A stretch of DNA of 64,000 nucleotides from Scolanthus callimorphus (Eukaryota; Cnidaria; Anthozoa; Actiniaria; Edwardsiidae). The stretch is taken from assembly GCA_033964015.1 (NCBI GenBank), contig CM066924.1, positions 4,074,251-4,138,250 on the forward strand, given 5' to 3'. Shown one piece after another: positions 1 through 64,000 of the stretch. A program made the translations under genes and the position numbers. Below the pieces are notes generated by a model. The model saw only the letters and a list, made by a program, of their open reading frames with translations, did not search any database and had not been told where the DNA came from. The number at the start of each line of letters is the position of its first letter. Position 1 is the stretch's first letter.

Positions 1-23
1 TTTGAGCAAGAACTCCGCCTAAA

Positions 24-145
24 CATGTTAGGGCAAGTTTGTGCACGCTCATTTGATTATGCGCACCTTCGCCTTTTTATTGGACGAGATACAGTTAGGC
101 TCCCAAAGGGGCTACAACATGTTCAGGGCAAGTTTGAACACGCTC
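24..145. repeat. Imperfect direct repeat upstream of the recombinase gene
   Basis: The motif CATGTT-(n)-GGGCAAGTTTG followed by CACGCTC occurs at 24-50 and again at 118-145, in the same orientation and about 95 bp apart. It lies just upstream of the tyrosine recombinase start codon. It may be part of an element terminus, a recombinase binding site or an unrelated duplication. Nothing in the window decides between these. Confidence 0.45.
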
Positions 146-266
146 CCTTTATTTGCCTTGCTATTGGCCAATAAGGGTTTTCGTACTCTAGGGACACATG
201 GATCGTATACAAACAACTGTCAGGTAAGTATATGTTCATTTCTCGCCTGCTCTCCGCCCAAGAAAG

Positions 267-2042
267 ATGTCGAGTAAAAAGTGCAAGCAAGTTGACTGGG
301 CTAAAATTGCAAATGCTTTTCCCAAACCGAAAAGACTTCACTTGGAGAAAGATGAATCTGATGGATTTTTTCACTGCCCAGTGCAGGCGTGCGATCACGA
401 TGGATTTGGAACTCAAAGAGGCTGCAGGAAACACGTTACTAGAAAGCACGGTTGGTTCTTTTACTTTGATCAGAAACCAAGCAATTCAGAAATTGAGGCT
501 TGTCAAGTTAACGAGTGCAATGGAAGCGCAAAGAAACCCAAATCCACCAGTGCAAGCAAATCGATTCCAACCTTTGAGCCATCAGGTGCAATTGCTAAAG
601 AATTCCTTTCTTGGCTCACTGGGAGTGGCGGGGGGTGCAAGAGCGATCGAAAAGCTCAACAAACTGTCAGCAAAAGCCTTAAGTTTCTCAGATTTTGTTG
701 TGATGACGAAGACGAACTGACTTGGAAAAATGTCGACTACAGTTTATGCTCTCCTAACCTTCTCTTTAAATTTGCTGATACGATGCAGGACACGTGGAAT
801 CTTGGACATGCAGGACGCTTAGGATACCTTGACGCCATTGGGGAGCTAGTGCAATTCCGAAAAGTTAGCGAAGGGTTGTCGGAAACAGTGACGAGAGGTT
901 TGTCAGTCACCGAGACGTACTTGAAAAGAGTCCGAAGAACAGTGTCGAAGATGATGAGATTGCAGTGGACCAGCGATCTGGACATTGATGTTTTAGAAGC
1001 CAAGGGTCACTGGGCATCGCTCGACGAACTACTGGAAGTTGTATCTCACTACCTTCCTCGATATGAAGAAGTGCTCAAGAAATGCAGGGACAAACCAGGT
1101 AGTGTTTGCTCGGGGGATTTATCGTTTGCCACAAAATTTCTAGCCGTCTACTTGTTCATCAAGGTAAAGGGATCCCGACCTATGACTTATCAGTACCTCA
1201 CAGTTGACATGGTTCGCACAGCGAAAACAAATGGGGGATTCATTGACCAGAAAATGTTTAAAACGGCAGGGAAATACGGTTTTGACTCGCTCCTTTTGAC
1301 CGACACTAACATGAAAGTTTTGGATGGATATATCAATCATATTCGCCCTCTGCAGAAACCAGCTTGTGATTACGTGCTAATGACGAGAAACGGAGGGCAG
1401 CACAACAAGCTCGGTGAGCTCATGAGTAAACTGGTCTTCGATGCCATTGGAAAGTACGTTCATCCGACGCGCTATCGACAGATCGTCGAGACTGCAAGTT
1501 CCAACCAGCTTAGCGCAAGAGAGCAAGACTCAGTTTCAGAGGATCAAAAACATAGCTCGGTTGTAGCAAGAGTGCATTATCAAAAGCAAAGATCTCGAGA
1601 GGTCGCAACGAAGGCGCGCCAATGCTTGGATAAACTACATGGCGACAAGGGAACAAAGCTGGAACAAGATGTGATTTCAAGGCTGTCAGACATCTCGTCA
1701 GCCTCCTCTCAAGAACAGGATCCGCACCATCTGTCCAGCGGTTCTACAGAAGAAGTAGAAAGTGCAGAGGAGGCGTTGCCACTAAAACGTGAGTGCAATT
1801 TCAATAAAATGCCAAGACTTTCACGCCAGCGCACTTTCAAAGTGGCGAACATCGATCGTACATGCAATAGAAAAAAGGCCATGTTGTTCACCCAGGACGA
1901 GGACAAATATCTCAAGGCCGGACTGAAAAGGTACGGGTATGGGCAGTGGACAGCTATTCTAAGAGATTCCGAGTTTCATTTCCAGAAAGGGAGGTCCCCA
2001 GACTCGTTGAAAAAGAGAGCGATCGCCAAGTTTCGCCAATAG
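267..2042 (+). CDS. Crypton-like tyrosine recombinase with C2H2 finger and SANT/Myb tail
   Basis: This is one uninterrupted 591-aa frame. A C2H2 finger is near the N-terminus (C37, C42, H56, H61, in HCPVQAC...RKHVTRKH). The middle has the residue order of a tyrosine recombinase: R304 (GSRPMTY), K336 (TAGKYG), H399-x-x-R402 (HPTR), H429 and Y438. The 9-residue gap from H429 to Y438 and about 27 from R402 to H429 resemble Cre-type enzymes. The last ~55 residues (FTQDEDKYLKAGLKRYGYGQW) are a SANT/Myb DNA-binding domain of telomere-repeat-factor style. Crypton transposons move by such enzymes, so the product should cut and rejoin DNA through Y438. All catalytic positions are present and no stops interrupt the frame, so it may be active or recently domesticated. 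The start at 267 is the first ATG before the finger. It is followed closely by the cyclin-like gene on the same strand. Confidence 0.8.
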   Translation: MSSKKCKQVDWAKIANAFPKPKRLHLEKDESDGFFHCPVQACDHDGFGTQRGCRKHVTRKHGWFFYFDQKPSNSEIEACQVNECNGSAKKPKSTSASKSIPTFEPSGAIAKEFLSWLTGSGGGCKSDRKAQQTVSKSLKFLRFCCDDEDELTWKNVDYSLCSPNLLFKFADTMQDTWNLGHAGRLGYLDAIGELVQFRKVSEGLSETVTRGLSVTETYLKRVRRTVSKMMRLQWTSDLDIDVLEAKGHWASLDELLEVVSHYLPRYEEVLKKCRDKPGSVCSGDLSFATKFLAVYLFIKVKGSRPMTYQYLTVDMVRTAKTNGGFIDQKMFKTAGKYGFDSLLLTDTNMKVLDGYINHIRPLQKPACDYVLMTRNGGQHNKLGELMSKLVFDAIGKYVHPTRYRQIVETASSNQLSAREQDSVSEDQKHSSVVARVHYQKQRSREVATKARQCLDKLHGDKGTKLEQDVISRLSDISSASSQEQDPHHLSSGSTEEVESAEEALPLKRECNFNKMPRLSRQRTFKVANIDRTCNRKKAMLFTQDEDKYLKAGLKRYGYGQWTAILRDSEFHFQKGRSPDSLKKRAIAKFRQ

Positions 2043-2175
2043 TGCTTATTTTGGCGCCCTTTCCCTTATTGGGACGCTGCTGAGTCTTTGCATGCCGGTA
2101 GTCAGCGCGAAACTATTAGAGCTGTAACATTTTGCGTGTTAGGCCTCATTTGCTGTTGAACGCCGAGGAGCTAAG

Positions 2176-2538
2176 ATGGACGCTGTTATTGATAAGCATC
2201 CCGAGTTGTCGTTACGAGATATCAAATTTGCTGGAGAGTTTATACGTGGAGTTTGCGTATCCAACTTTCCAACATCAACGGCCATTTTGGCGGAAAGTTT
2301 GCTCTGGCGCCATTTAAACCGGACAAGAAACCGAAAAAAGACTACTCTGAGGGAGCTGATTTTGGCGTGTCTGTTTATTGCCATCAAACTGGAAAACAGT
2401 GACATCGAAAGAACCTCCTTATTTATGGACATGATCTCTACACCGGTGCCAAAAACAGATATCTTAGAGGAAGAGCTAAATGTATTGGAATCTGTCAATT
2501 GGAGACCTCTGGAACATTACCATTTGATTAGCCTTTAG
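2176..2538 (+). CDS. Single cyclin-box protein, 120 aa
   Basis: The 120-aa product reads as one cyclin box: helix-rich, with LRELILACLFIAIKLEN and then ILEEELNVLESVNWRP. K71 and E100 sit where cyclins place the lysine and glutamate that contact a CDK, and their 29-residue spacing equals that of K266 and E295 in cyclin A (from family knowledge). There is no second cyclin fold and no destruction box. It starts 133 bp after the recombinase stop, on the same strand, and converges on the helicase gene. No intron is evident. It could be a captured host cyclin fragment used by the mobile unit, or an unrelated small gene. The cyclin-fold call is fairly firm. CDK binding is inference. Confidence 0.65.
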   Translation: MDAVIDKHPELSLRDIKFAGEFIRGVCVSNFPTSTAILAESLLWRHLNRTRNRKKTTLRELILACLFIAIKLENSDIERTSLFMDMISTPVPKTDILEEELNVLESVNWRPLEHYHLISL

Positions 2539-2542
2539 CAAA

Positions 2543-3100
2543 TGTTAGTGTAGGAACACGAGACGTTGTGCGTGATGTATTCGAAATGTATAGAGTGTCA
2601 TACGCGGGTAAAAGTTTAAGGCCGTGTAAAAACGCCATTTCAATTTTCCGTAGAACAAGGTGTGTGAAAATGACTCATGTCAATTATTTTTCGAGAAAAA
2701 AAAGTGCTTATCACGTTTGTTGCTATTTCGATTGCATGAAACATGGTGGCAAAGCGGTGCAATTTGGGAAGGAGGGCGCATTAGTTCCTATACAGCGGTG
2801 ACAATGATCTTTAATATAATCGGTGGCCAATTGTGAACAATGCTCCAATAAGAAGATGTCAAACATTGAGTACAAGCTATGCAGTTCTGGCGTAGTTTAT
2901 TTGCAATTTTCAAACGGTACATAAACATTATATATGGAATCCTGTCTTGTAGTAACAACAATCCGCAATTACCAAATTATTCGCAAATGCTAGTTTTTGT
3001 CAAATACTCGAGTTTATTTGGGCTATTTTGCCACTAGGAAATTATGCATTACAAGATGTTGTCTTAGCCTCTCCTTACCTACACAATACTCAATTAAATC
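2543..3100. other. Convergent intergenic region
   Basis: This AT-rich stretch separates the end of the cyclin-like gene (+) from the end of the helicase gene (-). I see no coding sequence in it. A reverse-strand AATAAA at 3013-3018, about 90 bp past the helicase stop, is a plausible polyadenylation signal. Confidence 0.5.
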
Positions 3101-3103
3101 AGA

Positions 3104-6100
3104 TTATTTCTGAGAGCGAAAGAAGGAAGATATCTTTGTTTGACGTTCTGGCACTTCTTGGGTGAGGGGACGTTTTCGTTTCCCGCTGTTGTTTATCAGG
3201 AACTCTAGAGGCTCATCTTCCTCTGGCAAGATGGAAGGCGACGGTTTGGACGTGGACGCTTGCGTCTTAAAGATCTCGACTTCTTCCTCGTCTTCTGTTG
3301 AACTTCCCTCCTGGTCTTCTTCCATCACTTCATCGCTCTCTTGAGGGATCATCCCACTCGTCTCGTTGGTTGGATCGCTCTTGCCTTCTTCCTCTGCGTG
3401 TTTCTGGCTCACATTTGCGCCATGGATTGGCCAGTTTTTCATCGGCAGCGCCTCGTATAGGGTGTTGACAAGATGTCGCGCCTCGGCTGGAGTGAAGATG
3501 CCCAGGTTTACCAACGCCAACCTTCGTGCTTTTATTGCATAATTGCAATGAGTACCAGCATCCTGGTGGATACTTCGAAGAGCGTCTTGGAGAACTTCAA
3601 TGCGGTATTTAACTGATCTTTGGAGGAGCGGACGATCTGGAGCCTCCGCAAATGCCTTCTGTAATTCACGCATTTCCTTTTCTCGCGCCAAAACGCGATC
3701 GTCTTGGAAAATCGCTTTGACTGCTGCTCTTTGATCCCTCTCACGCTCATCGTTCTCCTCTTGGAGACGGGAACGCAACACACCCATGCGCTTTTCCTCT
3801 ATGTCTTTCGGGAGATGCCATGGACTTTCTCGGATGCGCGTACGCTCGTCCTCGGTAAGCTCTACGTCCTTCTCAATACTGCAAAGATAAACAAAAACAA
3901 ATCGAAACCAAACATTGTTGTATTTCAGTACCATGTTGTTGCCATGGCAACGGGAGCGAAATTTACCGTTTAATCGCGTCCTCCACTGAGTCCCTTAACC
4001 TGTCCTCTCTTGCACGATCCCTAGTGACCACCAGTTCTCTAAGTTGGCGTTCGGCCAAGCTCCCCTTTCTCGCCCTCAGCAGCTCACCATCTATCTCCTC
4101 TTCTTCCGTCTCCGATTCGGATCCTCTGGTGTCTTGGCTATTGGAAGGGTCGATTACTTGAACTAGTTCTTCAACGTTCGGGTCGACTTTGAACAGCTCG
4201 TCAATATCTGATTGGTTCAGTTCCCCATCTCCAATAAGGGCCATGGAGGTATCGTGCTGGGTGGGGTTGGTGGTCGTTTCCGTGCTGATCTTTAAAGCTG
4301 ACCAATGGATGCAATCCATGGGATGTTTTTCGAGCCACTCGATTGCACCTGGGTGTACGCTAGGAAGAGCTCGGAACATGTACTTGTTAAGACGGGAATC
4401 CATCGCAGGATTGTGTTCTTCAGTCTGGCAAGTCATAATCATGGGAATCCTGTTGATGAATCCTTTTGCGGACTTGTATTTGGCGTCGTTTGCCGTCCAT
4501 CCGCCTTGCGTAATCACCTGCAAACGAGCAAAAAGAATCGTTCTGCACGCACTAAAATAGCAAGCCATTTATCATGATTTTGAAGTGATTAGTTTGGAAT
4601 TGGTGGACGTTGCGAATCCCTTTTCACTAATAATGCGGGATAATGAGTCTTCCGTTTACCTTCCAGTCGTCAATTTCCATCAGCTGTTCGGTCGCTTCGT
4701 CCAAAAAAAGTACCTCACAGTCCCGGCTTAACATGGATTTATTAAATGCCTTTTGCTTCGTTATCTTACCAATTCTGTAAAGATAAAGTGGATGAAAGAG
4801 AGAGATTAGTCATCCAGTGTTTTTTTTTGCAACACAACAATGCGTTGTTGTATTGCAACGTACGGTTTATCCTTACCTGTGCGGGGGAACGATGCCGCGG
4901 ATAGGAGCGAAAAGGCTTGTTTTCCCGCTATCAGCGCTCCCCACTAGGCATGGTACCTGAAACAAAGAAACCAAAAAATATACAAAATTAAAGTATAAAG
5001 ATTTTTATTTGTTTGCTTACTTGATGGCTCGCTTTAGCATACCTTTTTTTAGCATACAAGTTTTTCATACCTTTTGCTTGTGAGCTTTCTTGTTGAACCT
5101 CAGAAGATTCATGAAGTCCTTACAAAAGAACTTCACTTGATTGTCGTCTAAGCTGTTTTCCAGGGTGTTCTTGAAATATCGCGGCTCTGGACCGCTAAAG
5201 TGGTCGTATGGGACGAATGCTCTAGGTGAGAAGTTACCAACATCGCTTTCTTGGATTGGGTCTTTCAAGAATTTCTGCTGCTCAACAGAAAAGCACCAGC
5301 CGTCATTCACTTCTATCCAGTCATAGTTAACTGTAAGTTGTCTAATGGCCTGACTCTCTGGTCTTGACAGGCGCTCGCGGACGTGATCTCCATACTTGAT
5401 TAAGCCGTCCCTGAAGTTTGCATTGCCTTCCAACACGCCCAACCAATCTGACACGCTACACTTATAGGCAAATGTGTACTTCGAATCCGGCACATGCTTG
5501 TAGACAGACCCTCGATATAGCCTGTAGTTTAGGGCTTTCATTGCTCTTTCGAGATCGCTGAACAACAGCACTTTAGGGTCAGTCGTCAACTTTCGTGCGT
5601 CGGTTTCGGGATTCATAGCTTCATTGTCAGCGTGTCCGAACGTGTCCACTTGAAGTCCGGCTTTTTTCAGAGATTCCAAGGCATTTCCAATTTGGTCGTT
5701 TATGGATGACGATGCTTTTGACCTGAAAATAACCACTTTTTCTGTAGGGCAGGCCAATGAAGTGGGTAGTAAATACTCGCAGGACATCTGGTCTGCAACA
5801 TCGGTCATAATAGCTTTATACGAACTCTCAACCAGACTGATGACATAGCTTGAACTGTGGTCTTTTAGAACTGGAAAAAGTGCCTTGATGGAGCTATCTG
5901 CGTTCTTTTGTACTTGCACGTCAATTTCAAGGTCACAAGACAGCAAAGCCTTCTTTATGGGTAGCTTGGAAACTTGGGCACCGGTAGAACTTGAAAACGC
6001 CATCCAGAATGTAAACATTGGGTATTGTTTGCGATCAGCCGCCATTGCGAAGCTACACTGGCCCTGGCTTGAAACTTGCGAGCTCTGTGAAACTCCACTA

Positions 6101-6432
6101 TCTAGACTCCCGGCATTTTCATTGTCTTCTTCCTCGCCATCTTCCTCGCCATCACCTTTCTTTTTCAGTTTTTTGGGAGGCTCTTTGACGTTTATGGCCG
6201 AGAAATAAAACTCCAAACCATTTAATCCGGTCAATGCACTGTTACACTCGTCTCTTTTCTTGCATATCTGTTTCCACGCCTCCGATAAGTCTTTTCTTTG
6301 GACTCTCCATACACAAGTAGCAGTCACTACGCACAAGCGATTACGTATGATTGGAGTAAAGTAGCAAGAAGCGGCGTCCTTGATTGCCTTGCTGTTAAGT
6401 TGCCTTGCCGGATGCTTCGCTCGTCTATACAT
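3104..6432 (-). CDS. Superfamily-3 helicase with C-terminal PIP box, five exons
   Basis: Exons (reverse strand): 6432-5071, 4956-4877, 4774-4660, 4517-3967, 3878-3104. All join with GT-AG introns and matching phases to give 960 aa. SF3 motifs are visible: Walker A GSADSGKTS (G460-K466-T467), Walker B VLFLDEA (D506, E507), a B' segment (QGGWTANDAKYKSAKGF, from 523) and motif C (RIPMIMTCQ). The usual motif C Asn is replaced by Q550. The set is closest, from memory, to parvovirus NS1-type helicases. The N-terminal 450 aa have an acidic stretch and no HUH nickase motif that I can find. Residues 704-960 are charged and end in QTKISSFF (949-956), a textbook PCNA-binding PIP box (Q-x-x-I-x-x-F-F). 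The likely role is ATP-driven unwinding at a replication fork. The frame is intact. The gene is convergent with the recombinase and cyclin genes and is probably part of the same element. Confidence 0.72.
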
Positions 6433-6918
6433 CGTCCCGGTTGGTTCACAACTGAGGCAAAAACACTAGCGCCTTTTATAGATATATCTAACGCATGCGC
6501 GAACTATCTAAGCGCGGAATTTACGCGATCGAGTTGCATAATATGACATTATGACATAACCGTTGCATTGTACAAGAATAGTTTGTTTATTTACCTCGAA
6601 GAATGGGTCAGCCAACATGAGCAAATTCCATAGCATTTCGCGGTGTTTTGCTAACGCATTTTGCATTGCGTAACCTTCGCATTATGCCATTCAGTAAGAT
6701 ATGCGCAGCTTGCGAGAATTGAAATCCACACAAGTACATGGAAACTATTTGACATTTTCACATTTCTTGTTGATGCAAACCTGTTTAACACGAAATTCTA
6801 ATGTGGGTTTTTTCCAAGACAACAATAACTTCATGCAGACTCGTCATTGTGCAGGGATATGGCTGAGAATGCTCGTGTCTCATCATTGATATTTCCTTGC
6901 ATGCTCTGTTGGTGCTGA
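6433..6918. other. Helicase 5' flank, no gene seen
   Basis: This is the upstream region of the reverse-strand helicase gene. It contains a GCGCATGCGC-type palindromic stretch near 6490-6510 and otherwise low-complexity AT-rich sequence. I see no convincing coding exon. Confidence 0.4.
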
Positions 6919-8560
6919 AATCCGTCAATCCGTTGAACCGGCAAAAATGTTTTTTTTTTACGCCCACTTCAAGATGGCGGCTAGCTCGTATAAATATTCA
7001 TTATGATTCGTATATTCTCGTTCTATTAGTGAATTGAGAGGAGGACGTTGACCTGCGAACTCTCTCGTAGCTCATGTGTAAGATGTTGGATTATGAATAG
7101 GTAATTTGCACAGGGTTTAGGGTTCGCACCACCATGAATCCTTTTTCCTTTTTTCTCAATAACTTGACTTAAAATATTCTAAGTGCCATAAAGTGGACGT
7201 AAATAAAAAAATCGGCCGGCAAAGTACAAAATTATTTCATTGGAGCTGAAGATTGAAAAGAGTAAATTTTTCAGGAATAACGGATGGACGGATTCGCGGA
7301 TTTCCCTATATATTCTCTATTAGAATTGACATCCGTCAATCCGTTGAACCGACAAAGTAGAAAAATTACTGCATTGGAGTAAACAGTTAATTTTTCTGGA
7401 ATGACGGATGGACGGATTCGCGGATTTCCCTATATATTCTCTATTAGGATTGACATCCGTCAATCCGTTGAACCGACAAAGTAGAAAAATTTTTGCATTG
7501 GAGTAAACAGTTAATTTTTCTGGAAGGACGGATGGACGGATTCGCGGATTTTTCCATACAATTTCTCATAGGATTAAAATCCGTCTTTCCGTTCATCCTT
7601 CAAGGGAGAATATTTTTTACATCATCATAAAATTTGGATAAAGTAATGATTTAAAATTATAAAAATTGTAATTCTATGATGTTAATTATTAATAATTATC
7701 TTATTCATGATATCAAATTAAAGTTTTTTTTATTATTATATGATAAATTATATTAATATATTATTATAAAATAATAATAAATTAATAAACGAATGTATTA
7801 ATATATATCTTTATAATAAATATATTATCTTTTATATATTATATATATTATATTATAAATTATATTAATATATTATTATACAATAATAAAATTTATTAAT
7901 ATATATTTATAATTAATATATTATCTAATAAATTCTTACTAATTAATTAATTTTTTACTAATAATTTATTATTATTGAAATATTTATTTCATTGATTAAT
8001 TAAATAATTTAGATACTTTTTAATGATTATTATTATTATAATAAATTATATTAATATGTTATTACACAATAATAATATTATCTAATAAATTCTTACTAAT
8101 TGATCTATGTTTATTACTAATACTTTATTATTATTATTAAAATATTTATTTCATGTAATGATTATTTTTTTCACTTGCGGAGTAACGGAAATACGGATTT
8201 CAATTTTAACAGAGACTGCATAGAAAAACCGTGAATCCGCCCATCCGTCCTTCAAGAAAAAAAGCTTCCATGGCCATCCCTTTTTCAAAGCAAGTAGCTA
8301 TTATTTTCGACGTTGAAGGATGGGCGGATAGACGGATCTCATGAACAACAGAGACTGTATAGAAAAATCCGTGAATCCGTCCATCCGTCCTTCATGAAAA
8401 AAGCTTCCATGGCCATCCCTTTTTCAAAGCAAGGTAGTATTATTTTCTACTTTGAAGGAATGGCGGATAGACGGATCTCATAAACAACAGAGACTATATA
8501 GAAAAATCCGTGAATCCGTCCATCCGTCCCTCAAGAAAAAAACGTTTCCATTGCCATCCC
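6919..8560. mobile_element. Fold-back element with tandem subrepeats and AT-rich core
   Basis: The left side has about three tandem units of ~124 bp (CGGATGGACGGATTCGCGG at 7281, 7405 and 7529), each followed by an ATCCGTCAATCCGTTGAACC block. One such block stands alone at 6919. The right side has three units of ~140 bp around GAATCCGTCCATCCGTCC (8231, 8373 and 8511), which are the reverse complement of the left units. The centre, 7600-8165, is almost pure A/T with TAATTAT/TATTAT runs. Inverted arms made of tandem subrepeats around an AT-rich core are typical of fold-back DNA transposons. No coding sequence was found inside. Confidence 0.75.
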
Positions 8561-8879
8561 CTTTTCAATGCAGGAAACAAAAGTGCAAGTGCAAAAGTAC
8601 CTTCGTTTAGAATCTTATCTACTTGTTAGATGTGATTTGAAACCTGATTGAGCATAACAATATAGGAACGGCTGGTTCCTTTATTTGGTGTTCCTGCCCA
8701 GTTGGACCCTGCACTTGAAAAAGTAGCGATTGCAACGCCGAGGAAATTACTTTCCTGGTAACATCATGAAAAATCGATAGAGGTTTTGGGCATCTGCTCG
8801 AAAGTAGTTAAATGGGGATTACGCGTTTGGGGAAATTCGAGAACAGCGCACTCAAAATTAGAGGAACACAATTTTGGGA

Positions 8880-9305
8880 AACGATCCTGTTTTCTTCCAT
8901 CTTCTCTCCTCTTCCATCTTCCTCCTCTACCATCTTCCTGTTTTCTTCCATCTTCTCTCCTCTACCATCTTCCTCCTCTACCATCTTCCTCCTCTACCAT
9001 CTTCCTGTTTTCTTCCATCTTCTCTCCTCTACCATCTTCCTCCTCTACCATCTTCCTGTTTTCTTCCATCTTCTCTCCTCTACCATCTTCCTCCTCTACC
9101 ATCTTCCTCCTCTACCATCTTCCTGTTTTCTTCCATCTTCTCTCCTCTACCATCTTCCTCCTCTACCATCTTCCTCCTCTACCATCTTCCTGTTTTCTTC
9201 TATCTTCTCTCCTCTACCATCTTCCTCCTCTACCATCTTCCTCCTCTGCCATCTTCCTGTTTTCTTCCATCTTCTCTCCTCTACCATCTGCATGTTCTCT
9301 ACCAT
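8880..9305. repeat. CT-rich minisatellite
   Basis: Tandem array built from CTCCTCTACCATCTTC blocks alternating with CTGTTTTCTTCCATCTTCT. It is strongly strand-asymmetric: pyrimidine-rich on + and purine-rich on -. Several long frames cross it but they are only translations of the repeat. Confidence 0.9.
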
Positions 9306-9499
9306 CTGTGTGTCCTCTACCAATTTACTGTAAAGTATGACGTAAATGTTGAATTGAATACCGCCGTCGATACAGCGGCTGTTTTCTACTTTATGATTGG
9401 CTGTTTTTTCGATAGTATGGGATACATAATTTGAGCATCTCATTAATCGCTCTAATCCTGTGATGTTAAAGTATTATTCTCTCCTTTTCATTCATAAAG

Positions 9500-10329
9500 C
9501 GTGTGACAATCCAATAGACATCGTGTTTGGGATCCCCATGTCGCGCTATCTGGGATCAGCTATCGGGAACATTAAATCCACGTTCGGCGCCATCTTAGAT
9601 CTCCTCAAGGTCAACCCTCTAAAAGCACACATTGGAGTAGTACCCTACAGCTCCGAAGCTGACTTGGCGCTCCACCTCGACTCTATCTATGACAAGAAAG
9701 ACATTGCTAATTATATAAAAGCGTTACCTCAAAGCAAAGATAGCGGATATGATCTCGTAAAACCGCTTCAGATCGCAGCTGACAGAGCTTTCACACTCTT
9801 TGGTGGTGTTCGACAGACTGTCCCTAAAGTCTTCGTGCTTTTTGTGACGGGGAGAGGAAGCAGTGATCTCAGGTCTGTCCAGGATGCAGCCAAGAAGCTT
9901 AAGAGTCTAGGAGTGAGGATTCTTATAATAGGACTGACGAGTCAGGTTGATCGAAGCTTCGCGAAATCCATTGTATCCCAGCCTTCTTCCGTGTACGTGA
10001 CGACTGCCAATACCTATAGCGACCTGGTTGTGAAAGCGCCGATGGTTGTAGACACGATCTGTAAAGGTATGATTCTAAGCCAGATCCCAACTAGCGTGAT
10101 AAGGATCATAGTAGTTATGAGAATTGTTTGTTATGTTTGTTTATATGTTTTGATTGGGACGATTCGTCATAAGCGTCGTAACATAATTGACGCTTGGCTG
10201 AAAATGTGAAATTTGTCGTCGAATTTCTTGTCGTCACGCTTATGTCGAACGTGAAAAGCGAACGAGCAGTGCTCAATGACAGTGAACAACTATCCCCCTA
10301 AGGGGAGGTGAAAAGCGGTGTATATCTAT

Positions 10330-10364
<35 letters not shown>

Positions 10365-13300
10365 AGGCACCGACTTTTGCCCGTCACAGGAATCCTGGAA
10401 GCCGAAAATAAGCATTTCCGGATAACACCACAGCAGAGTCGACTCACTGGCTAGACCAAAAATTTCAATCAAAAGTCAAAACTTCGAATGCTATCAATAT
10501 TGTGCTTGCTACTGACGTACGGCTCTTTTCATCCTCGACAGATGCCAGATATGGCAAATGCCCCACGTCACCCTCTCCCCCAGGAGGAATTTGTCCACCC
10601 GTGCCCAGCATCGACTGTTCTCTAGATAGCGAGTGTGCGTCGCCGAGCAACGTGTGTTGTTTCGATGAATGTGGATCAAGCAAATGTGAAAGAGGCATAA
10701 AAAGTAAGTACCGTAAAACCGTAAATGTTTTTTCGTGTATTACTGGTGGACATTTTGCTCGTTGCTCGTATTTTCCTCACCCCTGTGGAGCTCGAAAAAT
10801 ACGTCCGAAACTCGTAAAATATCCGCCCTGTAATAATTTTTTTTTCCATGATCGATATTAGAGGCGAGAGGTCGATGTGGTCCCCTCGTATCACACAGGA
10901 GAAAAAATAAAACAAGAACAAAGCAAGAAGCACAGAAACACAGATTACAGCAAATTATCTTAATGACAAAAATTGAAGGGCTCCAGTCTCCCAAATAATA
11001 TTCTGTTCGCTACGATAACAAACTTTTTTTTTCAGATTGTTTTGTGCCAGCAGATATCGCCTTTGCATTTGACGTTTCAAGTTCAGTCAGCGACAAAGCC
11101 TTCCAAGACTCCAAAAACCTAGCCATGGATATTGTTCGTCAGCTATCATCCTCAGAAAATAATATTCACCTTGGGATCTTAAAATACAGCTCTGTAGCTA
11201 CCCCAGAGACTCGAGGATTCAGAAAATTCCGTTCCGAGGACGAGCTCCAAGATATACTAAACAAAATGGAGAAAGGAAGAGATCGCATCAAACGTGTTGA
11301 TCTTGCATTCAGGACGGCTTATCGGGAATTTTTCAGCGCTAAAGGAGGAAGAAGATTTGGACATCCTAAGTTCTTGATATTTTTTGATCCAACAATCTCC
11401 ATTGCTGGAAATGAGACTTTGAGTTCAACGTCTGCCGATCTACGAAGAGCAAAAGTTAATATTGCTACTTACACAGGAAATAAGACGTTCGCTAGCATTT
11501 TTGGAGATGGAAACACGCTCTTCTGTAACAGTAATGTATCAAAGATCTTTCTCCTCTATTTCTAGATAAGAGACATCCTTTGTGTATAGCTATTTCATTA
11601 AGGGTTGCTTTGAGAAACAATTGTTTAGTCGCTCTTAAAGCGTCCATTATTTCAGTGCTTCTGTGTTGACTTTCTTACAGCTAAAATCGTTGCATTGCGT
11701 GGCTTTTCCTTCCCGCCAGCCAAATTTTATAAGCCAATCAGATTCTTGCCTGATGCCGTCGCCTGGCTTTCCGTCGCGACGTCTGGTTTTCGTCCAGAGG
11801 GAAGCCTGGCGATTGCGCTCGGCTTACATGACCTTACATGGTTTCACTGGCGGTTTGAAAACATGGGTGAAAACGTACGATGGGAGGTTTATAGCTGTAG
11901 GAGTCAATAGATGAGTCACTAGATTGACTATTGGGTAACTATTGACTATTTGACCAATAGAAAACGGGTAGCGTAAAGGATTTTTCTAGCGCGAGTTGCA
12001 ATTCCAACTCTTGTGTAATCCAGATGCAAATCCGGTGCGATTTTTGTGCTCCCTTTTCTTCAAATCGCATCAAGTTGCAAAGAGTTTCGAAGATGTTTGA
12101 AATCTCCGCGACATCTCGTGACAAAAATCGCGGCATATCGCGCCGAGTCGCATCTAGTTTACATTAGTGATTAGAGTTGCACGTACGTGCGAGAAAAATC
12201 GCTGCGACTCGCGCGACAAAAATTGCAGCAAAAATTGCAAGTGTAAACGGGCCTTAATACTTTCGGTGGATACGTGACTACGTACTTGGCAGTGACTAGT
12301 GGAGCCAATCAGATTCTATTATTCGTGGTAGTATGCTTAGCCTCTTTCGCAGCCGCTTGCGTATTGCTCGTTTCACTTTCTCCCCAAAAACGTCTGCTTA
12401 ACCAAACTTTACATTCCATTCCCTTTGTTTCCGATTAGCGACTCAGTAGCCAATCAGAATTGAGATCGGCTCAGGCCAAGTATCAAGTCTCCCGCGCTGT
12501 TGTTTCACTTAGTCGAACCGTCGAAGGGAAGTCGGTTGGGCTGGAAATTTTTCCCAAAATTTCATCGGACTCAAGCATCCTCTCCCAAACAGTGCTTATT
12601 CAGGATATTCAGATACGGGGTAAAATCTTGTGGAACAAGAAGGGAGAAGAACGAGCTACACGTGAGCGTTGCATAGGCTAAGGTTTCTATTTTTTTATAA
12701 ACTATAAAGAGGAAAGCCTAAGGTCTTATGGGATTGCGAAAAATAAGTTCAAATTTACTTTGTCTGATATGACTTGTTCTCGATCCTCAGAAAAACCAGG
12801 AAAGTGTCAAGCGGTCCTCAACAGCGACCCAGCCGCATGCGCATTCTCACCAAAGCCATCCGCTGACATGATACCATGCGGGCGCTCGATGGCAGGGAAG
12901 GAGAGCCAATCAGATCGCGAGAACGACTGGGACTGTCCAGGGGAGGCTAAGTGCTGTTTTGAGCCCAACAATGGTTGTCATCACGTGTGTGTTCATCCGC
13001 CACTTGGTAAATTGAACCTTGAATTTGTGGTGTCCCTCGGGTATTGTTTTAGGACCATTACCCAATGAAAGTGGAAATATGAGGGCCATGATAGACTGAA
13101 TTTCACATGACTGTAGTGAACCAATCGCGAAGTGATTACACGGCCAATTCTGAATAAAACCTATAACTGGATTCCAACGTGAATAGTTGTTAGATATATC
13201 ATTCTATCTTTGGCGTGAGTACTGTGGTTTTAACGTCTAAGTTCTGGTATATTGGCTTGAGAGACAGGAGCTTGGTTTGTTGTCTCATCCGAACGACTTG

Positions 13301-14245
13301 AAACGCAGGCGAAATGACGAATCACTTCAACCCCAAATGAACACAATGTTCCGGTGCACAGTGGTGAGAGGCAAACGCCTTGCACGCTGCACCACCCATG
13401 CTTCCTTGGGACGTGGGAGTCATCATCCTGAGCGACAGTACTCACACAGATAGATAATATTTTCTTTCCAATACTATTCCCAGTTTGTAAGAAGCCTAAA
13501 GACCTCCTCTTCATTGTGGAGTCATCTGAAGAGTTAGGAGAGCCAGGATTCAAGAAAGTAAAAACTTTCACCAAACAAATCGTGGACGCGTTCGACATAT
13601 CTCCACAAGAGACCAAAATCGCCTTCATCACCTATAACCAACAACCGACGGTAAACTTCCGGTTTGACACGCTAAGAGGAAACCGGTTAAACAAGAAAGA
13701 CGTGTTAGACAGGATTGACAAGGTCAGATATAACGGCGGGAGGTACGCCAGGACCTTCCAAGCGCTGCAGGTGGCCAGGACAGAGGTGTTTAGAGAAGGG
13801 AATGGAGTAGGCCCACTAGACAAAACCTCTAAGGTATCGCTATCTCAGTTTATCTAGTGTTCACGAGTCTTTACCTCAAATTAAGGAGAGGACAGACGAG
13901 ATCGGCACTGATAGCTGCATGACCGTAGCTAACACGTGCGCTAGGGAGTGGGGGAGGGGGGTAGCCGCAGTTTCGATACACTGCGTATTTTTGCCAATGA
14001 GTACAAAGATGCGTCGCTACGAACACTTATATTCTTATTAATTTCAGACATTGGTCTTGTTCACTACGGGGAAGTTCCAAGATCGCCAGCGAGTCGCAGA
14101 GGAAGCCTGGAACCTACGGGGTGAACTCGTGGACGTGTTTGTGGCACCTATCGGCGAGGACCCGGATGTAGAGAGCATCAGGTATGACCAGGAACATATA
14201 ATTGAGTTGAAACTTGTAAATACCGAAGGTCGCGACGGTGCCAAG
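9500..14245 (+). CDS. Extracellular vWA-WAP-vWA-WAP-vWA protein (partial)
   Basis: Exons: 9500-10066 (vWA 1), 10542-10703 (WAP 1), 11036-11530 (vWA 2), 12791-13006 (WAP 2), 13484-13833 plus 14048-14245 (vWA 3). The single-exon domains are bounded by phase-1 introns, the usual mark of shuffled extracellular modules. vWA 3 is split by a phase-0 intron. vWA 2 keeps the metal-site motif DVSSSVS. vWA 1 (DIVFGIPMSR) and vWA 3 (LLFIVESSEE) have lost DxSxS, so they probably bind without the metal. Both WAP modules show the four-disulfide cysteine pattern (CCFDECGSSKC; CPGEAKCC...GC..VC). WAP domains often inhibit proteases and vWA domains bind matrix. A secreted matrix or adhesion protein is inferred. 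No signal peptide or first exon was found. The 3' end is also uncertain: a donor-like CAG|GTATGA lies near 14180 and another site near 14214. Confidence 0.72.
10287..10375. mobile_element. Palindromic MITE with GCGAAGC hairpin core, copy 1
   Basis: A hairpin, AGCGGTGTATATCTATCGAG then ACGCGAAGCGT then CGAGGTATATATCCACCGCT, lies inside the first intron of the vWA/WAP gene. The same core and the flank CGCTAGGCACCGAC recur at 15653-15730. Confidence 0.7.
11693..11870. mobile_element. MITE of the AAGCCAATCAG family (partial)
   Basis: Contains TAAGCCAATCAGATTCTTGCC and a CGTCGCGAC centre, matching fuller copies at 20235-20470, 37215-37385 and 61875-62050. It sits in an intron of the vWA/WAP gene. 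Confidence 0.6.
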
Positions 14246-14600
14246 GTACGAAACATTCAAAACACCAAGGAACACTGTGGCCATGTTCATGTTTGAGGGC
14301 TTTGTCTTTCTTACGGCAGTACGCGCGCGCTGTTCGCCTTTAAAATCGTCTCGACGGCTGCTATGCAAACCTACTACATACAGTTTAGGGTCTTTCCTGG
14401 AGATCATATCCCACCCTTGACCAGATCTATTGTTCGTTAACCAAGATGGAGCATCCGACTTAATCAACGTCGAGCACAGCACGTAGGGAATGCTTCCGCG
14501 CCAGGAGAGAACTGGAATGACTACTACTGTGGAAGCAATCGGGTAGAGGACGTCTCGCGAGAATAAGGGAATACCACTTCAGAAGAACTTGGCAATGTAA
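14246..14600. other. No supported gene
   Basis: This follows the last recognisable vWA exon. Short frames on both strands show no domain and no good exon signature. It may hold 3' sequence of the vWA/WAP gene. Confidence 0.3.
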
Positions 14601-14904
14601 TGCAGAAACCCATTCGTGGGAAAACTGAATTTCCCATGACACAAGAATGAGAAGCGTTCAGCTATACATGTGAATAGCACCTTTTTACCTTGGGCGTAAT
14701 GTTGTCCCATTTCAGATCACGTGGCATTTATTCTTTGTTTGGGTTGCTTCCATATTCATATATCCTTCGGTGCTTAGCAAAAAATGGGAATGCCACGTGA
14801 TCTGAAATGGGACAACATTACGCCCAAGGTTAGAAATGGAAGTCTATTCCATACACTTCTTGTGTCATGGGAAATTCAGCTTTTCCCATGAAAGAGTTTC
14901 TGTG
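14601..14904. mobile_element. MITE with TGCAGAAACCCAT ends and nested inverted repeat
   Basis: Outer ends are TGCAGAAACCCATTCGTGGG and its approximate reverse complement CCCATGAAAGAGTTTCTG. An inner, near-perfect 42-bp inverted repeat (14687-14728 and 14789-14830, CCTTGGGCGTAATGTTGTCC and complement) suggests a second palindrome inserted in the first. A shorter relative lies at 35763-35912. Confidence 0.78.
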
Positions 14905-15148
14905 AGAAATTCCTTGTGGTATCCGAACTCCTGGCGAAGGCATGTTCGTTCTATCTCGGCCAAGGCCACTATGATATTAATGATGATTGGCTCACCAAGA
15001 GGGTACCAAATCTTTTACGCTTTATTTTGTGTCTTAAAGGACTATAGTCTCACCCCCTGTCGAGGATAACATATTCATGATGTCATCGGCGGGCGCCCTT
15101 AAACCTCAGCTACGTGGTCTAGTGAACACCATATGTCGCGGAGGTAAG

Positions 15149-15340
15149 GACATATAGAGCAGATTTCGTATGACTGTGAAAAGTGCCGCGAAAGAATTGT
15201 ACCGCGCCGCGACCGTAACCGTACCGCGACTACGCGATTTCGTTCGGTATCTACAGCAGGCCAGGTTCCGTACCGCCACCGCGACCGTACCGCGCCGTTT
15301 CGCGGCACTTTTCACGGTCATACGAAATCTGCTCTATGTC
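15149..15340. mobile_element. GC-rich palindromic MITE
   Basis: Arms are GACATATAGAGCAGATTTCG and its near reverse complement, with AAGTGCCGCGAAA next. The interior is rich in GACCGTACCGCG. The outer motif ATGCGAAATCTGCTCT appears again at 58280-58296. Open frames on either strand here are palindrome translations. Confidence 0.8.
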
Positions 15341-15652
15341 TTCATATCATAAGACTGGCCAGCCTCGTCCTCAGACTATTCCGCGGTCCTGTCACGCTTT
15401 GCCTGGCTATGTCATCATTGGCTTTTGCTGCCCTTGCCCACCCTTGTCAGCTTGAAGAGTGTCCGCCATATTGAATGCACAAAGTGGATCAGCAAGGGGT
15501 AGGCTGGGGACGTGGCTAGAGACTGGCTACAAAATGAACCTGACCCTCCCTCCCTCACATTCAATCAGCCAATCGTTTGATAATACATTGCAGTACCGCC
15601 TGAATTTAAAGGACGGTCATCATTAGGAGTACACAATAATTCACAACTATCT

Positions 15653-15730
15653 CCCGAAGGGGAGGTGAATAGTGGTGGATAAATACCGAGAGGTGAAGCG
15701 TCGAGGTATCCACCGCTAGGCACCGACCCT
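15653..15730. mobile_element. Palindromic MITE with GCGAAGC-type core, copy 2
   Basis: Shares GGGGAGGTGAATAG, the GAGGTGAAGCGTCGAGG hairpin core and CCACCGCTAGGCACCGAC with the copy at 10287-10375. Confidence 0.7.
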
Positions 15731-15742
15731 GGTGGCGATAAT

Positions 15743-16023
15743 TGTTTTAGTATATACCGTTTCCGGGATACGTTGTCACTGGAAAAAGCAACAAAGCTTG
15801 GTGCGCTAGGGAGTATGGGTAAAGATTTATTTGAGTTTCTGTAAAATATAAGAAACAAATATGCTTAGAAATGTGCTGAAATTTAATGATTTTACCTGTG
15901 GTTGCGATAACTGTCTGAATTTAGATCAAACAGTAGCAGTTTAGATGTCCCCATTATCCTTTGCGCTTCAAGCTTATAGGCTTTTTGGGTGACAGTGTTT
16001 CCCGGAAAACGGTATATACTAAA
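15743..16023. mobile_element. MITE ending in TTTAGTATATACCG
   Basis: Ends are TTTAGTATATACCGTTTCCGGG (15743 on) and its approximate complement CCCGGAAAACGGTATATACTAAA (to 16023). There is no coding capacity. The motif TTTTAGTATATACCAGC recurs at 16235. Confidence 0.65.
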
Positions 16024-16120
16024 TCAGTAGAATAAAATACGGTGAATTACAAAATTCAAAACGCGTGTCGCTTCAAAACGAGCAGCCATTTTGAGAGTTT
16101 TCTCAAAACAGTAAATAGTT

Positions 16121-16237
16121 AGCACTTATTCTATTTCAATTGAGGTGGATAGTGGCAGAATATTTACCGAGAGCCGCAGGCTCGAGGTAAATATTCCTAA
16201 AGCCACTATCCACCGAAATTGAAATAGAATAAGTGTT
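16121..16237. mobile_element. Palindromic hairpin element, copy 3
   Basis: Arms AGCACTTATTCTATTTCAAT and complement surround GAGGTGGATAGTGGC, with the centre GAGAGCCGCAGGCTCGAGG. It has the same layout as copies 1 and 2, but the stem sequence is largely different. Confidence 0.75.
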
Positions 16238-16239
16238 TT

Positions 16240-17030
16240 AGTATATACCAGCAAGGCAACCTGCCGAATTTTCAGTCGGAAAACAATAAGAAAAGTTGTG
16301 TTAGCGTTTTAAAACTGCGTGCGAGACAAAACTCACGCAAACTTTATAGGTGATTTGCATAAGCACGTTTTTGGTCGATTTTGACAGCTCTAGAAAGTTT
16401 GCAAGCATTTACTTCGAAAAGCTGCGGAAAAAAGTGGACAATTCAAGGGATTTTCAACAAATTTGGACATGTAGCGAGCAATATATTGCATCATTTCAAT
16501 TCAAGAAGGAATATAGCTGCAAATTGGAGAGCATTTGTAAGCAATTCGCCAAAAGTTTCCGAGATGAAAATTATTTGTCGGCAGCCACTCGTTGCACAAG
16601 TAATTATTTTTGTTTGCTGGAAAAATGGAGTGAGCAAACACCGTAAACACTGGATATTTGAGGGAAAAACGATTTAGCAGGATAAAACAACTACACGAAA
16701 CCTTATGAAAAGGCTTTATGGGGTTATCATCAGGCAAGAAGAAGGATAACTAACTACTAACAGAAGTCTCCTTTGTGGCGGACAATTCGCTCGCAAAAAA
16801 ACTACAAGAAAGCTGCCGATCAGTCGTTGCAAGACACAAACCATCCTCAGGTACTTTGAAAATTAGCTCTTTCGACTGTATTTTTCTCGACATATTGTAG
16901 ATTATAATTTTGATTTTTGTCAAATAAATAAAATAAAGGGAAAGTACATGCCGAAAAAGAATTTTCATTCATGCTTTGCCAGCTAAAGTTTTTCAAATCG
17001 GGTTTCACAGTGCAAGCGTGTTTTTCACAA
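16240..17030. other. No supported gene
   Basis: AT-rich sequence with overlapping short frames in both orientations, around 16350-16740, that show no domain. I see no repeat ends here. Confidence 0.3.
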
Positions 17031-17034
17031 ACAA

Positions 17035-17416
17035 TGGGACATTCCATTTTTTATCCGCTCCCCCCCTGTGGAAGACAACATTCCGACAGGCCCAAAATTG
17101 ACCAATTTAGATCCGACAGGTCCATTTTCAGGAATCTGACAGGTCTGTGTAGCCTTATTATTTCCGAAGGTTACAATTTTAGAGAATTCGACAGGTCCAT
17201 TTTCAGGAATCCGACAGGTCCGTGGACAATTTAATGAATCCGACAGGTCCATTGTCAGGAATCCGACAGGTCTGTGTCTTCGTGTAGCCCATTTTTTCCG
17301 AAGGGTACATTTAATGAATCCGACAGGTCTATTTTCAGGAATCCGACAGGTCAAAAAATAAAGGTCGAATTTTTGTCTTCCACAGGGGGGGAGCGGAAAA
17401 AAAATGGAACGTCCCA
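17035..17416. mobile_element. Non-autonomous DNA transposon with ~44-bp TIRs
   Basis: The left TIR starts TGGGACATTCCATTTTTTAT and continues through CCGCTCCCCCCCTGTGGAAGAC. The right TIR is its near-perfect complement, ending at GTCCCA. The interior is a ladder of AATCCGACAGGTCC subrepeats, about eight copies in direct orientation. Nothing is coding. Confidence 0.85.
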
Positions 17417-17749
17417 ATGCTCAGACGATTTGTGAGACATATTAAATCCAGAGAGACCGATTTTGAGACAAAGAAATCTAATTTGTTGCTTCTTTAGTTT
17501 TGTTGACTGACATTTCTTCGCCTCTACATGAAATTTGCTTGCCAACACAATATCTACTGTTTCGGAGGTAAATAATGTCTCAGATTCCGAGACTCTAAAC
17601 CAATCAAATTGGTCGTTCTTAGGAGGTTGCCGAGCTGGTATATACTAATGTTGGATATCTACTATTTCAGGAACCAATCAGTTTGCGGATCATAGGTGAT
17701 GAATAAAGAGTTTCTGGAGAGACCCTGATAATTTTGTGGGGAGGTAGAC

Positions 17750-18130
17750 AGGGGAGTAGTTTTATAGACACCATCATCAGAAAAACATCAGAAAAAGTAA
17801 TATATAGATTTGGCCACTGCCTAAAAGCGGAGCTACCGGTTACATATTTTTCTGTGTTAATGAGACAAAAAGGTTGCCTTTGTACATAGCCTGTCACCGC
17901 CTTACCACGTGACAAGCACTTGCACCCCCTCGCCACTTAGATAATTTCACCCAAGTTTGGTTCTCTGAAGTTATTCCTTCCAAGATATATATACCTTTTC
18001 TGGTTTGATGACGTCATCGATGACGTCACACCACGTGACTATGACGTTGCGCCCCCTTGTCACTTTGACAACTTCACCCAAGTTTGGTTGTCCGAGGTTC
18101 ACCCCTTCCCAAGATATAAATCTTTTCTGC
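17750..18130. mobile_element. Dispersed repeat with AGCTCCGCTTTTAGGCA end
   Basis: One end (ATATATAGATTTGGCCACTGCC, then AAAAGCGGAGCT) and the interior motif ACCCAAGTTTGGTT with AAGATATAT recur at 45500-45720 and 52130-52410 in inverted orientation. Multiple TGACGTCA palindromes lie around 18008-18030. Confidence 0.6.
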
Positions 18131-18229
18131 TTTCTGCTAACTAAAATATCCTTTTTTTATAGCAATGAAGCAGTACAGGGTAAGTATAAAATTTTGATAC
18201 AACTGATGAAGAAATATTGCAAATGATTA

Positions 18230-19070
18230 TTTATTTATTTGTTGCTTCTTACCTTTCCTGAACTATTTTTGTATATATGCTATGCTGCTACACTAATAAT
18301 TATATACATGACACTATAATGATGTTATTGTTATTATGATGTTGCACTAGATTGTATATATTACACTATTATCCTGTTGTTATTAATACCATTTATATTA
18401 TGCTAATTGCACTAGTATGTATATTACCCTATTATGTTGTTTTGTTATCATGTATTGCATTCAAAGTATGGAAGGTGGCACACTTTTAACACATAACGCG
18501 TGTGCAAAAGCACGTTATGGTCAGATTGTCCAAGAAATCCTCGAGGATTTGTTGGGGATGGGATTGCATTATAAACATGCAAAATGAGCGCATTTGATGA
18601 TAGAAAATAAGAATAGGTTTTAAAGGATGTCGGCGTTAAGAAAAATCCAGGAAACTCAGCAAGTTGTAAGTATACTTTTAGGTGAGTATAATCTTGCTAG
18701 ATATCATAGCAGATCCTTGTCAATAGCATATTCCCGAGTTAAACATTGTACCCCTTTGATATTTTTGTCGATGATTATTGCGCATGCGCATGCTCGAAGA
18801 TACCGCGGCCGACAGGTTTATTGCACATGCGCGGCATCGTTATAGAAGAAGCGATCAGGTTGTAGATTCCTTCGTAGGCATATTTCCACAGGAAACCCGC
18901 ATTTGCAATTGAGATCCCTGTGGAGAAGGCTATAACTGGTTACAAGAGCATCCTGCACTGATATGAGAGTGCATGGAAAACCTATCGTAAGTAAAAGTGA
19001 TAAATTAGATCGTTTTACTAGTTGGTAACGTTTTAACGTTTACTCGAGTGGGGAACGGAACTTCAAGTCC
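18230..19070. other. No supported gene
   Basis: AT-rich sequence with TGTATATTACACTATTAT-like short repeats (18280-18450) and a GCGCATGCGCATGC patch (18780-18840). No coding exon was recognised. Confidence 0.3.
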
Positions 19071-19074
19071 AATG

Positions 19075-19670
19075 TAAAGCCTGGTACTCACTAGGACCCA
19101 AACACAAGTGCAGGCATAAGCATATGGACAGTGAGGACATGACGCAAGCATAAGAATACACGCATGCGCAAATGTAATTTCCGTTTCCATTCCACCACGC
19201 CAAACGTAAAAGGAGGCCTGGTAGCCCAAGTCAAAATGGAGGACAAAGACGAAGGCGAGAATGTTTTGTTGCCTTGAACGAGAGGACCTGGTGCCGGGCG
19301 GGACGCTGATTGGCGGGAAGTCTTGTGCTTGCGTTTTGAGCGTCCTCATTGCGACGTAAACTAGTCCCAGGCTCTGGCGGGCTGGTAATTACCACGGTCA
19401 AGGCCATGACGTCACACAAGCAAAGCCCCCGCCTCGGGGTCAGCGTCTAGCAGCCGCCATTTTGAAAACCGCACTGCGTGACGCGAGCTGACCAGAGGAG
19501 TAGATTTGGGACCAGGCTAATTGCGACGCAAGCACAAGAAGAACGCAAGTCTTATTCTTCTTGTGCATGTCGGCCTTGCGCTTGTGCTTATGCTTGCGTC
19601 GTGCATGTCCTCGCCTGTCCTTATACTTATGCTTGCGCTTGTGCTTGCGTCCTAGTGAGGACCAGGCTTA
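19075..19670. mobile_element. MITE with TAAGCCTGGT ends and purine/pyrimidine arms
   Basis: The left arm begins TAAAGCCTGGTACTCACTAGG. The right arm ends CCTAGTGAGGACCAGGCTTA. Each arm continues into degenerate repeats of GCTTGTGCTTATGCTTGCG or the complement. A partial relative ends at 24242, and an internal segment relates to 23440-23560. Confidence 0.8.
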
Positions 19671-19734
19671 ATTGAACTTGTAACAGTGTATCTTGATGTC
19701 CCTTGTAACTTGAACTGTAAATACAAGTCCCATT

Positions 19735-19880
19735 TTCGTGCCCAGAGTTGCCCGATGGTCACTTTGCGGGAGAGGCACTGGTGACAGCCATTTGGGGGCC
19801 TTTACTGACTGGCTGAACTTGAACGTTGGGACATGCGTAAAACGTTCGTTCCCTCAACGGCTCTGTGTCAAGTCTCCAGC
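19735..19880. mobile_element. MITE of the CCCAGAGCTC family (diverged)
   Basis: Contains CCCAGAGTTGCCCG, GGGAGAGGCACTGGTGACAG and TTGAACGTTGGGACATGCG, the interior order seen in the copies at 24411, 33905, 36345 and 41209. Confidence 0.6.
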
Positions 19881-20234
19881 ATGCGCCATTATGTCTGTCA
19901 TCAGTTCCGGGTACAAAACTTACCCGTTGGATTTTGCTCATGAATCTTGCACATACGTGGCACGTTTATGGAAGAGATATCAGGTCGATTTGGCCTATCT
20001 TTCCACAGAATTCCTGCGCCTTGGCGATTTATAAGCTTCCTGCGAAGGCACCCCTGGTAAAGTTGTTCCAGATGGCGTTAATGGAGAAGCTATCGGTGAG
20101 TAAAAGTTAAGAATCCATTAAATTATAATTATATCATTATTGCTGGTATCGCAGCTTTCAAAGCGTATCGTTTTCTGGTGTTAGGACCGTATAATGACGT
20201 GTTTTGCGCACTTACATACTCTGGGGGTTTTTGT

Positions 20235-20470
20235 GTCCCACCAGTCATACCATCTAAGCCAATCAGGTCCTTGCCTTGTTTCGCCTAAAGCAGTCGACTG
20301 GGTTTATGTATCCGTCAGTCAAACCATCTAAGCCAATCAGGTCCTTGCCCTGTTTCGCATTGTGCAGTCGAATGGGTTTTCGTCGCGACAGAAAGCCAGA
20401 CGGGTTCCGCACCAGGCGAGGCAGGGGAAGAACCTGATTGGTTTAGATGGTTTCACTGGCGGAACAGCCT
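20235..20470. mobile_element. MITE of the AAGCCAATCAG family
   Basis: TCATACCATCTAAGCCAATC and AGGTCCTTGCC, duplicated at 20315-20350, and the complementary right arm AACCTGATTGGTTTAGATGG flank a TCGTCGCGACAG centre. It is a palindrome with no gene. Confidence 0.75.
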
Positions 20471-20988
20471 GGGTAGACCTACATTTAATGGTCCAGTTAG
20501 TCGGCATCAAAGAGGAATTTGTTATTATCATATAAAGGTTTTTCAATAAACAACTTTGATCGAAAATGATAAGAGAAAACAAATGAATGTACACTAAATG
20601 AACACTGAACAATGAATGAACATATTTTTTTAACTGCTATTTTTATTGGCAAACGAGCCCATGTAACCGTTTGCGCTACACAGTGCCAATAAAATATGTC
20701 TATGTCTGTGTCGAAATGTGTTTGTAGGGTAGCCATACTGAAATACAAACCCTATCAGAGACCGAACAAGCGATAAACGATACCGTACCGCAGACTTGAG
20801 GAGCCCCAAAACTATACTTAATACGGCGGCACATACCAGTATACCATATATGAGGGAGTAACCCCCCCCCCCCCCCCCTCCCGGGCGGATCAGATAAAAA
20901 AACAAACTCCAATAATGACTTTTAGAAAGTTCGCAGCGCGAAACGACTGATTTAGCTGTCATATGTGTGTAGTAATTATCGTGCACCT

Positions 20989-21295
20989 TTACTGCGATTT
21001 TCATAATTCTGCGAACTCTCGCTAACGATTTCCAACCGTCAAACCGCCTTCTGGCTTCCGCCAATCAAACTCCCGAGTCTTTTCGTCGTTACTCATAGTG
21101 CTTTTTCATTGGCCAGCACGTAACCGTTGCTGGCGTGAGAGGAAGCCATTTTAGTACCGCTTAGACGCTGGCCAATCAAAAAGCACAGAGAGTAACGATG
21201 AAAAGACTCCGGAGCTTGATTGACGGAAGCCAGAAGGCGGTTTTACGGTTGGAAATCGATAGCGAGAGTTCGCATAATTATGAAAACCGCAGTAA
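20989..21295. mobile_element. Palindromic MITE with TTACTGCGATTTTCATAATT ends
   Basis: The left end (TTACTGCGATTTTCATAATT, then CTGCGAACTCTCGC) is mirrored at the right end. Both arms include GGCTTCCGCCAATCAAACT or its complement. Fragments of the family lie at 21785-22035, 25225-25300, 29505-29640, 32745-32840 and 34225-34310. Confidence 0.8.
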
Positions 21296-21784
21296 GCTTT
21301 AATAATTTTAAAATTTATTAAATCTCTTTTCCGTTTTTCAGATGCCGCTTAGGATCATGATGTTTTAACGTAAAACTGTCAGCAGACTCTTCAGTGGCCA
21401 CAAGTTATAGACTTTCACATTTTTCAAAGACACATGTGTCCGCAGATAGCGAAGCTAGTCGAGGCTAGACTTAGCCACAGGTTGCTCGGACAAAAAAGCA
21501 ACTTTTTTCTGGTATGACTTAACCTGTGTCTATATTGCGGACAAAGATTCCAAAATATGGCGAACTTTTGAAGAAATTCAAGGCAACTTTACGAGAAAGA
21601 CAAGCAACTTCTAACAATTTTCGAGCAATTTTTAAGGGACAGACCAGGAAGTTTGAGCTCAAAACAATGGTAATTCAATTCATGAGTTTACTAATACTAA
21701 GAATGGTACTACCCCCTTCTGCTTTTCAAGGCTCATTTCCTCGAAGCAAGAATTAGGTAATGAGTCTCGGGCTGGTACCCCCTT

Positions 21785-22035
21785 ACTGCAATATTCATAC
21801 TTCTACGAACTCTACACCGATCAACAAACCACGGTTTGGCTTCCGTCAATCAAACGAGTGAACAACTCTGGGTGATTTCAACGGAGGTTTTGATAGATCT
21901 TGTGATCTCATAGGGGGCTAGCTAGGCTTCAAAACATAATTTCTCACTGTAAAACGCAAACCAAACTCAGAAAACATGCGTGGACTTGACTTAAAAGGTT
22001 TGATTGACGGAAGCCGAAACGCAGTCTGGCATTCG
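21785..22035. mobile_element. MITE relative of the CTGCGAACTC family
   Basis: Reads TTACTGCAATATTCATACTT then CTACGAACTCTACACC and TTTGGCTTCCGTCAATCAAA. The right arm near 21995-22025 is complementary (TTTGATTGACGGAAGCC). Confidence 0.6.
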
Positions 22036-22144
22036 GAAATGTCAAGTGACTGGATACCTATGAAGTACCGTTTTGACTGCTTCCCTAAAGGCCACCGCCA
22101 ACCACAGTCCTTTGCGCGCCGGGTGCATTTTCTTAACAGTAAGA

Positions 22145-22310
22145 CAGGGGCGTAGCCGGAATTTTGGTTGGGGGGTGGGGGGGGGGGGAGGGAATAGTGA
22201 AAACATGGGACGAAATTTTCCTCCAGCAAATACAGTAAATGTATGGGAAAATCTTCTGAGAAAGGGGGGCCCCGGCCCCCTGTGCCCCCCACCCACCCCC
22301 TACGCCCCTG
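22145..22310. mobile_element. MITE with CAGGGGCGTAGC TIRs
   Basis: CAGGGGCGTAGCCGG at the left and CTACGCCCCTG at the right bound a G-rich then C-rich interior. Other copies are at 34820-35061 and, diverged, at 52495-52860 and 56620-56770. Such ends are common among hAT-type non-autonomous elements (family knowledge). Confidence 0.75.
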
Positions 22311-22737
22311 GTAAAAGTTCCTTGTAGTTATCCTCGACACAAGCCGCTTCAATCGTGCCACTTTATAAGTTTTCACCACACATTTTCCATCAAAGCTCCT
22401 GCGATATCAGTTCTTCTAAACAAAAACACAGGCTCGCGAAGGATGGCGATTGGCGGTGAGCCTTAATTGTTAATAATACATTGACATAAGTTATAGATGG
22501 AGGTGATAAAATAAAATAATTTACAACAAGGAAAAAATGTGAATACTTCTGAATAAAAGAAGGACAAGAGAAACAGGCGAATATTTTATGGGTATTCCCA
22601 AGAGCTCTTGGTAGTCCGTAAAGGCAGATATTAATTAAATTATTTTATCATCGCCTTTGTCTCGTTATTTTGCAACGTTCTTGTGTCTCTCCCAGGCATC
22701 TAATACAATAAAGCGTTAGTTACAGTAAGCGTCTCTT

Positions 22738-23109
22738 CTTTATGTAATATTTAAAGGTCGACTATGAGGACATGACGGGATATCAAAGTCCGCGCAATAG
22801 ACCGATCCCTATTTTGACGATAGCTCCGCCCACTCATAGCAAACAATAGGAAGTTTTCCCTACGGAATTCAAAATGTCCGAGCAACAAACTTGAATATCG
22901 AAGATTTTTCAATAATTATTCAGCTTTATGTAATATTTAAAGGTCGACTATGAGGACATGACGGGATATCAAAGTCCGCGCAATAGACCGATCCCTATTT
23001 TGACGATAGCTCCGCCCACTCATAGCAAACAATAGGAAGTTTTCCCTACGGAATTCAAAATGTCCGAGCAACAAACTTGAATATCGAAGATTTTTCAATA
23101 ATTATTCAG
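22738..23109. repeat. Tandem duplication, 2 x 186 bp
   Basis: The block starting CTTTATGTAATATTTAAAGG at 22738 is repeated at 22924 with no difference that I can see over 186 bp. The lack of divergence points to a very recent duplication or an assembly duplication. Confidence 0.92.
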
Positions 23110-24110
23110 CTTTTCAAGATAAAAATATAAAATCCAAATTGCATGCAACAACTTCTAGCACCTCCCTGCAATCGGTGTCTTTTCCGCGCTCTATGCCAAA
23201 GCTAAAATTTGGCTTGTCCGACGTAGCAACAGTAACTAGGGGTATAACAATGAATGCGGGATCGGTGAATTAGTTGCAGTCCAACCCGAATTTTAAATAA
23301 AAGTGGTGATACATCCCCTAAAAACGTGTTCAACCACAGGGCGCCCAAGCACAGGAAGTGGTGTCAGGAACTTTGGCTTTTACAGGCTGTTTTACGCAAT
23401 ATGGAGCCATTTTCCGGAAGAACAGGTGCTTGCCTCGCAATGAGGACTCAGCGTCAATCAGAGTTACGCCCGGCACCAGGTCCTCTCGTTCAATGCTCAC
23501 AAAACTCCAAGATGGCTTGGGCTACCAGGCCTTGTTTGGCGTGATGGAATGGAAATTCAATTCAAGTAATGGTCCGCATAAGAATTAGGGAGGCCAACGG
23601 CCAAGCACGCAGGAATGCAATTAATTTTCTATTGGCGGAAAAAAATATAGACAATTCCATTGGCTTAAACAAAAAAATCAGTAAAATCACTATGCTAGAA
23701 AAACTTGTCTAAGGATTTTTAGGGATATATAAGCACATGCGGTACTCACAAACAGGATGTGCAATTTTAAAAGACTTTGTATGTGGGTACCCTAGCATAA
23801 AATGCTGTTTCTCACTCCTTTGTTCTTCTTTAATCTGATTGGTCTAAAAACGTTTTGTTGCCATATTTTCTCAAAGCAAGTCGAAGTCTATCAATTTTTC
23901 ATTTTTATTATGTCACTAGTCATGATAACTTTCTGTGGTAAAAAATAGGGTATATCCCACGTGGGGAACCTTCAAAGCCGTAGAACAATGGAAGTTTGCC
24001 TAGTTCTTGCATGGATGATTACTCAATTTATTACACACATTCGTTATATCAGTCAATTACATTGTTTAGAAACACATATAAATAAGGAAAATAATAAATC
24101 AGATTTGGAA
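23110..24110. other. Repeat-derived sequence without a gene
   Basis: A fragment at 23440-23560 (GGCACCAGGTCCTCTCGTT) is the complement of the interior of the 19075-19670 element. The remainder is AT-rich with no exon that I recognise. Confidence 0.4.
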
Positions 24111-24115
24111 ATAGA

Positions 24116-24242
24116 TGGTGGCCACGCATGTGGAAACGCAAATTACATTTGCGCATGCGAGTATTCTTATGCTTGCGTCGTGCATGTCCTCACTGTCCTT
24201 ATGCTTGCGCTTGTGCTTGTGTCCGATTGAGGACCAGGCTTA
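24116..24242. mobile_element. Right arm of the TAAGCCTGGT MITE family
   Basis: ATTCTTATGCTTGCGTCGTG through GAGGACCAGGCTTA matches the right arm of the element ending at 19670. The left arm is not clear. Confidence 0.65.
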
Positions 24243-24410
24243 ACGGATCAATACATTACTCAAACTATTTGTACCTCCAATTAGGTATGAAGGTCGTCCA
24301 TGTGGGACAATCGTTGCTGACATTTTATGAGTTCTACATTTGGATACGAGTTGAACAAAATATGTCATTCACTGTTTGTGTTATTTTAACGATTGTTATT
24401 GCATTTCAAA

Positions 24411-24600
24411 CATTCTCGAACCCAGAGCTCCCCGGCTCGTCTCCTCGCGGGGGAGGCTCTGGTGCCAGCCACTGACGCATGCGCGAGATTTAATACAGAG
24501 CCGCTGAGAGAAAGACCTTTCAGCGCATGCTCCAACGCTCAAAATCAACCAATCAGCGACGCTGCGAGCAGACGAGCTAGGGAGCTCTGGGTACGAGAAT
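24411..24600. mobile_element. MITE of the CCCAGAGCTC family
   Basis: CATTCTCGAACCCAGAGCTC at the left mirrors GAGCTCTGGGTACGAGAATG at the right. The interior holds GGGGGAGGCTCTGGTG, TGACGCATGCGCGAG and AACCAATCAGCG. Confidence 0.8.
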
Positions 24601-24602
24601 GA

Positions 24603-25224
24603 CTGTGAAAAGAAGAAACTTGTTTATTTAGAATATTGTAAGTTGACGCATGCGCAGGTACATACATAAGTTATTTCAGAGGTCCCCGGTCGAGTTACCA
24701 GATTCATTTTTTACTGTGTACAGCCTTAGAAACGCGCGAGACTTTGAGATGAGGGAGAGAGAGTTCAATGTTGTTAACAGCGCAGTGTTGCTCTTATAGC
24801 CGTCAGAGATATCTTAGAAGACCCATATCTCGGATCTTTCCCTGTTAACGGGGATCTCTCATGGCACAGCGAAAAAAGAGAGAGAGAGAGAGAAAGAAGT
24901 CCAGTATAGAGAGAAATATTTGAAAGAAGTCCAATATGATTTTATACAATACATGCAACCATCCTTAGGACTAGCATCCTCTGCAAGAAGGGTTTGGGCT
25001 TCCCTGTGTTTTCTCCTCCACAGGAACCCACACGCTTCAATCTATCTATATCTACTATCTATCTATCTACACACAGGTTACCCAGCTCTAAATGTGCGCA
25101 CTCAAACACGGCAGTGTGTGCACAGTCTCCCGTAATTAGAATCATTGCTATCGTCTTTCAAGAGGCTGCGAGTAGGAATGACAAATCGCAAAGCAAATGT
25201 GAAGCTATGATTCTATGATCAGTT
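24603..25224. other. No gene; simple repeats
   Basis: Contains a GA run (24868-24895) and an ATCTATCT run (25037-25070). Short frames show no domain. Confidence 0.4.
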
Positions 25225-26221
25225 ACTGCGATTTTCATAATTCTGCGAACTCCCACTTTACGTTTCCGAACACCAAACTGCGTTTTTGATTCCGTGCGAA
25301 TCCTTCAGATTTCTCTGCAGTCAGTGAATCGATGTATGTGCCAACGGTAAGGTCGGAGAAAAAACCCCAGTAAGTTTCGGGTTCGGAAAATGCTCGGAAA
25401 GGCGTCGAGAAACAGTTCTTCATGGTCTGGCTATTTTAAAGGTATAGAATATTTCCCCTCTGTGGCTCCTAAATAACAGCGAAACTCAAGGAAATAGATC
25501 CATAATGACGTCATAGATGTTATTGAAAATGAATAACGGAAATTCCATTCCAGTGGCTAGCAGCGCCCTTTGGCCTCGGAAAGCTCAAAACTGGGTTGGT
25601 CCCTGATCAGTCACGTTATATTCTCTGACTCAAACAGTTCAAGATATCTAGAAATTACCTGTACTTAAAACGCTCGCATTTTGCTCGTAAAGTAAAACCA
25701 ATCGAGTAGAAAGTTAAACAACATACATTGGACAGTGTATTTTTTAGAGTTGATGAGCGTGCTGAGGTTTTCGTGATGTAAATGAGAAAACAGTTTTCCT
25801 CACTTCAAAATTTCACACTTTAGAGGGATTAGAGGTAGATTTCGTGACAGAAATAAACAGCGAAATGAGCCTCGTTTTCATAAATTAGCATATCATTATG
25901 GTACTGAAAATTTGAATAAAATTTAGTATCATTTATAGACTGGGAGCTCCTACAAAAAAATGGATAAAAATAAATAAAAATGCTTTGTTATTTTGAGGTT
26001 ATTCTCCGAGGAGAGGCTATTTGGTTCAGTGACTGCATATTTTTCATTCTTGTTTAATGCTGCTTTTTTCCATATATGGGATGGCACGCAGGCGCTATTA
26101 TGGTTTTTGGGCGTGAAGTATAACCTTCACTCGCTTGCAGCTCTTCTCGTCGGCTCGAGTTTTAATCTACCGTCTGCTGTTTCTTGTGCTTCGATTTCTT
26201 AGCTAAACATTCACTTACAAA
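25225..26221. other. Upstream region of tropomyosin
   Basis: It begins with a fragment of the CTGCGAACTC MITE family (25225-25300). The last ~200 bp lead into the tropomyosin start codon and should hold its 5' UTR and promoter. No TATA-type element could be fixed with confidence. Confidence 0.35.
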
Positions 26222-29200
26222 ATGGAAGCCATAAAGAAGAAGATGTCCAGTCTCCGGCAAACGCTGGAAGACGCCGAGAACAGAGCTGCGAAAGCTGAAG
26301 AAGAACTAAAGAGTGCAAACGATCGAGCCGATTCCGTGAGTACCCGCGTATCTGGTAGCCTTTTCTACTAGATGGAAACCCTTTGTACAAGTGTAAATGC
26401 ATTTATTATAAACTTTAACAACTAGGTAGTCCACCTGATGCTCTGATTTGTCGATCCTTTGTGATTCAAGTGAGATATTTTGTTCAAAAGATACGAGCCC
26501 TTGCATCAGTGGCAAAGGACTCGAGTAACTTGTCAATTACAGCAGAACTTCTGCTCGTAAAAGGTTTGACGCTTTGTCTTGTTTTTCTCGTGTATTATAA
26601 ATATATTGAATGTAGTTTTTGTCCATTATAGGCTGAAAGCGAAGTCGGTGCACTGACAAAGCAGCTTCAGCAGCTCGAAGACGATTTGGACGCTGCCGAG
26701 TCAAAACTTGCAGACACCCAAGCCTCACTTACCGAGGCCGAGAAACAAGCCGATGAGAGTGAACGGTCAGTAAAATATAGCAAAATGCGAAATAAAACAC
26801 CCAGATTTGCCTGGGATTAATCGTTCTCTCCAGGCAAGGTTGTTTTATTTCGCATTGACGTGAATGTATATTATTACGAAGCCAAATTCGAGCTACAAAG
26901 CTATTGTGTGCAATTTGTTTATGCCAATCCACCATATGCAAATACTCGACATTCCTACCATGAGAAACTATTTATCGGCGGAAAATATCTGTCTCGAATC
27001 TGTCTCACACTACATTATTATAATTTATAATAAGTACTCATGGATTTTAAAATGCAAAAATACGCTCGGGTGGTAATCGTTCTGCGATCATATGTTTTAA
27101 TAATGCTAAATCTTCCATTTTGGAATTTTAATCTCTTGCTCCATTGCTATTGTCTTTATTTTATTGTGTAAACCTACCCTGAGCAAAAATATCAGCCCTT
27201 AACCATAGCTGACAAGTTGTTCAACTAAAAAAGCATCTGCTCGAAAACTATACTTTAAGAACTCAAAATAATATGGCCTCAGTTTTAGATTTTGAATGCT
27301 GCTAAATGAGATTACTTCATAAATATTTAAAAGGATTTAACTTGACTTACAAGATTCAGTTGTTATGCTTGAGGACATTTAGTACAGATATTGTTAGTTT
27401 TGTACACAGCAGAAATCCCTTTGATATGGCACTTAGAAAAAACTTATGCATTAAAAATCATATAATTGAAGTTCATATATAGACATGAGGACTGGGAAAT
27501 ATGTCATTTGTACACCTCATACAAAACTACATATGGGAGTGGTATGATTTCCATATCTTCACTAGTGAGGATATTGGTAAACATATAGGTGCTTGGGGAT
27601 GGATTTTGTATTATTTTTTATTTTGTATATATAATATAAAGATAACTAAATGATGGCTTGATGATATGACTTTTCTTTTTTTGTGTCAAAAACAATATTT
27701 TACTCAGACCCCGTTCACATGAGACCGGTACAAAACTGGACCGGTACCATTCTGGCATGTTTTGCAACAATGTTCACACAGGACCGTACACACCTAGCCA
27801 TGCCAAAAATGGTACTTTACCACAGTTCCCATGTGAACATGCAACAGTACCCTTCCAGAATTGTACTGGTCCATTTTTGTACCGGTCTCCTGTGAACAGG
27901 GTCTCGCTCTCTGTTCTTGTCCCTAAAATATTGTTTTTGCCACTCAAATCTTTATGCCACTACGTAATATCCTGTATGTACAAATTTTCCACTGTGATCA
28001 CCTCAGTTGCTGATGTGAGAAATTTTCATCAACAAGGTGTTGCATACAGTGGTTTTCAGCTGACTGTAGAAAATAAATCAGATGTGCATTTTCTATGTCT
28101 TTCTATTGGCTGATGTCTTGGATCATTGTGCAGTCAGCCAATGAGAACGCAAAGAAAAAAACACTCACTGTTCCCTTTGTTTTCTTGGTTCAAGACTAAA
28201 CACCTACCTTGCCCTCGCCTTATCCTTCAATGTATATGGCAGTCTATTGAGAGATTACTTACGGTCTCGGTATATGTAAATATTAAAAATCCATAACATG
28301 ACTTTTTTCCTGGAATTCATTTAATAGAGTCCTAAAGTATATTTGTAACACCTCAAATTGCTCATCAACTGTTTTCCTAGGCTTCAATAGACCATTCTTT
28401 TGTATTGCCCGCCACTCATTTTCTGTAATTTAATTAACTTTACAGGTTTTTCTAGTACTTAAATTTTTTTGCCAAATTTTCACCTTTGCGAAGCTCCTGA
28501 CCTCGCACAAATTAAGATATTGACACCAAATTTTCTATGTCGTTAGAAAATGATAACACCTAACAAACTGTGTGAGGGAATTTTTATTTTTTACTTAAAG
28601 ATTTTATGATAAATTTTGCAGCCACAAATTGTAAAAAAATGTGATTTTCAACTTCATGGCCTAACATTTTCGTAATATGCACAAGATCAAAAATCCCTCA
28701 CAGTTTTGCAGTTCATTTCTTTGTGACTAAAATCTGACAAAGTTTGAAATTGTGCAACAAAGCGCTAATGGTCTGGAGCTTCTAATAATAATAATAAGTT
28801 TAATTCAACCTCTTGCAATTTTCCTAACTGAATTACAGGGGAGTCAGCAGTGTGACAATGTAAATACACAGCATAAGCAATACTCAGTTTAGGCAATCAG
28901 CAAACTTTACAGTTACAAAATCTCTAAATTGATTGGTGTTAACAGGCCTTTGATCTCAGGTTGTTCTCAAGTAAACAAGGTAGTTTTTAGTCAAGGTTAT
29001 TAAAAATACATGATAAATTGCTGTAGTGATCCCCCACAGGGCCCAACATTGCAACTGTATAGTCCCAAATAAATTTAGGATTTGGTGAACAAAAGTTTCA
29101 TCATAGTCCCCAAAAATCGGCTTACTATTCCAGTCTGTTTGTTTTTCAAAACGTACCGGTAGCTGTCAACAACATTTATTTGGTAGAAAAATTGGGGACC

Positions 29201-32200
29201 AGATTTGTGTTATGGTGACCAAACTTCACTATTTCAAAACTAGATGCTAATGACACCTCTTGAAAAAGTTAATGTCTGGCTCTGCTTCAATGGATAACAA
29301 ATGTGGAATGTGTGGCCACACTTTTGGCCACACTCTTATCACCATTACTGATACATTTTTGTTGTCAATTTTAGGGCGAGGAAGGTTCTTGAGAACAGAG
29401 GTGCAACTGATGAAGAGAGGGTGGGTGTTTTCAATGAGCAGTGTAAACGACTTGGATATGACAGTGCAAGAATTTGTACATATTTTCAAATTCTCCCATC
29501 CGTTTCACAGCTTATTTCTTCATCTTATTGCAATTATTGCAATTTTCACTTTTCTACAAACTCCATGCCAACTAACAAACCACAATTTCGCTTCTGTCAA
29601 TCAAACAAGTGAACATTTTTGGGTGATTTCCCTCAGTGTCTCTGCTTATGGTTGCTTTGCTTGTAGTTAGCACCTTGGCACCGAAAATAATTCTGCTCAG
29701 GATATGCAAGTCTGGGGAGTTAAGGCCGCCACACACGGTCCGATTCCGACAGGATTTTCTGTCGTAAGATTATCGCGCGCCGCCACACACGGGCCGATTT
29801 TTCGTCTCAGGACAAAAAATCCTGACTGATCGGCTCGTGTGTGGTGACCTGCGACGAGCTTACGACAAAATTTTTCGTCCGCTCGTCTTATCAAACATGT
29901 TTGATTTTCAAATCGTCGCCGACAAAAAATCGGCTCGTGTGTGGCGGCACGCGATATTTTGTTGTAAGCTCGTCGCGAGTCACCACACACGAGCCGATCA
30001 GTCAGGATTTGTTGTCTTGCGACGAAAAATCGGCCCGTGTGTGGTGGCCTTTAGCCTCCCAGAGTTAGCCATTTACATTTACAAATATGTGGGCAAATTT
30101 TGACCAAGTTGCAGAAATTACATGCATTTATAGAGTTGTGGGCTTCAAGGGGCTTACTAACAATTAGCTGCATTTTATTTTAGTTGTCAACTCTGGAAAG
30201 ACAATACAATGATGCATGTGAAAGAACAAGAGTAGCTGAGGAACAGTACGAAGCGGTATGTGTGGAAATTTGGTCATTGTCATTTTGAGTTTATAGTTGT
30301 TAAGAGAGCAATCTTAGCGAGGTCATGAAAACTGCTTCTGATTGATGCATATATGTTATGTACCGGCTGGGAGATCCGTATAGGGAAAAACTGTGACCGA
30401 GGGCTGGAAAATGTTGACCTCGGCCGGACGGCCTGACCTAAAGCTGGTAAAGAACTTTTTTTTCCAACTCTAAAAATTGATTTTTCGATGAAAACAAGCA
30501 CACACAAATGGTTATCGTGACCTAGGTCAGAGATAGGAAAATATTGCCCCTGCGTGCGCGCTCTAAGAATCAATCAAAATGCAGAATTCGTTACTGTGCC
30601 CTCTAGGAAAAAATAAAACAAGTTATTGTATGCTCTTGGAGGTATTTCTTTGTCTGAACAAAAAAGGCTGTTAATTTTCTACATGAACCGACTGGTATTA
30701 ATAATAAGCTTTTTGATATTTCCAGATCTCTGAGAAACTCGCTTCCCTCGAGGAAGAGCTTGATGAGGCCGAAACAAAAGCTGAGGCAGCTGAAGTGTGA
30801 GTAGAGTTGATTGACACCTACAATCTTGGACAAAATTGTTGGCAAAAAGTGGAAAGGAGAAATGGAGGAAACTGGTCAGAGTAGGAAACTACTCTTCAGG
30901 GCAGTACAGGTAATAGGGTATGAACTTTCATTTTTTTAGCCGTGTCAAGGAACTTGAGGACGAGGTCACTCTTGTTGGCAATAACCTTCGAAGCTTGGAA
31001 ATCAGTGAAGGCAAAGCATCCGAGAGAGAGGGCAGCTACGAAAACACCATCAAAGATCTTGAGCAGAAACTCGAAGAGGTAAAACTATCTTTTCTTTTTC
31101 TAGTGGGCGAGGCAGAGTGGAAATATGACTGTTGTTGGTTTGTTATTTATCTGTCGGCTGCAATTAATTCTCAATGTAAAACAAACAGAATCAACCACCT
31201 AAAAAGTACCACTGTTTTGACCTCCACCCTAAGTGGTTTCAGGATGTTTACATGCACAGCTAGAGCTATATTATGTGGTTCCAGAAAATATCCATCCCCT
31301 CCATCCATCCCCCATGGAAGGGACAGACAGACAAACAGACAGATATTTTTATTTGGCATTGTATACAAAAAGGTACATTGATGGGTAGTTCCAAATACAA
31401 GTTATTTAAAAGCGATGTAATTATTACTATGCAATTATATAGCGTATATAGTATCTTTCCGGAGGAGGAACCACTCATGTACAAATTTTGCAATGGCTTT
31501 TTGTGCTTTTGTATTTTTACCCGAGTAATTTATCAAAAAGTGAAAGTAGACTAGTCAGATATTTATTAAATTTTACATTTTCTATTTCTTCTATTTTTCG
31601 AATTAGCTCATCACGCTTATCTTTATATATTTTGCAATGGATCAGAAAATGTTGTTCATCTTCCACTTCTTCGTGGCAAATTTGGCAAATTCTTTCGCTG
31701 GGTGGTTTGTAGGGCCTTTTATAGCGCCCAGTTTCAATTTCTAGACAGTGATCACTAAGTCTTAATTTCGTTAATGAAATTCTATGGCTATGATTGGTGA
31801 CCTGGGTTAGGTAGGGTTCTAACTTCTACGTTGTTTTGAATTTTCTATATGTTCTCAATTTATTTCTCTGCCCCTGCTCTTTTCTTGTGTCTTGGAAACT
31901 CCAAAGTTGTGGGGTGTGGGGGGGGGGGGGGGTTACTTTACCTGATTTCTTAATACTGTATTTTCCTTTGGAAACTCCAGAGGGGTGGGGGTCACTTTTC
32001 AACACCCTTCGTGGGGGAAATGGACATTTTCTGGAACCACACATTTACGAACAGAATTGATAGTGATGATGTATTTGACTTACAGGCCGAAGAAAGAGCA
32101 GACAGAGCAGAACAGAAAGTCTCAGAACTTGAAGGTCAAGTCGAGGCCCTTGAGGGTGAGTGTACGAATCAGTTTTGATTCCTAGGTTGAGGTCAAACCA

Positions 32201-33401
32201 ATTCAACATTTGACTCAACATTTCTGGGTATTTATTAAACAATTTCTCCAAGAACAAGCTTTCAGAACCCGACGAAACTCTAAAATATTTTTTAGATACA
32301 TGGTCAGCGATTTGTAACGTTGTTAAATACATGTTTATCATGACCATCGGCCGATTTTAAGAGGATTATAGAGCAATGTTCTCAATCGAATTTGGTAAAT
32401 CAAATATGAAACTCTGTTTTTAGATGTTTATTAAGAGATTTCTACAAGTAATTCGTCTTCTAATAACAAAGGAGTGGCTGACATTGGGCTCTTTAACCTC
32501 GGGAATAGTTTAATCATATTGAATCAAGTTGAACACCGTATTGGATCATTTTCAATGATGTTGAACCGTTCAACATTCGTGAAAAAGATCCGTAAAAACC
32601 AAGGTTTCCGTCGTGTGAAATGATGCTAAAAATTTCCACAGGTGCTATCTTTTAACTTATTTCAAATTGCTGAGTATCTACTGAAAACGTTGCGCACAAG
32701 AACAATAGAAAAATTGAATAGGCCTGTTGAAATGGTTTTGCCTTACTTCAATTTTCATAATTCTGCAAACTCTACGCCAGCTATAAACAAAACCGCGGTT
32801 TACTAGCTTCCGTCAATCAAACGAGTGATAGCTCTGAGTGATTTCAGAGGCAGACTTTACTTTAGATTTGGAGCTAATTCATATTGGAGCTTTCTGCTGG
32901 CTTGGTGGAAATATTAAACAAATGTCCTGATTTTTTATTTTTTTGTGTGTTGGGGCCGGTCATATCAAGAAAATTTCACCATAAACTGTCGAACTGCAGA
33001 CGTTGCAAAACTTCCTAATTAGGAAATCGCTGTTACCTTTATATTTTACCCTGCGAGCAGTGGTTTCCTCCTCTTTGCCGTCGGCCTAAGAGAGGAGGAA
33101 ACCACTGCTCGAAGGGTAACCTTATTTGGAAGGTCTGTACGTATCTTTCCTCATCGTAAGGAATGTAGCAAGAAAAGTCACCAAAACTTGCAGATGTTCG
33201 AGAAACATCGTTCTCTCTCATCGACTTGGGTCGAGATTTTAAAAAAACAGGCAGCTCAAGCGAATTCGTAAGAAAATCAGAGAAAAGATAACATTTTTCG
33301 TTTGCTTTTTTCCCACAGCCGAGCTTGAAAAGGCGAAGGACGAATACGAGAAGGTGAAGACTGAACTCGACCAGACTCTGACCGAGCTCAGTGAAATGTA
33401 A
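26222..33401 (+). CDS. TPM: Tropomyosin, short (242 aa) form, eight exons
   Basis: Exons: 26222-26335, 26632-26765, 29375-29420, 30184-30255, 30726-30796, 30940-31078, 32086-32155, 33319-33401. All phases match and sum to 729 bp. The product starts [20 protein letters not shown] and is one continuous heptad-repeat coiled coil. It carries family landmarks [31 protein letters not shown] and the C-terminus [12 protein letters not shown]. The first exon encodes 38 residues, the classic tropomyosin exon-1 size. At 242 aa it matches low-molecular-weight, cytoskeletal-type tropomyosins rather than the 284-aa muscle form. It binds along actin filaments and controls myosin and severing-protein access. 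Introns are long and filled with MITEs and a LINE piece. An AATAAA at 33721-33726, 320 bp past the stop, is a likely polyadenylation signal. No alternative exons were identified. Confidence 0.93.
27704..27902. mobile_element. MITE with GACCCCGTTCACATGAGACC ends
   Basis: The left TIR GACCCCGTTCACATGAGACC plus GGTACAAAACTGGACCGG is mirrored at the right (CCGGTCTCCTGTGAACAGGG). It lies in tropomyosin intron 2. A partial relative is at 43283-43310. Confidence 0.8.
29505..29640. mobile_element. Diverged fragment of the CTGCGAACTC MITE family
   Basis: TTGCAATTTTCACTTTTCTA then CAAACTCC and CGCTTCTGTCAATCAAACAA parallel the left arm of the 20989-21295 element. It lies in tropomyosin intron 3. Confidence 0.5.
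29718..30055. mobile_element. MITE with AAGGCCGCCACACAC ends
   Basis: AAGGCCGCCACACACGG at the left and GTGTGTGGTGGCCTTTA at the right. The motif CACACACGGGCCGATTTTTC recurs internally in both orientations, so each arm is itself a set of subrepeats. Frames here are palindrome translations. Confidence 0.85.
31272..32042. mobile_element. DNA element with TGTGGTTCCAGAAAA ends, holding a LINE piece
   Basis: The left end TGTGGTTCCAGAAAATATCC and the right end ATTTTCTGGAACCACA are inverted repeats, inside tropomyosin intron 6. A LINE 3' fragment (31545-31810) lies between them. The right part has a poly-G tract (31918-31932) and CCTTTGGAAACTCCAGAGG. Related GGAAATTCCAG sequence lies at 41690-41960, 48570-48747 and 48920-49000. 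Confidence 0.65.
31545..31810 (-). pseudogene. LINE reverse-transcriptase ORF, C-terminal fragment
   Basis: The reverse strand reads [20 protein letters not shown] then [14 protein letters not shown]. The C-x2-C ... H-x4-C motif is the zinc-knuckle-like tail common at the ORF2 end of CR1/L2-type LINEs. The fragment is 5' truncated, with no polymerase motifs. It is nested within the intronic DNA element. Confidence 0.65.
33047..33120. repeat. Perfect-arm hairpin
   Basis: CGAGCAGTGGTTTCCTCCTC and its exact complement flank a short loop (TTTGCCGTCGGCC), inside tropomyosin intron 7. It could be a small MITE or a hairpin in the nascent RNA. Confidence 0.7.
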
Positions 33402-33904
33402 TAGTCGCCTGGCAGTTTCTCGCCGACAGTACTGACCTATAGCTACAATAACAATAATTCCATGGCATTATCAATGTCTAGCAGCTTAATATTGTTGGAA
33501 CATATATTTCCATTGTCTGATGAACATTCCCAAGTTGTGACAACTTCTCTAATGTTGAGTTTCCTGGCCCACTGTATGTAACAGGGAATGTACGGAGGAT
33601 CTCAAACACAACTATGTAGTGGTTAGACTTATAAATGTCTCCAATCCACCTTCTCTCTTTACATCAAATTCCTCAGTAGTAGACAATATTGTACAGTTGT
33701 GTCTTATTTTAATCAGTGACAATAAATTTTTCCAATTATATTTTATTTTGGAGGAGAGCAATATTGCGTTCTGTATGATTTTTTACGAGTAAACATGCAA
33801 AGCATAAAACCGACTCTATGATCCTCTCGCACCACCCAAATCCCCTGAACAAGCTCAACGAATACCTTGATGCCCATGATTTGAGCATCATGGACTAACA
33901 TCCA

Positions 33905-34125
33905 TCATTCTCTTACCCAGAGCTCCCCTGCTCGTCTCCTCGCGGGGGAGGCTCTGGTGACAGCCACTGACGCATGCGCGAGAGTTGATACAGAGCCGTT
34001 GAGAGAAAGAACTTTCTGCGCATGCACCAACGTTCAAAACCAGCCAATCAGCAAATGTTCTCAAATGGATGTCACCAGAGCCTCCCCCGCGAGCAGACGA
34101 GCAGGGAGCTCTGGGTAAGAGAATG
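33905..34125. mobile_element. MITE of the CCCAGAGCTC family
   Basis: CATTCTCTTACCCAGAGCTC at the left mirrors GAGCTCTGGGTAAGAGAATG at the right. The interior matches the 24411-24600 copy, including AGCCAATCAGC. It lies 0.5 kb past the tropomyosin stop. Confidence 0.85.
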
Positions 34126-34819
34126 AACTGTCATTCAAGACTCTGCTGATTTGAACGTTGGTTCAAGGTGCAGGACGTTCTTTCAACGGCTCTCAAATTG
34201 TGCCTGCGTCAGTGACAGTTACAGCTGTTTTGAGTATTCTGCGAACTCTTGAGATCGATTTCCAACCGTCAAACCGCTTTCTGGCTTCCGTCAATCAAAC
34301 TTTGAAACTCTTTGGGATACCAAGAGTGGATTAACAAGAGTTAGAATCTTTCCCTACTGTATTTGTCCACATCACAGTCAGAAAAGTGTCTATTTTTAGA
34401 TTTGAGTTTCGCGAACGAAAGTATTCGAATGCTCAGGCCCGAATGCTCGTATACCCAATACACAACAAAATAGAGAATATCCTACCTTATCTTTGCGATT
34501 TTAACGGTCTTTCCATTGATCTGCGATTTAATTTTAGGCTGGATCTCACAACTGTTCGCGTGTCGAGAAAGTGGGAACCCTGTGGATGACGAATTTTCGC
34601 GGGCATCCTAGTTCTAAAAATAGACACTTTTCTGACTGTGATTCGGGCGTACATATTAAATATGGAAACACTTGGTAATCCACTCTTGGGGATACATAGA
34701 ATTCAGTTATTCGCCATCCTAGTGAAATGCCCTAACACACAACATCTTTTATTAGCTTTTTCTAAACGCCATTGGAAGTCGAACGCGAGAGTTCGCAGAA
34801 TGTGGGTTCCAAATAGTGC
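34126..34819. other. No gene; MITE fragments
   Basis: Arms of the CTGCGAACTC family occur at 34225-34310 and 34775-34800, facing each other. The sequence GAAAAGTGTCTATTTTTAGA at 34381 is mirrored by TCTAAAAATAGACACTTTTC near 34612, so a second palindromic insertion (about 34370-34640) is nested between them. Confidence 0.6.
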
Positions 34820-35061
34820 CCTGGGGCGTAGCCAGCACTTATGAGAGGAGGGGTTCCAAAATTAAAAAAATTAAAAACTCCACATAGATCTCGGGGAAAA
34901 ACTAGCGTTTGAAGAAATTTGTTACATTTTATTGGAGCTTTTATTTGTTGTCTATTAAATATTTACAATTTTAGTAGTAAGTCGGTCCAGAACAGAGGCG
35001 AGGAGGGGTTCCGCTGCGGGAGAGGGGGGGGGGTTCCTGAACCCCCCCTGGCTACGCCCCT
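34820..35061. mobile_element. MITE with CAGGGGCGTAGC-type TIRs, copy 2
   Basis: CTGGGGCGTAGCCAGC at the left and GGCTACGCCCCTGA at the right, with GGAGGGGTTCC and GGGTTCCTGAACCCCCC subterminal motifs. Confidence 0.75.
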
Positions 35062-35502
35062 GAGTGCCTCGCTTTATAATTACTAGGAAATCTCGGAAAT
35101 ACAAATCAAGCGCAAAGATTTCGCAATTACTATTCGCCTTACTTATGGCAAGCATAGAACAAAATGAAGAATTGCTGGGATAAAATACTAAAAATAGAAG
35201 AGCAGGAATGTTGCTTGACGCGAGAGGGGGCTTCCGGAACACGGTTCGAGAATGGTCAGGAATGCGCTGACCAGCTTAAACGGTGCGCATGCGTATATAA
35301 ACCAGCTTTATCCCATGTGAAAAACACTGGCAAAATAACCCAAAACGCCACCTAATCGAGAACGCGTCGAAATACGTCATCAGTATTGAATGTTTTGCTT
35401 GAGCGAGCAGACGGCTCTTTGCGGGAGTCATTCGGCGAGGGCTAGCTGGCGTCGGCTTTCGCAGGTTAAACGCGTAGGAGAGAAGAGGATCAAGCGCGGC
35501 TA

Positions 35503-35720
35503 GGTTGCCCTTAGTTCAGTCCCTGAACTCTCCTTATCGGCTCAGGTTGCCTGTGGTCGCCCAGAAACCCTCAGCCCAAAACCCTTTGAATGCGCATGCG
35601 CTAGATCTGACCAAGAACCTGGATTTTTCGTTAATGTGCATGGTCAAAAATATCGCTGTCGAAGATTGTTTGCGAGCATCATGCGCATTCAAAAGAAGAG
35701 TTCAGTGACTGAACTAACCT
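35503..35720. mobile_element. MITE with GGTTGCCCTTAGTTCAGT end
   Basis: The left GGTTGCCCTTAGTTCAGTCC and the right GAGTTCAGTGACTGAACTAACC are partly inverted. AATGCGCATGCGC and ATCATGCGCATTC form an inner inverted pair. Confidence 0.5.
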
Positions 35721-35762
35721 TTGGCCAGCTCACACCGAGGCGCTGGATCCACAGTGATTTTT

Positions 35763-35912
35763 TGCAGAAACCCATCCATGGGAAAAACTGAATTTCCCAA
35801 GGTAAACGCATGGGAAGTGTTCGGAATTCACATGGATAGCCATGGGAAATCCGAACACTTCCCAATCTTCTACCATGGGAAATTCAGCTTTTCCCATGGA
35901 TAGGTTTCTGCA
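35763..35912. mobile_element. Compact palindromic MITE, TGCAGAAACC family
   Basis: TGCAGAAACCCATCCATGGG at the left is mirrored by CCCATGGATAGGTTTCTGCA at the right. CTGAATTTCCCA and GGAAGTGTTCGGA continue the arms, leaving almost no loop. It is related to 14601-14904. Confidence 0.88.
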
Positions 35913-36344
35913 GACATTCCCTTTCATCATTGAGAATGATCAGAGTTTGACGGAATACAAAGACAATTTATAAGTTAAGTTCCCTATATTTCAATCGGTT
36001 CACTTCCATTGATGTATAACACGAGTGCGCTACTTTTAATTAAAATACCTCTATTGCCGGAATATAATCACTTTGAAACTATACTGCGCTTTTCTAACCG
36101 GAAACGTCCCTGCTAGCGCCGCGAACTCACGCCAGCAAACAGATCTTTGCGCACTTCCGCTGGCACCTCGTACACGAGAATTTTAAGGCTCGCATTTGTG
36201 TGAAAGAAGCATGCTAGTCTGGAAAACCATCTTTGTTAATTTATGATTTTGATACCCCGATCATACTGCGCCGAGAAAACATTTGCGACCGGAAACAGGT
36301 CAGATCTGTGCACGAACTTAGAAGGGACCTTAAGCTACGCGCTC

Positions 36345-36735
36345 ATACCCAGAGCTCTCGGCTCGTCACCTCGCAAGGGACAGCATTCTCGTACCCAGAG
36401 TTCGTCTGCTCGCAGGGGAGGCTCTGGGGACATCCATTTGAGGGCCGTCGTTGACTGGTTGATTTTGATCGCTGGAGCATGCGTTGAAAGGTCTTTCTCT
36501 CAGCGGCTCTGTAATAAATCTCGCGCATGCGTCAGTGTCTGTCACCAGAGTCTCAACCGAGAGGTTACGAGCCGGGGAGCTCTGTTCGAGTATGATGGTG
36601 CAAGGGAAGCTCTGCTGACAGCCACTGACGCGTGCGCGAGATTTGATAGAATCGTTGAAAGATCTTTCTGCGCATGCTACATCGCCCAAAATCATCTCAT
36701 CAGCGAAGTCCCGTGACGAGCCGGGGAACTCTGAA
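36345..36735. mobile_element. Nested cluster of CCCAGAGCTC MITEs
   Basis: CATACCCAGAGCTCTCGGCT (36345), CATTCTCGTACCCAGAG (36383), GAGCTCTGTTCGAG (near 36580) and GGGGAACTCTGAATGG (36723) are ends of at least two overlapping copies in the same family. Confidence 0.7.
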
Positions 36736-37210
36736 TGGCTAAGCCAGCCGGTGCACGCCGTTCTTGGTATTTCAAGTACGACTATAGCTCGACGTTGCCC
36801 GTAGTCCTGAGCGCAGCTAGAACGTCTAGAGCGGCGTGAGCAGGGAAATTTCAGTTTCAAGCATGTGCGCGGGAAAACAAAAGGTCCTTGTTCGCACTTT
36901 TTCCAAGGCGTGAAAGATCCCCAATATAAAATTTTGCAAACCTTTCGCCGCATCATTCGCGAGACGTCTGTAGTCATTTCAAACTGTAACCTTCAATTAT
37001 AGTAACTGCCTGAGTTAGTGTTCGTATAATAAATTATCCTTCTTGTAGCAGTGATGTCTCATCGGTATTAGGGTGTGAATAAGAGTAGATTATAAATTGT
37101 TTTTCTTAAATTTTAACACGAATTTGTCTGCAAATTCATTTTTTATACATAATCTTTACGATAATACTAGTACCGTTGTCCTGCAATGTGAATTTTCAAA
37201 ACGTGGTTTG
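36736..37210. other. No supported gene
   Basis: Moderately AT-rich sequence between MITEs, downstream of the CHAF1A 3' end. No domain or exon was recognised. Confidence 0.3.
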
Positions 37211-37214
37211 TTGT

Positions 37215-37385
37215 AGCTTTTTCTGTCCCGTCAGTCAAATCATCTAAGCCAATCAGGTCCTTGCTTGTTTCGCCTAGTGCAGTCGACTGGGTTTTCGTCG
37301 CGACAGGAAGCCATTTGACTGCACAAGGCGAAACAAGGCAAAGGCTTGATTGGTTTAAATTGTTTGATTGACAGAAGAGAAAAAA
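37215..37385. mobile_element. MITE of the AAGCCAATCAG family
   Basis: TCAAATCATCTAAGCCAATC and its right-arm complement GATTGGTTTAAATTGTTTGA surround TCGTCGCGACAGG. It is less than 200 bp from the CHAF1A stop codon. Confidence 0.75.
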
Positions 37386-37501
37386 AAAATCCCAAAACCA
37401 AAGCGACGAAAAAACGGTTTTGGCTATTATTTGAAAGTAGTTTTAAGCTCTAAAATTGTGTAAATCACAGTTTATGTACAAAGTTATTTTCAGACTTCAA
37501 T

Positions 37502-40500
37502 TTACGGAACGGACGAAGGTTTTGGAACCTGTCCGGATTCTACAAGAGGACTTTGCAATGAATTACCCACTATAACAGATGTACATTCTATAGAATTGTT
37601 CAATCCCGAAACTTCGGCAAGGGATGCACTGGATTTGAAGACGCTGTCTTGTACTTCGTGGCTCGAGATTGAAGAATTTTCAGATTGATCCATGGCAGTC
37701 CCGGCTGGTACTTTATCTTTATACTGCAAACTCTCTGCTTTTGACAGCGGGTAGCTGGTACTACCTAATTCAGCAGATGTTGGAGCAGTGCTGGAGCTCT
37801 CTAAACTTTCAACATCGCTCTTTCTTGCTATCTTGTGGGCTCTATTTCCCGGAGAAGAGGCGGGACGTTTGATAGCGGGGTTTTGACCACCTTCTGTGCC
37901 ACTACCGCTTGGATCACGCGTTATGGAAGACACGGCCGCTCCATCGTTAATTTTACAACTAGAATCTACGGGAGAACTCGTGGCAATACACGAGTTCTTG
38001 CTTGGTGCTAATATCAAAGTAGGGGCAACCTTTGCAATGTGGTTTGGCTTAGATAGACCTGCTGTGAGCGGAACTTCAACTTTAGATAAACTTGGGCTTT
38101 CGTCTTTGCTTTCAGAAATAGGAGATGCTGTTTTGGGCAACTGATCGTTTTTAGGGTTTTCTGCGCTCAAGCCAGATATAAGAGTTGGTACAATTCTACG
38201 CCTCTGCTCTTGCTTTACTCCATTAGTCCCCCCGCCGACTGATTTGTTTGTACCCGGGGCAGGTACAACGCTGGGAAGTGCCTTGTTGTCACCAGGCGCG
38301 CTGATCAGGGTTGGCAGTATTCTTCTCTTGGGGGGTACTTCACTTTGCTGTACATCTAGGGACAGAGATGCACGCCCTACTCCCGCATCCGCTGGTTGAC
38401 TTGATTTCACTGTTGGCGAGCAGACATTTGCGCTAGAGACATCAACGCTAGAAGATGCTGTGTTTGCTGCTGCTGGAGTCGAGACTAACGTGGGTACTAT
38501 TCGTCGCTTGGATCCAGTCTGACTTCCCTTGGCTGTAGCATTTGGAGAATTATTTACCTCACCTTGGTTTCCCATTGCCTGGGACTCACTGGACGGGGTT
38601 GTACAACCAAACTGTGAGACTGGAGTCAGCGCTATTCTACGCTTAGCTGGTCTGTCTGTCTCTGGACCAGAAATAAGAGTTGGGTTGATTCTGCGCTTAG
38701 CAGCGCTGTCGATGGGCTGATCATCGTCAACGATAATAACATCGCTCGATGAAGCGCACGCGTCGCCCGCAGTAGCTTTAACTGCATTCCCACTTTCCTC
38801 AATTCCTTCCATCTGCGATTCCCGATTTTCCGGCGATTTAGTAGTCTGCACAAATGGAATAGCTCCAGGCTTTGGAGGGCTAACATTTGACATACCAGGA
38901 GCAGGAGAAATGTTTCTGGACATTTCAAGTCCTGGAGTCCATACTTTTCCAGAATGTTCGTGTGAACATACCACCTGAATTTATCATAGCGTCTTTCTTT
39001 GACAGCAATAGCTTGTATTTTACGCTCAAGCTGGCGTCTTGAAATGTGCCCTTTGCCTTGCAAACCCTCGGGGACTTGATTACCATGGCGTGGAAGGCAT
39101 TTGTTGGACCAGTATTCTTTGAAGTTTTTCACAAGCTTCAGAACGCCAGCGGTGCTTCCGTGGGCGTGTCGAATAAGGTCGGGCATTGCTGAGAAGAAGA
39201 AAAAAGAACACGGCAATTGGTTAAAAATCAGCAAGGTGGGTTCGCTACTACGACCCAAACAGGGGATGTTGAACCCCGTCAAATCCAGGACACAGGGGTT
39301 AGAGGCAAAATTGAGGCAAACAAAGGGGCGGATAGGGCATACGTCGATTTAAGGTAGCGTCGATGTAGCCTAACTAATAATGTAATGTAATAATGTAATG
39401 TAGGCACTTGTATACCGCAAATTATCATATGAATATGTTCAAATGCGGTTTACAGATGTGGACATGTCTGATCCCTAAGATGCGGACTGCGATTTATACA
39501 ATGCAGTTTACAATCATGAGTGGTTGTTAGATTACATTCTGAGATTACAACTGAGAGACACTAGTGCATTTTATATACACGTACCTTCTTCTGGAACTAT
39601 CATTGCTGTGGGGTGCACCCCTCTGGAGTACTGCCAGTGACAGAGTTCCCAAGCACATCGCTACTCTCAGACTCAGTACACGGGTTGGTATTCGTGCTAG
39701 ATTCGTACACCAAAGATATCGCCTCGAACTGCTTTAGGAGATCATGAGCACCCGCTTCGGTACTCCAAAGGCAGCCAATAGCCACTGGACGCAGAGGCTT
39801 GAATTTCCTCTTCAGTTCGGCCTCCCACTGTTTAGCTTTTGCGAGTTGCTGCTCTTGTTTTGCTTCTGGGTTTCCCTGGAGAGAAACAAGTGTTCAAGTT
39901 GTTAATTCTCAACAGGTTTCTATCATCTGGTGGGCAGGTTTTCTTCCTATACGTATATGACATACACCTATTTGAGAAAAGGTTGCACCGTAACGACTAG
40001 TGAAGGGGTTGCAAATGGGCCCCTGAAAATCTCGAAATGTCACAACTTTTAGCGTGCGTCTCGGAATCTCGGATTTTATGCTTGAGTTGCCTAATACTAA
40101 TACAGAACATATATGAGCTGATACTATTTTAGAGTCTTCTCGAATTTTATGCATTAGTTGCCTTAATCGGGATTCTCGCTCGATTCTCGCCATAGAACGA
40201 CCTTAAAACAGCCAACCAACGGATGCTAGCAGGCTAGTTTACCATTCGCCAGTCTGTTGTAGCTCGGGCTGCGCCATGAGAAACTAAGAACAAAATTCTC
40301 GTGTGAATCCAGTACAAATTTCTTACGAGTTATGTATTGTACAAGTCGCAAAACAGGGTGATAAGTACGGCTATTTATCCTAAACAAAGTGTGAGTGTCC
40401 ATCATTCTGTTTTGGTATACCTATTTGCGGCGCGTATTAGAGCTTCAGACGAGTGTCGAAAACTAAACGCAAATGCAAAACCAGTAGCCAATCAGGAGTG

Positions 40501-43500
40501 GAAGCCATTCAACAACAAACCAATCAGGAGTGGAAGCCATTCAACAACAAACCAATCAGGAGTGGAAGCCATTCAACAACAAACCAATCAGGAGTGGAAG
40601 CCAATCAACAATAAACCAATCAGGAGTGGAAGCCATTCAACAACAAACCAATCAGGAGTGGAAGCCATTCAACAACAAACCAATCAGGAGTGGAAGCCAT
40701 TCAACAACAAACCAATCAGGAGTGGAAGCCAATCAACAATAAACCAATCAGGAGTGGAAACCATTCAACAACAAATCAATCAGGAGACGAAGTAAGTCAG
40801 ACTTGCGTTCAGTCATGACGTGAGCATTGGCGTGTTTTGATTTAGTTCCAATTTTGATTGGCTTAAAGACAAAAACTTTGCTCTCGACCAATAGAAACGT
40901 TGAAATCTGCTCTAAAGGAAATCAGGGCAGTATAGAGTTAGACTTTACCTCCTCATCTTCACCATTTATACCCTCATCATCAGACAAGTATCCATGTGGG
41001 ACAAAGAACCCATCACCGTCTTCTTCATCATCAGCTTCATCTTCATCTTCACCCTGAAAAAAGTTACTGTGAGCCTCAGGATTGAATCATCTCTAGTCAG
41101 CCTGTTCTTTTAGTATGAAAACAGATGACCAAACCTTTTAAGTTGACCAAAGTATGGCTAAAATCGTGACCCACCCCTTTCACATCTGTCTGGGGTAGGG
41201 GTATGCATCATTCTCGTACCCAGAGCTCCCTTGCCCGGCACCCTACGGGGGAGGCTCTGCTTACAGCCAATTGACATGCGCCAACGTTCAAAATCAGCCA
41301 ATGAGCATGGACCCTCAAATGGTTGTCACCAGAGCCTTTCCCATGAGCCTGTGAGCTCTGGATAGGAGAAGGGGCTGCATATTTTATAGCCTGTTGCATG
41401 GCCAAATCATTGAAAATCTCTCATACTTTTCTCAGGCTTTTCACTGACCCTAAAACTCCACGGAAGTGCTTACTACACAGGCTACATTTTATGACAAAGG
41501 CATCAGTTTACTCACCTCACTGTTTGAGAGACTCTCCCCAGGCTCCTCCTCCTCCCATTCTTCGTCACTGTCAACCTCATAGTCCAAGAGGACCTGGCAA
41601 AGAAGCACATGAATTAGCATAATTATATTATGGTATCCCTGTGTTGGGTATAGAGGTTACATCAACTCATCAATAGGTGGGGTTGAGGACCCACGGAAAA
41701 TTTTCCAGGGGGTTGTATTGGACTCTGGAAATTCCACGGGAGGGGATGTGTCTGGAGACTGGAAATTCCAAGGGGGAGGGGTAAAAAGGTGACTTTCCAG
41801 GGACGTTTTATCCAAAAATAGTTTTTCCAGGGATATTTTGCCAGAAAAATGGAAATTCCAGGGGAGGGGGGCCTTTATGAGGTTGGAAATTCGAGGGGAG
41901 GGGGACAGTGTCACAAGTGGAAATTCCAGAGGAGGGGGTCTTTTTGAAGGGAGGTCCTCAACCCCCAGGTGCGGTTTAAAAATGCAATCTGCCAACATAA
42001 GATGGAGGGTTGGTGCCATCTAACCAGGCACTATCAGCAATAAGGTTCCCATGGCAACAACGCCAGTCAAACTGATTTCTCAGTAGAAGTTATAAAATGC
42101 TTAGACATGGCACAACACAATACTGTTTACAGCATGGACACACCACATGCTGTGACTTTTTCACAGTCAGGTTTATGCGGAGTGTCCAACCTAGAGACCT
42201 AGAGATTTTTGTGCCAGATGCGGGAGTCACCCCATCATATGAAATCATATCTATGAGCTCCTCCTACCTTGTCCTTTTTGAATGGGTTCCTCGGTGATAT
42301 CATTTTGCTTCTCTTTCTTTGAGTCCCATAATACGCCGGCCTGTAGTTCTCCTTGAACTGTAGCAAGATGGCTTTCATGTACTTCTTGTCATCATTTGGC
42401 TGTTCTATTTCTACAATGGAGCTCTGATTACTTGTTTCATCATCAGGAATCACAATTTGTCCACCATCATCCTGATTGCTGTCATCAACATCCATCGGTT
42501 CATCTTTTGCTGTTTCAGAAGCTTGTTTCTGGTTGCTTCTGCGCATTGCTTTTACTAAGTGAAGTGGTTTTCGGCTTGACAGTTCGTGTATGTAAGTTGA
42601 TGTTGTTGTGTCCTGTAATACAAGAAATCCATACAATGTCAAAAATATATACCTTAAATTGGTAGTAATTTTCGCAGGCACTTAGTTCACGGGCATATTT
42701 CACGGATCTTTTTCGAGATTTGGTGCAAAATTTTATTTCAAGAATTTTATTATTCTTTTACACTTCTTATTGCTGAAAATCGTCAACTCATAACAAAACC
42801 AAACTATAGAAACCACATCGTGTACCATAGGCATAGTCAAAGTCACATCCTTATGCTTAACTTTCTTCGCAATTGACCGTTTTCACGATGTTGTGAGAAC
42901 AATACCCTTGAGCCGTTCCGACTCGTTCTGGCGAAGACGGCTTTCGTTATTCAAAACAGACAAGCATTGTTCTCATCTCATTTATTTTGTGCGCAACATT
43001 GTGAAAACTGCCAATTGTATAATACATATTTTCATTATAGCCATGAATTCTTCATTAAATTAAGGAAACAAGAAATACAGGAGGGTATTAAATTTTGTGA
43101 CATTAAAGTTCACAGGAATTTCTTTGGTGTCGCTTTAAGGTCACAACTTTTTTTAAATCGCGAAAATATATAGCAATGGGAAAATTAGTAAGGTACTCAT
43201 ACTCCTCAAAGGGGGTGTGGCTGACGAAGGTCAGATAGGCATGCTGTGAGTTAAGCTCACTCATGATTCCACTTGTCTGGAAATTCATATACCCTGTTCA
43301 CATGAGAAGAGCTATGGGGGATATGGATATACCCCTCACCAGAGTTATCTTGGGCTGAGCCATGTTTTTATAAGATATGTCTCTGTGTTGAAATGAAATC
43401 GTTCAAATGGAACAGCTTGGGGTTTGGATAACTCAGTTTGGAAGGCAGGGATAACCTTGGGGGAAATTTTTCTGTGCTATATGATCCATGCAACCGGTTC

Positions 43501-46500
43501 ACCCCAAGATATCTTGTGGGCCAAGGACAATGTATGAATTTATGCATGTATTTACTAAATAAACCCCTTCTGGCGGCTGTAATATCGGCGGATAATGTCC
43601 AAGGATGAAAAATGGTACGAAAAATGAACAGTTGGACGAGAAGCGAAGCTTCGAGGGCAACTGTGAAATTTTGAGGACCATTTTTCATCCGCGGACATTA
43701 TCCACCGATATTGCAGCAAGCCAAGAAGGGGTTTATTTATTTTATATCCCAGCGACTTCACTCGAAAAACTCGAGAGAGAAAAAACATTGTGAACGTAAG
43801 AAAGCCACTAAACTGCAGTATGGCGCGAAAAGGCAAATCGTAAGCGGTGATTGGCTAAGATATTTTTATTCGAGCTGTGATTGGTTGACACAAAAACTGT
43901 CAATCAAACCCTAATTCACAAAACAAATTTACAACGCACAAGTTGTAGTGCTTTCCCGAGTACTTTTCTACAGAAATCTAGCCCAGATTTCGGGTTTTCA
44001 GGTCTAATTCCTTGCAACCTACTCCCCAAACTTGCACAGCTCGTAAGCCGAATTACACTGGGTCTTAACGGCACCACTGGCAGCCAAGCAGACATAAGCA
44101 CAGACACTGAGGGAGGTAACTGCGAGAGAGTTAATTTTCCTCTCTTTGGGCCCATCCGGGGTCAAAGGGATTAATTGCCCACATTCGCGACATGTGATCA
44201 TGGTATAGATTTCGTATCAGTTATAGTATATCATTACAAGCGTGCTTGGGGAACTCATAGGAGCTCAGCAGAATATTTACAAGCTTTTTCGCAACTGGAG
44301 ATCGTTTCAATCCCCTCCGCCATGTGCGGAGGGGAGTTGAACTTCTATCGCTCATCACATACCATTTAGTACAGACTTTGCGCCTTTGGATTGCCTTTTT
44401 TGACTGCGTTGTGCGGCGCATCTCTTCTGGGAACGCCCCCAATGGCTCTTAACCAGCGACATTCTCGTACCCAGAGCTCCCCGGCTGAATGAACCAGCGA
44501 GTGTTCAACACAGAGGAATTCGCAAGATCGAGACATTATCAGTTGACTGTTTGGTTCGCAAGTACAGAGCCTTCATCTTCTGCCTCGCAAGGTTTCGACA
44601 GATATTCACGTATCCTTCAAGACAACGTGCAACAAGGAGTCGTGCAATAACGCCGCGGGCAATCACGATCACAGAGATTTTGACTTACATCCTCGGTGGT
44701 TCTTTAGCGTCCCCCCTGAGACTTGGTAGGGTAGAAAGGCGAGACGGAACCTCTGTTTATTGTCTCATCCAAAAGACGTGAAACACAGTAGAACAAAGTT
44801 CAACTCACAATATAAACCAGTTTCGACCAAGACCAGAAATAAAATTCCCTCTGTCCCGGCCAGGAGTCAAACCCGGACCAAAGCAGTGAGAGACCCAGCG
44901 CTGTAACACTGAGCCAACGGTGCTTCAACCTGTACCTCCTAAGACAACTCACATGTGAACAGGCCCTAACCTGGCTTTGAGAAAAAAGCAAACGGCTCCT
45001 CCCTCCCTTCTAGAGTACCCCCACCACCACCACCACCTCCCCCATTTTGGAAAACCAGTGTTACCTGTTTCTCCATAAGTAGAACTAGGTTATCTTTCGC
45101 TGCTTCCTCTATTTGAGAACGTGTTTCCGGAGCCAGTGTCATAAACTGTTTGACCTGGAATGGCTGGAATCTCTCTGATTTCTTTTGCAGAGTCTTTGAA
45201 GAAAGGATAAATCACATTTTAAAATGCATGCAGAATAAAGCTTTCCTTCATTGAATTTTATTGAACCCCATACCAGCATTCCATAAAGTTGCAAAGGAGT
45301 GAACAATCCAAATTAATTAAGTTTAATGGAGGAGGGTTTCTCACAGGCAAAAAGTGAAGTTATTAATCAGTTTTGAGAAACCCAAAATGCGTCATCCACA
45401 CATTTTTCAGGTAATGGTGCCCGAAAACATATCGTATTCGAGAAATGACCCTCAGGCCCCTCTGCATCCACTGCACCTGTGAAACCCACTTCAACAAAAA
45501 GACACAATGACGTCATCCGTGCTTGAAAATGTATTTCTTGTGAAGGGAAGGCTCTAATACAACCAAACTTGGGTAGAATTGTCTAGGTCACCAGAGGACT
45601 GCAACAAAGTGGTCTCCTGGTGTAGAGACATCGATGGTGACACCGAGCTTTAAATGACATAAAACTGACTGGGAGCTCCGCTTTTAGGCATTGCCTAAAT
45701 CTATATATTATTATGTTGTACCTTTGGTGCTGGTGCTGGAGATGCAATAAAAAAGCTCATGAAATTGTTCTTGGCTTGTCGCTTCTTCTTGAGCTAAAAA
45801 AAAAACAATAAAAATGACATGGAAAAAATACACTGGCAAATATTTTAAAAGACCTTTTAGAGGGCCTCTATATGTTGGCGGACTCATTAAAGGAGGCCTG
45901 TTTGGCATTGCTGAACTTAACTTTAGTAAAGAGGTTATTCTGGGTGCTGGAGATATGTTTTTTAGCATTTTGAGAGCAAGTTCATTGGAGATTCATGCAT
46001 TCATACTTTATCTCCTTTTGTCGAGAAAATAAATTTGTTAAGAAATCATTTGCAGTGCATCCTGAAGAAGATGAAGATACCCCACCAGGAAGCCACCTTC
46101 TATTGACCCCTGCTATAGTGAAGCCATAAAAAATCTTCATTTCCCATGCCACTACAGTGTGGAACATTTTCGGTCAAGTAAAAGGTCAAAGCTACTGGGA
46201 TTCTGATAATTTTCTTGTCTATACTCACCTGCTCTTCTTCTTGTTGTTTCCTCTCTTCTTCTTCTTCCTTTTTTCTTCCAATTTAGCACTAAAAATAGAG
46301 AATCAAGGAAGACAGAAAAGTTTTAGTCACATAGTGAAAGACAATCCTTGAGAGATGTCCACAAAACTAGTTCCTGTTGCTTTGCAACTGATATGGTCAC
46401 AATTTCAAGCACAGTATCTAGCCCCTTGGGGACTCCCTTATCAGGTTAGGTGGTGGTGCTCATTGTATCTTTTAGGGGTTAAAATTGTAGCCTGCAGTAT

Positions 46501-49500
46501 CTTTTAGGGGAGAAAAATATAAAAGTCAGGAAATTTTGGGATCTGCTATCCTTTAGGGTACCTTAGCCTATTCGTGGGCAAAAGCTCACAGAGATCAACA
46601 AACTTGCAATAAACGATCTGGGACACCAGCTTTGCCGGGACTGGGGAATACCCAGGGCCCACTACGAAGGGTTGCTGGTACGTGGGAGGCACTGCCGACT
46701 CACCAAGGGACCGGGTTAGAGAGGGTACCTTTTAGGCTGCCCTTAAATTAAGAACAGAGCACTTTTTCTTAGCACTTTCAATTGCTGTAGAACGTCAGTC
46801 AGTTTTGTAGCGTTGTATCAGATGTTGGGAAAAGATGAATTGACATTTTCCATGTTTGTTTGGTATTTATTCTTTTAGGGGTTATTCTGAAGCTGGGCCA
46901 CACCCATTTTGTTATCTTTTAGGGGTCAAATTCATTTTTCCTGACGTCAGCACCCTGACCCAAAAATATGGGTCCCCCTCCCCCACCAGGATCTACCCTA
47001 GCTTTGGTAACCTTACTGATCAGCCAATATGTTACATACTGTGATCATGCGAAGTAGTGATTTTATGTGTTGTTATCTTGCTACGTTTTTTATGTGTTTT
47101 GAATGAAGTTTGGGATTTCTTTCCAATGCCATTTGACAAGATTTTTGTAATAATATGAGGGAAATGATTTTGTTCCATGATCTTTTTTTCCAGTGGTTAC
47201 ACAAACTCCAACTGGACTCCCTCTTAAAACACCATTGTCAGCAATACTGATGAAGCAATTCTGAACTTTGCTGTTTATATAATTACTTACTTTATTTCCT
47301 CTTCCCGTTTTCTTTTTTCTTCCTCTTTTTTCTCCTTCTTCTCCAGTCGTTCTCTCTCTTCTTTTTGCTTCTTTTCTAGTCTTTCTTTGTCTTTCTTTTC
47401 TTTCTCTGCCTGCTTTTCCAACCTTTCTTGTTCCTTTTTCTGTTTTGCTTCCTGTCTCTCTTTTTCCTTAGCAGCTTTAGCTTCAAGCTTTTCCTTCTCT
47501 TTTTCATCTTTTGTTTTTGCTATTGTATGAATAGAAAAACAAACATTTGATGAACAACAAATCAATATTATTTATTTCCTTTACACTCACTGCTAATAAA
47601 TGCTAATTTTTAGGGAGAGATTGGCAGTTATAAGGGATTATGCTTACTTTTTCAGCTTTCAATTTTTCTCTCTCTTCCTTCTTTTTCAGTTTTTCTGCAC
47701 TTGAAAGCTTTGGAGTCTTAGAACATGCCTGTAAAGAAGATGAAACTTGCATAAATAACCTTTCCACTAAGAGTCATTTTATTTTTTGAATGACAAATAA
47801 ACATTTACATTGAAACGCTAATGACAGATTAGTGTCCTTCGTTCTCTAAGCCAATCCATCGTTAGTCCATCAACATTGTTATTTTATTGGCTCTGTATAA
47901 CCAGTCTTATCAATCAAGAATTCAAGTGACAGCTGAAAGGTTCCTAATTTCCAGACTAGCAACATCATTTTATTGAAAGGCTAAAGGTAAACAAAGTATG
48001 AACTAGAGCAGATAATAACTTTTCAAAATTTGTTCAAATTTAGCTCATATATTGCAAACAAAAAGTCCAACTTTTAAATGGGAATACAAAACCCATACAT
48101 AATTATTAGATTACAGTAATTTTAGAGACTTACAGTGGTTTTATTTGATGGTGTTTTGGGGACACTAGTTTCATCTGATACATCAGGTTTACTGCCTGTG
48201 GTACTTGGTGTAGGAGGGATGGTACATGCTGTATCACTCTTACAAGAAGATGTATTGTCGCCTTCACTTTGAGCTGAAGCACTGGACATGCTATCATTTA
48301 ATGAACTGACTGAGGCAGAACTCCCTGGTCTCTGTACCTCAGAGGGAGAGGATGGTGCGGCAGTCACCAGACCCCCTGGCTGGGGCTTATCATCATCAAT
48401 AATAACTACATCATCTGAAGAGGAATCTTTGGAATCATGGCACATGGGTGGGGTAGGTGGGGCGCTGTTTTGCTGGGTTTTATTTGATTCTGGAGGAGAC
48501 TGGAAACTAAGGACAGCTAAAAGATTTAAAAGCAGAAAGTAAGTGTGATAAAACGTAATTGTTAGCAATGTGCAATTCCAGAAAAAATCCACACCCCCAC
48601 CATGGAGGGGAGAGGGCCAATTTTCCAGAAGTTTAAGACATTATTTTCCATACAAATTCTTTTTTTTTGCCTTTGTAAATTCCAGAGGGGGTGTTTAAGT
48701 GCATTCCATCCATGATAAGGGGTTTGGATTTTTTTCTGGAATTGCACAATGGGAAATTTAAGGGGTGAGAAGTATTTCAGATTCCAATTTTGAGCCCTAT
48801 TAATCAGGGCTTTGTGTTTCAGCATGAGATTGCAAGAATTTGCACCTAAAATTAGACCTAGATAAATAGGAGGGATAAAACAATGCACCCCCTCCTACCA
48901 GACCATTTTGATTGCATTGCCCCTGTTTTCACTGGAAATTCCAAGAGGGTGGAGAGGGGGAATCATCATTGTAGTTTTTTTTTTTCTGGAATTACACAGA
49001 ATGCTGTCCAATCCAATCCTGAAAACTATATTAAATCTGATTTTACTGAAGCCCCCATTTACATGACGGAAATTTTTGGCACAGCTCGGATAAAAATGGT
49101 CGGCACAGCACAGATGAAATTTTGGTCGTGCTCTGACAACATTTAGTATGGCAAGCAACTTTTACAGCGCAAATATACCCAAGCCATACCCATAAATTTG
49201 CTACTCATACCACGTTTTACCCGAGCCATGCCAAAATATCCTTGTTGTGTAAATGAGCCTTTGAGTCATCAGCTTGGCTATGACAAATAAACTTGAGTTT
49301 ATAAAAGTGAGTAGGAGGGCAAGCTTTGAATTCAATATATTAAATTCCTATTCTTTAAGTAGAGATTCTGAGATATATACACGTATTCATCACAACATTA
49401 TGAATCCTTTCTGTTAAAAAACATGAAACATTTCACATGCAGGATTGCATTTTTGGACCCTTCGGATTTTCAGACCTGTTGGAATTTTGTCTGGAGTGCA

Positions 49501-49950
49501 GACAGAAATACCATATTTATAATAACAAAGTTTACATACAGCTAGCGCTAGTGACTCAGTCTAAACATACTTTTGATCAGGTCCTACACATTTGTTTCAC
49601 GTCTTAAGTCCTTAACTGAGTTTTAATAAATGTTGCAGTGCCATTAATCGATTTTAATCGATTGTCGTGCAAGCTTCCATTGAAATCGATCATCATGAAC
49701 CAGAGTTGACAAAACACAAGTACAATATGCATGTTTTGTACCTTGTTTAAGACGCTTGCAAGGCGGACTCGAACTTTGATCTTGTCCATCGGTTTTCAAG
49801 GTGTCTAAATAGTTGAACATCGAAGCATAATCGGTCATTTAAAACAGCAAATAGTCGATTTTTCAAAGGAAAATTTGCATTAAACTCACCTTCGCAGGAG
49901 TTTACCGAAGATGTTTTCTCTGCGCTGGAAACCTCTTCAGGACCTCTCAT
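37502..49950 (-). CDS. CHAF1A: Chromatin assembly factor 1 subunit A (CAF-1 p150), ~14 exons
   Basis: Reverse-strand exons: 49950-49890, 49804-49742, 48516-48134, 47728-47648, ~47496-47291, ~46274-46229, 45793-45722, 45193-45065, 42612-42268, 41593-41516, 41053-40949, 39875-~39598, 39188-38945, ~38879-37502. In order: a CKRLKQ basic patch, a SUMO-interacting motif (DDVVIIDDD), the K/E/R-rich helix, KNNFMSFF (PIP-like), ERFQPFQVKQFMTLAP, the NYRPAYYGT block, the acidic region DYEVDSDEEWEEEEPGESLS with GFFVPHGYLSDDEG, and the C-terminal winged helix (ISRRQLERKIQAIAVKERR). These blocks match vertebrate CHAF1A in order. The protein deposits new H3-H4 at replication forks with CHAF1B, RBBP4 and PCNA. 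The ~400-aa tail has five KRRIxPTLIS-like repeats and a second SIM. Odd points: the frame breaks near 39600 and 38900, and the two K/E/R exon starts are ambiguous. Confidence 0.88.
38160..38700 (-). other. Repeated KRRIxPTLIS motifs in the CHAF1A tail
   Basis: Reading down the reverse strand: KRRINPTLIS (~38695-38667), KRRIALTPVS (~38648-38620), KRRIVPTLVS (~38515-38486), KRRILPTLIS (~38335-38300) and RRRIVPTLIS (~38205-38172). A weaker APTLILAPS follows near 38020. They resemble the ASF1-binding B-domain motif of HIRA and CHAF1B (family knowledge). Spacing is irregular and the linkers are Ser/Pro-rich and disordered-looking. Confidence 0.7.
40489..40786. repeat. 32-bp minisatellite carrying a CCAAT box in every unit
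   Basis: Nine or so units of 32 bp (ACCAATCAGGAGTGGAAGCC then ATTCAACAACAA), with a few C/T and A/G variants, in the CHAF1A intron between exons 11 and 12. Each unit contains ACCAATCAG, a strong match to the NF-Y/CCAAT-box consensus. Frames across it are repeat translations. Confidence 0.92.
41209..41373. mobile_element. MITE of the CCCAGAGCTC family
   Basis: ATTCTCGTACCCAGAGCTCC at the left and GAGCTCTGGATAGGAGAA at the right. The interior AATCAGCCAATGAGC is shared with other copies. It lies in the CHAF1A intron between exons 10 and 11. Confidence 0.75.
41690..41960. mobile_element. GGAAATTCCAG-rich element
   Basis: Repeated TGGAAATTCCA(A/C)GGGAGGGG blocks in both orientations, matching motifs at 31900-32040 and 48570-49000. 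Non-coding, in a CHAF1A intron. Confidence 0.55.
42875..43020. mobile_element. MITE with CAATTGACCGTTTTCAC ends
   Basis: GCAATTGACCGTTTTCACGA with TGTTGTG at the left, and CGCAACATTGTGAAAACTGC then CAATTG at the right. It lies in the CHAF1A intron upstream of exon 9. Confidence 0.65.
43563..43733. mobile_element. Palindromic MITE with GAAGCGAAGCTTCGAG core, copy 4
   Basis: Arms CGGCTGTAATATCGGCGGAT with AATGTCC, and GGACATTATCCACCGATATT with GCAGC, enclose AACAGTTG-GACGAGAAGCGAAGCTTCGAGGG-CAACTGT. AATAAACCCCTTCTGG and AAGAAGGGGTTTATT extend the inverted repeat outward. Confidence 0.85.
44740..44935 (-). mobile_element. tRNA-derived SINE
   Basis: On the reverse strand a tRNA-like head has an A-box-like GTTGGCTCAGTGTTACAGC, and about 40 bp on a B-box-like GGGTTTGACTCC. 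A non-tRNA body then runs through ATGAGACAATAAACAGAGG. The two boxes with this spacing mark an RNA polymerase III promoter. A body-like stretch (TTGTCTCATCCGAACGACTT) occurs at 13275-13320. It lies in a CHAF1A intron. Confidence 0.6.
45500..45720. mobile_element. Dispersed repeat with AGCTCCGCTTTTAGGCA end, copy 2
   Basis: ACCAAACTTGGGTAGAATTG and GGAGCTCCGCTTTTAGGCAT with TGCCTAAATCTATATAT match the 17750-18130 copy in reverse orientation. It abuts CHAF1A exon 7. Confidence 0.6.
46430..46990. mobile_element. Repeat with TATCTTTTAGGGGT subrepeats, copy 1
   Basis: TATCTTTTAGGGG occurs at least three times (46467, 46499 and 46914), with diverged versions between, and the right end reads AAAAATATGGGTCCCCCTCC. 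The same subrepeat set is at 55985-56130 and 63545-63990. It lies in a CHAF1A intron. Confidence 0.65.
48570..49000. mobile_element. Elements with CAATTCCAGAAAAA ends
   Basis: GTGCAATTCCAGAAAAAATC at 48570 is mirrored by TTTTTTCTGGAATTGCACAA near 48730. A second partial unit at 48930-49000 ends TTTTTTCTGGAATTACACAG. In the CHAF1A intron between exons 2 and 3. Confidence 0.7.
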
Positions 49951-50319
49951 ATTGCGCAATATTCCCTCTAAATTCCTTCTATATACATCAAACGATACTT
50001 AAACTATTAATCTAGCACATGGGCTGGGTAATCGAACGAAAAGAAAGCCTTAAATTAGTGAAATCTTTGTTGAAATTCGTTTTGCTTTCACTCTACACTC
50101 CTCGCGGGATTGAAAATTGGCGGGAAGTGCGAGTGAGACCGAAAAGAATGCTGGGATATCATGCGAGAGTAGGCCTGGCACTAGTCAGTTTGCAAAGAAC
50201 TCTGGGTAATATTTTAAAAGCGCAAGGAACCCTGGGATAGCTTCATTCCAAAATGGCGGACACGACATGAGTTTTCGAAGTCCAAAGAGCTGAGTAAAAG
50301 CTGTTGAAGATCTTATAAA
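49951..50319. promoter_or_regulatory. Shared divergent promoter of CHAF1A and POLR2J
   Basis: Only 369 bp separate the two divergent start codons. The interval has an E2F-like site (TTGGCGGGAA, 50117-50126) and a YY1-like AAAATGGCGGA (50250-50260) about 60 bp before the POLR2J ATG. No TATA box is evident on either side. E2F control would fit CHAF1A as an S-phase gene and YY1 sites are typical close to housekeeping start sites. Both are consensus matches by eye. Confidence 0.6.
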
Positions 50320-53300
50320 ATGAATGCCCCCGAGCCATTTGAGCCATTTCTTCTTCTTGATGGAGAGAAAAAGTAAGTGTAGAGGATTAAATAAAGGAAA
50401 TTTATGAATTCAGTTCTGCTTCACAATCACGTTTTGTCGAAAAAAGTTCAGCTTTAAGTTATAGCTCTCTCTCCTTTCAGTCTTCACTTTCAAATTCTTT
50501 CATGTAGACTACATTCTACAGTATACAGTATTTCATTTCTTAGACGTTATTGCAGTATTCCAACCTCCCAAATCTAAGCCACGCAATTTCCCCGAAGCTG
50601 AGCCTCAGTGAGAAGATAGCATTTATTCTGCTGGACTAGATAGGGCTCAGAATTTCATTGGGATAAACAGTAATTCTTGGGTCTCACGTGATGTCACGTC
50701 TGCACGTTCAAAACTCAAGTGGAGGTCAAGCATTACATGAAAACATCATTGCTTTCTAATTAAGCATTAGAGCACAACTTTCTATGACTTTATAAGCGAA
50801 ATAGAGCACACCTGATGTTGAGAGACATGAGAGCGACAACACGACAACGGTCCAAGTGTCTATCCTAACATCACAAGTGCCCTATTTCACTTATAAAGTC
50901 ATCGAAAGTTTTGCTCTAATGCTTTTATGATATAGCAGGGGAGAACCATTGCTTTATCGGCGAAATAGAGCATAGATTTGGACCAATCAGAGTGTGAATT
51001 ATATTGTAGCTATATTATAATGAGCATTAGTTCATCGGAGCAGGTTTCGCTTTTCCTGGGAAATCTAACCCAAACCTTCGCCAAATGAGTGCAAGTAAAT
51101 CAATTTTCATAGTAAGCCATTTCAAGACATGACTTTCACTGGAAATGAAACTTTGCTCCAAAAGTCATGTGATTGAAACCCAAGAAAAGGGCCTAAAAGT
51201 TGCAAATATAGCACACAAATTTAACTCTAAGATTTAAAAATTTCATACCCAAAAACATCTTTCACATATCCCCAATACAAAAAGGCCACAGTACCCCAAG
51301 AGAAAAAATTGCACCTACATTTTTCTTGATTTGCACCTCAAACTTTGATGCTAGGTGTAGACATATGGCTCAATGGAAATTCAGTTTATGTGTTTTAAAA
51401 TTTCTCCCAGGATCACTATCACCAAGGATACTAAAGTACCAAATGCTGCTCACTTTGTTGTCAACAAAGAAGATCACACCCTTGGAAATCTATTGACAAC
51501 GTAAGTGTATTATTTGAAACTGATTGATTTGTTCTAAAGGATTCAGACAGACTTTATGGTAGACAAAAAAAAGTGAGTGTTGTTTAGTTGCATGTTTGCC
51601 ATATAATGGTCTGTATTTTAAAAAAAATGCACTTCTACAATGTTACAGGTATTGGCAATCTAAATATCAGCAGTGCTGTCAGAACAAGCTAGCACCTGCT
51701 GAGCTCTGCCAGCTACTTAACACTATTTTACATTTCACTGCTGGCTACTTTTCATTGGATCCCAGACAAAAGCATAATTGAGTCACTGAAATTAGCCAAA
51801 GAGGGTCGGCTACTTTTTTTAATAGAAATAACATTCTGACAGCATTGTATCAGGAGGGACAATGCCCTGCATACATTTATAAAAAGGCTGTTCCATACAG
51901 GCGTTTGGGTAAAGTGTATCCTGTCTGTTGCATGGTTTTTGCTACTCTTGCAGCTGTGACCAACTGAATTTAGGGTTGGGCAATCAAAACTTATTAGTGG
52001 AGCACAGGTGTGCGAAGCTTGCCAGCGGATGCTCTATACTTAAGAGAATAATATATAGGTATGGATCTGACTTTTGTACGCACGTGCGGTGTCCATCCGA
52101 CGTCCCTTTACCACCACAGGGTTCCCATCAAGAAAGAAAAAATTGAATATCTCGAGAACGAAACATCGCTAGGTGACTAAACTTGGGTAAAATCATCTGG
52201 GAGGCAAGGGGGGTGCACAACCAAAGTCATGTGACATGACATAATCAATGAAGTCATCAAAACTAGAAAAGTCAATATCTCAAGAAGGCAATATCGCTAG
52301 GTGACCAAACTTGGGTAAATTATCTTGCAGGCGATACGTCATTGACAGTAATGTATGGATTCGAGCTCCGCTTTTAGGCAGGTCATAAATCTATAATTTC
52401 TGTTCATAACAGAATGTTTTGTATGATCACACAAATGATGTCTTTGATGACGTCACACCATGAGACAATGATTTTGTATTGTCCTGACAAACCAGGGGCG
52501 TAGCTAGGGGGATCCTGGGGCAATCTCGTACCCAGAGCCCCTCATCTTTTGGCCAGCAGGAAGATTCAAAGCTCTGGGGGATCCAAATTTGTGAGCATGC
52601 GTGGTAGATCAAGAGCATAACGAACTAGCCTTAAAACCCACAAAGGCTTCATAAAATGCAAGAAAAATCGCCAAACACCAATAAACAGTTAAATAACTAA
52701 GATCTACAGTGGATTATGGCAAAATTGAGCAACATTTTTTTTAAACCGGAAGCCCAGATTCTGGCCATAAAAAAATTGATTATCCCAGAGCTCTGAATCT
52801 TGCCGCTGGCCTAAAGATGTTGGGCTCCGGTATGAGATTGGTCCAGGGGTGCCTGTGACCCCTCTTTTTTAGAAGAAAAATACAGTAAACATTAAGAGTC
52901 CAACTTATGTTGTCTTGCCACATTTTCTTCCTCAGATATTTTTTTATCTTTATTATGTTTATTTTTTTCAGACAACTTCTGAAAGACCCCCAGGTTATAT
53001 TTGCTGGTTACAAGGTCCCTCATCCATTAGAACACAAGTTTGTACTGCGTGTGCAGACGACACCTGATTACAGCCCACAAGAGGCATTCACTAATGCTAT
53101 CACAGATTTGATCAGTGAAGTTTCTCTTCTGGAAGAGAGATTCAAGGTGAATCATTTGTTTTTGCTACCAGGGCTTGATCTTAATGGTGGTCAACTAGCC
53201 AAATACTAAAATTTTCATTTTGGCTAGTGGATTTTGGCTCTTTAATAGCCATCTTGGCTACTGGATTTTTGGCAAAGAAGTAAGCTGGTTCAAGGACTTT

Positions 53301-53786
53301 TCTTGGCTTGTTTACGAGTGTGAGGGTTTACGACTCTCTATTGAAGTGGATATTAATAACTTGTTATTAATGTAGTTTTGTAAATCTAGAACAGAGGAAA
53401 CAGGGTCTAACAGGCTTCTGGCTGTGTGACCAGATACGCCAGCATCATAAATTGTTTACATTCCATTCATGCCCATCCATTCAAGCCATTTATATAATTT
53501 AGCCCATCAACTTCACTCCTACTGTCACTGAGTAATGGTAACATTTAAAAATTCATTTTAATTCAGTGTATGGTGTGGCTAGTAGAAAATATATTATGGC
53601 TAGTGAATCTTGGCCATTTACTAGCCACTTGACTACTATTTTCAAAAGTTAAGATCGAGCCCTGTGTTACCATTTTGGATTTCCTCCTAGCTGATTTGAG
53701 GATTCCCCTGACATTTATCATGCTAATTATCTTTGTCTGTTCAATTCTAGGCTGCTATCAAAGACAAGCAAGAAGGACTGGAATAA
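50320..53786 (+). CDS. POLR2J: RNA polymerase II subunit RPB11, four exons
   Basis: Exons: 50320-50372, 51411-51500, 52972-53146, 53751-53786. Phases match and total 354 bp, giving 117 aa, the usual length. The product starts [18 protein letters not shown], then [68 protein letters not shown] and KDKQEGLE. It is nearly identical to the animal protein throughout. RPB11 is the alpha-like subunit that pairs with RPB3 to nucleate polymerase II assembly. The first intron is 1.0 kb and holds a small MITE. Intron 3 carries another palindromic element. It is transcribed divergently from CHAF1A. Confidence 0.96.
50763..50923. mobile_element. Palindromic MITE, GCATTAGAGCA ends
   Basis: GCATTAGAGCACAACTTTCT with ATGACTTTATAAGCGAAATA at the left is mirrored by TATTTCACTTATAAAGTCAT then CGAAAGTTTTGCTCTAATGC at the right. 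It lies in POLR2J intron 1. Confidence 0.85.
52130..52410. mobile_element. Dispersed repeat with AGCTCCGCTTTTAGGCA end, copy 3
   Basis: TAGGTGACTAAACTTGGGTA occurs twice (near 52170 and 52292), followed by GAGCTCCGCTTTTAGGCA, then TAAATCTATAA. It lies in POLR2J intron 2. Confidence 0.6.
52495..52860. mobile_element. Nested CAGGGGCGTAGC and CCCAGAGC repeats
   Basis: CCAGGGGCGTAGCTAGGGGG starts at 52493. Inside, CTCGTACCCAGAGCCCCTCA (52527) and CCCAGAGCTCTGAATCTTGC (52784) are diverged MITE ends, and GGTCCAGGGGTGCC lies near the right. In POLR2J intron 2. Confidence 0.5.
53171..53665. mobile_element. MITE with AGGGCTTGATCTTAA ends
   Basis: CCAGGGCTTGATCTTAATGG at the left and AAGTTAAGATCGAGCCCTG at the right are inverted. 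TTGGCTAGTGGATTTTGG motifs fill both arms. Related ends occur at 58799-58815 and 61770-61790. In POLR2J intron 3. Confidence 0.7.
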
Positions 53787-53789
53787 CAG

Positions 53790-54360
53790 AAGCGACGAAA
53801 ATGCAATATTTAGCTGAGTTAGTGAAGTGAAGTGAGACAGATCTCGCTAAACTACTAAATCCAGTTATGTCCTAAGGATATCATGTATTGCATAAACATA
53901 CGGTAAATACTTGCAAGCTTATTTATTTTATAGAAATACAAGCCTGGAGATAAAAATACAACGTTTAGTCTAAATTTGCGACTGGTTAAAAATTTTTGTC
54001 TCAAAATCCAATTTTTTGTCGCAACTTTTAGTGCATGAAACATCGTCATGGCGCTCCACTGCAGTTGTCAACACTAAATTTGGGATTCCTTCAGCAAATT
54101 TAGGGCTGTCTGACAACAATTAGCCATCACGAAAGAAACAAACTGGTAAATCTAAACTTTTTAAACATGCTAGCTTAAGAATATGGTAGCAAAGTTTCAA
54201 CTAACTAGCCTGGACTAGTTGACCTTAGTGTGGTCTTTCCCCTAAATAATCACCAGGGATGGCGGAACAGTTTTCAAAGTGGGGGGGGGGGGCTTATTTA
54301 GCAAGATTGTATGGTAAGGTGGGGGGGGGGGGGGGGAGCTGAGTCTAGTAAAAATGTAGA
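53790..54360. other. 3' flank of POLR2J, no gene
   Basis: AT-rich, with two poly-G tracts (54283-54292 and 54320-54335). No coding exon was recognised. Confidence 0.35.
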
Positions 54361-54780
54361 CATAGACATAGATAATCTTTATTGTGACAGTGCAACCCTA
54401 GGGCACATGTGCCGTATATTACAATAAAGTGTTTAAAATGTTAATAATAATAAATATCATGTAGTTAAATGGAAAAGAAAGGCGATGTCATTACATATTG
54501 TATTCTCTGAGTATCTGTTCTCTTTTCTTCATACTTTCCCAAATGAATTTTGCGATTTTTCTTTGAACATTTCCATTTTGCTTTAGTTTCATGATTTTCA
54601 AGAAAGCGGTTGTGGGTGGTACGTCCTTAAGTGTGACCTTTGTGTGCCTTTCAAGATATTCGTACAACGTCGTTCTGCTTCTTTCATAACCAGTACATTT
54701 TGAAAGGAAATGTAGCATAGCATAGCATAGCATAGATTTATTGGAACCATGTAAAAATATTTACATAAGTATAACTCCAA
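54361..54780 (-). pseudogene. LINE 3' fragment (RT ORF tail)
   Basis: The reverse strand reads HFLSKCTGYERSRTTLYEYL and continues for ~50 residues (KIAKFIWESMKKREQILREY), then stops and runs into T-rich sequence. HFLxxC then YxxxR is the usual tail of CR1/L2-like LINE ORF2. A CATAG pentamer run (54713-54735) follows. It is 5' truncated. Confidence 0.55.
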
Positions 54781-54789
54781 TAAATTTTA

Positions 54790-55980
54790 AAAAAGAAAAA
54801 TACATTAATATTTTATCTAAATTTAATTTTCAATTTCACTTTTAGTTGACCAAAGTTCGAGGGTCCAAAGGCTTCATCATGATGGAGTTATAATGTATGA
54901 AAACTTTGCAAAATGTGGGGGGGATTAAAGGGCCCCGTAAAGTCTTGGAAGTCATGTTCAATATTTGATTCAACATTTGATTGAAAGCCAGCGGAGTAAT
55001 AAATTTCCAAAGATAGCTCTGATAGTATGAACATTTGATGAAGTCAAGCGTTAACATGATAACAAAATGTCCCTACTTAGAGCAAAAGTTGTTTAATGAG
55101 AAATGAACAGCTATAGAAAATTGTATGCCCTATAAATCGCCTCAGAAGGGGTGGTATCCCCTCCTTGTTGACGGAAGCTAAACCTTGAGACCATACGCAA
55201 AATGTATGACCAATACACCCTTCATTAGATCCCTCAAATTTGTAATCGTTATTCAATAAAATCGTTATTTCAATAAAATGTTACCAATGACAGTTGAACT
55301 GTTTTTCCTTCTCAAAATCATTCGCAATTAAAATTTAAGTTAGCGTTATATAAATAAAACAGACGTGAAATCGTTTTGCTGAAGCGTATTTTAATACCAA
55401 ATTTCGTTTGGTACCATACTTTCAGACAGAGCTGCGTCGTATGGCGACCGTACGGTTCTTACGCCCACGCCAGAGATTTAATTCGGCCCTGACAGTCGCT
55501 ATCCTCGGTGTTAATTGCTCAGTATCGACTCAGGGACACGGTCCAGGGACCTAGATGAGGGAACGTCCGGCCACAATTAGTGAACAATTAACGGTTTCTA
55601 TACACCCCTCTACGTATTTATAGGTCTGGTTGAAGATCGCGTGTTCCATGTGTTTTTTTGTTGAGTTCATGGTTGCCCGTAAAACTTCATCATCTATTCG
55701 ACTTATTCTCCAATCCTTGAGGGTCATTCGGTGATGTGTCTTTTAAACAATCTGAACAAGGCGTCCAAATTCGACATCTGGATTTCTACGCATGCGCACC
55801 CATATTCACGACTTATCACTTTTACCTTTTTATTTTATCTATATTAATTGATCGTAGCTTGTACATTTGCTTTGTGATTTGTTTTTCCTACTCGTAGCCT
55901 CTTGAAAGATAGCCTGCCTAACAAGCGTTTTTCCGTGGGGTTTCAGGAACAGAGAAGCCCGAAGTACGAGATTTTTTGTG
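54790..55980. other. No supported gene
   Basis: AT-rich to 55300, then mixed sequence. Short frames on either strand lack domains. A GATAGCCTGCCTAACAAG stretch near 55905 is not part of a clear repeat. Confidence 0.3.
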
Positions 55981-55984
55981 ATTT

Positions 55985-56130
55985 GCCCGGGGGGGGGGGG
56001 GGGACTCCCATATTTTTGACCGGGGATGATCGTCGTATCTTTTAGGGGTTAAAATCACGTTGGTTTGGTCTCTTTTAGGGGTGATCTTGATCTTCAATAA
56101 ATTTTAGGCAGATTGGTATCTTTTAGGGCC
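55985..56130. mobile_element. Repeat with TATCTTTTAGGGGT subrepeats, copy 2
   Basis: After a poly-G tract (55988-56001), GTATCTTTTAGGGGTTAAAA, CTCTTTTAGGGGTGATC and GTATCTTTTAGGGCC repeat. A short fragment of the family at 46430 and 63545. Confidence 0.65.
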
Positions 56131-56271
56131 GAAACTGTGTCCAAATTGCTTTTTCTCATGATGGTGCTTCTAAAAACCGTGTAAGAAAGAGAGATTATTC
56201 GATGAGAAGACGATGAATCAGAAACAAACACGGAAATGTCTTCATGGGTATTTTTCCCCTGTTACAGCCCT

Positions 56272-56545
56272 TAGCATTCGGGTATAGCAGCCGTCCAGCG
56301 ATTTCTGGAGAGAGGCGTTTTTAGTGCCCAGCACTCGCTTCCATACAGTAGTATAGACTCAACGGTTGCGCGAAAGAATTTGATTTTTAGTTCGCGTGGG
56401 AGGTTAGATTCCCAAACAGAAGTCATATCGTTGAACGCTTTCCAAGCGAGTGCCTTGCGAATCTTCATGTTGTGGCTGGAGGAGTTTGAGATATCCCTTG
56501 AATTTCGATAAATTATTTCGCCATCAAAACGACAATTTAACACAA
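56272..56545 (-). pseudogene. Non-LTR reverse-transcriptase fragment
   Basis: The reverse strand reads LAWKAFNDMTSVWESNLPRE then LKIKFFRATVESILLYGSEC W. The (V/I)ESILLYGSECW segment is the thumb-region signature of RTE/BovB-like and related non-LTR retrotransposon reverse transcriptases. The catalytic YxDD region is absent, so this is a broken remnant. Confidence 0.7.
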
Positions 56546-56619
56546 TTCAATAAAGTACGATTTCAAGCTTTCCTGTTATGTTAGCATTTCACGAAAGTGT
56601 ATGCTTATAGCATCATAGG

Positions 56620-56770
56620 CGGCGCAGGGCCATAAAAAGTGAGGGTGCTCATTAGTAAGGAAGTATGGGAAGAGTGAAAACACAAAATACAGTAAATGTA
56701 TGAAAATTTGACGAAAAGTGGGGGTGCTCGAGCACCCCTGCCCCCCGGGTCCGCCGCGTATGAGCATGAT
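56620..56770. mobile_element. MITE with CATAGGCGGCGCAGGGCC end
   Basis: The left TCATAGGCGGCGCAGGG and the right CCGGGTCCGCCGCGTATGA are imperfect inverted repeats. GAGGGTGCTC and GAGCACCCCTG form an inner pair. Confidence 0.6.
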
Positions 56771-56779
56771 CCGGATCAG

Positions 56780-57480
56780 TTCAGGTTTTACCTTAAAATC
56801 AATGCTATTTCAAATCGGTACTCAGTTTATTCAGTACCATAGCACGTCGATAGATTTTGTTACAAATCTGTACTAATGGGTAGATCCCCTACCCCTCCCT
56901 ATTCACCCCGCAGTTGTCCTATTTCTAGTTTCAAGCACCATTTTGAAGGTAAACCAAGATGCTATCAATAAGCGAGGTAAAAGTTGAATTTCAAAATAGT
57001 TATAGACCACTAAACGATTGTATTAGACATCTCCAATAACGAGAGTTTCACTGACTTTTTTCGCCACCACCTGTGCTTGCGCGATGTCTTTATCCTAGGT
57101 CAGAGAATTGATCAGCCGTGTGTTGAAATCCCATTTTTCAGTCCCCCCTCCCCCACACACCCTTTACCGATAATTATTGCACGGTCACCACATTTTAACA
57201 CATTACGCAGATGTTTTATTCGTCGTCATCGACGTATTTACATAAAGGCTGATTTCTAGAAGTGACCACTATCATAAGCTAGTCATACTGTAAAATAAAC
57301 AGAGGAAGAACAGGATCTCGGTCGAAGGTCGCGGAGCGAGTGCAGATCGACTGTTTCGAAAGACGGATCGTCCAAATTGAGATTCTATCAGTGACGTAAC
57401 GTATAGGGAAGGGGTTGCGATCAACAAGCGTTTTTAGATGTTACTATAAAAACAAGAAAAATTAGAAGAGGAGAAATGTG
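56780..57480. other. No supported gene
   Basis: Mixed sequence. A frame at 57077-57259 shows no domain. No repeat ends were recognised. Confidence 0.3.
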
Positions 57481-57603
57481 AAAAAATGGGCCGTGAACAT
57501 GGAAAGAAGCAAGTCACGGATAGAATCAATTTTTATCGTCATTGGCTTGTGACTTGCGATCTGCACGTGAGACCCGCCAGGTTCAGAGTGGAAAGCGAGA
57601 GAA

Positions 57604-57656
57604 CTCAACAGCCTTACAGCTGTTACAACTCAACAGCCTTACAGCTGTTACAGGAG
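57604..57656. repeat. Short direct repeat
   Basis: CTCAACAGCCTTACAGCTGT followed by TACA occurs twice in tandem. Confidence 0.85.
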
Positions 57657-57725
57657 AAACTTCACTTCGTGGCTCTACTAGCTGAATTATTAACAATTCA
57701 TTGGAGTCACTCTTGGATTCCACTG

Positions 57726-58209
57726 GGCGTGTGTAAAAGATATCTCCGAGATCCTGGAGAAGTTACTAGCTAAGTTAGTTAAACTGTCACGCTCAATCGC
57801 AGAGTCGATTATCGGGCTTCCTGTGGTGAAAGCATACATTCTCAGGGCAGATTTCGTAGAAGCACAGACCAGGTTACAGCACGGAACCTCACCCTCTCGT
57901 GAACGTTTAGCCAATCACATCGCGCGAAATTACTGATCAGCCAATCAAAATGCTTAGACACCGAACGGCGTGTGTAAAAGATATCTCCGTGATCCTGGAG
58001 AAGTTACTAGCTAAGTTAGTTAAACTGTCACGCTCAATAGAGCTCACATCGTCACAGTCGATTATCGGGCTTCCTGTGGTGAAAGCATACATTCTCAGGG
58101 CAGATTTCGCAGAAGCACAGACCACGGTTACAGCACGGAACCTCACCCTCTCGTGAACGTTTAGCCAATCACATCGCGCGAAATTACTGATCAGCCAATG
58201 AAAATGCTT
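57726..58209. repeat. Tandem duplication with ~241-bp period
   Basis: GGCGTGTGTAAAAGATATCT starts at 57726 and 57967. The two units are about 95% alike. The second has an extra AGCTCACATCGTCAC stretch near 58040. The frames seen on both strands are shared by the two units and show no domain. Confidence 0.88.
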
Positions 58210-58352
58210 AGACACCGAACGGCACAAATCCGTTACGGCGTGGACAAGGAACAGAACGTGGGGTAACGTAATCGTAGTCATGCGAAATCTGCTCTGTACA
58301 TAAAGAAACGTGCATCCTCTATCTTACGAGTGCACATGCAACCCAAAGAGAA

Positions 58353-58785
58353 TTCTCGGGCCCGAAAAGTTTGTTTTGAAATTTTAATAGATTGGTCCCC
58401 AAGTTTTTCGTTTTCTTTACTATCCTGATCATTTAAATAGTCTGCAACTTCCTATCCGTGAATATGTATATTGTTTACGTCTCAAAAAAGAAATTTTCGA
58501 TTTCATTCAAACCCTCAAATCGAAGAAAAATCACCCCGAAAAGTCTCGGGAGGTCATGCTCCTGTAAACTTTCCATTGTTTTTCACCAGAGTTTTTCGGG
58601 TGCCCGAAAAGTTCAGTTTAAACTAGCGTAATTCTATAAATGCTATAGAATATAAATAAACACGAAAAGGGAGTTATAGACTATTCAAATCAGCAGAGTA
58701 GAAAAGAAAACGAAAAACTTTTTGATAAATCCATAAAAATTTCACAACAAAGTTCTCGGGCCCGAGAATTCTCGGGTGTTTCGAG
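58353..58785. mobile_element. MITE with GAGAATTCTCGGGCCCGA ends
   Basis: AGAATTCTCGGGCCCGAAAA at the left and TTCTCGGGCCCGAGAATTCT at the right. CCCGAAAAG motifs recur internally at 58535-58550 and 58595-58612. Confidence 0.75.
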
Positions 58786-59033
58786 AAACGGGCGCCTGCA
58801 GGGCTCGATCTTGAACTTAAAGGGGTTGTGTCACGGTTATTTGAACAAATTCTCAAATACAGCTCTAAATTTGCATGTAACCATCTCCAAATCACTTAGA
58901 TCACTTGTTATTATTCAGCACATCGATGCACTGCCCAAATATGGTCATTGGAACGCCAATAGCTGTCTTCTGAACATGACAGACATCCTGCGATATCCGT
59001 CGTCTGAGGGAAATATGATGTGAGAGCTCGTAT

Positions 59034-60732
59034 TTAAGGTGGATCGACCCAGTAATTTTGCACCCATGCCAACCAATTTTGAACCTCTCATACAAAAACA
59101 GGTTGAATTCTATCACGCATCCAATATAACACACATACTACCCATAGACTGAAATATATGTCAGTACAAAATTTGGGGAGATCGGAGTTAGTATCACGCG
59201 ACAATTGGGCCACGCCTATTTCCACTCTCACACCAGTTCAGGCTGTAACGACATTTTTTCGAAAAATGCTCTACGGTACCTCGAGATTGACTGATTGCCT
59301 ACGTGTAACCGAAGTTTGACTAAATTCTACAAGACCGATCTGAAGATATTTTAGGATTTATAAATCAGGGCTATAATTTATGTAAAATCCAGTGTTACGA
59401 ATACCATGACAGAGTTTGGTACTTCATGGTTACAAATTGAAGGTTTTTATAGCCCAATCTATTCGTAATTGTTCATGGAAGGTCATGTTTTTGATTAAAA
59501 TTTAATATTATTTTGCGATTTCGAAAAATATAGAAATGTACGTATCAACATAATTCCTCCACGAATCGGCTCAGCGCGAAATTTGGGTCTACTTTCACGA
59601 AATTTGGTCTGATTTTAAAAATCGTAGTTTTTTTCGCTCCAAAATTTTGGACGACTCCAATCGATCAATGTAAAGTTTATCTCCGCCGTTTCATATCAAT
59701 TGAAATGTTCTATGGGCATCAACTGTGGACGCAAAGATCAGTAAATATTGGATGGATTCGTGTAGTTTCCGCTCAGGGACTTGCTTTTGTTCTTCCAATG
59801 CGGCACACGTTGATATTCGCGGTTGACTGCTCTCCGAATCGTCCCCGACATATGGTAATTAAATGCATAACAAAAGACCAAAGAACCTCAGAAATTATCA
59901 TACATCGAAGACTAGCCAAGCAAGGACAAGCCCACGTGCGCTCCATTGGAATTCGATTTTGTGCCGAATGGGGAACAAAAGCAAATCCCAGAAGAGAAAC
60001 TATAGAAATTAATCCAATATTTACCGATCTTTGCGTCCCCAGTTGACAGCCTTAGAGGATTTCAATTGCTATGAAACGTTGGAGGCAAACTTTACATTGA
60101 TCGATTGGAGTCGTCCAAAATTTGGAGAGAAAAAAACTACGATTTTTAAATCAGACCAAATTTCGTGGAAGTAGGCCCAAATTTCGCGTTGAGCCGATGC
60201 GTGGAGGAATTATGTTGATACGTACATTTCTATATTTTCGAAATCGCAAAATAATATTTAATTTTTATCAAAAGCATGACCTTCCTTGAACAATTTCAAA
60301 TAGATTTGGCTATAAAAGCCTGCAATTAATAACCATGAAGTACCAAACTCTGACATATTTATTCACTTCACTGAATTTTACAAAAATTATAGCCATTATT
60401 TATAAATCCTAAAATATCTTCAAATCGGTCTTGTAGAATTTGATCAAACTTCGGTTACACGGAGGCAACCACTCCATCTCGAGGTACCGTAGAGCATTTT
60501 TCGAAAAAATGTCGTTACAGCTTGAAACTGGGGTGAGAGTAGAAATAGGCGTAGCCCGATTGTCACGTGATACTAACTCCAATCTCCCCAACTTTTGTAC
60601 TGACATATATTTCAGTCTATTGGTAGCATATGTGTTATATTGGCTGCGCGATAGAAATCAACCTGTTTTTATATGAGAGGTTCAAAATTGGTTGGCATGG
60701 GTGCAAAATTACTTGGTCGATCCACCTTAATA
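59034..60732. mobile_element. 1.7-kb near-complete palindrome
   Basis: Left end AAGGTGGATCGACCCAGTAA; right end TTACTTGGTCGATCCACCTT. The two ~720-bp arms match along their length (for example 59090-59170 with 60595-60670, and 59560-59680 with 60080-60190) at roughly 80-85% by eye. Similarity continues weakly into the middle, so little or no unique loop remains. A 113-aa frame at 59705-60046 spans the centre but resembles nothing I know and is probably incidental. A large fold-back element is the best reading. Confidence 0.85.
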
Positions 60733-60739
60733 CGCAAAA

Positions 60740-61283
60740 GTAAATTATTTCTGGGATGTTTTTGTGCTATGGATGTGCTGAATAATAAAACCATTTCTTG
60801 TTCGATTTTTGCAGAATATCGTCTGACTTTATGCCAACTCGGGACTGCGTCCCTCGTCGGCTAAGTATCAGAAGATATTCTGCGCAACCTCGCAGGATAA
60901 CGGTTAAATATTAGCCTAATAAGCAATGTAGGTAAGTTTTATCGGCAAGGCTGCCGATTTGCAAGCAAATTTTGATGTCACTTCAAACTTTGAAAACTGT
61001 CCAACCTGACAAGATTTTAAAAACTCATTGTTGCAATCCGTTTCCATCCGCTGTGTAATAGGTCCATGAAGCCTACAATCATGATCGATTTGTAGTTAAA
61101 GGGCTATTTAACAAACCTAGACTAGTATTTTGGCTATCCATCAGTTATTACCATGTTTTTTTACATCATCAAAGTGTGCTAAAATCGTGACACCGCTCTA
61201 GGCACTCCATGGTGTTGTTGTTTAGATGGGGCGGCCGATGGCAGAAACATGATTGTATGCCAAATATAGCATCATTTGATTTT
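60740..61283. mobile_element. Repeat related in reverse to 62520-62890
   Basis: TTAACAAACCTAGACTA and GCAATCCGTTTCCATCCGCT (61030-61130) are the complement of motifs at 62590-62690 (TCTAGGTTTGTTAA and GCGGATGGAATTGGATTGC). No gene was seen. Ends are not defined. Confidence 0.45.
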
Positions 61284-61516
61284 TAGCCTGCTTGCAGGCG
61301 GTACTGGGTATTTTTATCGCGGAAAACCGGTCCGTTCGATGAGCGGGCGCCATCTTGGAATTTTGAGGCGCGCGGTCCCTCCTCCCCCCTCCCCTTCGGC
61401 CGATTTTTGCGCTCGCCCCGGGACCGCGCGCCTCAAAATTCCAAGATGGCGCCCGCTCATCGAACGGACCGGTTTGTCCGCGATAAAAACACTCAGTACC
61501 GCCTGCAAGCAGGCTA
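61284..61516. mobile_element. Near-perfect palindromic MITE, TAGCCTGCTTGCAGGC ends
   Basis: TAGCCTGCTTGCAGGCGGTA and its complement bound ~100-bp arms that include CCGGTCCGTTCGATGAGCGG and TTGAGGCGCGCGGTCC, with only a few mismatches. The centre is a short C-rich loop. High arm identity suggests recent activity. Confidence 0.92.
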
Positions 61517-61874
61517 TTTGATTTTCTGTTCTTGGTTTATTACACTCCTAAATAGCTAGAATAAGCTAAACACAGGAGGCTAATAAGAAAAGTAATATCA
61601 CTAAATAATAGTTCTCATCAGTTCTGATCTGTTCTGATCAGAAAAACTGAACAATATTTTGAAAGTTTTCTTTTAGGTGCAAAAAATCAGGGAGCAATGA
61701 TGGCTAGTAAATAAACGAAATCCACTTGTCAAAATAAAAGTTTTACTTGTATTGGGCTAGTGGACTATCGCTAAGTTCGAGCCCTGCATTCCACTCATAC
61801 CTTGGGGATTAGAGCTAAAACCTCTGTACTGCGACCGGCATTTTAAAAACATCGATCTCTGGATTTTTTCGGTT

Positions 61875-62050
61875 CTGCTAGTCAAACCATCTAAGCCAAT
61901 GAGGTGTTTGCCCTGTTTTGCATACTGCAGTCGCCTGGCTTCCGTTGCGACAGTTGTCTGGCTTCCATCGTGAGGGAACCCAATTGACTGTACTAGACGA
62001 AAAACGTCAAGGACCTAATTGGTACAGATGGTTTGACTTGCATGACAGAA
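61875..62050. mobile_element. MITE of the AAGCCAATCAG family
   Basis: TCAAACCATCTAAGCCAATG and the right-arm TTGGTACAGATGGTTTGACT are inverted, with TCCGTTGCGACAG in the middle. Confidence 0.7.
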
Positions 62051-63540
62051 GAAAAAAACTGAATAGATGTTTGGAAACCACGGGTCGTGATGGAGCGGTT
62101 TTGGCTGCAACGGCACAATCAAATGACAACTGGGAACAAAGCAACCGTAGACGCAGTGCTTTTTGAATCCCGAGAGTGAGTTAAGACGTCGTATCTCTTG
62201 CCGCGTGGAATCTAATTGTCAGAAATGTTATTTACATTTTAGATACTCTTTCGAGTGGAACATATAAAATATGGATACTGCTATTTTGGTTCCAGAGTGG
62301 ACGCCAAATATTTTTGGTGTTGTTTTGGGCGCTGTAAAGTTGTGTTTCGAAGGCACGAAATTTGCGTTTCTATGTGAAAAACGAGACGTTGCTACGATGT
62401 TCTGAATTAGCACGTGCCTTAACTCTATTCTCCGCCAATCAAATCGCAGCATTTTGAAAGCTTTCTTTTCTGTCTCGCCTCGAAGAAAAGTGGAATAAAG
62501 TTTCTGTCCCCGCTTAAAAGGGCCGTGTCACGATGTTGGGGTTATCTTAGATAGTTTAAATGCAGTCAAATTCGCAAGAAATACGCAAAATAATCGTCTA
62601 GGTTTGTTAAATAACTTTTCAGCTTCCACATAATTACAAGTTTGGAGTATTTTCGTGTGTTATCCAGCGGATGGAATTGGATTGCGAATTGGCATTTTTG
62701 ATTCTTACCAGGCCGAACAATTTTCAAACCTGGAAGCTGTGAAATCTTGTGTAAGATTGCCTATATAATGCAAATTTAAGTTCCTTTTGCTTTCGAAGGC
62801 TAAGTTGAAGCATAATATGGGAGTCTGAGTTGTTCCACTGGTCTTAAAATAACATTTTGTCGAAACAATCGCCCCTTTAAACAAACAACAATAGAACCAG
62901 GGAGACTCTCACTTTATGATTTGTAGAATTGTTGTCGGTGGTCTGTTTGGTTATAAAATGGATAAAACCGTTTTGATGATTTAGATTCGACGCGGCAAAA
63001 AATCCACGTTTGAATCGGAGCTGACGTGTTCAGAGTGTGAACTCAATATTAGATTGACTAGCCTAACAGCAGGCTATTATAGACCTGCAAAGTGATGTCG
63101 TCAGTGAGAACTGGACTCTCCCGACTCGCTCCCTCTTGTTTGGTCCTTCTTTAGACTTAGACGACATATTGGACAGGAATCGTGCTATGGAAATACAACA
63201 GATATCAGTATTAGCCAATCACTAACGAGAATTTACAAGTTGCTACTGAATGGTTTCCCCGTCAACCAATCACAAGCAAAGTAAAACCTCTATCACTCAC
63301 TGAACACGTGACTGGTTTCTTTGTAAGACAAGCAGAGTGCAATCATTGTCACGCGGTATGCACGTGATCACTAAATATAATTCGCAGCAATCAGTATAAG
63401 AACCTGCAGGCGAAGTAGGTTCTACGAACTACTAGGAACTACGTGCGAATCCTTAAAAGATACCACGACGACAGTGCTATAGGTTTTATTCAGATCTCCT
63501 TGCATTGTTTTTGCTACAGTCATATAAAATCCGGTCAATG
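62050..63540. other. No supported gene; repeat remnants
   Basis: AAAGGGCCGTGTCACGATG (62517) to CGCCCCTTTAAAC (62870) may be an old inverted-repeat element. TAGCCTAACAGCAGGCTA at 63059 is a short palindrome. No coding exon was recognised. Confidence 0.35.
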
Positions 63541-63544
63541 TGGC

Positions 63545-63990
63545 CCGTCTCCCTGGGGGGACTACCCTATTTTTAGGGCGGAGGTACCAAAAGGACGTGA
63601 CTTAGTTGATTTTGACCCCTAAAGGGTACCAACAAATATGATATTGATAAAACCATTGTTGCTTGATTTGCTAAAACGGACCCCTAAGACAAGAGGAATG
63701 TATTTAGTTTGTAACATTATTACTACTGACCATACTTGTAATTCAGCTCTAAGCTGCAAAAAGTATAATAAACATATTATATATGTCAACCTCAGGACTT
63801 CAAAAATCTGGAAACTGCCTTGAAATGCTGAAATTTCCGGAAATTCTCCCGAGAGAAATACGGTATGTATGCCATTCGTCTTGATTTTTACCCCCTAAAA
63901 GGTACCAGAGGTCTGATTGTAAACCCTAAAAGGTACGACCCTAAAAGGCACCCCCACCCCAAAAATAGGGGTCCCCCTGGGTCCCATTTC
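63545..63990. mobile_element. Element with CCCTAAAAGGTACC subrepeats, copy 3
   Basis: The left GGGGGGACTACCCTATTTTTAG and the right CAAAAATAGGGGTCCCCCTG are inverted ends. CCCCTAAAAGGTACC or variants occur five or more times inside. This copy shows the whole element. Those at 46430 and 55985 are partial. Confidence 0.75.
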
Positions 63991-64000
63991 CTTTTCTCAA

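What the first reader, a model, noticed from the sequence alone, without database searches (positions are those of the whole stretch)
1..6432. A Crypton-like recombinase, a cyclin box and an SF3 helicase with a PIP box packed together
Three intact genes in 6.2 kb encode activities that make sense as one element: DNA integration, CDK contact and fork-linked unwinding. Cryptons are normally described as little more than a recombinase gene. A recombinase-led element with cargo recalls the layout of fungal Starships, whose captains are also Crypton-related. If the genes travel together this would be a replication-coupled eukaryotic mobile element of a kind I do not know of.
Basis: partly seen in the sequence, partly recalled or inferred. 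Interest (0 to 1): 0.88.

Follow-up and report, generated by a model that had tools for sequence, protein, structure and literature searches.

The report
Recombinase–cyclin–helicase block in a cnidarian
A cnidarian-like genome carries, in at least two places, the same compact three-gene block (a likely DNA-integrating enzyme, a small cell-cycle protein and a likely DNA-unwinding enzyme with a replication-clamp tag), which looks like a mobile element that may copy itself with the host's DNA replication.

Summary
In detail: window 267-6432 contains an intact tyrosine recombinase (YR; C2H2 finger, YR motifs, Myb; 591 aa), a one-box cyclin (120 aa) and, convergent to them, a five-exon SF3-type helicase (960 aa) ending in a PIP box. 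Are they a unit? In 300 kb sampled from the window's own genome I found a second block (contig C12, locus L107) with the same three genes in the same order and orientation: YR 68%, cyclin 71% over its whole length, helicase 33-50%, with a PIP box again at the helicase's end. Synonymous sites are saturated while pN/pS of cyclin and YR is 0.23-0.24, and a 12-base motif found before both YR starts (138 and 142 bp; a further copy at 237 bp in the window) occurs nowhere else in 364 kb. Chance adjacency is practically excluded. Not shown: element ends, an empty site, excision, replication, or linkage in other species (the genome search tool did not complete). Crypton membership is not met where tested (no DUF3504 match, extra domains and genes); Starship parallels are loose. 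Best reading: a new YR-led element family with a replication and cell-cycle module.

The parts
22..58 (+). first copy of an upstream direct repeat holding the motif AGGRCAAGTTTG (motif starts at 30, 237 bp before the YR start), candidate recombinase or end site
   Evidence: 84% repeat of 116-153; motif found only upstream of the two YR genes in 364 kb scanned
116..153 (+). second copy of the repeat (motif starts at 125, 142 bp before the YR start; 138 bp in the second block L107)
267..2042 (+). tyrosine recombinase, 591 aa: C2H2 finger (37-61), YR catalytic residues R304, K332, H399xxR402, H429, Y438, C-terminal Myb (541-584)
2043..2175 (+). 133-bp gap between YR and cyclin, with two E2F consensus matches (2050-2057, 2105-2112); these are not conserved in L107
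2176..2538 (+). one-box cyclin, 120 aa, single exon
   Evidence: Cyclin_N 5.8e-10; full-length 71% partner in L107 of the same length
3104..6432 (-). SF3-type helicase gene, 960 aa, convergent to YR and cyclin; exons 6432-5071, 4956-4877, 4774-4660, 4517-3967, 3878-3104
4660..4956 (-). exons 2-3 with Walker A (GSADSGKTS) and Walker B (FLDEA)
3104..3142 (-). C-terminal PIP box QTKISSFFRSQK and stop
   Evidence: partner QSSILKFFKTK in L107 and IxxFF in P0001

Best explanation
A family of tyrosine-recombinase-led mobile elements of cnidarians whose core is a conserved three-gene block: YR, one-box cyclin, and a convergent SF3-type helicase with a C-terminal PCNA-binding (PIP) box. Shown: the three genes occur together, in the same order and orientation, at two places of one genome, and cyclin and YR were under purifying selection since those blocks parted. 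Inferred: the YR cuts and rejoins DNA at sites near its own 5' end (the AGGRCAAGTTTG repeats are candidates), releasing and re-inserting a circle; the helicase, which has no HUH nuclease motif, opens the element's origin and, through the PIP box, engages PCNA so that the circle is copied by the host replisome, as large T or E1 does for small DNA viruses (recalled); the cyclin box binds a host CDK so that this happens in, or pushes the cell towards, S phase. I put the conserved unit at about 0.95, mobility at about 0.75, and the replication mechanism in this detail at about 0.35.
For: Second block L107 (own genome C12:10001-20000): YR 3538-5290, cyclin 5379-5741, helicase 8864 down to 6088 on the minus strand. 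Identity window/L107: cyclin 70.8% of 120 codons, YR 68.4% of 452, helicase exon 1 32.9% of 425, helicase core 49.6% of 135; synonymous sites saturated, pN/pS 0.23, 0.24, 0.55, 0.39. PIP-like C-terminus IxxFF in 3 of 3 helicases whose end is known (window, L107, P0001). Gap YR-cyclin 133 bp in the window, 88 bp in L107; cyclin and helicase stops 565 and 346 bp apart. Motif AGGRCAAGTTTG: 3 matches in 364 kb (window plus 30 sampled stretches, both strands), all on the + strand upstream of the two YR genes. The window's right neighbour, a VWA gene, has no match in the 30 stretches at E 0.01. A third helicase copy, in pieces and truncated, lies next to L107 (L098 9466-7463), so this genome holds at least three. 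YR catalytic residues kept in 119-121 of 121 proteins. L107's YR is closer to a protein of another source (P0079, 83%) than to the window's YR (67%), as expected of old element lineages that outlive species.
Against: No terminal repeats, target duplication, empty site or circle was found; of seven flank comparisons none exceeded all shuffles. Non-coding flanks share nothing by blastn, but at saturated synonymous divergence they would not align even after a plain segmental duplication, and the window's left flank is not available beyond 266 bp. The YR family is far more often seen in the protein collection than the helicase: 838 proteins (7994 candidates scored) against 7 for helicase exon 1 (1040 candidates) and 1 for the whole helicase (7995 candidates), and the YR has a 92% relative (P0002, 166 members) while no helicase is nearer than 64%. 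The helicase evolves faster and is harder to find (P0001 was not found again), but many YR copies may lack it. L098 has a helicase with no YR or cyclin in its 10 kb at E 0.01. The window helicase has four introns, unusual for a mobile gene. Only two blocks were seen, both in one genome. No curated YR profile was matched, the Pfam helicase matches are below cut-off, and the AlphaFold models were too poor to use (mean pLDDT 44 and 47).
Confidence: 0.73

Rival explanations
1. An immobile host gene cluster of ancient, perhaps domesticated, origin that was duplicated long ago as a segment; the YR and helicase now serve a cellular task such as amplification or DNA elimination.
For: Low pN/pS for cyclin and YR with saturated synonymous sites; introns in the window helicase; few helicase clusters in the protein collection, some on long contigs.
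Against: The VWA neighbour of the window block is not found near L107; the L107 YR and helicase run through several frames and L098's helicase is truncated, which suits an element more than needed genes; YR relatives are many.
Confidence: 0.14
2. Relic or latent form of a DNA virus (for example of the polinton-like or a polyoma/papilloma-like sort) whose capsid genes are lost or lie outside the block.
For: The helicase core is nearest to papillomavirus E1 and parvovirus NS1 profiles, sub-threshold; PLVs combine a tyrosine recombinase with an SF3 helicase (PMC12220804 and PMC4642659, passages seen); viruses are known to carry cyclins (recalled; viral cyclins appear weakly, E 0.44-0.8).
Against: None of the frames scanned against Pfam matched a capsid family, though the flanks were not searched systematically; peptide-pattern scans of 2.9 million IMG/VR contigs gave no relative of YR, cyclin or helicase.
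Confidence: 0.11
3. Chance adjacency: an ordinary YR transposon landed beside unrelated host genes.
For: YR family is much more numerous than the helicase in the protein collection.
Against: Second block with same order and orientation; 88-133 bp between YR and cyclin; the cyclins of both blocks have the same length and align end to end.
Confidence: 0.02

Closest known systems
Crypton DNA transposons (CryptonA of animals)
   Same: Tyrosine recombinase as the presumed mobility enzyme, no terminal repeats found, animal hosts including Cnidaria (PMC3212892: abstract, sections 5, 8, 17 and passages seen)
   Different: Animal Cryptons are described there as having no C-terminal domain; that they hold little beyond the YR gene is recalled. 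Here C2H2 and Myb domains and two more genes. No DUF3504 match.
Starships of fungi
   Same: YR gene at one edge of a multi-gene block (recalled; only the start of the abstract of PMC12134995 seen in a search listing)
   Different: 6 kb rather than tens to hundreds; the partner genes look like a fixed replication module, not variable cargo; no captain-type profile matched.
Polinton-like viruses and virophages with YR integrase and SF3 helicase
   Same: Tyrosine recombinase plus SF3 helicase in one integrating element; circular donor proposed (PMC12220804, PMC4642659, passages)
   Different: They carry capsid genes and primase/polymerase fusions; the passages seen mention no cyclin.
Telomere-inserting YRs of endogenous nimaviruses
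   Same: C2H2 finger plus an N-terminal helical domain plus YR in an animal element (PMC10871703, passages)
   Different: Large viruses; no Myb domain mentioned in the passages seen; relationship not tested.
Polyomavirus large T / papillomavirus E1 / parvovirus NS1 helicases
   Same: SF3-type P-loop core, weak profile matches to E1 and NS1
   Different: Long N-terminal region with no Pfam match, C-terminal PIP box, chromosomal, intron-bearing.

Membership tests
Tyrosine recombinases | Catalytic R...K...HxxR...H...Y | tested here: met
   119-121 of 121 proteins keep each residue; nine residues from H429 to Y438, as in XerD
Tyrosine recombinases | Match to a YR profile or fold | tested here: inconclusive
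   No Pfam, PHROG or NCBIfam integrase match; hhalign to 79 XerD-type integrases probability 31%, above 20 shuffles; AlphaFold model too poor for a fold search
Crypton | YR related to Crypton/DUF3504 | tested here: not met
   No DUF3504 among Pfam matches of 14 members (HMMER's filters drop most matches above about 0.1); no Crypton sequences at hand for a tree
Crypton | No C-terminal domain and no partner genes in animal members | tested here: not met
   Myb domain in 13 of 14 members; two further genes in 2 of 2 blocks
Starship | Captain (DUF3435-type, recalled) YR | tested here: not met
   No captain profile among Pfam matches of 14 members
Starship | Large variable cargo and target site duplication | not tested
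   Ends unknown; block is 6 kb
SF3 helicases | Walker A and Walker B in E1/NS1-like setting | tested here: met
   Aligned in four members
SF3 helicases | Match to a curated SF3 profile | tested here: inconclusive
   P0001: E1 8.7e-05, NS1 0.0025; window core NS1 0.0068; all below cut-off; no solved structure matched by sequence; the third motif ends in TCQ in the window, not the usual Asn (recalled)
Cyclins | Cyclin_N box | tested here: met
   5.8e-10 and 4.5e-11, above cut-off
Cyclins | CDK binding | not testable with these tools
   Sequence only; second cyclin box not found
PCNA clients | PIP box QxxhxxFF | tested here: met
   QTKISSFF and QSSILKFF at the C-termini of window and L107; P0001 has IxxFF without the Q
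Mobile elements | Multiple insertions with defined ends and an empty site | tested here: inconclusive
   Two blocks with no shared flank found; ends not resolved
Polinton-like viruses | Major and minor capsid genes, packaging ATPase | not tested
   No systematic capsid search of the flanks was run

The most novel reading that the evidence does not exclude
A capsid-less, self-amplifying integrating element of animals: a tyrosine recombinase makes and inserts circles, an E1-like helicase bearing its own PCNA hook replicates the circle through the host fork, and a one-box cyclin tunes or forces S phase. It would be a eukaryotic counterpart of an integrating plasmid; the paper searches made listed no such animal transposon.
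Probability: 0.35. Interest if true: 0.93.

Novelty: new variant of a known kind. Interest (0 to 1): 0.82.

Why it matters
Tyrosine-recombinase DNA transposons of animals are thought of as little more than a recombinase. A block that adds a replication-type helicase with a PCNA hook and a cyclin, and keeps the trio together long enough to saturate synonymous sites, would be an animal mobile element with its own replication and cell-cycle control. It would give a natural one-box cyclin and a PIP-tagged helicase to study, and a possible link between YR transposons and small DNA viruses.

Tried and rejected
Chance adjacency was my first reading, because the YR was so much more numerous than the helicase in the protein collection; the second block overturned it.

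Fold evidence: both AlphaFold jobs gave models too poor to search, so no fold search was run. Sequence and profile searches of the PDB found only Myb-domain proteins (mostly TRF1/TRF2, some CHD1) for the YR and nothing useful for the helicase.

E2F sites: two TTTSSCGC matches in the 133-bp YR-cyclin gap (13 in the window against 7.1 expected, 4 of 100 shuffles reach 13) tempted an S-phase promoter story; the L107 gap has none, so I do not rely on it. Telomere targeting: the Myb domain resembles TRF2 (E 0.0017), but telomere-like matches in the window are no more than expected (3 against 3.65); left open. Terminal repeats: comparing the left and right flanks of the two blocks, and left with right within each, gave nothing above all shuffles (the left-left comparison was reached by 13 of 300 shuffles, the YR-cyclin gap by 10 of 300). 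A 27-bp minisatellite lies on both sides of the L107 block but may be a common repeat. Peptide-pattern scans of IMG/VR for YR, helicase and cyclin found no relative, and of GTDB genomes none for YR. Papers: the searches listed no report of such a block by title or abstract start; this covers only the held open-licence library.
Full report
What is in the window. A single open frame at + 267-2042 encodes 591 aa with a C2H2 finger, a YR-type catalytic region and a C-terminal Myb domain. A cyclin box of 120 aa follows at + 2176-2538. On the other strand, converging on them, five exons (6432-5071, 4956-4877, 4774-4660, 4517-3967, 3878-3104), their introns with GT-AG borders, join to a 960-aa protein with a P-loop core and a PIP box near its last residues. 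To the right lie AT-rich repeats (7.2-8.6 kb), a minisatellite (8.9-9.3 kb) and an animal-type gene with VWA and WAP domains (9.3-14.5 kb).

Is the first protein a tyrosine recombinase? No integrase profile matches it in Pfam, PHROGs or NCBIfam. I built a family of 121 proteins (the window's plus the 120 listed of 838 found) and aligned it with 79 XerD-type integrases fetched for the purpose. Residues 330-450 align with XerD 166-294: the histidine of XerD's LGH falls on H429; the HxxR motif lies two residues off; the tyrosine follows the histidine by nine residues in both, though the program set a three-residue gap before it; R304 lies outside the aligned part. Score 36.5, probability 31%, P 5e-4, against 19.0 for the reversed family and 24.2 for the best of 20 column shuffles. 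R304, K332, H399, R402, H429 and Y438 are kept in 119 to 121 of 121. I take it as a YR, on motif plus moderate profile evidence. The AlphaFold model was too poor to help.

Is the third protein an SF3 helicase? The relative with a full C-terminal half is Oculina patagonica LOC144666234 isoform X2 (P0001, 37%). P0001 matches Pfam PPV_E1_C (8.7e-05) and Parvo_NS1 (0.0025), the window core Parvo_NS1 (0.0068), all under the curated cut-offs. Walker A and B align among four members. No HUH motif occurs in the 960 aa. Exon 1 has seven relatives at 56-63% in the collection; four of them (P0122-P0125) end at, or up to 11 residues past, the same exon border, so intron 1 is probably shared.

The test of the unit. 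The whole-genome search did not complete (23 attempts), so I took 30 stretches of 10 kb from the window's own genome, mostly contig ends, and searched them locally with the three proteins. Of 30 stretches, one (L107) holds YR and cyclin, and two (L107, L098, both from the start of contig C12) hold helicase at E 0.01. A weak YR-like hit in L096 (E 0.043, 48 residues) was not counted. The sample is neither random nor large, and L107 was fetched because L098 beside it had a helicase, so I draw no copy number from it.

L107 contains a YR (3538-5290, running through three overlapping frames in its first third, so apparently broken twice), then after 88 bp an intact 120-aa cyclin (5379-5741), then after 346 bp the convergent helicase (8864 down to 6088, in four overlapping frames, so apparently broken three times; splicing as an alternative was not tested, but residues 443-594 run in one frame across the first three window intron positions). 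Order and orientation are those of the window. The cyclin aligns over all 120 residues at 71% and stops at the same place, so the one-box form is the real gene and not a fragment. Window against L107: YR 68.4% of 452 codons, cyclin 70.8% of 120, helicase exon 1 32.9% of 425, core 49.6% of 135; synonymous sites are saturated; pN/pS 0.24, 0.23, 0.55, 0.39. Both helicases end in a PIP box (QTKISSFFRSQK, QSSILKFFKTK), and P0001 in ITHFFKPTQE, without the leading Q. Thus the PIP box survived where two thirds of exon 1 did not. The pattern itself is not rare: a second match sits at residue 136, and 1448 of 20000 shuffles hold one somewhere, but 24 of 20000 in the last 20 residues.

The motif AGGRCAAGTTTG, noticed by comparing the two upstream regions, occurs three times in 364 kb on both strands: 237 and 142 bp before the window's YR start and 138 bp before L107's. 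It was chosen after looking, so its value lies in its absence elsewhere and its matching distance. It is a candidate recombinase or end site. No terminal inverted or direct repeats joined the two sides of either block. Flanks share nothing by blastn and the VWA gene has no match in the 30 stretches; at this divergence only missing shared genes, not missing non-coding similarity, speak against a segmental duplication.

What this means. Three genes kept in one order over such a distance, twice in one genome, are a unit. Copies in pieces (L107, L098), no shared neighbour, and a recombinase whose catalytic residues are kept in 119-121 of 121 proteins favour a mobile element over a host cluster, but no end, empty site or circle was seen. 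Against a strict unit stands the count of relatives: 838 for YR, 7 and 1 for the helicase, and a 92% YR relative (P0002) with no helicase closer than 64%. Listed proteins are redundant: the 121 YRs fall into 40 groups at 95% and 20 at 85%.

Mechanism. Inference: YR handles excision and insertion of a circle; the helicase opens the origin and recruits PCNA; the cyclin supplies CDK contact. None of these activities was tested.

Known things. Cryptons of animals lack a C-terminal domain (PMC3212892, abstract, sections 5, 8 and 17 and passages). Endogenous nimaviruses carry YRs with a C2H2 finger that insert into telomere repeats and are not closely related to Cryptons (PMC10871703, passages). Polinton-like viruses combine YR and SF3 helicase, with capsids (PMC12220804, PMC4642659, passages). 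A report of a cyclin with either was not met in the searches made (listings).

Noticed in passing
window 7257-8572: AT-rich stretch flanked by inverted repeats of about 98 bp built of 124-bp and 139-bp tandem units; looks like a non-autonomous repeat.
   Followed up: no
window 8885-9322: Minisatellite of TCCTCTACCATCTTCC-type units (51/67/118 bp periods).
   Followed up: no
window 9301-14500: Host gene with VWA domains (4e-57) and a WAP domain, right neighbour of the block.
   Followed up: partly
window 37502-38974: Minus-strand ORF with repeated RRI.PTLIS motifs; no Pfam match in the frames scanned.
   Followed up: partly
window 41000-54000: Several CpG-depleted 1-kb bins (observed/expected down to 0.1) in contrast to 1-26 kb, mostly 0.7-1.2; possibly methylated gene bodies.
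   Followed up: no
window 267-2042: The recombinase's Myb domain resembles the telomere-binding Myb of TRF2 (E 0.0017, residues 530-570).
   Followed up: partly
L098 1-7482: Tandem units of about 1.7 kb, 96-98% alike, that border the truncated end of a helicase copy in pieces (9466-7463 minus).
   Followed up: partly
L107 836-2549 and L108 3604-3990: The same 27-bp minisatellite lies left and right of the second block, about 11 kb apart; possible insertion into an array or just a common repeat.
   Followed up: partly
L103 (G000 C20:1-10000): 75 CCCTAA units within 10 kb of a contig start, perhaps telomeric.
   Followed up: no
L096 1948-2091: Weak YR-like match (29% over 48 residues, E 0.043), not counted.
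   Followed up: no
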